Part shown: positions 1-41,498 of the stretch, one piece after another
Layout of the letters: the number at the start of each line of letters is the position of its first letter
How positions within the stretch are numbered: the first letter of the stretch is position 1
IMG/VR virus record: IMGVR_UViG_3300034418_008706
Location: 1 to 41,498 of that record
Reading direction: 5' to 3' (one strand)
Origin: a virus
DNA length: 41,498 bases
Notes under the pieces: model-generated
Told to the model about the DNA's origin: nothing
Database searches by the model: none
Seen by the model: only the letters and a program-made list of their open reading frames with translations
Program-made: the position numbers and the translations under genes

Positions 1-9
1 TAAGATAAT

Positions 10-2031
10 ATGGCAACTACAATTAGATCAACCGCATTAGACTTTAATAATATAAAGAATAATCTAAAGACCTTCCTGCAGAGCAAAGAGGAGTTTGCTG
101 ACTATAACTTCGAGGCTTCTGGATTATCTAACATCTTGGATGTTCTTGCACATAATACACATATGAATGGTCTCATTGCTAACTTTGCACTAAACGAATC
201 TTACCTACCAACTGCACAGCTTCGAAGCTCTATGGTGTCTCTAGCTGAAGGTATTGGTTACATTCCTGATACAGATACAGCATCTAGAGCTAATTTAAGA
301 TTAAGTATTACTGTTCCTTCGTCACAACAGCCTAGACAAGCTACTATTCAACTACCGCCATATACAGGATTTAATACAACGGTTGATGACATATCATTTA
401 CATTTAGAACTATAGAACCATATTATGCCACAGATAATGGCCAGGGCTTCTATGAATTCAAAACATCAAGTGGTTCAACTGCTATCCCGGTTTATGAAGG
501 TACGCTAAAGCGGAAAACGTTCGTCGTGGGTCAATATATTGATAATCCGGTTTACATTATTCCAGATACAACATTAGATGCAGATACAGTTTCAGTAAGG
601 GTCTATGATGCTGCAAGTGCTACAGAGTTTGTAGATTACCAAAACATCCTAAACGTTTCAAGTATCTCTTCTAGCTCTACGGTATACATTCTAAAGGAAG
701 CCCCGAATGGTGACTTTGAACTTTCATTCGGCGACGGATCTACATTTGGGATTGCCCCTGCAGCTGGTAGTAGGATTGAGGTAGAATATCTATCTACAAA
801 AGGCGCCTCTGCTAACGGTGCATCCAGCTTTAATAATGTTCAAGTAAATATTAATACAGTAGATAATCCAGTTACGGAAACCCTAAGACCAATCGTTTTG
901 CAAAACTCTGCCGGAGGACAAGTTAAAGAGACCGTAGAATCTATTAGAAAAAATGCTCCATTTCAATACGCATCACAGAACAGAATGGTTACTGCTGAAG
1001 ACTATACATCATTGATTCTGAGGAATTATTCTACGCTCATTGAGGATATTGTTTCATGGGGCGGGGAAGAAGCACTTAAGCCAGAATTTGGTGCAGTGTA
1101 CACCTCAATTAAATTCGAGGACGATGTCTCGGAAGAAACAATAACTGATACTAAATTAGCAATACAGGATCTAGCCAACCAACTTTCAATTGTATCCTTC
1201 AACTTAAGATTTGTGGATCCTATTACCACTTATATAGAAACAGATGTATCATTCCAGTTCAATAGAAACTTAACAGACCTAACCCCATCAGCCATTCAAA
1301 CATCTGTTAGGGATACTGTCCAAAATTATTTTAATCTAAACACCGGTAAGTTTAAACAGGCATTTAGACGTTCTCCCATGCTAACATTGGTTGATGACAT
1401 CAGCCCAGCTATCCTTTCCTCGCGAGCGGACGTAAGGATGCAACAGAGATTTACCCCCTCTGCTCCGACCGTACTGACTGTTGTAAAATCATTACTGAGC
1501 AATCCCCTAAGCGTAGCTAATGAAACTCTTTCATTTATTGTAGATTTAGTGGTAGCGAATAGAATTAATGATGCAGTAAATTACTTGTCAGTTAATAACC
1601 TAACTAGTAACACCACTACATATAACACAGATAAATTAAAGGCAGTATCTAGTAATATTTCACAGCAGCTATTATTTCCAATCGCGATTGCACCACCCGA
1701 CGATGATGAATATATTATTACCAGTAACGCTTTTGTATATAATGGCGTAAACTGTAAGATTAGAAATCAGTTAAGCTCTAATAATTTACAGGTGGTATCT
1801 ACCGACGGTACTACCATCGTTAATTCCAGTATAGGAAGCTTTAATGCTGCGGCTGGATCCGTTACAATAAACTACTTTAATCCTTCTACAATTATCGGAG
1901 GATTAACCTATATTAAACTATCTGCTGTTCCCTCCAACCAAAGTGCTATTGCACCAGGAAGAAATGAAGCATTAGAGTTTGACCTTTCTCAGTCTAGATT
2001 TAATATTGTATATACAGATGCGTTGAACTAA
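10..2031 (+). CDS. gp6: Baseplate wedge subunit, T4 gp6-like (baseplate J family)
   Basis: This is a 673-residue protein; T4 gp6 is about 660. In T4, gp6 dimers join neighbouring wedges into the ring of the baseplate. The N-terminal third carries the family pattern: an FEASGLSNILDVLAHNTHMN segment (residues 34–53), then an ALNESYLPTAQLRSSM stretch (60–75) and GIGYIPD (81–87). A baseplate J-type FGDG motif lies at 240–243, followed by a G-S-R-I-E-V-E-Y strand. The ATG at 10 follows a TAA at 1–3 that may end the upstream gene (gp25 is the usual neighbour, not visible here). The stop overlaps the next ATG by one base (TAATG), so translation is probably coupled. Family assignment is firm; the exact role is taken from T4. 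Confidence 0.9.
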   Translation: MATTIRSTALDFNNIKNNLKTFLQSKEEFADYNFEASGLSNILDVLAHNTHMNGLIANFALNESYLPTAQLRSSMVSLAEGIGYIPDTDTASRANLRLSITVPSSQQPRQATIQLPPYTGFNTTVDDISFTFRTIEPYYATDNGQGFYEFKTSSGSTAIPVYEGTLKRKTFVVGQYIDNPVYIIPDTTLDADTVSVRVYDAASATEFVDYQNILNVSSISSSSTVYILKEAPNGDFELSFGDGSTFGIAPAAGSRIEVEYLSTKGASANGASSFNNVQVNINTVDNPVTETLRPIVLQNSAGGQVKETVESIRKNAPFQYASQNRMVTAEDYTSLILRNYSTLIEDIVSWGGEEALKPEFGAVYTSIKFEDDVSEETITDTKLAIQDLANQLSIVSFNLRFVDPITTYIETDVSFQFNRNLTDLTPSAIQTSVRDTVQNYFNLNTGKFKQAFRRSPMLTLVDDISPAILSSRADVRMQQRFTPSAPTVLTVVKSLLSNPLSVANETLSFIVDLVVANRINDAVNYLSVNNLTSNTTTYNTDKLKAVSSNISQQLLFPIAIAPPDDDEYIITSNAFVYNGVNCKIRNQLSSNNLQVVSTDGTTIVNSSIGSFNAAAGSVTINYFNPSTIIGGLTYIKLSAVPSNQSAIAPGRNEALEFDLSQSRFNIVYTDALN

Positions 2032-3146
2032 TGTCAGTACATAAAGATAAAACCTTACAAGATAATAATCGAACGTTAATTAATCTCCAAAGGTCGGAGA
2101 TTGAAAGGGCATTACCCGAACACATTAGGGCAGAGTACCCTAATCTTTTAAAGCTATTTGATTATTATTATGAATGGTTGGATTCTGCAGACAACTTCGG
2201 TGGAATGATCCATCAGCTCTATAGAAATAGAGATGCCATACAGGTTCCTGATAGATTACTAGAATTCCTTGAGGATGAATTACTATTAGGTCAGTCATAC
2301 TTTGGCGGATTCCAAAATAAAAGAGAAGCTGTTAAATTCAGTAACCTACTTTACAGATCCAAAGGAAGTAAGTATAGCATTCAGCAGTTCTTCCGGGGGT
2401 TCTTTGGTATTGACCCGACTATATCCTATCCAAAGGAACAGATCTTTAAGGTCGGACCTGAGATAGATTATAGTAAAGATAGCATTAACTTAGCTGGACA
2501 ACAGATTAAGGTCGAGGCTTCCAAGATTGGCCCAGAGTCTAGGAAGTATATTACTGATGATAAATTATATCAAGTAATGTCTATTTTAATCCGTAGCAGT
2601 ATTCCATTTGAGCAATGGAGAGATGTTTATAAACTCTTTGTGCATCCAGCTGGAGTTTACGTTGGTGGTGAGATTCTACTTGAGCTAGTTAACGTTGACT
2701 GGAATAATATAGAACACAATCCTTTACTAGACAACAATGGCGCTATTGATTATAGACAAGATGAAAAGGGTGATGATTTAGAGAGCTTGCTAAACTCTGA
2801 ATTCGAGGGTGACTTTGCCCTTACAGGTGACTTCGATATAACTCTAATAAATAAAGGAGATGGCACCATCGGAATGCAACGTCAAAGAGTCGATCAGACA
2901 TTTGTGGATGTTGGAACCTATCTAGTAGATTCGATTAATAGTGGCTACACCATTAAAGAGCTTCTATCATCGAACTCAATTACAATGGATGACTCTGATA
3001 CTCAGACTACTGCAACACCAGATGGCGTGAACTTCTCACAAACTGATAGTAGTAGGGTTGGTATATCCACATTCGACCAACATAGATACTCAACACTATT
3101 CGATTCAGCAACAAACTCTGCGGATTCTGCTAATTATCCGTTTTAA
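2031..3146 (+). CDS. Baseplate/virion structural protein in the gp7 position
   Basis: This 371-residue protein lies between gp6 and gp8, where T4 has gp7 (1032 residues). The N-terminal half is rich in aromatic and charged residues (FDYYYEWLDSADN at about 43–55, then RLLEFLEDELL and RSKGSKYSIQQFFRGFFGID). This resembles the tail protein I / gp7 N-terminal type of baseplate protein and recurs in marine T4-like phages. The C-terminal part (after about residue 230) is acidic and low in hydrophobic residues. It is translationally coupled to gp6 by a one-base overlap. A wedge component is inferred from position and composition; if it replaces gp7 it is much reduced. It could also be a phage-group-specific structural protein. 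Confidence 0.6.
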   Translation: MSVHKDKTLQDNNRTLINLQRSEIERALPEHIRAEYPNLLKLFDYYYEWLDSADNFGGMIHQLYRNRDAIQVPDRLLEFLEDELLLGQSYFGGFQNKREAVKFSNLLYRSKGSKYSIQQFFRGFFGIDPTISYPKEQIFKVGPEIDYSKDSINLAGQQIKVEASKIGPESRKYITDDKLYQVMSILIRSSIPFEQWRDVYKLFVHPAGVYVGGEILLELVNVDWNNIEHNPLLDNNGAIDYRQDEKGDDLESLLNSEFEGDFALTGDFDITLINKGDGTIGMQRQRVDQTFVDVGTYLVDSINSGYTIKELLSSNSITMDDSDTQTTATPDGVNFSQTDSSRVGISTFDQHRYSTLFDSATNSADSANYPF

Positions 3147-3150
3147 CATA

Positions 3151-3158
3151 TATAAATA
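3151..3158 (+). promoter_or_regulatory. Candidate T4-type late promoter (TATAAATA)
   Basis: A perfect TATAAATA octamer, the T4 late promoter -10 element, sits in the 37-base gap after the stop at 3146. It lies 26 bases before the next ATG (3184), which has an AGAGAG ribosome binding site. In AT-rich DNA a few chance matches are expected in a window this size, so the intergenic placement is the main support. Confidence 0.6.
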
Positions 3159-3183
3159 CTTTTAGTTTAAAAGAGAGCTAGAT

Positions 3184-4137
3184 ATGGCAAGACAAAATAT
3201 TAACACCGGCACAAGTGCTAACGATGGAACTGGTGACAGTTTAAGGACTGCTGGTGTAAAGATTAATGATAATTTTACAGAATTATATGGTCTGCTAGGT
3301 GGTGATGCTGGTGGTGCTGGTACTACAAGACTAACCGATAGTGGATTGACTATTATTGGGACTAGCTACAACACTTTAATTGGGGCTGTTGATCCCGGAT
3401 CAGAGATTGATATTGATTTTCCAGCTGCATCTGGAACGGTTTTAGTTACTACAGCTACACAAACAGTAACCAATAAGACTATCAGTGCTGATAATAATAC
3501 CCTTTCCGGAATTGCCGCTTCTAGCTTTGTACTATCGAATGCATCCGGCAACATTGATGGTTCAGCTGCACAAAAAGCCATTCCAACTGGTACAGTAATT
3601 GGAACAAGTGATACTCAAACTATGTCTAATAAGTCATTGGTTCGTCCAAGGATTGAACAATGGCTAGCAGACTCAGCGGGTCTTCCAGTAATCTCTTTCA
3701 ATCCGCAGTCCAGTACAACGAACAGAATTAAGGTAGATAATGCTAGCTCAGGTTCACCACCTATTATCTCTGCAGTAGGATCAAGCGATACAAACATACA
3801 CCTATACGTTGATGCAAAGGGAACTGGTTCGACTAAAGTGAATAAAGTTGCTTACGGTACTCCAGCAAATTTAACTACAAACGATACTGCAAATATCAGC
3901 CAATATGGTAACATCGTTTTAAATGCTAGCTCTTTGACAGTCACGGTTCCGAACGGTACATTAAGTGGTGAAGTAAAAATATTCACTAACATCAACGCTT
4001 CTAATGCAACAGTAGATCCTACATCCTTTAACCAAGGGTCAGATATTACTTTAGGGCAATATGAAACGGTAACTCTAGTATGGCATAACTCCAGTTGGTT
4101 CGTGACTGGCGGCCACGGGTATGCAATTAATCCATAG
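3184..4137 (+). CDS. Fibre-like virion protein, gp10-like N-terminus
   Basis: This 317-residue protein starts with ARQNINTGTSANDGTGDSLR (residues 2–21) followed by VKINDNFTELY. That module recurs at the N-terminus of baseplate/short-fibre proteins of marine T4-like phages and probably anchors them to the virion. The remainder is rich in T, S, G and N, with repeated VTNKTIS / MSNKSL elements (near residues 95–105 and 145–155) typical of beta-helical fibre shafts. The C-terminal 100 residues (VTVPNGTLSGEVKIFTN...) look like a compact beta domain. It lies between gp6/gp7-position genes and gp8, which suggests a baseplate decoration or short fibre. A late promoter octamer precedes it. The exact structural role is not known. 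Confidence 0.6.
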   Translation: MARQNINTGTSANDGTGDSLRTAGVKINDNFTELYGLLGGDAGGAGTTRLTDSGLTIIGTSYNTLIGAVDPGSEIDIDFPAASGTVLVTTATQTVTNKTISADNNTLSGIAASSFVLSNASGNIDGSAAQKAIPTGTVIGTSDTQTMSNKSLVRPRIEQWLADSAGLPVISFNPQSSTTNRIKVDNASSGSPPIISAVGSSDTNIHLYVDAKGTGSTKVNKVAYGTPANLTTNDTANISQYGNIVLNASSLTVTVPNGTLSGEVKIFTNINASNATVDPTSFNQGSDITLGQYETVTLVWHNSSWFVTGGHGYAINP

Positions 4138-4147
4138 GACTTAGACA

Positions 4148-5548
4148 ATGGTAGCAAAGATTACAGATAAATTAAAGAAACAATTGGTTCAACAGATATT
4201 TGATGAGGCCACCGGTGTAAAGTTAGGGGACTCTGACAATTACTTCTATGTTGCCGTTGGACGTTCACAATCATGGGATGATGATGCTAATCCAGATGTT
4301 CCATTTCCTTATGATCGTGAGGAAAAACTATTTAGATATAATCTGCAATCTTTAAAAACATTTGCAGCGCATTCTTTCGTAGTATCGATGGAGAATAAGG
4401 ATTGGTCTAGTGGTTCTGTATATGTGGGATATAGTGACGCGTCTACTGGCCAATCCGCTAACTATTATGTTCGGACTGATGACAACAACGTGTATGTTTG
4501 TATTAGGCAAGGTAAAAACGCTGACGGATCTGCGAGAACATCAGTGGATAAACCAAATCATACTGATACAACGTTGCTACAAGAAACCAACGACAAATAT
4601 ATTTGGAAGTACCTGTACACTATCTCAACAGCAGATGGTAATAGTTTTCTAACATCCAACTTTATGCCTGTTAAATATGTGGATTCTGCAGGACCAACCG
4701 ATCCATATTTTGGGCAATATACTATTCAGAATGCAGCAGTAGCGGGGCAAATCGTAGGATATAGAGTCCTGCAGGCAGGCTCTGGTTATACAACATCTGA
4801 CACTGTTACCGTTATTGGGGATGGGTCTGGTGCTACCGGGCATGTTATTCCTGATGGTACTGGAGGGATTGCTGCTGTAGAGGTTGGAGATAGTGCAAGA
4901 GCTGGTTCAGTTGGATTTGGAGATATGGCTGCATATATGGGCAGCGGATATTCGCAAGCTAATGTAACTATTTCTGGTGGATCCGGAGGTAAGGTGGTAC
5001 CAATCTTTGGCCCAAGAGCAGGTTTGGGTGCTAACCCAATCGATGATCTAAGATCTACCGCTATTATGTTTAGTGTTAAGCTAGAGATCGAAGATGAGTT
5101 TGAAAACGGTGGGAAGTTTTTAACAGGTAACGACTATCGTCAGGTAGGAATATGGAAGAACCCAACACAGTATGGTAGTTCTACCCCATTTACTGCTACT
5201 TCGGGGACTGTAGCTAAAAAGCTAAGATTAACTGCTATACCATCTCAGATTGCTTATCTAAATGATACGACTGTCACTGGTACAAGTACAGCCCAAGCCT
5301 ATGTAGATTACGCAAAAGATTCAGACATTTGGATCCACCAGACCGAAGAAACAGGATTTACGGATTTCCAAATTGGTGATACACTTACACTAGATCCGGC
5401 ATCAACTGGAGATACTCTTACGGTTGATACTATTACTAATCCGGACGTAGATCCCTACTCTGGCGAGATCTTATATATTACTAATATTGAACCTATTATT
5501 AGACAACCCGACGGAACGGAAGATCTAAAAGTTATTATAAAGCTCTAA
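4148..5548 (+). CDS. gp8: Baseplate wedge subunit, gp8-like
   Basis: This 466-residue protein compares with 334 in T4 gp8. The N-terminal region shows the family pattern: DNYFYVAVGRSQSWDDD (about 30–46), RYNLQSLKTFAA, VSMENKDWSSGSVYVGYSD (about 79–97), YYVRTDDNNVYVCI and NDKYIWKYLYTIS. The extra length lies mostly in a glycine-rich middle insert (GSGYTTSDTVTVIGDGSGA, near residue 210–230) resembling beta-repeat decorations seen in marine relatives. In T4, gp8 dimerises and binds gp10 and gp7 at the wedge. The gene has only a weak Shine–Dalgarno before the ATG; it ends 9 bases before the next start. The family call is fairly firm from the N-terminal pattern and gene order. Confidence 0.75.
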   Translation: MVAKITDKLKKQLVQQIFDEATGVKLGDSDNYFYVAVGRSQSWDDDANPDVPFPYDREEKLFRYNLQSLKTFAAHSFVVSMENKDWSSGSVYVGYSDASTGQSANYYVRTDDNNVYVCIRQGKNADGSARTSVDKPNHTDTTLLQETNDKYIWKYLYTISTADGNSFLTSNFMPVKYVDSAGPTDPYFGQYTIQNAAVAGQIVGYRVLQAGSGYTTSDTVTVIGDGSGATGHVIPDGTGGIAAVEVGDSARAGSVGFGDMAAYMGSGYSQANVTISGGSGGKVVPIFGPRAGLGANPIDDLRSTAIMFSVKLEIEDEFENGGKFLTGNDYRQVGIWKNPTQYGSSTPFTATSGTVAKKLRLTAIPSQIAYLNDTTVTGTSTAQAYVDYAKDSDIWIHQTEETGFTDFQIGDTLTLDPASTGDTLTVDTITNPDVDPYSGEILYITNIEPIIRQPDGTEDLKVIIKL

Positions 5549-5557
5549 GGATAGAAA

Positions 5558-8500
5558 ATGGCAACCAATTTAAATAACACGACATTCTTGGCAGAATATA
5601 ATGATGACTATAGAGATAGCGATCATTATCATCGTATCCTTTTTAATAATGGTAGAGCTTTGCAAGCCCGAGAGCTTACACAGTTACAGACTATTATTCA
5701 GAAAGAGTTAGAAAGGCTGGCCAAATTTATTGTTACTGAAGGAGCTATATTTAATGCTGGCACAAACATAGCAGCGGGTACAGAATCTCAAGCATTCACA
5801 TATCTAATAGTCGACTCCCTTCCAGTAAACTATTCTGAATTAATCGGGACAGAAATCGATAACGGTGAGACCTTCGCAGAGGTAAAAAAAATCATACCAG
5901 CAAATACTGATGTAGGAGATCCTAACAACGTCGTAATTGTAAGATTGACTAGGGGTAAGACTGGGGGATCAATTCCCAGTGTTAATCCTTCAGAAATAGC
6001 CAACTTTGCATTGGGTGATATTCTTGATACGACACTTGGATCTGGGGTTCTTACTATTAAACCTGATGCTGGATCTATCGGGTCAACCGCTATGGTGGAG
6101 GTGCCAACATTTAATACGTACGCTGGCGGTCACTTACTGTTTGTAGAGGCGCAATCAATTGTTATCGGGAAATATACCGCCACACCAACAGTTAAAGTAG
6201 GGTTTAAACTTAGTGAACAAATAGTCACAGCTAGTGACAATATAGCATTGTATGATAACTCCGGTGCTACACCTAACCTTACCTCACCTGGTGCGGATCG
6301 TTTGAAAATCACTTTGACCTTAACAACTGCAGATAAGATCGTGGCTGGTGAAACATTCTATGAACTCTATGATATTGTAAATGGGGTTGCAGAGCTTACT
6401 AATGATTCGAATAAAATTTTAGCAGAAGTTGGTGGGATTTTAAACGAAAGAACTAGTAGTATTACTGGCGATTTTATTGAACAAAAGGCTGGTGGTAGCT
6501 TTGGCCTAACTATTAATAAGGATAGTGCCGATGATAGATTTCTTTCATATGAGATAGAACCCGGTACGGCCTTTGTTAATGGTAGAAGAATAACTAGAAA
6601 TTCTAAGAGCTTTATTAGAGTCGCAAAGCCTAGAAGTCTAGAGTTTACAGGTACTTATGAGGATGTTTTAACAAAATCAAATGAAGTAGTAAATGCCAAA
6701 TATGGTAACTATTTCCTTGCAGCTGTCAATGATACACTAGGAATGGTGGATCTAGTAGACACATTAAGTACTGTTAATCTATATCCAAATACAACGTCGG
6801 CATTTGTATTCGCTGACACGCACTCGTACGGTACGGCGCGTGTGAGAAACGTAGACAAAGTTGGCGATTTCTATAGAATTCATGTATTTGACCTGAATAT
6901 GGATTCTGACGGCCTAATGAATGGTACACCTGCAAGTATTAAAGCGGTTAGAAGTATCGGCGTTGATTCAGGTAACTTTGCAATCTTAAGTGATTTCCAA
7001 GGCGATTTTGATATTCTCGATAGAGATGATAATACTATGCTATTCTCGCTATCAAACGCCAGGGTTCAGGATATTCAATCATTTTCTACTGATGTGGCTA
7101 GAATAGCTACTGGAACCCCAATTGGCGGTGCGGTTTCACTTAACCTAACTGGGCTAAGCGATGGGACATTGCAAAAGTATGAAGATTGGATTATTGCTTA
7201 TGACAGTGGAGGACAACTATACACTACTCCGACTGTTACTTCTGGCGGGGTTGGAAATACTAGTGTTACAATAGATGGATTACCAGAAAATAAACCGGTG
7301 CACGCACTATTATATACTAGTGAGACGTCACAGCTAAAAACTAAAACAATTACACCGACTGTTGCATCAGGTAACTGGCATAATGATTCAAACCTGTCTT
7401 TGACCAATGGTATAGTTAATCTATCCAAATCAGATATTTTTAAATTTAATAAGGTCTATGATGATACAGATCTGACAGATATTACGTATAAATTTATAAC
7501 GGACAACGGTCAAAGAGATAATTATTATGGTCCAGGTCAATTAAGATTGAAAGCTGGAGCAACACCTCCTTCTGGAACTTTTTGGGTCCAATATCGTTAC
7601 TTTGAACATAGTGTTCCAACCCCATCATATGCATTAGGATATTTTGGACCTGCATCCTATACTGGAAACCCAGATTTTGATTGGGGTGACATTCCATACT
7701 ATACTAAACAAAATGGCACTCAAATCAAACTCAGTGACTATATTGACCTAAGACCTACAAAAGATGCTAGTGGCAACTTTACAAGAATAGAGCCAATCCC
7801 ACAAAATACTGATAAAATGACTGTCAGCTATGCTAGATATTGGCTGCCAAGAACAGATGTATTAACTATGTCACCAGAAGGGATATTATCTAATTATTCT
7901 GGAAACTCCGGCGTAGTTCCAAGACCTCCTGAGAACATCCCTCCAAACCATATGATTCTAAGCACTATATCTTTGAATCCATACGTATTAAATAAAAATG
8001 ACTTAGGGATAACCCCAACAGATAACCGTGGATTTAAGATGCGGGATCTTCGGGCGATGGACAGAAGACTTCAAGCCACAGAAAGATTTTCAACATTAGC
8101 CCTGGCAGAATTAGATCTTATGAATCTTTCTGTTGTAGATGAAAATGGGGCTGTAAGAGAGATTAATGGATTTGTTGGGGATGGATTTAACAGTCCCGTC
8201 CAAAGTAATATAAACGATGTTGATTATAGAGCAGATATCAGGGGATCATATTTAACCCCTATGGTTTATAGAAGAAAAATAAATCTGTCATATGATGAGG
8301 TCAATTCTAGTGGTGTTGTAAGAAAGGGCCAAACAGTTTGGCCGACGTTTACAGAAGAAGTATATATATCTCAGGATAAACCTACACAGTATGAGAATGT
8401 TAACCAATTTGATCTAGGTGGTTTCTATGGATCGGGTAGATTAAGCCCAGGTGAAGATAGATGGACCGAAAGAAGATTGGTTGATAAGGCGTATGCTTCT

Positions 8501-8653
8501 GTCAGTAATACAGCTCTATTCGAACCTGGTGATAATGCAGGCGTCGTAACTCAAGTCATGTTTGACCCTCCACTCGTCGAGACGAGTGCAGGTTATGAGT
8601 ATCCAAATTACGGTAGTGCTGCTGGCGAAACGGGTGCGGGTAAGGGCCCATAA
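5558..8653 (+). CDS. DUF4815-type baseplate/virion structural protein
   Basis: This 1031-residue protein opens with a DUF4815-like domain: YNDDYRDSDHYHRILFNNGR (14–33), then ALQARELTQLQTIIQ (34–48), IEPGTAFVNGRRI near residue 330 and long beta-rich segments. Such proteins are among the largest baseplate-associated components in marine T4-like phages. The Shine–Dalgarno AAGGA sits 9 bases before the ATG. The end (residues about 960–1031) holds YISQDKPTQYENVNQFDLGG and a glycine-rich tail. The two following genes look like the C-terminal modules that related phages often carry in the same chain, so this protein may act together with them. The name of the T4 counterpart (gp7, gp9 or gp10) cannot be settled from sequence alone. 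Confidence 0.7.
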   Translation: MATNLNNTTFLAEYNDDYRDSDHYHRILFNNGRALQARELTQLQTIIQKELERLAKFIVTEGAIFNAGTNIAAGTESQAFTYLIVDSLPVNYSELIGTEIDNGETFAEVKKIIPANTDVGDPNNVVIVRLTRGKTGGSIPSVNPSEIANFALGDILDTTLGSGVLTIKPDAGSIGSTAMVEVPTFNTYAGGHLLFVEAQSIVIGKYTATPTVKVGFKLSEQIVTASDNIALYDNSGATPNLTSPGADRLKITLTLTTADKIVAGETFYELYDIVNGVAELTNDSNKILAEVGGILNERTSSITGDFIEQKAGGSFGLTINKDSADDRFLSYEIEPGTAFVNGRRITRNSKSFIRVAKPRSLEFTGTYEDVLTKSNEVVNAKYGNYFLAAVNDTLGMVDLVDTLSTVNLYPNTTSAFVFADTHSYGTARVRNVDKVGDFYRIHVFDLNMDSDGLMNGTPASIKAVRSIGVDSGNFAILSDFQGDFDILDRDDNTMLFSLSNARVQDIQSFSTDVARIATGTPIGGAVSLNLTGLSDGTLQKYEDWIIAYDSGGQLYTTPTVTSGGVGNTSVTIDGLPENKPVHALLYTSETSQLKTKTITPTVASGNWHNDSNLSLTNGIVNLSKSDIFKFNKVYDDTDLTDITYKFITDNGQRDNYYGPGQLRLKAGATPPSGTFWVQYRYFEHSVPTPSYALGYFGPASYTGNPDFDWGDIPYYTKQNGTQIKLSDYIDLRPTKDASGNFTRIEPIPQNTDKMTVSYARYWLPRTDVLTMSPEGILSNYSGNSGVVPRPPENIPPNHMILSTISLNPYVLNKNDLGITPTDNRGFKMRDLRAMDRRLQATERFSTLALAELDLMNLSVVDENGAVREINGFVGDGFNSPVQSNINDVDYRADIRGSYLTPMVYRRKINLSYDEVNSSGVVRKGQTVWPTFTEEVYISQDKPTQYENVNQFDLGGFYGSGRLSPGEDRWTERRLVDKAYASVSNTALFEPGDNAGVVTQVMFDPPLVETSAGYEYPNYGSAAGETGAGKGP
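8571..8588. repeat. Inverted repeat near the end of the DUF4815 gene
   Basis: CACTCGTC and GACGAGTG flank a central GA. As RNA this gives a 7-bp stem with a CGAG loop. It lies inside coding sequence, 65 bases before the stop, and has no U-run, so it is not a standard terminator. It may simply be coding. Confidence 0.35.
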
Positions 8654-8671
8654 ATAAAAAAGGATAACAAA

Positions 8672-9406
8672 ATGTCATCTCTAGCACCAGATGTATCACT
8701 ACGGCCGAGGGCAAGGCCCACAGTCGTCTACAGTGGGAAACACAAAAATACATTTAGTCTTTATGATTATCATGAAAGTATTGGGGCCAACTCCAATAAC
8801 GACCACAAACGAAACCAACCGGTGGTGGTGGTGAAGAAGGTCACGCCACCTCCTGCAAAGTATGATCTTACTCTAGGATATGATCCAATCTCTATTTTCA
8901 GGCCCAAATTTATATACTTTGAATTTAATGGATTGAGGCCGAACATACCCCATTACTTCTTCTTTGGTGGGGTTCTAGTTAACAAGTGGGTGAACACTAG
9001 TAAAACAGAGAATGATTTAATATCCGCTGCAAGAAACTCTGCATTGCTAGAACCTGGAGAACAATATAAATCTGCTACGTCCTTCCCCTCTGCTCAAGGT
9101 GGCCCTACCAATGGCGGGGGGGATACCCCTATTGCATCAACTGCAGCTGGTAGGTTATCCGGTTTATTTTTCGTACAAAGTAATGATACCGTGAACTTTC
9201 CCATTACCTCGGCAGGAATAGATTTAATAGTAACTGATATTGATGAAATCAATTTGGATAAATGCAAATCTATTGCTGGGGCTACTTTCTACGGCTACGG
9301 GCAATATGAAAATTACTTTAATGGAACAGCTGCAGAAATTGCAGAGGCCAAGAAAATTCAAGCAACGTTGCAACAGAATTCTACCCCGAGTGAAGAAATA
9401 GTATAA
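8672..9406 (+). CDS. Virion structural protein related to DUF4815 protein C-terminal region
   Basis: This is a 244-residue protein. The segment FNGLRPNIPHYFFFGGV (near residues 89–105) and the later AAGRLSGLFFVQSNDTVNFP (about 157–176), followed by LIVTDIDEINLD, match a pattern I associate with the C-terminal part of DUF4815 structural proteins: a 'parameters of handling/display' domain with aromatic strands. The first 70 residues are basic and low-complexity. It has a good ribosome binding site (AAAAAAGGATAAC) and ends 12 bases before the next gene. It is probably a baseplate component working with its two neighbours. The assignment rests on remembered family features, not on a search. Confidence 0.55.
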   Translation: MSSLAPDVSLRPRARPTVVYSGKHKNTFSLYDYHESIGANSNNDHKRNQPVVVVKKVTPPPAKYDLTLGYDPISIFRPKFIYFEFNGLRPNIPHYFFFGGVLVNKWVNTSKTENDLISAARNSALLEPGEQYKSATSFPSAQGGPTNGGGDTPIASTAAGRLSGLFFVQSNDTVNFPITSAGIDLIVTDIDEINLDKCKSIAGATFYGYGQYENYFNGTAAEIAEAKKIQATLQQNSTPSEEIV

Positions 9407-9418
9407 TAGGAAAAGTAA

Positions 9419-11098
9419 ATGCCAAATTTATTACAAGCCGTAAATAATATTAACCCACTAGCTCAAACAGTGGTGATTGCTGAAGACTCGGTCATTACAA
9501 GTATCGGCATATTCTTTGCGGCAATTGATACAACATTGCCTATTACTTTAGAGCTAAGACCTACTTTAAATACCTGGTCACCTTCACCTAATCACAGAAT
9601 CGGGGGAAGTTTAGTAGTGGCTACACCGAGTGAGATTACAGCTTCTGGGTGTACCCCATCTACAACCTTTTCCTCTGCTACTGAATATAAATTTACTTTA
9701 AATGAGCCTGTATTCGTACCAGCTAAAAGTGTACTAGCTATTTGTTTACATACTTCAGCCGCAAGAAATAAATACCAGGTTTATACATCTAAAGATTTAG
9801 ATTATATATTGAATGCAGCAAATTCTACAGAGATTTATGCACCCAAAACCAGTATTAGTTCTGGTGCATTCTATTCTTCATCAAATGGAACTGTATGGCA
9901 GGCCGATCAGGCAAAGGATCTTGCATTTAAGGTCTATCGAGCGGTGTTCCAAACTGATCTCAATAATGTAGTAAAATTAAAGAATAACATACCGCCAAGA
10001 AAATCATTAACAGAATCAGGTGTGTTGGACGATCCTAAATTTTATACTTTTGATCCACTGATCTTTACTGCTGGCGATTCAAGTGTATCTGTTATTCATC
10101 CAGCCCATGGTTATCAACCCGGTGACAAGGTTGAACTATTTACTGATAATGATCTTAGCTTCTCTGCCAACGATACAATTAATGGGGTTCTGGGAAGCAG
10201 TATTTTAGGTGTAAGGACCATTGACTCTGCAGATGCATGGGGATATACATTTAAAATGGATTCCGCTGCAACTAATTCTGTTAGGGGTGGTGGTACTGGT
10301 TTGTCAGCAACAGAGCAATATAATATAAATCTGATTACTGCTGAAATACCATACTATTCACCTCGGAGTACTAATGCCTATATAACAGGAAACTTTACAA
10401 GCGGTAAATCTTTTGGGGGAACTGAAACTGCCTATCAGGCCAAAAATAATATTCGGATACCATTCTGGAGTCCCTTTGAATTTCAATCCCCTATGGTTAT
10501 TGCGGACAGTAATCAAGAAATAACTCAACTTAGTGGCCGGGCTTCTACAGAGCTAAATGTGAATCTAACCACTACGAATCAATATGTGGCACCTTATATT
10601 AGAATAGATGATGCTAGCCTTATGGTAAGCCAATTCTTAGTGGATAATTGGTCATCTGCTGATTCTGCTTTATCAAACTCTATGACTACGCTACCATTTA
10701 CATCAGAAACCTCACCAGATGGGGGTACGGTCCCGGCCAAGCATATCAGTATTCCATACACACTAAGATATTCATCAACGTCATTGGTCGTACTAGTCGA
10801 AGCGTTTAGACCTACTGGGGCAGAATTTTCCGTTTGGTATAGAACCAATAACCAAGAGGATGGCGAAAACATTTATAAGAAAAATTGGGTAGAAATGAGT
10901 AAGACTAGCGTTTCCAAGCTTGGTGCAAATTATAGTGAAATTCCTGCATCTGATAATCCAAGTGATATTAAGGAATACGAGTTTAATGTATTTGATCTAC
11001 CTTCATTTGACCAATACCAATTGAAGATTACTATGTCTGCATCTAACATGGCGAGACCGCCTGCATTATATAATCTTAGATCGATTACAACATACTAA
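9419..11098 (+). CDS. Virion structural protein with DUF4815 C-terminal-like beta domain
   Basis: This is a 559-residue protein. Residues 13–60 (NPLAQTVVIAEDSVITSIGI, then FFAAIDTTLPITLELRPTLN) carry the 'LAQTF...ITSVDVFF.....PV.L.IRP' signature found near the end of large marine T4-like structural proteins. A beta-sandwich follows (KFTLNEPVFVPAKSVLAICL at about 91–110). The C-terminal 150 residues (LRYSSTSLVVLVEAFRPTGA, later EFNVFDLPSFDQYQLKITMS) look like another ligand- or partner-binding beta domain. The gene overlaps the next by one base (TAATG). It probably belongs to the baseplate, in complex with the preceding two products. No enzyme motif is visible. Confidence 0.55.
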   Translation: MPNLLQAVNNINPLAQTVVIAEDSVITSIGIFFAAIDTTLPITLELRPTLNTWSPSPNHRIGGSLVVATPSEITASGCTPSTTFSSATEYKFTLNEPVFVPAKSVLAICLHTSAARNKYQVYTSKDLDYILNAANSTEIYAPKTSISSGAFYSSSNGTVWQADQAKDLAFKVYRAVFQTDLNNVVKLKNNIPPRKSLTESGVLDDPKFYTFDPLIFTAGDSSVSVIHPAHGYQPGDKVELFTDNDLSFSANDTINGVLGSSILGVRTIDSADAWGYTFKMDSAATNSVRGGGTGLSATEQYNINLITAEIPYYSPRSTNAYITGNFTSGKSFGGTETAYQAKNNIRIPFWSPFEFQSPMVIADSNQEITQLSGRASTELNVNLTTTNQYVAPYIRIDDASLMVSQFLVDNWSSADSALSNSMTTLPFTSETSPDGGTVPAKHISIPYTLRYSSTSLVVLVEAFRPTGAEFSVWYRTNNQEDGENIYKKNWVEMSKTSVSKLGANYSEIPASDNPSDIKEYEFNVFDLPSFDQYQLKITMSASNMARPPALYNLRSITTY

Positions 11099-11313
11099 TG
11101 GAAGACTATCTACCCATAAAAGGCCACAAAGACTTTGTAAGAGATCTTAAGACTGGTATGATAATGAATATAAATAAGAACAAAATAAGACGACAGGAAA
11201 TTCTACTTAATGAAAAAAGAAAAGAGCGTGAAGAGATCGAGGGCCTAAAATCTGACGTCCAGGAAATAAAAGCAATGCTGCAGCAACTATTAGAGAACGG
11301 TACAAATGGCTAA
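11098..11313 (+). CDS. Small coiled-coil protein conserved in marine T4-like phages
   Basis: This is a 71-residue protein. It begins with MEDYLPIKGHKDFVRDLKTG, a signature I recognise from small proteins beside the baseplate genes of marine T4-like phages. It continues with a highly charged helix (residues about 25–65) with leucines at heptad-like spacing, consistent with a coiled coil. It is coupled on both sides: its ATG overlaps the previous stop, and its last 8 bases overlap the fibre start. It may be a chaperone or a virion scaffold for the fibre, but nothing in the sequence proves this. Confidence 0.6.
   Translation: MEDYLPIKGHKDFVRDLKTGMIMNINKNKIRRQEILLNEKRKEREEIEGLKSDVQEIKAMLQQLLENGTNG
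11169..11176 (+). promoter_or_regulatory. Possible late promoter octamer inside the small coiled-coil gene
   Basis: Perfect TATAAATA 130 bases upstream of the first giant fibre start. It sits in coding sequence and one or more chance matches are expected, so support is weak. If active it would let the fibre be transcribed apart from the baseplate block. Confidence 0.3.
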
Positions 11314-14300
11314 TTCAAAGATACCTTATGTAAACTTATCCAATACCATGAACACGCAAAGGCTGAGGTTTAACCAGCTTTTAGATTCAGTTGGCGACGT
11401 ATCAACTCTTACCACAACTGCTGGTCCAGTAGTTGGGGCTATAAACGAACATGATGCCGAACTTGGTACGATCACTTCTGTAGCAATGGGGACCACAGCC
11501 AATACCGTCTCCACAGCTATTGCTGAACTTGATGGTCGATTAGATTCAATTAATGAGGTTCAGTTATCCAGCCCTAAAATATATCTAAAAGATAGTTCCG
11601 CAACAAGCCATATTAAGGGCAGCTTAGATATTGATACAAATCTAAACGTTGGTGGTAATCTAGTTATTAATGGCACAGCTGCTATAAAAGCTGGTGCTGA
11701 TGGAAATATTGATCTGGGCGATGGAACAAACGCTACTGATACTGTAACATTTAACGCGAATGTGGCATCAAACATTATACCTGAGGGGGATAATTTATAT
11801 GACCTAGGTTCTGCTGATTCAGAGTGGCGCCATGGCTATTTCGATGGTACTGTAAACGCAGATGAACTACAATCAGACAGTGCCACTATTGGTACATTAA
11901 AGGTTACAGACCTAACTAATAATAGAGTTACCATCGCCGGTACAGATGGCGAGCTTGAGGATGATGCTAACTTCACATTTGACGGTACTGCTCTTTCAGT
12001 AGGTAATACTACTATTGACAAAGGTGCGACTGGTATTAATACTACCGGGCTAGATGCAGATTCTGGTACAATCGGAACGCTAAAAGTTACCGACCTAACT
12101 AATAATAGAGTCGTTATTGTTGGTGCTAGTGGTGAGATTGAAGACGACGCTAACTTTACTTTCGATGGTACAACTCTGAATGTTGGTCAAACATCCATTA
12201 ATAGATTAGCCACAGGGATCAACACTACTGGCCTTGAGGCAGACTCAGCTACTATTACTGGTGACTTAGATGTTGGGGGAAATTTCACAGCAGATGGTAA
12301 CGTTGACCTTGGTAATGCATCTACTGATACAGTTTCTATTAATGGTCAAGTAGATACAGACATTGTGCCTTCTACAGATAATGCTAGATCCCTAGGTTCT
12401 GCTAGCCAAGAATGGAAACATGGTTACTTTGATGGAACCGTAAACGCAGATGAGTTGGCAGCAGATAGCGCAACTATTGGTACTCTGAAAGTTACAGACC
12501 TTACAGATGGAAGAATTGTCATAGTTGGATCAGGTGATGAGATCGCGGATAATGCCAATTTAACCTATAGCACTGGAACAAATACTCTTGCAGTTCCTAA
12601 AATTGATGTTGGAACATCTGCAGAACTAGCCAGTGCTAAGGTTGAAGATCTTACAAACAATCGTATTGTAATTGCAGGTACAGGCGGTGAGCTCGAGGAC
12701 GACGCTAACTTTACCTTTGACGGAGATATATTCACAGTTGGGGACACCACCATCGATATAGGTGCGATTGGAATTAATACCACTGGTCTTGAAGCAGACT
12801 CTGCTACTATCACAGCCAATATATCAGTTGGTGGGGATTTAGAAGTAATTGGGGGCTTTACCGTAGGAGGACTGGTTACTTTCACTGGAGATACTAGAAC
12901 CGCCGCAGCCTATCAAGTTATGAATGATGGAATTGCGGTACAGGATATTAATAGGGCTGGTCTGGCAGTAGATAGACCCGGCAGCGATTCCGCAGTAATC
13001 CAATGGAATGAACTCGGAGATTACTGGGAAGCTGGTGTCACCACAGATCTAGGAAGATTAGCTCTACAAGGAGACAGTGCTCAGTTTTTAAGAGTCGATG
13101 GTACAACTGGCAGCTTTGATAATGTTGAGGTTTCGGTAGATTTTAATGTTGATGGTATAACAACTCTAGACTCTGCTACTGTAGACGGAGACCTAAGTGT
13201 TACGAGAAATTTAGATGTAACAGGGAATCTTAATGTTGATGGTATAACAACTCTAGACTCTGCTACTGTAGATGGTGATTTGGAGGTTACTGGTAACTTT
13301 ACTGTAGGTGGTACCACTACCTATATTAATACTGAAACAATTACTATTGATGATAATATAATCGTACTGAATAATAATGCTACCGGGATACCAGCTACAG
13401 GTACAGATGCTGGTATTGAGGTCGAGCGTGGGGATTATGGTAATGTTCAACTACTTTGGGATGAATCTGAAAATTACTGGGTAGCAGCAACAGATTCAGT
13501 CAATACATTAAGCAGGATCGCTACAGCAAACTGGATAAATGATTCAGCCCCCATAAGCTTCGATACTACCACAGGTAAAATTACACACGACAACTCTGGT
13601 GTAACTGCAAACACATATGGTCAAAATGACTCAGAAGATGGGCAGTATATTAAGTCTATAACAGTTAATGCAACAGGCCATATCACTGGAATTACTGCAG
13701 ATAATTTTGATGATAGATATGACAACTATAGCAGTTGGACAGCAGCAGATAGTGCCGGTGATACCTATACCATTACATCTGGTGATACCTTTACAATCAA
13801 GGGTGATGATAATATTATTTCAACCGATTGGGAAGCAGATGATGTTTTAAAGATTTCTCATGCAACATCGCCTGCGAGCTCGTCCGATAACAGTGGTAAC
13901 ACTTTTATCCAGGATATAACTTTAGACGGTTATGGCCATATCACTAGTTTAGGCGTTGCTACAGTCGCTCAATGCATCAATCTTCTTTCTGACGGTTATA
14001 ATGATGGATCAAGTGTCGGCTTAGGTTCACTTGCATTAAATAATGATGACGGTACTACAAATTGTAACACAGCAGTTGGTAGTTATGCATTAAGAGCAAA
14101 TACCTCAGGCTATGGAAATACTGCTATAGGTTACGTAGCTCTTTGCTCTAACAAATACGGACATCATAACGTTGCTGTAGGTAATTGTTCTTTGCGTACT
14201 AACACAAGTGGTGGTTGTAATACTGCCGTTGGTTCATGTTCTTTAACTTCTAACAAAACCGGTTGTTATAATACAGCTCTTGGTACATATGGACTAACTT

Positions 14301-16585
14301 CTAACACAACTGGTTGTTACAATACAGCTATTGGATATGCCTCATTGTCGTGTTCTACAATAGCTTGTTATAACACTGCAGTTGGTATGTTTGCTATGAG
14401 ATGTAACACAACAGGCAACAATAATACTGCTATTGGATATGCACCGCTGTATTTCAATGATTCTGGCAGTAATAATACTGCTCTAGGTTATACAGCGCTA
14501 TATTATAACAAAGGCGGGGATAATAACATTGCTATTGGCTGGCAAGCAATGCTTCTGAACTGTTTAGGTTCTAATAACGTTGCTATCGGAAATAATTCTT
14601 TAAACTGTAATACTCTAGGTGACTGCAATACTGCTGTTGGGAAAAGTGCATTGTTCTGCAACACCACTCTTGGCTGCAACACTGCTCTAGGTTATCAAGC
14701 ATTATATTCTAATACTACCAGTGGAAACACTGCTGTTGGTTATAACGCTATGTGTGCTAATACAACTGGTGCCCGTAACACTGCTATTGGATTTGGTTCG
14801 TTGTGTAACAACACTCTTGGCGGATTTAACACTGCTCTCGGCAGCCTTTCACTACTTTGCAACGACTCTGGTAGTAACAATACTGCTATTGGTTACTTAT
14901 CTATGGGAAATAATTTATCCGGATCAAGCAATACAGCTATTGGATCTAGCGCACTATATTGTAATACTGCTGGTATGTCAAATACAGCCGTAGGTACGTG
15001 TGCACTATTTAGTAACGACTCTGGAGATGAAAACGTGGCAATTGGTCACTCCGCTCTATACTGCAATAACTGCAGCGGGAATGTAGCTGTAGGAAAATGT
15101 GCGCTATATTATAATGATTTTGGGGAACGTAATACTGCTTTAGGTACATGTGCTTTGTGCTGTAACACAACCGGCAATGGTAACACAGCTGTTGGTAACT
15201 GTGCTTTACATATTAACACAATTGGTGCAAGCAATGTTGCCGTTGGTGACAGAGCTGCTTATTCTAATGAGACCGGAAGTCGTAACACCGATGTCGGCAC
15301 AATGTCTGGCTTTTATAATGTGGGAGGTGATGATAACACTTCTCTTGGATATTGTTCAGGAAATAAAAATCGGACTGGCTGTGGAAACACGTCTATAGGA
15401 ACATTAGCAAACGCTTGTAATTCTACAGGTAGCCATAATACCGCAGTTGGCCTTTGCTCACTACATTGGAATTGCTGTAGTAGTAATGTTGCTGTGGGTC
15501 ATTGTGCAATGTACTGTAACAGAACAGGGCAGCAAAACACAGCAGTTGGTAACGAGGCTTTGTACCAGAATTGTAGTGGCCTTTACAACACAGGATTAGG
15601 TTACGCAGCTTTATATTGCAATTGTTATGGTGATCAAAATAGTGCAGTTGGGTGGTGGTCTGGATTTTCAAATAAAACAGGTTGTGGAAACAGCTCACTA
15701 GGTAGTTCCGCGCTGTTTGCAAACACTTCAAGTGGTTGTAACACGGCTGTTGGACATAAAGCACTTTGTTGGAATTTATGTTGCTTTAACACAGCAGTTG
15801 GTGCTTGCGCACTTGCTTGTAACTCTACAGGTCAGCAACAAACTGCAATAGGTGGAATTGCTTTAAAGCTTAATGAGACGGGTACACGTAATACTGCTAT
15901 AGGATATGGATCTTTACAAGGGAACAGGACAGGAAACTATAATGTAGCAGTTGGATATGGGGCAATAGGAGCTGTAAGTTGCAGTAACGGTGCTTGTAAC
16001 ACAGCTGTAGGTTACTTAGCTTTGGCATACACGACAACTGGCGGTAATAACACAGCAGTTGGATATGCGGCATCGATGTGTAATACAATAGGCGGGCGAA
16101 ACACAGCTGTTGGTAACTGTGCTTTATGTGTTAACACAACAGGGAGCTACAACACCGCTGTTGGATATGCCAGCTTACTGTGTAACACCATTGGCCAATT
16201 CAACACCGCTCTTGGCCATCAAGCGCTTTTCGATAATGATGCTGGTTGTCAAAATACTGCCATTGGGGCTTCTGCTTTACTCTCTAACACTTCTGGAGGC
16301 CGTAACACAGCTATCGGTGAGCTAGCAGGTTGTAATATTACAACTGGAAGTAATAACTTAACATTAGGTTATAACGCTCTAGCAGATTCAGCAGGTTCGG
16401 AAAATGAAATCACACTTGGTGATACAAATATAGCTAAGGTAAGAGTTCCTGGTCTTAATGGGTTTGAATTCAGAGAAGTTAGCGGTAGCTTAATATTCAG
16501 CTTGAATAGTGTCGATTTAATGAAATTAGATGCTAGTGGTAACTTAACTCTCAAAGGTGACATTACTGCATTTGGGAGCATTTAA
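11306..16585 (+). CDS. Giant tail fibre 1 with YadA-type cysteine-rich repeats, no S74 domain
   Basis: This is a 1759-residue protein. Residues 1–900 form a shaft of repeated modules (DSATIGTLKVTDLTNNRV, EDDANFTFDG, TTIDKGATGINTTGL and LDVTGNLNVDG types), as in other marine myovirus fibres. From residue 921 to 1683 come 45 consecutive turns, nearly all of 17 residues, with consensus N-T-A-V/I-G-x-x-A-L-x-x-N-T-T-G-x-x. This resembles the head repeats of YadA-type trimeric adhesins. The repeats hold about 50 cysteines; the shaft before them has essentially one. A neck follows (NEITLGDTNIAKVRVPGL), then about 50 residues ending DITAFGSI. The other two fibres carry an S74 chaperone domain at this place; here the chain stops. 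The ATG overlaps the previous gene by 8 bases and the next gene starts directly after the stop. Confidence 0.85.
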   Translation: MANSKIPYVNLSNTMNTQRLRFNQLLDSVGDVSTLTTTAGPVVGAINEHDAELGTITSVAMGTTANTVSTAIAELDGRLDSINEVQLSSPKIYLKDSSATSHIKGSLDIDTNLNVGGNLVINGTAAIKAGADGNIDLGDGTNATDTVTFNANVASNIIPEGDNLYDLGSADSEWRHGYFDGTVNADELQSDSATIGTLKVTDLTNNRVTIAGTDGELEDDANFTFDGTALSVGNTTIDKGATGINTTGLDADSGTIGTLKVTDLTNNRVVIVGASGEIEDDANFTFDGTTLNVGQTSINRLATGINTTGLEADSATITGDLDVGGNFTADGNVDLGNASTDTVSINGQVDTDIVPSTDNARSLGSASQEWKHGYFDGTVNADELAADSATIGTLKVTDLTDGRIVIVGSGDEIADNANLTYSTGTNTLAVPKIDVGTSAELASAKVEDLTNNRIVIAGTGGELEDDANFTFDGDIFTVGDTTIDIGAIGINTTGLEADSATITANISVGGDLEVIGGFTVGGLVTFTGDTRTAAAYQVMNDGIAVQDINRAGLAVDRPGSDSAVIQWNELGDYWEAGVTTDLGRLALQGDSAQFLRVDGTTGSFDNVEVSVDFNVDGITTLDSATVDGDLSVTRNLDVTGNLNVDGITTLDSATVDGDLEVTGNFTVGGTTTYINTETITIDDNIIVLNNNATGIPATGTDAGIEVERGDYGNVQLLWDESENYWVAATDSVNTLSRIATANWINDSAPISFDTTTGKITHDNSGVTANTYGQNDSEDGQYIKSITVNATGHITGITADNFDDRYDNYSSWTAADSAGDTYTITSGDTFTIKGDDNIISTDWEADDVLKISHATSPASSSDNSGNTFIQDITLDGYGHITSLGVATVAQCINLLSDGYNDGSSVGLGSLALNNDDGTTNCNTAVGSYALRANTSGYGNTAIGYVALCSNKYGHHNVAVGNCSLRTNTSGGCNTAVGSCSLTSNKTGCYNTALGTYGLTSNTTGCYNTAIGYASLSCSTIACYNTAVGMFAMRCNTTGNNNTAIGYAPLYFNDSGSNNTALGYTALYYNKGGDNNIAIGWQAMLLNCLGSNNVAIGNNSLNCNTLGDCNTAVGKSALFCNTTLGCNTALGYQALYSNTTSGNTAVGYNAMCANTTGARNTAIGFGSLCNNTLGGFNTALGSLSLLCNDSGSNNTAIGYLSMGNNLSGSSNTAIGSSALYCNTAGMSNTAVGTCALFSNDSGDENVAIGHSALYCNNCSGNVAVGKCALYYNDFGERNTALGTCALCCNTTGNGNTAVGNCALHINTIGASNVAVGDRAAYSNETGSRNTDVGTMSGFYNVGGDDNTSLGYCSGNKNRTGCGNTSIGTLANACNSTGSHNTAVGLCSLHWNCCSSNVAVGHCAMYCNRTGQQNTAVGNEALYQNCSGLYNTGLGYAALYCNCYGDQNSAVGWWSGFSNKTGCGNSSLGSSALFANTSSGCNTAVGHKALCWNLCCFNTAVGACALACNSTGQQQTAIGGIALKLNETGTRNTAIGYGSLQGNRTGNYNVAVGYGAIGAVSCSNGACNTAVGYLALAYTTTGGNNTAVGYAASMCNTIGGRNTAVGNCALCVNTTGSYNTAVGYASLLCNTIGQFNTALGHQALFDNDAGCQNTAIGASALLSNTSGGRNTAIGELAGCNITTGSNNLTLGYNALADSAGSENEITLGDTNIAKVRVPGLNGFEFREVSGSLIFSLNSVDLMKLDASGNLTLKGDITAFGSI
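13143..13272 (+). repeat. 43-base direct repeat in the fibre 1 shaft
   Basis: An exact 43-base segment at 13143–13185 recurs at 13230–13272, 87 bases apart (29 codons). It encodes NVDGITTLDSATVDGD each time. Exact identity at synonymous sites points to a recent in-frame duplication of a shaft module. Confidence 0.8.
14066..16354 (+). repeat. 51-bp repeat array (45 beta-roll turns) in fibre 1
   Basis: These are 45 units of 17 codons, with four 16-residue units and one of 19. Each begins with Asn followed by T/V-A-V/I/L-G. The DNA units have diverged at synonymous sites while the protein pattern is kept, so most of the array is old and held by selection. Cysteine prefers repeat positions 7, 10–11 and 16–17. 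Confidence 0.85.
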
Positions 16586-17584
16586 ATGACACTCCAAGCA
16601 TCTGGGTTAATTAAATTTTCTGATATACAAAATGAGTTTGGAGGAACAAATCCAATATCTCTAAGTGAATATGTTCGTGGTGGTGGACTTGTACCTGATG
16701 CTGCTGAAAACAGCTCTATACCGACTACTAATTCAAATATACAAATGTCTGATTTTTATAATACCTCTTCGTGGTCAACCGATAGAACAGAAACTGTAAC
16801 TTCTTCAAATAGCTCTTGGACACCTGCTTACAATGGTTGGGCTTCAGCTACTGTCTATGTAATAGGCGGAGGAGGCGGTGGTGGCGGTACCAATGACGAT
16901 GATGCATCAGCAGCAACAGGAGGCACTGCTGGTGGAACAGCAATCAGAGCGTATACTACACTACCTGGAGCTAATGTGACAGTTGGAGGAGCTGGGGGAG
17001 TACAAGCACCAACTGGAGGATATAACGGAGATTCTAAAGCTGGATATGCTGGGGGATCTTCTACATTTGTTCCTACCGCAGGAAGTTCGAACACAACCAC
17101 TCTAACAGGCGGTGGTGGTAACGGGGGTGGCGCAGGGCACGGAAACACACAAGGATATACTCAGCCAGCTAATGCTGGAGGATCTGCTTCTGGAGGATCA
17201 ACTAATTATAGCGGTCAGACAGCAGGCGATGTCCCTGGACCAAATAGCACATCTGTTTCTGGTCCTGGAACGTCTGTTAGCTTGACATCTCAACTTGGAA
17301 CTTTGAGTTATCCTAATCAAGGTGAAAATACAGTTGCTGCACCCCCTAACGCACCACCAGAGCCAACTAAACCATCACATTGGAGTTCAGCAACTCCAAA
17401 CATTACAGTTTCTTTTAAGGGAGGACAAGGCAATGGTAGTGAACGTGGTGGTACAATAAATTCTGGTATAGGAACCTACGGAGTAGGTGGAGGTGCATGT
17501 TCATGGTCTGTCAATGGTAGTTTTCAAAGCGGGCTAAGACCTGGAGTTGGTAGGCAAGGTGTTGTAATAGTGGTGTATGAATAA
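16586..17584 (+). CDS. Glycine-rich fibre-tip adhesin candidate
   Basis: This is a 332-residue protein. Residues 1–60 form a small module (SGLIKFSDIQNEFGG ... IQMSDFYNTS) that recurs in marine phage proteins next to fibres; a divergent copy opens the gene at 36034. After it comes a glycine-rich domain: W..A..YNGWASATVYVIGG, an eight-glycine run at 94–101, AIRAYTTLPGANVTVGGAGG, many further GG pairs, and a closing RQGVVIVVYE. This fits the glycine-rich tail-fibre domain type and is reminiscent of the gp38 adhesins of T2-like phages, which use polyglycine loops. The start is directly adjacent to the fibre 1 stop. A tip protein for fibre 1, which lacks its own S74 end, is my inference. It could also be a minor virion protein. 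Confidence 0.6.
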   Translation: MTLQASGLIKFSDIQNEFGGTNPISLSEYVRGGGLVPDAAENSSIPTTNSNIQMSDFYNTSSWSTDRTETVTSSNSSWTPAYNGWASATVYVIGGGGGGGGTNDDDASAATGGTAGGTAIRAYTTLPGANVTVGGAGGVQAPTGGYNGDSKAGYAGGSSTFVPTAGSSNTTTLTGGGGNGGGAGHGNTQGYTQPANAGGSASGGSTNYSGQTAGDVPGPNSTSVSGPGTSVSLTSQLGTLSYPNQGENTVAAPPNAPPEPTKPSHWSSATPNITVSFKGGQGNGSERGGTINSGIGTYGVGGGACSWSVNGSFQSGLRPGVGRQGVVIVVYE

Positions 17585-17931
17585 TGAAAGCATTACAAAT
17601 AGATTCTAATAATATAATTATTAACGTATTCGAAGTAAATTCTGATTGGTCGTATGCTAGTGATCAAAGAAGTACTACTGGCTTACAAGGTGCACCAGAA
17701 ATGGGCAATGTTTATGATTCTGACCAGAATGCCTGTTATAATCCTCAACCGTTTAATTCATGGTCATTGGATTCTGATTGGAATTGGCAACCACCTGTCC
17801 AACCCAATAGATCAGAGACACACGATACTAATGGGGCGAGGATTCAGATTGTAGAATGGAATGAAGATACTACATCGTGGGATGTAACACATCAAAGAGA
17901 TTCTGGACAAGCAGAGTGGTATCCGGTTTAA
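17584..17931 (+). CDS. Small tail-associated protein, tryptophan-rich C-terminus
   Basis: This is a 115-residue protein with a PEMGNVYDSDQNACYNPQPF segment (38–57), then SWSLDSDWNWQPPVQPN and a final VEWNEDTTSW. The order 'Y.....PP.SW.LD...W.PP...P.......W.E.T.SW' is a pattern I associate with small proteins encoded beside fibre genes in marine T4-like phages. There they are annotated as hypothetical or as possible fibre assembly factors. It overlaps the tip candidate by one base (TAATG). The function is unknown; assembly help or a virion role is possible. Confidence 0.55.
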   Translation: MKALQIDSNNIIINVFEVNSDWSYASDQRSTTGLQGAPEMGNVYDSDQNACYNPQPFNSWSLDSDWNWQPPVQPNRSETHDTNGARIQIVEWNEDTTSWDVTHQRDSGQAEWYPV

Positions 17932-17964
17932 TATATACTATGTAAAATAAAAAAAGGTCTTGTT

Positions 17965-18624
17965 ATGGAAGAAAAAGCACCAACCGCAGTCCCAATTTTC
18001 CCCACAATGTTATACAGAGCCCGCGCTCCTATCAATATTGTTAATGATGATATTTTTGATAAGATCGATAGTTTGCCTTATAAACATCATAAGGGTTGGC
18101 AACCAGGGGATTCAGAGGGAGAGCTTAGTCAAAGCACCAAAGTATTAACAGAATACGATTTTTTAGAATCTATAAAGATTTGGCTGGATGTTCAAATAAT
18201 AAATGCGTTTGATTCGTGGGGATTGACCAAATCTGCTACACCATATGTTACACAAAGTTGGTTCACAAGATCTGCTAAAGGTGAAACAATTCATAAGCAT
18301 TCACATCCCAATAGTATACTGAGTGGAGTTTTGTATATTAATGCAGTAAAGGATTATGATTGCCTAATGTTGCAAAAACCTGGTTGGGAAATTCAATACT
18401 CTTACCCCTATTTGCATTACAGGGATGGTAATGAAGAAACAGAATTTTCAGCCACGATGGTGCAATGCCAGGTACAGTCAGGAGATCTCCTTATATTTCC
18501 GTCTCATATAACTCACTGGTTTAATCAGGTAGAACACGATCAAACCAGAATAAGCCTTGCTTTTAATACATTTATAAAAGGTACTCTTGGTGATGATGAA
18601 TCTCTTACGCTTTTGGAAATCTAA
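17965..18624 (+). CDS. Putative 2-oxoglutarate/Fe(II)-dependent oxygenase
   Basis: This is a 219-residue protein. The core resembles the 2OG-FeII_Oxy_5 type: SWFTRSAKGETIHKHSHPNS (98–117), then LSGVLYIN (119–126), SGDLLIFPSHITHWF (172–186), and TRISLAFN (194–201). H112 or H114, H184 and R195 are the likely metal and 2-oxoglutarate ligands; the usual acidic metal ligand two residues after the first His is not obvious. Such enzymes hydroxylate small molecules or protein side chains; in phages the substrate is rarely known. It sits between fibre 1 accessory genes and a second oxygenase-like gene. The start has an AAAAAGG site upstream. A fibre or host-surface substrate is only an inference. Confidence 0.65.
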   Translation: MEEKAPTAVPIFPTMLYRARAPINIVNDDIFDKIDSLPYKHHKGWQPGDSEGELSQSTKVLTEYDFLESIKIWLDVQIINAFDSWGLTKSATPYVTQSWFTRSAKGETIHKHSHPNSILSGVLYINAVKDYDCLMLQKPGWEIQYSYPYLHYRDGNEETEFSATMVQCQVQSGDLLIFPSHITHWFNQVEHDQTRISLAFNTFIKGTLGDDESLTLLEI

Positions 18625-19366
18625 AAAGCCTGAAATAAAATTTATCTGTTCTATGCAAGCTGTTAAAGATACAATGCCTATTGTTAGAGCTGGACAGATT
18701 CCAAGGCCTTGGATCAAAAAAGTTGCTAAACAACAGGGATATGATGATGGAGATGGCAGAAACAGGTCTTCTTCAAGATGTCCCGGTATTATCGATGTTA
18801 TGAGAGAAGGTTTTGTTATTAGAGCTTGGTGCGATATAACAATCGTTATTGATGGAGATAACTTTACTTGGAAAATTCCTCATGAGATAAATGGACCAGC
18901 TGGTAACAACGTAGAAGTTATTACGGCTCATCATGATTTTAATTTATTCCAACATCTTGAAAATCTACCTAGACATTCTTTTAATCACGTATTAAAAATT
19001 AATACCCCTTGGTACATTGATATTCCTAAAGGATATAAGCTATTACAAATTCCTGTAACGTATGTAGACCAAAACACATTTACTTCGTTTATTGGTATGA
19101 TGGAATATGACCTAGGATTACACAGTTTAAACATTCCATTTGTTCTACATAAGAACAGAGGGGAAGTTACTATAAAGGCAGGAACTCCTCTTGCTCAGCT
19201 AATTCCAATTAAAATGGAAGATAGAATGGATATGGTAAACTTGTCTTTTCCAGAAAATCCAGAATACTATAAAATTTGGAATAATAAAATGTTATTAGAA
19301 TTTGGTACATGGAAAAGATCATATGCCGCTATAAGAAATTTTTGGAAGGAAAATTATTACAAATGA
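18593..19366 (+). CDS. Conserved hypothetical protein between two oxygenase-like genes
   Basis: This protein is about 257 residues from the ATG at 18593; a TTG at 18587 and another ATG at 18596 are also in frame. I chose 18593 for its spacing to AAAAGG near 18577. It overlaps the previous gene by 32 bases. Visible features are a basic start (FWKSKKPEIK), a CPGIIDVMREGFVIRAWCDI region (about 64–83), then a beta-rich half with HHDFN, WYIDIPKGYKLLQIPVTY and GTPLAQLIPI. The last two resemble the strands and turn of a small beta-barrel. The pattern fits a family of unknown function found in marine phages and bacteria (possibly DUF6065; not checked). The role is unknown. The tight coupling suggests it works with the flanking oxygenases. 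Confidence 0.55.
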   Translation: MMNLLRFWKSKKPEIKFICSMQAVKDTMPIVRAGQIPRPWIKKVAKQQGYDDGDGRNRSSSRCPGIIDVMREGFVIRAWCDITIVIDGDNFTWKIPHEINGPAGNNVEVITAHHDFNLFQHLENLPRHSFNHVLKINTPWYIDIPKGYKLLQIPVTYVDQNTFTSFIGMMEYDLGLHSLNIPFVLHKNRGEVTIKAGTPLAQLIPIKMEDRMDMVNLSFPENPEYYKIWNNKMLLEFGTWKRSYAAIRNFWKENYYK

Positions 19367-20013
19367 TTACCCCAGGTATTAATGAGGATATATTTGAAGT
19401 AAATTCTGATTCCTCTATTATTTTTAATAATGATCATATTATTATAGATAACTTTTATAAAAATTATGATCAGGTGTATGAACTTTGTACTAATATGTAC
19501 GCACCTCAATGGAAGCAAAAAGTAAGAGATAGGAACTTTATTGATTATTATGATTGCAGACCTAGAATAAACAACTTGTATGCAGGTGAAAAGCATGCTA
19601 AATTTATTTGGGATATGAAAGAATTAATTATTGGATCATGGGGGCTGAAAAGTCCAGTCAAATTTGTTAATGGGGGGATGTATGAGTTTTCGTACTTTAA
19701 ACATATACAAAATGTTCCACGTGAAAATATGCAGTTTAGGCCTAAGCGTGATGTTCCATTTACAGCAATTATACACATTGATAAAGTTTGTTCAGGTGGT
19801 ACAGCATATTATGAAGAGACCGAAGAGGAACTATCAGAAGAAATGTTTTGTGATGTGAGTAAGTTAAAAAAGGAAGTAATTCAAGCAAAGCCCAATAGAT
19901 GCGTTATTATTGAGTCTAATCGTTTGCACGGTGATTATATTAAAAACCATAACCAATATTATGACAATTGGAGGATAAATCAGCTTTGGTATTTTAATGA
20001 TTTTATGTCTTAA
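19363..20013 (+). CDS. 2OG-Fe(II) oxygenase-like protein (DUF6445-like)
   Basis: This protein has 216 residues from the ATG at 19363, which overlaps the previous stop as ATGA and follows GGAAGGA. A longer frame from 19309 would overlap by 58 bases and is less likely. The order of elements fits a double-stranded beta-helix oxygenase: IIIDNFYKNYDQVYELC (26–42), FTAIIHIDKV (133–142) with the H138-x-D140 pair, SGGTAYYEE (144–152), ESNRLHGDY (184–192) with H189, and WRINQLWYF (203–211) with R204 as the likely 2-oxoglutarate contact. The pattern is close to DUF6445-type proteins. The HxD...H...R set is intact, so activity is plausible; the substrate is unknown. Confidence 0.6.
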   Translation: MITPGINEDIFEVNSDSSIIFNNDHIIIDNFYKNYDQVYELCTNMYAPQWKQKVRDRNFIDYYDCRPRINNLYAGEKHAKFIWDMKELIIGSWGLKSPVKFVNGGMYEFSYFKHIQNVPRENMQFRPKRDVPFTAIIHIDKVCSGGTAYYEETEEELSEEMFCDVSKLKKEVIQAKPNRCVIIESNRLHGDYIKNHNQYYDNWRINQLWYFNDFMS

Positions 20014-20030
20014 CTTAAAGTTTCTTTTTA

Positions 20031-20038
20031 CATAAATA
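20031..20038 (+). promoter_or_regulatory. Weak late-promoter candidate (CATAAATA)
   Basis: A 7-of-8 match to the late promoter octamer lies in the 85-base gap before the gene at 20099, which has a good AGAGGAA ribosome site. The same gap holds a short imperfect hairpin around 20056–20073 (GGGGCGT/ACGCGTCC). This gap is a natural transcript start because it separates the fibre 1 group from the next group. Confidence 0.35.
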
Positions 20039-20098
20039 AGAATAACAAACCGTGGCAGGGGCGTTTACGCGTCCGACAAAGAAATCAAGAGGAATTTC

Positions 20099-20455
20099 AT
20101 GGCCCAATATGAAGAATTCACTATTGACCAAGGCTCTGATGTTGCGGTCGAAATACACTGTATAGATGCTGTTACTAATGCAGCGAAAGATCTTACTGAT
20201 CATAGTGTATCAGCAAAGTTAAAGAAAACTTATAATAGTGACAGCTCAGATACTACTTCGTTCTTAGCCGTAGTGACTGACCCGCCAGAAGACGGTATTG
20301 TTACCCTTACTCTTACAAACACCCAGACTGATGCTTTAAAGGCAGGCAGATATGTTTATGACGTGGAGCTATCATTTGTTGATAGCGCGGGCGACACAAT
20401 TATCGAACGTTTATTAGAGGGTAGGGTTCAGGTAACCCCATCGGTGACGAGGTAA
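20099..20455 (+). CDS. Small Ig-like virion protein
   Basis: This is a 118-residue protein with the segments YEEFTIDQGSDVAVEIHCID (4–23), HSVSAKLKKTYNSD (35–48), TLTLTNTQTDALKAGRYVYD (69–88) and IIERLLEGRVQVTPSVTR at the end. The layout of alternating strands with 'QG.D....I.......KDLT' and 'L.AGRYVYDVE' matches an Ig-like beta-sandwich found in small phage structural proteins, in the style of BppU N-terminal domains. It heads a group of three coupled genes (20099–22297). It is probably a virion or baseplate attachment protein; no partner is evident. Confidence 0.55.
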   Translation: MAQYEEFTIDQGSDVAVEIHCIDAVTNAAKDLTDHSVSAKLKKTYNSDSSDTTSFLAVVTDPPEDGIVTLTLTNTQTDALKAGRYVYDVELSFVDSAGDTIIERLLEGRVQVTPSVTR

Positions 20456-20459
20456 TATT

Positions 20460-20693
20460 ATGGTGCACAGAAACTTAAGGATTACTACTGGCAATACAAC
20501 TATAGTTAAAAAAATCACCGTTGGGAAACCAGTAAGAAGAATTGTAGAAGCAGAGGGAAATATTAATAATCTTATTGGGGTTAATACAACAAGTAAAGTA
20601 AATGGTAGCGTATTAGTTTATAATGCATCTAATGAATTGTGGGAAGCTACTTTGGATTTAGAGGAACAAAATATTAACGGAGGCAGCTACTAA
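20460..20693 (+). CDS. Small hypothetical protein
   Basis: This 77-residue protein has a GAGGTAA ribosome site directly before its ATG and ends by a one-base overlap with the next gene (TAATG). The N-terminal half is basic ([20 protein letters not shown]). The C-terminal half, with [20 protein letters not shown], resembles the short linker found in phage fibre proteins where a sample value is 'wanted' per turn. I do not recognise a family with certainty. A small structural connector for the fibre-like protein that follows is the most natural guess. Confidence 0.5.
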
Positions 20694-22297
20694 TGGCAGC
20701 AATTATTAGAATAAAAAGGTCTACCGGTACAGCTGCGCCTTCGTCGCTTAAAAGTGGTGAATTAGCGTATTCTGCCGGTACAGGTACTGATGCCAATCTA
20801 GGTGATCGTCTTTTCTTCGGTAAAGGCGATGATGGCAGCGGTAACTCAACATCACAGGTAGTAATAGGCGGGGAGTATTTTGGTAATTTACTCGACCATA
20901 CGCCCGGTACTCTTACTGCTTCAAGTGCTATCCTTACCGATGCATCAAATAAGATTGACAACTTAAAGGTTGACAATATTGACATCAATGGAAATACTAT
21001 TAGCTCAACAGATATAGATGGAAATATCACACTTGATCCAAATGGAGCAGGTGTCGTTGACGTTAGCGTTTCTAAAATTATTAACGTCACTGACCCGACT
21101 AGCAATCAAGATGCCGCCACAAAGAAATATGTTGATGATCAATTTGCTGGGGGTTCAACTGTCTTTACAATTGCTGGTGATGGGGGTTCACCAGATACTG
21201 TCGCGGGCCAAGAAACTGTTACCTTTGCCGGTGACTCTGATATTCTCACCACTATCACTAATAATACCGTTACTTTCACTCACCGTGCTTCAAGTGTAAC
21301 AGCAGGTACATATGGTTCGCAAAGTGCCATTCCAGTATTCACTGTTAATGAAAACGGTCACATTGATTCAGCTGGTACAGTTAATGTTGCCACTACTCTT
21401 TCTACATCAGGAGAAACGGGTACAGGTACAGTAGATCTTCTCACGCAAACGCTCGGATTTACTGCTGGTGAAGGTATTAATACCACTGCTAGTGGTCAAA
21501 CTATAACCATTGCAGGTGAAGATGCTACTATCTCTAATAAGGGTATTGCGTCATTTGAAGATAGTGATTTTGCAATCCTAAATGGACACGTAAGAATTAA
21601 AGATGGCGGGGTATCCAATGTTCAGTTAGTTAATTCTACTCTTACATTAGGTACTTCTACACTAACACTTGGGGGTACAACAACTGACGTTGCGGGATTA
21701 ACACAATTAGATGTTGATAATATCAGAATTGATGGTAACACAATCAGCTCAACAGACGGTTCAAACACACTTTATATTGATCCAGCCCCAACAGATTCTG
21801 ATGGTGGTGATTTAGTTATTCGTGGTAACTTGACTGTTCAAGGTACACAAACAATTATTAACTCAACCACATTGTCAGTTAATGACAAGAACATTGTCCT
21901 TGCTGATTCTGCTGCAGACGGTACTGAAGCTGACGGAGCAGGATTTACAATTGGGGGAGCAAGCTATACAGGTACCAAACCAACTATCACCTGGGACAAC
22001 GCAAACACTGCTTGGGACTTTAATTATATAATCAATCTTGAAGATTCCATTGGTGGTAATAGTATTACGTTCAATGATGTTTCAATTACTGAAGCGATAG
22101 AAGATCATCTAGTTAATAATCTTCTATTAGCAGGTGAAGGCATTGATCTCACTTACGATGATGGTGCTAACACTCTAACAGTCGCAGCTGAACTTGCAAC
22201 AGTAACAAATCCTGGTGTGGCAAACTTTGATTCAGATCAAATGACAGTAACATCTGGCTTTGTAACTATCTACGAGCTGGATGGCGGTACGTTCTAA
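20693..22297 (+). CDS. Fibre-like virion protein with Mtd-type N-terminus
   Basis: This is a 534-residue protein. Residues 4–45 ([38 protein letters not shown]) resemble the N-terminal domain of the Bordetella phage tropism determinant, used for virion attachment. The middle holds an [20 protein letters not shown] segment common in fibre shafts (about 125–145) and repeated [15 protein letters not shown] and [20 protein letters not shown] elements. The C-terminus ends with [19 protein letters not shown], a strand pattern seen at ends of similar marine phage proteins. No chaperone domain is seen. It is probably a structural fibre or a linker between the baseplate and the giant fibre that follows. 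Confidence 0.65.
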
Positions 22298-22306
22298 TAA
22301 TATAGC

Positions 22307-22334
22307 AGTCTGGAGTATTCTTATGCTCCAGACT
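22307..22334 (+). terminator. Strong hairpin, probable terminator or transcript-end stabiliser
   Basis: AGTCTGGAG (22307–22315) and CTCCAGACT (22326–22334) form a perfect 9-bp stem. Pairing continues inward for three more pairs to a 4-base TCTT loop. TTT follows. It lies 10 bases after the 534-residue protein stop and 31 bases before the giant fibre 2 start. The short U-run makes termination likely but partial. Confidence 0.7.
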
Positions 22335-22364
22335 TTAAACTAAACCCTTTTCTAAGGATCTAAA

Positions 22365-25300
22365 ATGGCAACTGCAATTAAGTTAAAGAAGTCGTCCGTC
22401 TCTAGTAATGCACCAGGAACAGGCGACATAGATTACGGCGAACTCGCAATTAACTACGCTGATGGTAAGCTGTTCTATAAAAACTCCTCAAATGTAATTA
22501 AGAATTTCTCTGACTCTGATGCAGTTCAGACTCAGATTGATAATGCAATTGTTGCTGCTGGTAGCTATAACGATGCATCAGTTGACGCGCATTTAAATAC
22601 AAGTACTGCAACTACTAGCCAACATTTAACGTGGAATGGATCCGATTATTCTTGGGATTCAATAGCTGCAGGTGTGACATCGATCGATGATCTGAGTGAT
22701 GGTAGTTCACCAGATGCTACATCACTTGGCTTAGGTACAAACGCTCTTGCGAATGATGATGGGTCAGCTAATAGTAACACAGCAGTTGGCCAATGCGCAT
22801 TAAATGCTAATACAACTGGTCAATACAATGTTGCTGTAGGTAGTCTTGCTCTTGTTAATAATAAAACAGGTTCTCAGAACGTTGCTGTGGGCCAGTATGC
22901 TGGATATAACATATGTAGTAGTGCTAATGTAGCAATTGGTAATAATACTTTATATCAAACAACTACTGGAGGGTATAACGTAGCAATTGGTCAGAATGCA
23001 ATGTATGCCAATACAACCGGCCAACAAAATACAGCTGTTGGTTATTATGCTATGTACTCAAACACAGGTGGTAAGTGTAATGTTGCACTTGGTACACAAT
23101 CAAGTTATAATAACACAACAGGAGAAGCAAATACCGCTGTTGGTCACAATTCTCTGAATGCAAACACATCAGGTTGTGAAAATACAGCTATAGGATATGG
23201 AGCAGGTAGATTAACAACAATTGGAAGGTGGAACACTGCAGTTGGTTCTAAGGCGTTTTGTCGGAATACAAGCGGATCTTATAATACAGCTGTTGGTCAA
23301 GGGAGTTTGTTTTGTACTATTACTGGTATGTGTAATACCGCTCATGGTACGCTTGCTTTGTTTGCAGCTACAGGATCTAATAATACATCTGTAGGAATGG
23401 TTTCTGGTTGTACTTTAACGACAGGATCTAATGTTACTACTTTAGGCTATAACGCACAACCATCATCAGCTACCGTATCAAATGAAATAACGATCGGTGA
23501 TGCTAATATAACATCATTTAGAATTCCAGGCCTACAAGCAACCGCAACTCATGGACAGGTGCTAGCATTCGACAGTGCTGGCGGTGATATAGCATTTACA
23601 ACTGTTGCAGCTGGTGGTGCATCTTCTATTGATGAGCTAAGTGATGGTGTAAATGATACTACTGACGATAATTTAGGCCTTGGTGATGGCGCGCTGGCTG
23701 CAATCTCAGCAGGTGCCGGTACAGCTAATGAAAATACTGCAGTTGGTAATCGTGCTCTTAATGCTAATACTATCGGTGATTATAACACTGCAATTGGTTC
23801 TGATGCTTTATTTGTAAACACTACTGGTAGTAGTAATACTGCTATCGGTAGAGCAGCAATGAAATGTAATGTTACGGGAGTATCTAACATTGCTGTTGGT
23901 GTATCAGCTATGCTTAACAATCTTGGCGGATGTAACAATGTGGGAATTGGCAATTCTTCATTATGTGCTAATACAACAGCAGGAGATAATGTTGCTATTG
24001 GTCTTTTTGCACAAAGGAATCTAACATCAGGGTCTGGTGGTAACATTTCAATAGGTACATGCGCTCTTGCTACAGTGACAACAGGCTATCAAAATACTGT
24101 AATAGGTCACTATGGCGGTAGATCAATAAACGGAGCTGCAAGAAGTAACGTTGCGGTTGGTGCATACGCAATGCTGAACTCGACGTCTGGAATTCATAAT
24201 GTTGCTCTTGGTAATGATGCTTTATATAATAACGGCGCTGGAGCTAACTACAACGTTGCTGTTGGATATGCAGCAGGTAGATCTAATAATGCTTCAGGCA
24301 ATGTGTTTGTTGGATATAGTTCAGGATATAATAGTACTACTGGTGATGGTCTTGTTGGTATGGGCTATGCAGCACTATGTAAAAACACAACAGGTAACTA
24401 TAATACCGCGATTGGTTGTTATGCATTAGCATGCAACACGTATGGATCTTGTAATACAGCGTTAGGTAGAGCAGCACTATGTGCTAATACTACTGGGACC
24501 GATAATACTGCTGTTGGCACTTTTGCAATGGCATTAAACACTTGTGGTGATCATAACACAGCTATCGGCAAGTGTTCAATGTACACAAATACCACTGGAT
24601 TAGGCAACACCGCTATTGGTAAACACTCATTAAAAGCTCAAACCTGGGGTAGATATAATACTTCTTTAGGTAACTATGCGATGCAAGCTAGTATATCAGG
24701 TAGTTGCAACACTGCTGTGGGTTACGGTTCTTTATTTTTAAATACAATCGGAGAAAGAAACGTAGGTGTTGGCCACTATTCATTACGTAGTAATACTACA
24801 GGATGTAATAATACTGCTGTTGGCCAATATGCCGGGTGCACAATAACAACTGGATCTAATGTCACTGTTATTGGCCAAAACGCACAACCATCATCAGCGA
24901 CCGTATCAAATGAAATTACTCTTGGTGATGCTAATATAACATCATTCAGAATTCCTGGATTACAAGCAACTGCAACTCATGGTCAAGTTTTAGCGTTTGA
25001 CTCAGCTGGTGGAGATATTGCGTTCACTACAGTCTCTGGAGGTGCTTCTTCTATTGATGAGCTGAGTGATGGTATAAATGACGGGTCAAGTGTTGGTTTA
25101 GGTACAGGTGCATTAGCAACTGATGATGGTACAAGTAATCGCAATACTGCACTAGGACACCAAACGTTAGCCAACTCTAGCACTGGTTATGACAATACAT
25201 CGGTTGGATGGTATGCACTATGTTCCAACACTGCTGGTTATTGTAATATAGCAATAGGTAGTGTAAGTCTCTGCGCAAACTCATCTGGTATTTGTAATGT

Positions 25301-28300
25301 CGCAGTTGGTGTACAATCTTTATATTCCAATACGACTGGTGGATGCAATATTGCTGTTGGTGGTACGGCTCTTCGTAACAACGTTGATGGTCAAAGAAAC
25401 GTTGCTGTAGGTGCTGGGGCTTCTTACAGCAATACTACCGGTTATGATAATGTTGTGCTTGGTTATCAAACTTTAAAATCTAATACAACCGGTATGGGAA
25501 ATATTATTATTGGTTCATGTGCTGGATGTACTGCCACATATGCTCAAAATAGTGTGGTAATTGGATACTATGCGGGATGTAGCGCTCAGAGGTTAAGCGA
25601 TCAAATTTTTATTGGTTGTGGTGCTGGCAGAGCAACGACAACCGGAGCAAACAACGTTTTTGTTGGTAATAGTGCAGGTAGATTTAGTACTGTTTCGCAA
25701 CAAAATATTGCAATTGGTATGTTTAGTGGATTTTATAATGTTAGCGGGAATTGTAATGTTACCCTTGGCTACTTTGCAGGTGCTAATAATACAACCAATT
25801 GTCATAATGTTGCAATAGGTGTTTGTTCACAATACGGTAGTGTATGTGGTAACCAAGTATCAGTTGGTGCATATTCTTTAAAAAATAGCACGACAGGTCA
25901 TTCCAATACTGCTATAGGACATTGCTCTTTATTCACTAATACAACAGGTTATGGAAATACTGCTGTTGGAATGTGTTCATTGATCAGTAATACATCTGGT
26001 TATAATAATGTAGCTATGGGATGTGCTTCTTTACTTTGTAGCACGACAGCTTATGGTAATACCTCTATTGGTACCGGTTCGATGAGATTCAATACCACTG
26101 GATCATGGAACACATCATTAGGACAAGAATCTCTATATTCAAACACTGTCGGTACCTTAAACGTTGCTGTGGGCCCAGCAGCATTGTATACGAATGTTAG
26201 TGGTTCAAAAAATGTTGCTGTGGGATTTTATAGTCTTAGAGATAACGTAACGGGTGAGTGTAACGTTGCTGTTGGTTATGGTTCATTGCTTAATAATAAA
26301 GGCACTGGAAATGTTGCCGTTGGTACTCATGCTATCAAATCACTTACCACAGGTATAAACAATACAGCTGTTGGTTATGAAGCTCTCTGCAGTAATATTA
26401 TTGGTAGTGGTAATACTGCTGTTGGTCATTATTCATTAAGGACGACAACAGGCAGTTGCAACACTGCTGTAGGTCGGTTTACTGCTCCTAATGCTACTTC
26501 TGCAGGTCTGACCTCTGCATTTGGTCACTGTACGTTGTATTCTTTGACTACTGGTCAAGGAAACACAAGTTTTGGTGCTGAATCATTAACTAACTTGACT
26601 TTTGGTAATCAAAACTCTGCATTTGGATTGCAGACCTTAAAAAGTCAAACCACTTCTAGCAGAAACAATGCATTTGGTTATCTTGCCGGCTGTTCTATAA
26701 CTTCTGGCTATGATAATGTCATGATTGGGTCATGCGCAATGTGTGCTGCCGTTACATCACGATCTAATGTTGCTGTTGGTAATAATGCCATGCAAAGTGC
26801 TACTTCATCTTATGGTGGGGTTGCTATTGGATTTAAATCTATGGTGCAAGCTACTGGATCTGCTCAATATAATACTGCTGTTGGTAGTTTTTCTCTGTGT
26901 AATGCTACAGGAGGCGCGAATACAGCTCTTGGAGCTGCTGCTGGTGGTGGTATAACTTCAGGTGAATGTAATACAGTTTTAGGCAGATCTGCTGGCAATA
27001 CGCTTACAACAGGTAGTTGTAATATTGTTATTGGAGCTGGGGCTCAGCCTTCAGCTGCTGGTGTATATAATGAAATTACTCTTGGCAATGCTAATATAAC
27101 ATCATTTAGAATTCCTGGCCTACAATCTGGTGCAACTCATGGTCAAGTTCTAGCGTTTGACTCAGCTGGTGGCGATATAGCATTTACTACTATTTCAGGT
27201 GGAGGAGGTGGATTAGACTCTGCTGCTGTCACTTCACTTATTGATTCTGATTATGTTCGTCTACGTCAAATAGGTGCATTAATTGATAGTGCTGTTCCTT
27301 CTGTTAAAGTTGGTGATCTCTGGTATGATAAGACCGATGGTACTCTCAACATTTATTATCAAGATAGTGCTGAAACACCAGTATTTGTTAACGTAGCATC
27401 ATCTACTGCAGCAGCAGCTGGTGGCGCATCTTCTATTGACGAGCTGAGTGATGCAATTGCAGATTCAACTGGTGGAACATCGCTCTCTATTGGTCTAGGA
27501 TCTGGTGCACTTGCTAATGATGATGGTAGTCTAAACAAGAATACTGCAGTAGGAATATGTGCATTAAATGCAACTGCTGCTGCAAGTTTAAATACAGCTG
27601 TTGGTATGGGAGCTTTGTGTTCGCTTACAACAGGGGATCAAAATACAGCTATAGGTGTTTGTGCTCTTAGGTGTCTTGGTAGTAGCACTTGGGCATACTA
27701 TAATGTAGCTATTGGAGCTTGTGCTGGGTTAAACACTACAGCCGGGGTGAATAACGTTATTGTTGGGACATTTGCTGGTATAGATCCTAATTTGGCTACT
27801 GGCAATACATTAATCGGTCACCAGACAGGTACTGCAACCGAGGGTAGTTACGCAACAGCTTTAGGTTATAGAGCTCTGAGATTTAATACTACCGGTGGTG
27901 CAAATACAGCCGTTGGCACATTTGCCCTTACCAACAATGTTACTGGTGGTTGTAATACTGCACTTGGTTTTTGCTCTATGGTCAATAATACTCTAGGTGA
28001 CTGCAATACTGCTGTTGGTAGAAGTGCATTAAGAAGCAACGTAACAGGTTGTTTTAATACAGGTATGGGGGCAAATGCGTTAGAAGACAATACAACTGGT
28101 CATTCCAATACTGCTGTCGGCGGTGGTGCATTATGCTTAAATACAACTGGTCATTCCAATACTGCTATTGGCAGACTTGCATTGAGTTTGAACACGGGTG
28201 GTTTATACAATACTGCTGTAGGTTGTAGAGCTCTAAATCTTAACTCTACTGGTCAGGCTAACGTAGCCATTGGCTTGGCGGCTATGTGCTTAAATTCAAC

Positions 28301-29909
28301 AGGTAGCCATAACACTGCTGTTGGTTTAAATGCATTACAACAAAATATAGGTGGTGTATGTAATATTGCAATTGGCCGTGGCGCATTGGGCTCAAACACG
28401 TCAGGGGATTGCAACGTCGCAGTTGGTAATCAGGCTTTAGGTAGCAATACTACCGGTAGTTATAACACAGCTATAGGTTTGGGAGCGCTTTGCGAAAATA
28501 GAACCGGATGTAGTAACACAGCTGTAGGTTATCAAGCGCTGTGCTCTAACTATTCTGGAAGAAATAACACAGCTGTAGGTTATCAAGCCCTATTCTCTAA
28601 TAATGGTGGTTACGGTAACACAACAGTTGGTTGGAGTGCTGGACGTAGTATTCAAACCGGGCAATATAATACTATCATGGGCGCTTGGGCAGGGTGTACT
28701 AACACTGCAGCTAGTTTTGTGACTGCTATCGGTCAAAACGCGTTAAGAAATAATACTGTTGGCTATAGCACGGCTGTTGGTTGGTCTGCACTTCAAAATA
28801 ACAGCACTGGGTCTGGCAACGTTGCAATGGGCCCACAATCGTTATACTTTAATACTACTGGTAGTGAAAACGTAGCGTTTGGCGCGTGCAGCCTCTGCGC
28901 TAACACTACTGGTAATAGCAACACAGCTATTGGGTATACAGCACTAAAGGCCAATACATTTGGCTGCCAAAACGTTGCTATTGGCGCAAATGCTCTGAGA
29001 TTAAACACCACAGGGTCAGAAAATATTGCTATTGGACTAAGTGCTTTAAATAGCAATACCATCGGTGGTGGCAATGTTTCTATTGGTCGATCTTCTTTGA
29101 CCGGTAACACCACAGGTGCTTGCAATGTATCGGTTGGCTTCTACTCTATGGTTGGAAATACAATTGGAACTCAAAACGCGGCCATTGGTGCAAATTCATT
29201 GCGTTGCAATACAACTGGAGTTATGAACACAGCGGTTGGACATGATGCTTTGTGCTCTAACACAACTGGGTTTAGAAACACAGCTGTTGGCTCGTGCACA
29301 TTGTGCAAAAACACGTGTGGTGTAAGAAATATTGCTATTGGCTCAGCAGCAATGCAAAACAATACTACTGGAAATTGTAACGTTGCTGTTGGTCCAGCTG
29401 CATTGTTTAATAATACAATAGGTGGTAAAAATACAGCAATTGGGTATGGTGCGGCATATAGTCTTACAACTGGTAGCAACAATACATTACTTGGTAACGG
29501 AGCAGCTACTAGTTCAGCAACTGTATCAAACGAAATAACACTTGGTGACACTAATGTTAAGACGTTCCGTATCCCAGCTCTGAGCTATAGCATTGATAGT
29601 ACTGGTGAAGTATCAGCAGTAAACTTTAACACAACTTCTGATCAAAACCTCAAAGAGAATATTGAGCGTATTAATAATGGTATAGATATAATTAACAATA
29701 TCAATCCTGTTAGCTTTAATTGGAAGTCATCTGGTAAGAAATCATATGGTGTTATTGCTCAGGAAATTGAGCAGTTGATTCCTGAAGCAGTTTCCACTAA
29801 TATAGAAGGGAACAAGCATGTCAACTATACGCAGATTATTGCGTTCTTAGTAGATGCTGTACAAGATCAACAAAGACAAATAGATGAGTTGAAATCTAAA
29901 ATACAATGA
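22365..29909 (+). CDS. Giant tail fibre 2 with four beta-roll arrays and S74 chaperone
   Basis: This is a 2514-residue protein with an AAGGA ribosome site. The N-terminal 50 residues (AIKLKKSSVSSNAPGTGDID, GELAINYADGKLFYKN) are Mtd-type and probably anchor the fibre. Four arrays of 17-residue turns follow, of about 13, 22, 37 and 38 turns, again cysteine-rich. Each array opens with ASSIDELSDG...GLG.GALA.DDG, and the first three close with NEITLGDANITSFRIPGLQ and HGQVLAFDSAGGDIAFTT. Between arrays 3 and 4 is an inserted module (VGDLWYDKTDGTLNIYYQDS). The last 91 residues form a peptidase S74 intramolecular chaperone: the TSDQNLKENI box with S2425 and K2430, then INPVSFNWK, YGVIAQEIEQLIPEAV and a coiled-coil end. 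S74 domains trimerise fibres and then cut themselves off at the serine. Confidence 0.9.
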   Translation: MATAIKLKKSSVSSNAPGTGDIDYGELAINYADGKLFYKNSSNVIKNFSDSDAVQTQIDNAIVAAGSYNDASVDAHLNTSTATTSQHLTWNGSDYSWDSIAAGVTSIDDLSDGSSPDATSLGLGTNALANDDGSANSNTAVGQCALNANTTGQYNVAVGSLALVNNKTGSQNVAVGQYAGYNICSSANVAIGNNTLYQTTTGGYNVAIGQNAMYANTTGQQNTAVGYYAMYSNTGGKCNVALGTQSSYNNTTGEANTAVGHNSLNANTSGCENTAIGYGAGRLTTIGRWNTAVGSKAFCRNTSGSYNTAVGQGSLFCTITGMCNTAHGTLALFAATGSNNTSVGMVSGCTLTTGSNVTTLGYNAQPSSATVSNEITIGDANITSFRIPGLQATATHGQVLAFDSAGGDIAFTTVAAGGASSIDELSDGVNDTTDDNLGLGDGALAAISAGAGTANENTAVGNRALNANTIGDYNTAIGSDALFVNTTGSSNTAIGRAAMKCNVTGVSNIAVGVSAMLNNLGGCNNVGIGNSSLCANTTAGDNVAIGLFAQRNLTSGSGGNISIGTCALATVTTGYQNTVIGHYGGRSINGAARSNVAVGAYAMLNSTSGIHNVALGNDALYNNGAGANYNVAVGYAAGRSNNASGNVFVGYSSGYNSTTGDGLVGMGYAALCKNTTGNYNTAIGCYALACNTYGSCNTALGRAALCANTTGTDNTAVGTFAMALNTCGDHNTAIGKCSMYTNTTGLGNTAIGKHSLKAQTWGRYNTSLGNYAMQASISGSCNTAVGYGSLFLNTIGERNVGVGHYSLRSNTTGCNNTAVGQYAGCTITTGSNVTVIGQNAQPSSATVSNEITLGDANITSFRIPGLQATATHGQVLAFDSAGGDIAFTTVSGGASSIDELSDGINDGSSVGLGTGALATDDGTSNRNTALGHQTLANSSTGYDNTSVGWYALCSNTAGYCNIAIGSVSLCANSSGICNVAVGVQSLYSNTTGGCNIAVGGTALRNNVDGQRNVAVGAGASYSNTTGYDNVVLGYQTLKSNTTGMGNIIIGSCAGCTATYAQNSVVIGYYAGCSAQRLSDQIFIGCGAGRATTTGANNVFVGNSAGRFSTVSQQNIAIGMFSGFYNVSGNCNVTLGYFAGANNTTNCHNVAIGVCSQYGSVCGNQVSVGAYSLKNSTTGHSNTAIGHCSLFTNTTGYGNTAVGMCSLISNTSGYNNVAMGCASLLCSTTAYGNTSIGTGSMRFNTTGSWNTSLGQESLYSNTVGTLNVAVGPAALYTNVSGSKNVAVGFYSLRDNVTGECNVAVGYGSLLNNKGTGNVAVGTHAIKSLTTGINNTAVGYEALCSNIIGSGNTAVGHYSLRTTTGSCNTAVGRFTAPNATSAGLTSAFGHCTLYSLTTGQGNTSFGAESLTNLTFGNQNSAFGLQTLKSQTTSSRNNAFGYLAGCSITSGYDNVMIGSCAMCAAVTSRSNVAVGNNAMQSATSSYGGVAIGFKSMVQATGSAQYNTAVGSFSLCNATGGANTALGAAAGGGITSGECNTVLGRSAGNTLTTGSCNIVIGAGAQPSAAGVYNEITLGNANITSFRIPGLQSGATHGQVLAFDSAGGDIAFTTISGGGGGLDSAAVTSLIDSDYVRLRQIGALIDSAVPSVKVGDLWYDKTDGTLNIYYQDSAETPVFVNVASSTAAAAGGASSIDELSDAIADSTGGTSLSIGLGSGALANDDGSLNKNTAVGICALNATAAASLNTAVGMGALCSLTTGDQNTAIGVCALRCLGSSTWAYYNVAIGACAGLNTTAGVNNVIVGTFAGIDPNLATGNTLIGHQTGTATEGSYATALGYRALRFNTTGGANTAVGTFALTNNVTGGCNTALGFCSMVNNTLGDCNTAVGRSALRSNVTGCFNTGMGANALEDNTTGHSNTAVGGGALCLNTTGHSNTAIGRLALSLNTGGLYNTAVGCRALNLNSTGQANVAIGLAAMCLNSTGSHNTAVGLNALQQNIGGVCNIAIGRGALGSNTSGDCNVAVGNQALGSNTTGSYNTAIGLGALCENRTGCSNTAVGYQALCSNYSGRNNTAVGYQALFSNNGGYGNTTVGWSAGRSIQTGQYNTIMGAWAGCTNTAASFVTAIGQNALRNNTVGYSTAVGWSALQNNSTGSGNVAMGPQSLYFNTTGSENVAFGACSLCANTTGNSNTAIGYTALKANTFGCQNVAIGANALRLNTTGSENIAIGLSALNSNTIGGGNVSIGRSSLTGNTTGACNVSVGFYSMVGNTIGTQNAAIGANSLRCNTTGVMNTAVGHDALCSNTTGFRNTAVGSCTLCKNTCGVRNIAIGSAAMQNNTTGNCNVAVGPAALFNNTIGGKNTAIGYGAAYSLTTGSNNTLLGNGAATSSATVSNEITLGDTNVKTFRIPALSYSIDSTGEVSAVNFNTTSDQNLKENIERINNGIDIINNINPVSFNWKSSGKKSYGVIAQEIEQLIPEAVSTNIEGNKHVNYTQIIAFLVDAVQDQQRQIDELKSKIQ
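23451..23655 (+). repeat. Neck/linker module copy A in fibre 2
   Basis: Segment encoding NAQPSSATVSNEITIGDANI through the SSIDELSDG start of the next array. It is close to copy B (24879–25080) with scattered, mostly silent changes, and to copy C (27041–27200). It joins successive beta-roll arrays. Confidence 0.8.
24879..25080 (+). repeat. Neck/linker module copy B in fibre 2
   Basis: Second copy of the neck module (SNEITLGDANITSFRIPGLQ then HGQVLAFDSAGGDIAFTT), ending in the array-start phrase SSIDELSDG. Same protein as copy A apart from a few residues. Confidence 0.8.
27041..27200 (+). repeat. Neck/linker module copy C in fibre 2
   Basis: Third copy, slightly more diverged (AQPSAAGVYNEITLGNANIT). 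It is followed by the inserted 70-residue VGDLWYDKTDG module (about 27205–27415) before the fourth array begins. Confidence 0.75.
28089..28166 (+). repeat. Recent 51-bp unit duplication in fibre 2 array 4
   Basis: A 27-base exact match (28089–28115 and 28140–28166), 51 bases apart, encodes NTTGHSNTA twice. Most array units differ at synonymous sites, so exact identity marks a recent unit duplication or conversion. Confidence 0.7.
28514..28588 (+). repeat. Second recent 51-bp unit duplication in fibre 2 array 4
   Basis: A 24-base exact match at 28514–28537 and 28565–28588, again offset by exactly 51 bases. It encodes NTAVGYQA in both turns. Confidence 0.7.
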
Positions 29910-29916
29910 GGATATA

Positions 29917-30762
29917 ATGAAAGTTGTTCTAGTGACAGGGGGTTTTGACCCCCTCCATTCTGGTCATATTGAATATTTTAAAGCTGCCAAAGAACTCGGA
30001 GATATTCTCTGTGTTGGTATTAATAGCGACGAATGGTTGACTCGTAAAAAGGGTCGACCATTTATGTCTTTTGAAGAACGAAAAGCTATTGTTGAAAATA
30101 TCAAACCAGTTGGATATGCATTTGGGTTTGATGATCAAGATGATACAGCAATAAAAGCTATAGAGCACGTCAAAGCTACTTTTCCAAAACCTGAAGTTGT
30201 TTTTGCCAACGGTGGCGATAGAACAAAAGACAATGTTCCTGAAATGGTATTTGATGATGTTCAATTTGTTTTTGGTGTTGGTGGTACTGATAAGATGAAT
30301 TCAAGTAGTTGGATACTTGACGAATGGAAAACCCAAAAAACAGAAAGAGAATGGGGCTATTGGCGTGTACTCGATGATAAGGATACGGTCAAAGCAAAGG
30401 AGTTAGTAATTTATCCAGGGAAATCATTATCCGACCAAAGGCATTTTTATAGAAATGAGCATTGGTATGTCCTAGAAGGTGCTATGATGATGGATATTGA
30501 GCATGGGGAGATAATCTCGACAAATGTGGGTAGAGATAAGACTATTACATTAAGACAGCATCAAACCTATGTTATAAGAAGAGAAGACTGGCACAGAGCT
30601 TATAATCCATACGATAAGCCTTGTCACATACTTGAAGTACAGTATGGAATAAAATGTATCGAAGAAGATATTGAACGTAGAAATATTATAAATAAAGGTA
30701 TGAATATCATGCCTAGTAACCTTAAAGGAGTCGAAGATGGCAACATACGCACCAATCACTAA
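29917..30762 (+). CDS. Fusion of HldE/TagD-type nucleotidyltransferase with a sugar-phosphate-isomerase-type cupin
   Basis: This is a 281-residue protein. Residues 1–135 form a cytidylyltransferase-like domain: VTGGFDPLHSGH (6–17) with the HxGH signature at 14–17, VGINSDEWLTRKKGRPFMSF (33–52) and NGGDRT (98–103). This is the fold of the ADP-heptose synthase C-terminal domain and of glycerol-phosphate cytidylyltransferase. Residues 145–252 are a cupin like that of type II mannose-6-phosphate isomerase/GDP-mannose pyrophosphorylase: EWGYWRVLD, PGKSLSDQRHFYRNEHWYVL with H176, E181 and H182, IRREDWHRAYNP with H226, and LEVQYG. The two are normally found apart. The gene follows fibre 2 with a GAGGA site and begins a sugar-related group. 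Making or ordering an activated sugar is inferred. Confidence 0.75.
   Translation: MKVVLVTGGFDPLHSGHIEYFKAAKELGDILCVGINSDEWLTRKKGRPFMSFEERKAIVENIKPVGYAFGFDDQDDTAIKAIEHVKATFPKPEVVFANGGDRTKDNVPEMVFDDVQFVFGVGGTDKMNSSSWILDEWKTQKTEREWGYWRVLDDKDTVKAKELVIYPGKSLSDQRHFYRNEHWYVLEGAMMMDIEHGEIISTNVGRDKTITLRQHQTYVIRREDWHRAYNPYDKPCHILEVQYGIKCIEEDIERRNIINKGMNIMPSNLKGVEDGNIRTNH
30687..30694 (+). promoter_or_regulatory. Candidate T4-type late promoter (TATAAATA)
   Basis: Perfect octamer 43 bases before the ATG at 30737, which has an excellent AAAGGAG ribosome site at about 30723–30729. It lies inside the end of the preceding gene. Spacing fits a short leader, so the small gene probably has its own late transcript. 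Confidence 0.55.
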
Positions 30763-31084
30763 AACGCTCGTGAAAGCAGTACCTACGAAGCGTGCATCAG
30801 ATAACTTTGTAACCCGTTGGGAGATCGAAGTCAACTATGCATATGCAGGAGATGCAGACGCAGATCCAGTACAACCAGCATGGGATACTGATTACTCAGA
30901 ATCAGTCCAAATCGAAACACCAGAAAAAGTTGCAACAGGCTACACAAGAGCCGAATTGATTGCAATGATGCCTGCTGTTATCGATGATCATGTTTTCCAT
31001 GCTCATTACGAAGCGTTCAATCTCGCACCAGCAGAACCAGAAGAATCAGCAGAAAACGACTTTGATTTAGATACTCTAGGTTAA
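30737..31084 (+). CDS. Small acidic hypothetical protein
   Basis: This is a 115-residue protein. It begins inside the previous gene (26-base overlap) behind the best Shine–Dalgarno of the neighbourhood and a late promoter octamer, so it may be made in quantity. The N-terminal half alternates charged and aromatic residues (VTRWEIEVNYAYAG, about 25–38), suggesting beta strands. The middle has TGYTRAELIAMMPAVIDDHV and the last 20 residues are strongly acidic (EPEESAENDFDLDTL). I do not recognise a family. High expected expression suggests a structural or stoichiometric partner rather than an enzyme. Confidence 0.55.
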   Translation: MATYAPITKTLVKAVPTKRASDNFVTRWEIEVNYAYAGDADADPVQPAWDTDYSESVQIETPEKVATGYTRAELIAMMPAVIDDHVFHAHYEAFNLAPAEPEESAENDFDLDTLG

Positions 31085-31099
31085 TGGGTATTCTATATC

Positions 31100-31759
31100 A
31101 TGAGAAACGTTATGATTGCTGCGCCATCGTACGATGGCACTATAACTGTATGGCATGCATCGGCTCTAAGTGAGACCTGTAAGTTAGGTCTCACAAAAGA
31201 GATTAACGTATATTGTATATACATGTCATACGATTCTCTGGTTCAGAGAGCGCGAAATGATATTGTCCAACTAGCATTAGATCAACAAGTTGATGATTTG
31301 GTTTTCATTGATTGTGATGTAGATTGGACACCAGAAGATTTCTTCAAGCTATTAGAATATGATGTTGATGTCGTAGGAGGAATCTATCCAAAGAAGGGTG
31401 ATACTGAAGACTATCCAGTCAAAGCATTAAATCAGAATTTAAAGTTTGAGGAAAATGGTCTGATAGAAGTGGAAGGAATTGCAACAGGATTTTTGAGATT
31501 AACAAGAAAAGCGTTGCAAACAGTTTCAGATGATAGTATAGAATATACAGAATCGCATAAACCAAAACCAATTAAAATGGTTTTTGATATTACAGTAGAT
31601 GAAAAAGGTGAATTGATATCTGAGGATATTGTATTTTGTAGGAAGTGGAGAAAGTTGGGTGGAAAAGTATGGTTTGATCCGTCTATAAAACTTTCACACG
31701 TAGGTACAAAACGTTGGAATGGTGACTTTATGAGATGGTTAGATAAAATAAAACAATAA
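31100..31759 (+). CDS. GT-A fold glycosyltransferase
   Basis: This is a 219-residue protein, short but complete for a minimal GT-A domain. DDLVFIDCDVDW (65–76) contains the DxD-type metal and nucleotide-sugar site. VVGGIYPKKG (91–100) and TGFLRLTRKAL (129–139) follow in the usual order, then ISEDIVFCRKWRKLGGKVWF (173–192) with the catalytic-region ED at 175–176 and the closing IKLSHVG (196–202) with H200. It would transfer a sugar from a nucleotide donor in the cytoplasm to an unknown acceptor. Two inverted repeats lie within its first 100 bases. Neighbours are the nucleotidyltransferase–cupin gene and fibre 3. Confidence 0.75.
   Translation: MRNVMIAAPSYDGTITVWHASALSETCKLGLTKEINVYCIYMSYDSLVQRARNDIVQLALDQQVDDLVFIDCDVDWTPEDFFKLLEYDVDVVGGIYPKKGDTEDYPVKALNQNLKFEENGLIEVEGIATGFLRLTRKALQTVSDDSIEYTESHKPKPIKMVFDITVDEKGELISEDIVFCRKWRKLGGKVWFDPSIKLSHVGTKRWNGDFMRWLDKIKQ
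31123..31138. repeat. 16-base perfect palindrome just inside the glycosyltransferase gene
   Basis: GCCATCGTACGATGGC is fully self-complementary and begins 23 bases after the ATG at 31100. It could be an operator-like site or a small hairpin affecting translation; the codons it spans (PSYDG) may also explain it. Confidence 0.45.
31170..31194 (+). repeat. Hairpin inside the glycosyltransferase gene
   Basis: GTGAGACCT and AGGTCTCAC form a perfect 9-bp stem with a 7-base loop, 70 bases into the gene. It is followed by AAAAG, not by a U-run, so it is not an intrinsic terminator. With the palindrome at 31123 it makes the start of this gene unusually structured. Confidence 0.5.
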
Positions 31760-31769
31760 GGATTAACCA

Positions 31770-34700
31770 ATGGCAATTAAAGTTCAAGGTACCACAGTTA
31801 TTAATGACAGCGCCGCACTGCAGAACATTACTGCCTTGGACGCCACGACTAGTGCAACAATCTCCTCTGCAGTAGGCGGTGGTGGAGCTTCTGCCATTAA
31901 CGATCTAAGCGATGCTTCTACTGCTGGAACAAGAAACTTAGCTTTAGGAACTAGCGCTGGTACTGGCCAGGCCGGAAACACAACAGTCGGATTTGAAGCT
32001 GGATGTAACTTATCAGCTGCTAACGGTGATCAGAACATATTTGTGGGTACTTACGCGGGTAAATCATTCTCAGTAGCTGATCACCAAATTGGTATTGGAT
32101 ATGGAGCGATGTGCGCTGGGTCTTCTGTTCCGTTCTATAACGTAGCGGTTGGCTCATATGCTATGATGAATATTACAGGCGGATGTAATACAGCGCTGGG
32201 TGGAAGCGCAATGCGTTGCAGCCTTAATGCAACCTGTAATGTAGCTGTTGGATATAACTCTCTATACTTTAATACAACAGGAATAAATAATACTGCAGTT
32301 GGTGTAAATGCATTATACTCTATGACAACTGGACAAAACAATACAGCAATTGGAGTCAACGCTCTTTGTGCTAGCACAAATGGCAATGAAAATACCGTTG
32401 TTGGTACGAATGCACAAAGGCAAACCACTTGCTTTACTGTTGCTGTTGGATTTAATGCTTTATTTAATTCATCAGGTAATCAAAATGTCGCAGTTGGTCA
32501 TTGTGCTTCAACTTCAAATACGACTGGAGCCGGTAATGTTACTTTAGGCTATAGAAGTTTTCGTAATAATACTACTGGCGTAAACAGCGTAGCTATTGGT
32601 ATGAATTCAATGTGTAATAACACCGGCGGATATTTCAATGTTGGTGTTGGGGGAAGTACGTTATTTAATAACACAACTGGTTATGGAAATACTGCTGTTG
32701 GATATCTCTCAGGCCAAAGCGTTGAAGGGTCTAACGTTACCACAATTGGTTATATCGCTCAGCCAAGCTCAGCTACCGCTACTAATGAAATAACATTAGG
32801 TAATGCTAATGTCAGTTTGCTTCGTATTCCAGGGCTTGGATCTACTGATGGTCATGTGCTTACGTATGATTCTGCTAGTGGTGGTATTGTTCTGGCAGCT
32901 GCAGGAGGTGGTGGTGCTTCTTCTATTGATGGTCTAAGCGATGGTAAATCGCCTGACACTACATCAATTGGTCTTGGTACTAATGCGCTAGCTAATGATG
33001 ATGGATCTTCTAATCGTAATATTGCATTGGGTCAATCAGCTCTACAAAATGTTACTACTGGATGCCGGAACACAGCCATAGGTTACGGTACTCTGACGGC
33101 TCTAACTACTGGTTGTGAAAACACAGCTATAGGCAACCAGGCTCTCTCTTGCGCTGTGACAACAAGGTATGGCACTGCGATTGGCTCTCTTGCCAGTTTC
33201 AGAGATACATCTAGCGTTAGAAATACTGCAATAGGTTTCCAGGCTAAGATGTATGGTAATGGTAACGATAACACAATGATTGGTGCATGTGCTGGTCGAT
33301 TAACTAGTGGGGGATGTAACACAGCTGTTGGTGCCCAATCGTTATTGAATAACACAACAGGTGGTTGCAATACAGCTGTTGGTAGTTATGCATTGAGATG
33401 TAATACTACTGCTAGCTGTAACACTGCTGTTGGTAGTGATGCTATGTATTTTAATACTAGTGGTCATACTAATGTAGCTGTTGGCTATCAATCATTGTGT
33501 AAAAACACACGTGGTTGTTATAACGTAGCACTAGGTGCTTGTGCTAGTTATGGTAATACATCCGGGATTTATAATACCGCAGTTGGTTTGCTGGCGCTAA
33601 AATGTAATACTACGGGACGTTTTAACGCGGCAGTTGGTTCACTAGCTTTATTCAACAACACATGCAGTGATTATAACACTGCTTTTGGTAATAGTGCCCT
33701 TCGTAATAATACTACTGGTACTACTAATACTGCTATTGGTGCCTCTTCTGGCTGTACAATTACTACTGGATCAAACTTAACTGTTCTTGGCTATAATGCT
33801 CAGCCAAGTTCAGTGACAGCTACTAATGAAATCACACTTGGTGATTCTAATGTCAGTCTACTTCGTATTCCTGGTCTAGGATCAACAGATGGTCATGTAC
33901 TGACATATGATTCTACTAGTGGGGGTATGATTCTAGCAGCTGCAGGAGGTGGTGCTTCTTCTATTGATGGTTTGAGCGATGGTAAATCACCTGATGCATC
34001 CTCACTAGGCCTTGGTACTAATGCTCTAGCTAATGATTATGGTACAACAAATCAGAACGTTGCTATAGGTTGTAATGCGCTGTGTACTAATGTTACAGGA
34101 TGTTTTACTGTTGCTATTGGTGTGTGCGCATTAACAAACATGACAGGGTTCGGTTGTAATACAGCAGTAGGGTATTGTGCATTAGCTAGCAACACTACAG
34201 CTAATGGAAATGCTGCTGTTGGTACTTACGCATTAAGATTTAGCACTGGAGGTAATAATACCGCTTTTGGTAAAAGCGCAATGGCGAGTAATACTACTGG
34301 TTATCAAAACACTGCTGTAGGTCAAGGTGTAATGTCCAGCAACACACTTGGTGGAGATAATACTGCCATTGGATTCAATGCATTGTCTTTCAATACTACT
34401 GGTAACTCAAACGTTGCTGTTGGAAATCATGCTTTGGGTAAGAATATAAGTGGTTATGAAAATGTTGCTGTTGGTAAAGTAGCACTGTATTGCAATGTTA
34501 GTGGTCAGCAAAATGCTGCTGTTGGCACCTGCGCAATGAGACAGAATTGTGGAGGTAACTGTAATGCTGCGCTCGGTAGTTATGCATTGTATAATAATAC
34601 CTATGGTAATGAAAACGTTGCTATAGGATTCTGTTCTTTATTTTCAGCTACTACACCAACTTCTATTATAGCAATTGGCGCTAGTGCACTAAAATCATTA

Positions 34701-36050
34701 ACAACAGGTACTGCAAATTTAGCTGTAGGTGCGCTTGCAGGCTGTTCACTAACGACAGGTAGTCAGCACGTTCTAATTGGTCCACTTGCAGGTGCGGGCC
34801 TTACAACAGAAAGTGGTATTGGCATATCTAAAGGTAGTACGCATGTAGGTTATGCATCAGGGCAGAAGGTAACAGGCCAGCAAAACACCGCCGTTGGTCA
34901 CGCAACTTTAGGACAAAGATGGGCATCAGGTACTGGTTCAGGAAATGTTTATGGCGCATACAATACTGCAATAGGCGCTCAATCAATGCAGTATTTAGAA
35001 AATGGCGCTGAAAATAATACAGCAGTTGGCTACCGAGCAATGATGGGTGCTACTGCTGGTGGTAACTATGGTGATTATAATACTGCAGTTGGTTCTGTAG
35101 CGCTTGAAAAAAATACATCAGGGTGTCGTAATGTGGCTGTCGGCGGCCTTGCAATGCAATTAAACACTACAGGGTGTAATAATGCTGCTATAGGATATTA
35201 CGCTCTAAGAAGCAATACCGTTGGTAGTATGAATAATGCTATGGGACGTATGGCCTTGCGTCTAAACACCTCTGGCGATCAAAACGTAGCCGTTGGACAT
35301 TATGGTATGTGTAATAATACTATTGGTAAATATAACGTTGCAGTTGGAGCTAGTGCACTAAATGGAAATACTACTGGTTCATGTAATACTGTGGTCGGTT
35401 GGAGAGCTGGTTATGATAATACTACTGGTTACCTTAACACATTAATTGGTTATTGCGCAGGTAAAACGTTAACTACTGGTAATAATAATATTATTATTGG
35501 TGATAATTCTCAGCCAAGTTCTGCTTCTGCAACCAACGAAATTACTTTAGGCAACTCTTCAATAACATGCTTACGTATTCCTGGTATTAGTATAACTGGC
35601 CATGGAACAGGAAATATTGGTAAAGATACTAGTGATTACATTTCGTTTACAACAGCCAATCAAATGGACATTTATTTAAATAGTTCTAATGAGTTTCGTT
35701 TTGAGGCTGACGGTGACTTCCATGCTGATGGAAACGTATTTGCTTATTCAACAACTGTTTCTTCAGATGAACGACTAAAAGAAAACATTCAAGTTGTATC
35801 TGGCTTAGATAAGGTTATGGCACTAGACGGTGTTACCTTTAATTGGAAACGCGATGGCCAAGCTAGTGCAGGTGTTATAGCTCAACAGGTACAAGAGGTA
35901 CTTCCTGAAGCTGTATCTACCGTAAAGGGGTTAAAGACAGAAGAAGAGTATTTAACAGTAAATTATAATGGTATAATTGCTATTCTTATTGAAGCAATCA
36001 AAGACTTAAAAGCCGAAATTGAGGAGCTAAAGAATGCCTCTTACAAGTAG
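31770..36050 (+). CDS. Giant tail fibre 3 with three beta-roll arrays and S74 chaperone
   Basis: This is a 1426-residue protein with an AAGGA site. A short N-terminus (AIKVQGTTVINDSAALQNIT) differs from fibre 2 and resembles a minimal attachment segment. Three arrays of 17-residue turns follow (about 15, 15 and 28 turns), each begun by ASxIxxLSDxxxx and, between arrays, the neck module (NEITLG..NVSLLRIPGLGS, DGHVLTYDS). The C-terminal 95 residues are an S74 chaperone: SDERLKENI (S1332, K1337), GVTFNWK, AGVIAQQVQEVLPEAVS, LTVNYNGIIAILIEAIKDLK and a coiled coil. Self-cleavage before S1332 would release the chaperone and leave a trimer. Its last 17 bases overlap the next gene, a tip candidate. 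Confidence 0.9.
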   Translation: MAIKVQGTTVINDSAALQNITALDATTSATISSAVGGGGASAINDLSDASTAGTRNLALGTSAGTGQAGNTTVGFEAGCNLSAANGDQNIFVGTYAGKSFSVADHQIGIGYGAMCAGSSVPFYNVAVGSYAMMNITGGCNTALGGSAMRCSLNATCNVAVGYNSLYFNTTGINNTAVGVNALYSMTTGQNNTAIGVNALCASTNGNENTVVGTNAQRQTTCFTVAVGFNALFNSSGNQNVAVGHCASTSNTTGAGNVTLGYRSFRNNTTGVNSVAIGMNSMCNNTGGYFNVGVGGSTLFNNTTGYGNTAVGYLSGQSVEGSNVTTIGYIAQPSSATATNEITLGNANVSLLRIPGLGSTDGHVLTYDSASGGIVLAAAGGGGASSIDGLSDGKSPDTTSIGLGTNALANDDGSSNRNIALGQSALQNVTTGCRNTAIGYGTLTALTTGCENTAIGNQALSCAVTTRYGTAIGSLASFRDTSSVRNTAIGFQAKMYGNGNDNTMIGACAGRLTSGGCNTAVGAQSLLNNTTGGCNTAVGSYALRCNTTASCNTAVGSDAMYFNTSGHTNVAVGYQSLCKNTRGCYNVALGACASYGNTSGIYNTAVGLLALKCNTTGRFNAAVGSLALFNNTCSDYNTAFGNSALRNNTTGTTNTAIGASSGCTITTGSNLTVLGYNAQPSSVTATNEITLGDSNVSLLRIPGLGSTDGHVLTYDSTSGGMILAAAGGGASSIDGLSDGKSPDASSLGLGTNALANDYGTTNQNVAIGCNALCTNVTGCFTVAIGVCALTNMTGFGCNTAVGYCALASNTTANGNAAVGTYALRFSTGGNNTAFGKSAMASNTTGYQNTAVGQGVMSSNTLGGDNTAIGFNALSFNTTGNSNVAVGNHALGKNISGYENVAVGKVALYCNVSGQQNAAVGTCAMRQNCGGNCNAALGSYALYNNTYGNENVAIGFCSLFSATTPTSIIAIGASALKSLTTGTANLAVGALAGCSLTTGSQHVLIGPLAGAGLTTESGIGISKGSTHVGYASGQKVTGQQNTAVGHATLGQRWASGTGSGNVYGAYNTAIGAQSMQYLENGAENNTAVGYRAMMGATAGGNYGDYNTAVGSVALEKNTSGCRNVAVGGLAMQLNTTGCNNAAIGYYALRSNTVGSMNNAMGRMALRLNTSGDQNVAVGHYGMCNNTIGKYNVAVGASALNGNTTGSCNTVVGWRAGYDNTTGYLNTLIGYCAGKTLTTGNNNIIIGDNSQPSSASATNEITLGNSSITCLRIPGISITGHGTGNIGKDTSDYISFTTANQMDIYLNSSNEFRFEADGDFHADGNVFAYSTTVSSDERLKENIQVVSGLDKVMALDGVTFNWKRDGQASAGVIAQQVQEVLPEAVSTVKGLKTEEEYLTVNYNGIIAILIEAIKDLKAEIEELKNASYK
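32757..32955 (+). repeat. Neck/linker module, first copy in fibre 3
   Basis: Encodes AQPSSATATNEITLGNANVS, RIPGLGS and DGHVLTYDS, then GGGASSIDGLSDGKSPD. A second copy lies at 33798–33993 with many silent changes. It is homologous in plan to the fibre 2 neck. Confidence 0.8.
33798..33993 (+). repeat. Neck/linker module, second copy in fibre 3
   Basis: Same protein segment as 32757–32955 with a few changes (V for A in PSSVTATNEITL) and many silent third-base differences, so this duplication is older than those at 28089 and 28514. Confidence 0.8.
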
Positions 36051-37386
36051 TGGTCAGATTGATCTTAATTCGATGCACGTCGAAGCTGGAGGTACTACTG
36101 GCACCGAATGTAGTATGAATGATGCAGATATTCGGGGGTTGATCTCTAAAGGTGCTGCAGCACAGATGGGCTTTAATGAGTGGTATGGAGCAAGTGCGAT
36201 CGCCACTCCACAAAACACTTCAAGCTTCACATCAATACCGTATGGGAGCACATCTGTGATTGTTGGTGGATATAAGTTTATGTACGCACATGATAATGGT
36301 GATTTTCAGGTAATTTTTAACAACAATAGCAGTACGACTATGTCCGCTGTGTCAACAGATGATGGTGCTAGTTGGGGTATAACCACGATGACCTATAATG
36401 GAAGTCAAGGCGACTACGGGTCAATACTTAGTGCTGGCAATGCCCAGAGAGATTACTATACTTTTGGCAGTGCGGGGGGGGTTTATACTTTCCGAACGTC
36501 CGGCAAATTTTCTATAATGAATTGGTGGCTTTATCAAGATAATGGCGTTATTCTTCAAATACCTAATTCTCAAAATGTTGGCCAAGGCAGATATGTTTTA
36601 GCAAGAGATCAAAGCAATAAAACAGGTCAAATAATTGGTTTCAATCATAGTCCTCAAGTTGCTTGGCAGTGGAACGGAAATACCTCATCCTCAAGTGGCA
36701 CAATAACAAGTTCGAATGTAACCACTTTTTCAATGCCTGCAACAGCAAATAGTCAGTATATGTTAGGTTTCACAGATATGTGGAAAAAAGGAAATGATCT
36801 TTTTGTTATAGGAAGTTCTGCAAGTAGTTCGACAACTCCGATTTTAGCTTTTACTTCCTCCAACGGTGGGTCAAGTTATTCGTCAACTACAATTAGAACT
36901 CGAAATACCAGCACTGAAATTAACCATTCTCCGTACATTGATGGCTTAGGCCACGCTTCCGCGATAGATCAAGCAAATGATGATTATTATCTTATTATAT
37001 CTGTTACAAATAATAGCATGGAACAGCGATTTGAGTTGTGGAAAACGACAGCTTCTAACAAAGGTACAAGTTGGACGAACATAACTACTGATATGGTCGG
37101 TGATGTTTTTGGTAGGGCAGCAAGTTCAGATTATGGCTCGATACGCGATATTGACGTTTACGGTGGTTGTTGGGTTATAGCATGGACCGGTGTTACTGGA
37201 ACCAATCAAAGCTATAGCGCTCAAGATGCTTATACTTTGCTTGATGGTGGATGGGGCAGTTCTGGTTGGGTTATTCACGCAACAACACCGTATAATTCTT
37301 CTCAAACAACTTTTCGGAAGGTGTGTATCAATAGCAACAAAAAGGCTCTTGGACTAGAACTTAATACATTAAGGAGATTTTATTAA
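36034..37386 (+). CDS. Fibre-tip candidate with Asp-box (sialidase-type propeller) motifs
   Basis: This is a 450-residue protein. Residues 1–53 (LTSSGQIDLNSMHVEAGGTT ... ADIRGLISKGAA ... GFNEWYGAS) form a docking-like module with the same plan as the start of the protein at 16586. The rest is beta-rich with Asp-box-like S-x-D/N-x-G-x-x-W/Y motifs: STDDGASW (107–114), SSNGGSSY (275–282) and ASNKGTSW (340–347). Asp boxes are typical of beta-propellers in sialidases and related lectins. Catalytic residues of sialidases (an arginine triad, Tyr/Glu pair) are not evident. It is coupled to fibre 3 by a 17-base overlap. A receptor-binding propeller carried at the fibre 3 tip is my inference; a hydrolase is possible. 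Confidence 0.6.
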   Translation: MPLTSSGQIDLNSMHVEAGGTTGTECSMNDADIRGLISKGAAAQMGFNEWYGASAIATPQNTSSFTSIPYGSTSVIVGGYKFMYAHDNGDFQVIFNNNSSTTMSAVSTDDGASWGITTMTYNGSQGDYGSILSAGNAQRDYYTFGSAGGVYTFRTSGKFSIMNWWLYQDNGVILQIPNSQNVGQGRYVLARDQSNKTGQIIGFNHSPQVAWQWNGNTSSSSGTITSSNVTTFSMPATANSQYMLGFTDMWKKGNDLFVIGSSASSSTTPILAFTSSNGGSSYSSTTIRTRNTSTEINHSPYIDGLGHASAIDQANDDYYLIISVTNNSMEQRFELWKTTASNKGTSWTNITTDMVGDVFGRAASSDYGSIRDIDVYGGCWVIAWTGVTGTNQSYSAQDAYTLLDGGWGSSGWVIHATTPYNSSQTTFRKVCINSNKKALGLELNTLRRFY

Positions 37387-37387
37387 A

Positions 37388-37939
37388 ATGTATGAATTCA
37401 GATGTGAAGATGAATATGACGCTGAAAAAATGATGTATGTATTATCAGATAGTCAGAAGGCTATGTCTGAAGCGGTAATGTTTAAAGAAGGATCTAATGA
37501 TTTAGAAACTTTAAAAAATTATTGGGATAGCACAATTCGTACTATGGCTGAGCAAGAGGAATACAAATTCCATCAGGCATGGCGCGGCGATCAATTGGTA
37601 ATGTATGGCGTTGCAGGGGTTTTTGGTGATAGATACCATCAAGGCGCTGGGTTTTATAGATCATACGAAGGTAGTCGAACTTGGACATTTTCAAGGGAAT
37701 TTTGGCTAGAACACGTCGAATATTGCAAAACATTGCAAACAAATAGAATAAGTGCCGATGTAAAGAAGCTTGATGATAATAATGAGCAAACTCCGCATTG
37801 GGCAATGTTGCAGCTTATTCCACAAAGGATTAATCTTTGGATGACAACAGAAGATACTGAACAGGACAATGTAGGCAGATGGACTATGTATTTTAATGAG
37901 ACAATATATCAAGAACTCAATCCACACCTTTACGACTAG
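37388..37939 (+). CDS. Hypothetical protein, first gene of the adenylation cassette
   Basis: This is a 183-residue protein with an AAGGAG site 12 bases before the ATG; it starts one base after the previous stop. It is rich in aromatic and charged residues: a helical N-terminal part (DAEKMMYVLSDSQKAMSEAV), then HQAWRGDQLVMYGVAGVFGD (54–73), RTWTFSREFWLEHVEY (about 89–104) and MLQLIPQRINLWM. The middle is faintly like a GNAT-type acyltransferase strand-helix pattern, but no acetyl-CoA motif is clear, so I leave the function open. The next gene (short adenylation enzyme) begins 44 bases before its end, so the two are surely co-expressed. Confidence 0.55.
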   Translation: MYEFRCEDEYDAEKMMYVLSDSQKAMSEAVMFKEGSNDLETLKNYWDSTIRTMAEQEEYKFHQAWRGDQLVMYGVAGVFGDRYHQGAGFYRSYEGSRTWTFSREFWLEHVEYCKTLQTNRISADVKKLDDNNEQTPHWAMLQLIPQRINLWMTTEDTEQDNVGRWTMYFNETIYQELNPHLYD

Positions 37940-38813
37940 TGGAACAACAGGATTTCCAAAGCAAGTAAAACACACTCAAGAATTTTTGGACGAAGTTTCT
38001 CAGGCTAATATCAATTTATATAATTTAAATAAAAAATCAAAATTATTGAATTACATGGCACCTATGAGTATTGGAACTGCGGTAATGATGGATAATGTCC
38101 AGAGGATTATAGGTTGTGAGGTTCTTCACGAAAAGTTTAATCCATTTACATTCAGTGATTATATTCATAAGGTTAGACCCACATTCATGGTTATGCCGCC
38201 AAATATGTGGCGGGTCTTATCAAAGATGAAGTCATGGCATGATTTAGATATGTCTTCTTTCGAAATGATTTCTGTTGGCGGGGATTTCACTGCAAATGGA
38301 ATGCTTATGGACTTGCGGCAAAGGGGTGTTGGCAGGGTTTATAATGTTTACGGCTCAACTGAAGTCCCACCTCCTGTTCTCTACAGCATGGGAGAGAATC
38401 ATTATTCACGTCATAAAATTCCTGATGGCGTCAGCATAAAGTTCTCTAAACGGCAAACGCTTATGTGTAAATGGGACAGTCAAGGCGAATGGTGGGATAG
38501 CGAAGATTTAGTTGAAGGGAAAAACGTCTGGGATTTCCATTTAAAAGGCCGTGAAAGAAATATGTTTAAACAAGATAACGTTCGTGTTTACCCGGAAGAA
38601 GTTGAAAAAATTGCGGCACATTATGGCGCATCTATATCACTTTGTAGGCAAGTAGAATTTAGTGCTGTTGTTTTTTACACAGGCGATATGGATGAATTTG
38701 CACTACACGAGGAATTAAAACATATTCCAAGGTTACGGATAAAAAAAGTAAGTCACATTGAGGTAGATGAAAATTTACGCAAGATTGTGAGAAATCAAAC
38801 CACACCTATTTGA
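37896..38813 (+). CDS. Short AMP-forming adenylation (ANL) enzyme lacking the usual N-terminal region
   Basis: This is a 305-residue protein; ANL enzymes usually have 450–600. It has a near-complete set of core motifs: the P-loop TSGTTGFPK (14–22), RPTFMVMPPNMW (94–105), NVYGSTEV (150–157, the A5 adenine-binding motif), DSEDLVEG (201–208, where the ribose-binding Asp sits), LKGRERNMFKQDNVRVYPEE (216–235, the A8 hinge) and LRKIVRN (294–300) with K296 in the place of the catalytic lysine. Only 13 residues precede the P-loop. An in-frame stop at 37872–37874 rules out a longer start, so the N-terminal ~100 residues are truly absent. The nearest types are short MenE-like acyl ligases. It would activate a carboxylic acid as an acyl-AMP; substrate and acceptor are unknown. 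Confidence 0.75.
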   Translation: MRQYIKNSIHTFTTSGTTGFPKQVKHTQEFLDEVSQANINLYNLNKKSKLLNYMAPMSIGTAVMMDNVQRIIGCEVLHEKFNPFTFSDYIHKVRPTFMVMPPNMWRVLSKMKSWHDLDMSSFEMISVGGDFTANGMLMDLRQRGVGRVYNVYGSTEVPPPVLYSMGENHYSRHKIPDGVSIKFSKRQTLMCKWDSQGEWWDSEDLVEGKNVWDFHLKGRERNMFKQDNVRVYPEEVEKIAAHYGASISLCRQVEFSAVVFYTGDMDEFALHEELKHIPRLRIKKVSHIEVDENLRKIVRNQTTPI

Positions 38814-38824
38814 AAGGATTTATA

Positions 38825-39157
38825 ATGCAGCTTACAAAAACAAACGCAGTCAATCTTTTTCAAGAAATTGGCAGAATATTTGAGAGAGATTGGAACGAAC
38901 TATCGGGAATGGAGTTGTCAAAATGGGATCAAGATTTGCTAATGGGCGTTGCTTGTTACTCAGCTCTTTTTTTAAGAGGTGAATACAAGACCTTGGATTT
39001 AGCTCAAGAAAAAGTCTTACAACATATTAGGGATCAAGCAACTAAAAATCCCAACTATAATAAAGTGAGAAAACGTACAACTTTGGGAATTTACAAGTTG
39101 TTTAGAGAACTGGAAAAACAAATGGACGCTACAATTCCTGCAGATAAGGATTTGTGA
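38825..39157 (+). CDS. Helical hypothetical protein of the adenylation cassette
   Basis: This protein has 110 residues from the ATG at 38825, which follows a GAAAGGA site; a start at 38810 would add five residues and overlap the previous gene. The composition is helical: TNAVNLFQEIGRIFERDWNE, then WDQDLLMGVACYSALFLRGE and IYKLFRELEKQMDAT. The middle is more hydrophobic but too short and charged for a membrane span. It lacks the DSL motif of an acyl carrier. The function is unknown. It is coupled to the next gene by TGA/ATG overlap. Confidence 0.5.
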   Translation: MQLTKTNAVNLFQEIGRIFERDWNELSGMELSKWDQDLLMGVACYSALFLRGEYKTLDLAQEKVLQHIRDQATKNPNYNKVRKRTTLGIYKLFRELEKQMDATIPADKDL

Positions 39158-39369
39158 TGAGCCAGTATAGTGGAAAAGATTGGCCTTTCCCATGGGAAAC
39201 CCAAAAAGTCTTTGCTTCACAGGAAGACATTGCCGCGCGACTTGAGAAAGCTGCTTCTTTTCTAGGTGGCAGAGAAAATAAGTATTCTGAGCTTTATGTT
39301 TCGGCTGCGGACGAAATATATCGTTTACGTTCGCTTTGCGATAAAAATAGTATTGATTATCGGGAATAG
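39157..39369 (+). CDS. Small hypothetical protein, last gene of the adenylation cassette
   Basis: This protein has 70 residues from the ATG at 39157 (ATG overlapping the previous TGA; a GTG at 39154 is possible). The N-terminus has GKDWPFPWETQKVF; two helices follow (DIAARLEKAASFLGG and YVSAADEIYRLRSLCDK). No family is recognised and no signal or carrier motif is seen. Its role is likely tied to the three genes before it. Confidence 0.5.
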   Translation: MSQYSGKDWPFPWETQKVFASQEDIAARLEKAASFLGGRENKYSELYVSAADEIYRLRSLCDKNSIDYRE

Positions 39370-39401
39370 AACTAATGAACGTATGTAGGGGTTTACTTAT
39401 T

Positions 39402-39409
39402 TATAACTA
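39402..39409 (+). promoter_or_regulatory. Candidate late promoter (TATAACTA) in an 80-base gap
   Basis: A 7-of-8 match to the late promoter octamer lies 41 bases before the ATG at 39450, in an AT-rich gap that also has TATAATAT at 39408–39415. The gap is one of the longest in the window and begins a new functional group, which favours a transcript start here. Confidence 0.4.
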
Positions 39410-39449
39410 TAATATATAATACAGATAATGATTTTTTTATGGAGATATT

Positions 39450-40364
39450 ATGTCTTTAGATACTTATGTGGTTGAAGGTGGTATTGGTAAATGTGTTATG
39501 TTCACATCGCTTTTACCAAAACTTGCTGAAAGAGCTGGTGGTCCAGTACAAATTGTAACACCTTATATTGACGTGTTTAGAGACAATCCTCTTGTCAAGA
39601 TGTGTTACGATGAATCATCCATTCCTATGGATGATCCTAGAATTCTCGAATCAGATAATATTCATTATAGTGAGCCTTACAAAAGTAATTTTGTTAAGGG
39701 TGATTGGCATTTGGTTCAAGCATATTGCAAGCTGCATGGGGTGGAATATGATCCTTCAATGCGGCCAAAGATGTATACTGATTGGGCAAAGGCAGATACA
39801 ATTAAATGGCTAACTGATAATAATATTGGCGATAATTATATCATGATTCAATTTACTGGAGGTCAGACGCCAATTGGTTGGAATCAAAACAATCAGTATG
39901 TTAGCTCTAATGCAGGACGTAACTATCATCCTTACTTTGCACAAGGGATTGTCAATGCTCTAAAAGAGCGTTATCCAAATCACACTATTATCGATGCAAG
40001 TATGCCAAATGAACCAGGTTATAATGGTGCTATTAAATGTGCAATGTCTTTTACTGTTCTTCACGAACTACTAAAGAAAGCAAAAGGATTCATTGGAATT
40101 GATTCTTGTCTACAACACTTTGCTGCATCAGTTGGAACACCAGGAGTTGTAATCTGGGGTAACACTCGTTGGACTCAATTTGGTTATATGCAAAACTATA
40201 ACATGTCATTCCATGATAAAAGAAAATATAATACGTATTATAAAATGGACATTTCAGATCCTAGAAATATTATGGTAGATGCCAATGATGTTCTAAACAC
40301 ATATATTGATAAAGTGCACGGCAAAAAAGTCAAAGATGAAGATATTAGATTGGCACATAAATGA
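39450..40364 (+). CDS. GT9 (heptosyltransferase-family) glycosyltransferase
   Basis: This is a 304-residue protein with a GGAGA site. It shows the GT9 pattern at both ends: VEGGIGKCVMFTSLLPKLAE (8–27, the G.IGD.....P.L... N-terminal loop, with C in place of D) and AKGFIGIDSCLQHFAASVGT (211–230) followed by PGVVIWGNT (231–239), the 'D.....H.A...G.P...L.G' donor-binding region. Family members add heptose to lipopolysaccharide core or related acceptors in the cytoplasm. The central segment is beta-alpha with a typical inter-domain hinge. It heads the last group, with DUF6165 and a sulfotransferase. A glycan made by or for the phage is inferred; a role in heptose transfer is not proved. Confidence 0.75.
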   Translation: MSLDTYVVEGGIGKCVMFTSLLPKLAERAGGPVQIVTPYIDVFRDNPLVKMCYDESSIPMDDPRILESDNIHYSEPYKSNFVKGDWHLVQAYCKLHGVEYDPSMRPKMYTDWAKADTIKWLTDNNIGDNYIMIQFTGGQTPIGWNQNNQYVSSNAGRNYHPYFAQGIVNALKERYPNHTIIDASMPNEPGYNGAIKCAMSFTVLHELLKKAKGFIGIDSCLQHFAASVGTPGVVIWGNTRWTQFGYMQNYNMSFHDKRKYNTYYKMDISDPRNIMVDANDVLNTYIDKVHGKKVKDEDIRLAHK

Positions 40365-40741
40365 TAGTGGAGACCCCAGTTAGTGTTGGTGAATTAGTAG
40401 ATAAGATTACTATCTTACGAATTAAGAGTCGTAGGATTAAAGATAAACAAAAACTTATTAATATTAATAATGAATTGAATCAATTGATAACAATATTCTC
40501 AAAACTAGAGATTCCTGATATATTGTTTGAATTTGTTGAACTTGAAGATATTAATCGTAAACTATGGGATATTGAAGATGATATCCGTGAGAAAGAAAGA
40601 TCTAAACAGTTTGATGAAGGGTTTATTGAATTAGCAAGATCAGTCTATATAACCAATGATAGAAGATCAGAAGTCAAAAAACAAATTAATCTAAAGGTTG
40701 GATCTGATCTAGTAGAAGAAAAATCCTATGAGCAGTACTAA
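40361..40741 (+). CDS. DUF6165 family protein
   Basis: This is a 126-residue protein. The whole chain matches the family pattern: PVSVGELVDKITILRIKSRR (6–25) at the start, LEDINRKLWDIEDDIREKER (61–80), FDEGFIELARSVYITNDRR (84–102) and a final IN.K.GSDLVEEKSYEQY. DUF6165 proteins are short helical proteins often found beside lipopolysaccharide or glycan biosynthesis genes; their activity is not known. It overlaps the GT9 gene by 4 bases (ATGA) and overlaps the following sulfotransferase start by 14 bases, so the three are co-expressed. Confidence 0.75.
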   Translation: MIVETPVSVGELVDKITILRIKSRRIKDKQKLININNELNQLITIFSKLEIPDILFEFVELEDINRKLWDIEDDIREKERSKQFDEGFIELARSVYITNDRRSEVKKQINLKVGSDLVEEKSYEQY

Positions 40742-41498
40742 AAAATATAATTTTATTTCCGGGTTACCTCGATCTGGTTCTACACTTTTATCTACCATAC
40801 TTAATCAAAATCCTCGCTTCACAGCAGGGATTTCTGATCCACTGTCTGACTTTGTAAAGAGTAAAATTAATGCAGTCAACGCAAATGTGGGGATGAAGGA
40901 TGTAGTACCAGATAAGAGGTTGTATGATCTCATGAGAGCTGACTTTGATGCTTTCTACAAAGATGACACTGAGGTTTGTTTCAATACGGGACGTGGTTGG
41001 GCTGCTGATACTCATTTTCTTAAACAGCTATATCCAGACTTTCGTATGATTATTACTATTCGTAGTATCCCATGGATCCTAGATTCATTTGAGAGACTTC
41101 ACAGAAAGAATCCATTACAAATTAAACCCCTCTATGATCATATTGATTGGCCATCTGTGTATGAGCGCTGTCATATGCTAATGGGTCAATATCCAGATAA
41201 GAACGCTCGTGTCAAAGGTCCTTTGGACTTTGTAAAGCAGGCTGCTGTCTGTGAAGAAAAAGATAATATTATGTTCATAGAATATGATGTACTAGCACAG
41301 TTTCCAAAAGAAGTTATGAAGCATGTTTATGAGTTTCTTGGTGAGGAATGGTATGAGCACGACTTTAACGACACTGAAGCATCGTACAATAATTATGATG
41401 CTGATGCAAAAATCGAAGGTTTACATAAAGTAAGAAAAGATGTAGAATTAGTACCAAGAGATACTATACTGCCCGCTGACTTATTTAACATGTATGCT
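40728..41498 (+). CDS. Sulfotransferase family protein (3' part missing)
   Basis: This is an open frame of 257 codons running off the window end. Residues 9–21 (FISGLPRSGSTLL) are the P-loop-like PAPS 5'-phosphosulfate-binding motif of sulfotransferase family 3. FRMIITIRSIPWILDSFERL (105–124) carries the Arg and Ser that typically contact the 3'-phosphate. The order FIEYDVLAQFPKEVMKHVYE (183–202) then FLGEEWYEHDFND (203–215) is typical of marine and cyanobacterial members. It would move a sulfate from PAPS to a sugar or other acceptor. The ATG lies inside the DUF6165 gene end. Context suggests a sulfated glycan; the acceptor is unknown. Confidence 0.8.
   Translation, partial: MSSTKKYNFISGLPRSGSTLLSTILNQNPRFTAGISDPLSDFVKSKINAVNANVGMKDVVPDKRLYDLMRADFDAFYKDDTEVCFNTGRGWAADTHFLKQLYPDFRMIITIRSIPWILDSFERLHRKNPLQIKPLYDHIDWPSVYERCHMLMGQYPDKNARVKGPLDFVKQAAVCEEKDNIMFIEYDVLAQFPKEVMKHVYEFLGEEWYEHDFNDTEASYNNYDADAKIEGLHKVRKDVELVPRDTILPADLFNMYA

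Follow-up and report, generated by a model that had tools for sequence, protein, structure and literature searches.

A miniature ANL enzyme and its partner gene as a possible acyl-transfer module in a phage tail-fibre operon

Enzymes of the ANL superfamily, among them acyl-CoA ligases, MenE, the A domains of NRPS and luciferase, have a core (PF00501) that is marked by the P-loop A3, the motifs A5 and A8 and an A10-type lysine. Shortened ANL enzymes are known as well, as in the DVU_1553 family (NF045666, 331 aa) and the Dyadobacter ligase-like protein 4gs5 (350 residues). With regard to phages, VirX1 is a viral flavin halogenase from cyanophage Syn10 (PMC8407142), and a tryptophan halogenase has been listed as a conserved cyanophage gene with unknown role (PMC2984593).

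Here, we analysed a 41.5-kb IMG/VR record from a marine phage over its whole length (the window). Directly behind a tail-fibre gene it encodes a candidate partner protein of 183 aa and a 305-aa protein, which is a shortened variant of the ANL superfamily and not a canonical member. Relatives of the latter fall into three length groups, namely the window clade (305 aa), a 353-aa clade and a 222-aa clade. Our leading, still tentative reading is that the predicted miniature ANL enzyme and its partner form an acyl-transfer module within the tail-fibre operon, with the fibre or another group of the virion surface as the most likely acceptor. The features of the locus are as follows:

36034..37386, + strand: tail-fibre/adhesin protein, 450 aa; its N-terminal 58 aa match phrog_26746
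37388..37939, + strand: 183-aa candidate partner protein, upstream of the ANL gene in the clade and overlapping it by 44 nt
37872..37874, + strand: in-frame TAG stop, 24 bases upstream of the ATG, from the frame translation
37896..38813, + strand: minimal ANL (AMP-binding) enzyme, 305 aa, ATG start, from the PF00501 profile match, AlphaFold2/Foldseek and conservation
37935..37961, + strand: A3/P-loop TSGTTGFPK, residues 14-22, from the 29-member family alignment
38343..38363, + strand: A5 NVYGSTE, residues 150-156, from the 29-member alignment; the family signature PPP comes next
38544..38570, + strand: A8/hinge KGRERNMFK, residues 217-225, from alignments of the 305-aa and 353-aa clades
38769..38792, + strand: A10-type ENLRKIVR with the candidate catalytic Lys296, from the motif count in the window and 353-aa clades

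The reading frame of the ANL gene is intact, and an earlier start is excluded by the TAG, as the original prediction had argued, with no ATG, GTG or TTG between this stop and the ATG. Its assignment to the ANL enzymes is borne out by the PF00501 profile (E=2.3e-17, 63.3 bits, above the curated cutoff of 29.9), which aligns residues 14-165 of the protein with positions 170-333 of 384. Since this alignment enters only at position 170, about 165 N-terminal profile positions are absent from the protein. The two-subdomain N-terminal region is accordingly incomplete and lacks the usual first ~150-190 residues, in agreement with the predicted loss of the first 100-150, so that the enzyme indeed starts at its P-loop. 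Of the motifs that had been named, A3, A5, A8 and a candidate lysine were recovered. In A3, T14, S15, G16, T18, P21 and K22 are unchanged across the 29 aligned family members, and the same holds for N150, Y152, G153, T155 and E156 of A5. A8 is invariant within the 305-aa clade, and the 353-aa clade keeps GR..NMFKQ. The A10-type lysine motif N[LI][RK]K[IV][ILV]R occurs in 14/14 proteins of the window and 353-aa clades, which retain a C-terminal domain, compared with 0/17 in the 222-aa clade. The motif described as A7-like stands only in a degenerate form, as the window protein reads WWDSED (SED) where SGD is usual in the 353-aa sister clade and TGD in the 222-aa clade.

In established ANL structures, the residues of the ATP and acyl pocket come after A3, and therefore a protein that begins at the P-loop could in principle keep the active site. 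An AlphaFold2 model of the 305-aa protein, built on a 29-sequence alignment, has a mean pLDDT of 72.6, with low confidence at residues 183-222 and 291-305, K296 among them. In a Foldseek search against the PDB, the best 50 matches listed were all ANL enzymes with alignments spanning the whole length of the model, including 6ulx (E=8e-15), MenE, PaaK, AuaEII and 4gs5. Among viral proteins, the best fold matches were A0A6J5L770 (E=4e-17) and A0A6J7WHT9 (E=1e-16). The C-terminal domain carries A8 and A10, and its fold aligns with complete ANL structures, with a model tail of low confidence. As the ANL fold is seen, the objection that structure prediction might reveal no adenylate pocket falls away.

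The same gene, alike in length and start region, is present without stops in six other viral contigs at 67-85% identity. For ANL pairs with dS under about 2.3, dN/dS ranges from 0.09 to 0.13, and pairs involving the window sequence have a dN of 0.10 with dS near or beyond saturation. Judged from these substitution rates, the gene is under purifying selection. Iterated searches of viral contigs yielded the other two groups. Of 98 matches in the 222-aa group, 80 were kept; its members have their P-loop from residue 6-8, end near the hinge and lack the C-terminal domain, whereas the 353-aa group (L157-L195) has a 63-residue N-terminus ahead of the P-loop and a complete C-terminal domain. The offset of the P-loop thus runs from ~64 (353 aa) over 31 (L188) and 14 (window), both counted with the window clade, to 6-8 (222 aa). 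A tree separates the groups, with support of 98/100 for the window clade and 100/100 for the 222-aa group, and the A3 and A5 residues are kept between clades at 23-30% identity. The classical N-terminal subdomain of ~150 residues is absent from every member in the tree, and the longer relatives add just 17-50 N-terminal residues. Many contigs are near-copies of each other, and the deduplicated sets used during the analysis comprise 63 ANL and 52 partner sequences.

Relatives of the ANL protein are present on more than 100 uncultured phage fragments, for the most part with an acyltransferase gene as neighbour. Two pattern-plus-tblastn scans, a method that favours close relatives, returned none from 84,980 genomes of bacteria and archaea, and a cellular origin of the family was rejected on this count. 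Among 50,697 phage records, no relatives were found apart from weak generic ligase matches; those in cultured phages are weak, fall on an annotated carnitine-CoA ligase and on Staphylococcus and Salmonella records without annotation, and look like ordinary bacterial ligases. Two unannotated phage records (OR849863, OR851731) contain fragments of ordinary bacterial-looking CoA ligases, which are probably host DNA. As far as found, the family is confined to phages.

The second component of the predicted module is a protein of GNAT fold in most of the family. All 44 loci that were found via the partner protein alone have a short ANL gene immediately upstream, and conversely 73 of the 80 loci found via the short ANL alone have the GNAT-fold partner directly downstream. 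In the 353-aa clade, the GNAT lies downstream in 32/37 evaluable loci, either adjacent or after one halogenase gene. The AlphaFold2 model of one 222-aa-clade partner (pLDDT 81, pTM 0.80) retrieves GNAT acetyltransferases of the PDB by Foldseek (E about 4e-6, prob 1.00). In addition, the solved GNAT 3t9y is matched by a profile built from the partners of the 222-aa and 353-aa clades (E=8.5e-5). None of these partners reached a Pfam GNAT family match. The Q/RxxGxG/A CoA motif is not conserved in them, as the alignment read by eye gives QLPGYT, QLPNYN or TCLIPH, and hence their acyl donor may be one other than CoA.

In the window clade, the GNAT partner is replaced by the 183-aa protein, the gene of which precedes the ANL gene in every other contig of the clade that is long enough and is present as a fragment in one cut contig. 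HMM and profile-profile comparisons of this protein with GNATs and the GNAT partners gave no match, and increasingly deep profiles brought up no significant homology to the partners. By eye, its order of strands and helices resembles a GNAT, a likeness that no profile method backs. Its role as the transferase is therefore a guess from position, size and this apparent order. We also considered a split ANL enzyme with the 183-aa protein as the absent N-terminal half, and found it unsupported, since the protein has no ANL profile match and the sister clades are devoid of such a half.

An ANL gene beside a fibre tip had been called never expected. This part of the original prediction has to be reversed, as proximity to fibre genes is the rule for the family. 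Upstream of the short-clade ANL genes, a protein with the Mtd_N domain (PF18454, N-terminal domain of the major tropism determinant) is found in 67/79 evaluable loci, at a distance of up to 200 nt in 47 and up to 2.5 kb in 20 loci, with none in 12 and one further locus not evaluable. The order fibre, 183-aa protein and ANL recurs in three other contigs of the window clade (L005, L006, L009), and it was seen in the T4-like phage of the window as well as in contigs with siphovirus-like head-tail completion genes. Positions right after fibre genes of marine phages also gather unrelated cargo genes, which counts against the reading as a module.

Pairs of closely related contigs reveal that the module occupies a recombination hot spot. 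Between L006 and L009, identity is 97-100% for the ANL gene and for the gene preceding the fibre and stays largely at this level in the genes that follow the ANL, yet it drops to 35-60% across most of the interval that begins at about fibre codon 15 and ends at the ANL start. This indicates that the fibre body and the 183-aa gene were exchanged together while the ANL gene was left unchanged. In the pair L014 and L015 (99-100% identical elsewhere), the exchanged block comprises the 3' half of the ANL gene, the GNAT and a halogenase, with a nearly unchanged fibre; in L014 it covers 6380-8300. By these alignments, the 183-aa protein moves with the fibre in the window clade, and the GNAT with ANL and halogenase in the other.

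Genes for halogenases (Trp_halogenase, 7e-68), for Asp/Arg hydroxylases and for radical-SAM proteins are found repeatedly in the vicinity of both the short and the long group, and a Trp-halogenase cluster is present in 40 of the 47 related loci that were mapped. In L183 (2535-5711), the genes for ANL, flavin-dependent Trp-halogenase and GNAT overlap in one operon, the same order is found in L157 (4685-7828), and L177 and L189 have the same spacing. This arrangement looks like a compact phage biosynthetic cluster. A radical-SAM gene follows the three genes on the opposite strand in L183 and L157. SGNH/GDSL-looking proteins, recognised by eye and without a Pfam match where tested, recur beside ANL genes (L065 559-5204, L042 4549-5364, L192 6564-7334), and the island of L065 also contains a B12-type radical-SAM protein, a methyltransferase-like gene and a TauD dioxygenase.

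Elsewhere in the window, a T4-like baseplate wedge gene (phrog_219, 3e-121) has its nearest record at 42.5% identity. Three very long fibres are built from 'NTAVG..AL..NTTG..N' repeats (11306-16585, 22365-29909, 31770-36050), and the terminal segment of the latter two resembles, by eye, an S74 intramolecular chaperone. Adjoining these long fibre genes, 29917-30762 encodes a cytidylyltransferase-like domain fused to the C-terminal (cupin) domain of mannose-6-phosphate isomerase. At 17965-20013, after a glycine-rich fibre, a 259-aa ORF lies between a 2OG-Fe(II) oxygenase (PF13759) and a protein of phrog_1644 type. Downstream of the ANL gene, a glycosyltransferase of family 9 (heptosyltransferase-like) at 39450-40741 is followed by a DUF6165 gene.

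With respect to function, the ANL protein would bind ATP and a carboxylic acid to form an acyl-adenylate, and the activated acyl group would be handed to a dedicated acyltransferase. For most of the family this would be the GNAT-fold protein, for the window clade probably the 183-aa protein. We infer from the fold, the motifs and the gene order that catalysis and transfer to the partner take place at all, as well as what the acid and acceptor are and that the 183-aa protein acts as transferase. The acceptor would most likely be the adjacent fibre or another group of the virion surface. The fibre is favoured because the 183-aa gene was exchanged with the fibre body while the ANL gene stayed the same; fibre acylation would predict a partner matched to the fibre alongside a generic ANL enzyme, in that one enzyme would read the fibre and the other the small acid. 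Rather doubtful is the stronger proposal of a dedicated phage system for fibre acylation, in which a catalytic-half ANL enzyme and a fibre-matched acyltransferase modify the adhesin and thereby change how the host is bound. Where the C-terminal domain is gone, in the shortest clade, its contribution to the active site might be supplied by the GNAT partner.

The fibre as acceptor has to be weighed against a small-molecule product. The ANL enzyme would then activate an aromatic or fatty acid, a halogenase would modify it and the GNAT would join it to an amino acid in the manner of FeeM, with the fibre gene merely adjoining the insertion site; the resulting acylated, perhaps halogenated, amino-acid-like molecule would act on the host or on competing phages. 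Taken as a whole we rate this proposal as somewhat unlikely. It draws on the overlapping or equally spaced ANL, halogenase and GNAT genes, on the frequency of the halogenase cluster and on the block that L014 and L015 exchanged without their fibre, and in addition 4/13 GNAT partners have a weak FeeM profile match (best E 0.012). The latter is, however, under the curated cutoff, the window has no halogenase near its ANL gene, and in its clade the 183-aa gene is exchanged with the fibre and not with the ANL gene. Nevertheless, the FeeM similarity and the halogenase neighbours are as suggestive of a small molecule as of the fibre, and given these two observations the small-molecule route is nearly as likely as the fibre route.

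A non-catalytic role is conceivable, particularly in the 222-aa clade, which has lost both the C-terminal domain and the A10 lysine. The full proposal, that catalysis was lost and the ANL core reused as a scaffold, either as a folding or assembly factor of the fibre or as a binding protein, would fit the strict position behind fibre genes, the degenerate A7 of the window protein and the low-confidence parts of its model. We consider it unlikely, as the ATP-binding A3 and A5 residues persist between such divergent clades, every member with a C-terminal domain has the A10 lysine, and phages with different fibre bodies share the ANL protein, unlike what would hold for a fibre-specific chaperone. 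The last candidate, an acyl-CoA ligase that a phage took from its host at full length and that is now decaying, could explain the absence of the first ~150 residues, and the original prediction had named a longer gene in related phages as its sign. This very improbable reading is countered by the stop-free homologues in six contigs, the low dN/dS, the lack of cellular relatives in the genome scans and the absence of the N-terminal subdomain from the whole family, whose longer members do not restore it; conservation, selection and the family-wide length pattern rule out a decay product. Altogether, the observation behind the original prediction is confirmed and its interpretation partly supported, with an acylation role being plausible, be it on a sugar, a fibre or a host metabolite as originally suggested.

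If active, these proteins would be among the smallest adenylating enzymes known, for which the N-terminal subdomain, and in one clade perhaps also the C-terminal lid, would be dispensable. An active module would moreover be a phage acylation system that has spread over unrelated phages and, in one clade, is exchanged in step with fibre bodies, which opens up a possible chemical route to a change in host range or to phage-made signals. A literature search, with subscription papers mostly outside reach, gave no paper on a phage ANL-acyltransferase module and no study on A0A6J5L770 or A0A6J7WHT9, which suggests that such a phage acylation module is previously undescribed.

Compared with the known systems, the phage protein shares with the ANL core the fold of the small C-terminal domain and of the later portion of the large one, but differs in the missing first ~150-190 residues, in the SED in place of S/TGD at A7 and in the coupling to fibre genes. 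Neither of the short families accommodates it. The suggested comparison with short MenE-like enzymes ended in 34.5 bits against the equivalog cutoff of 330 for MenE (TIGR01923), and for the DVU_1553 short AMP ligases (NF045666) in 25.1 bits against 300, with a match from profile position 92 onwards; 4gs5 matches the model structurally, while the P-loop of the phage protein lies already at residue 14. Two proteins of uncultured Caudovirales fit the sister clades by length, A0A6J5L770 (214 aa, 'AMP-dependent synthetase/ligase') the 222-aa clade and A0A6J7WHT9 (359 aa, 'Acs') the 353-aa clade, both names being automatic database names. The partner of most relatives has the fold of GNAT acyltransferases, including the FeeM-type N-acyl amino acid synthases to which it is weakly similar, but lacks their conserved CoA motif, and the window partner shows no sequence match to them. 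VirX1 is broadly of one family with the halogenase that neighbours the ANL-GNAT pair in many relatives, and a Syn10 halogenase is among the matches to this neighbour (29.6% identity); an ANL relative was found neither in the Syn10 record nor in any other cyanophage record. In conclusion, the ANL superfamily as such is known, and what is new is a shortened ANL family that is restricted to phages and linked to fibre genes as well as to GNAT-fold partners.
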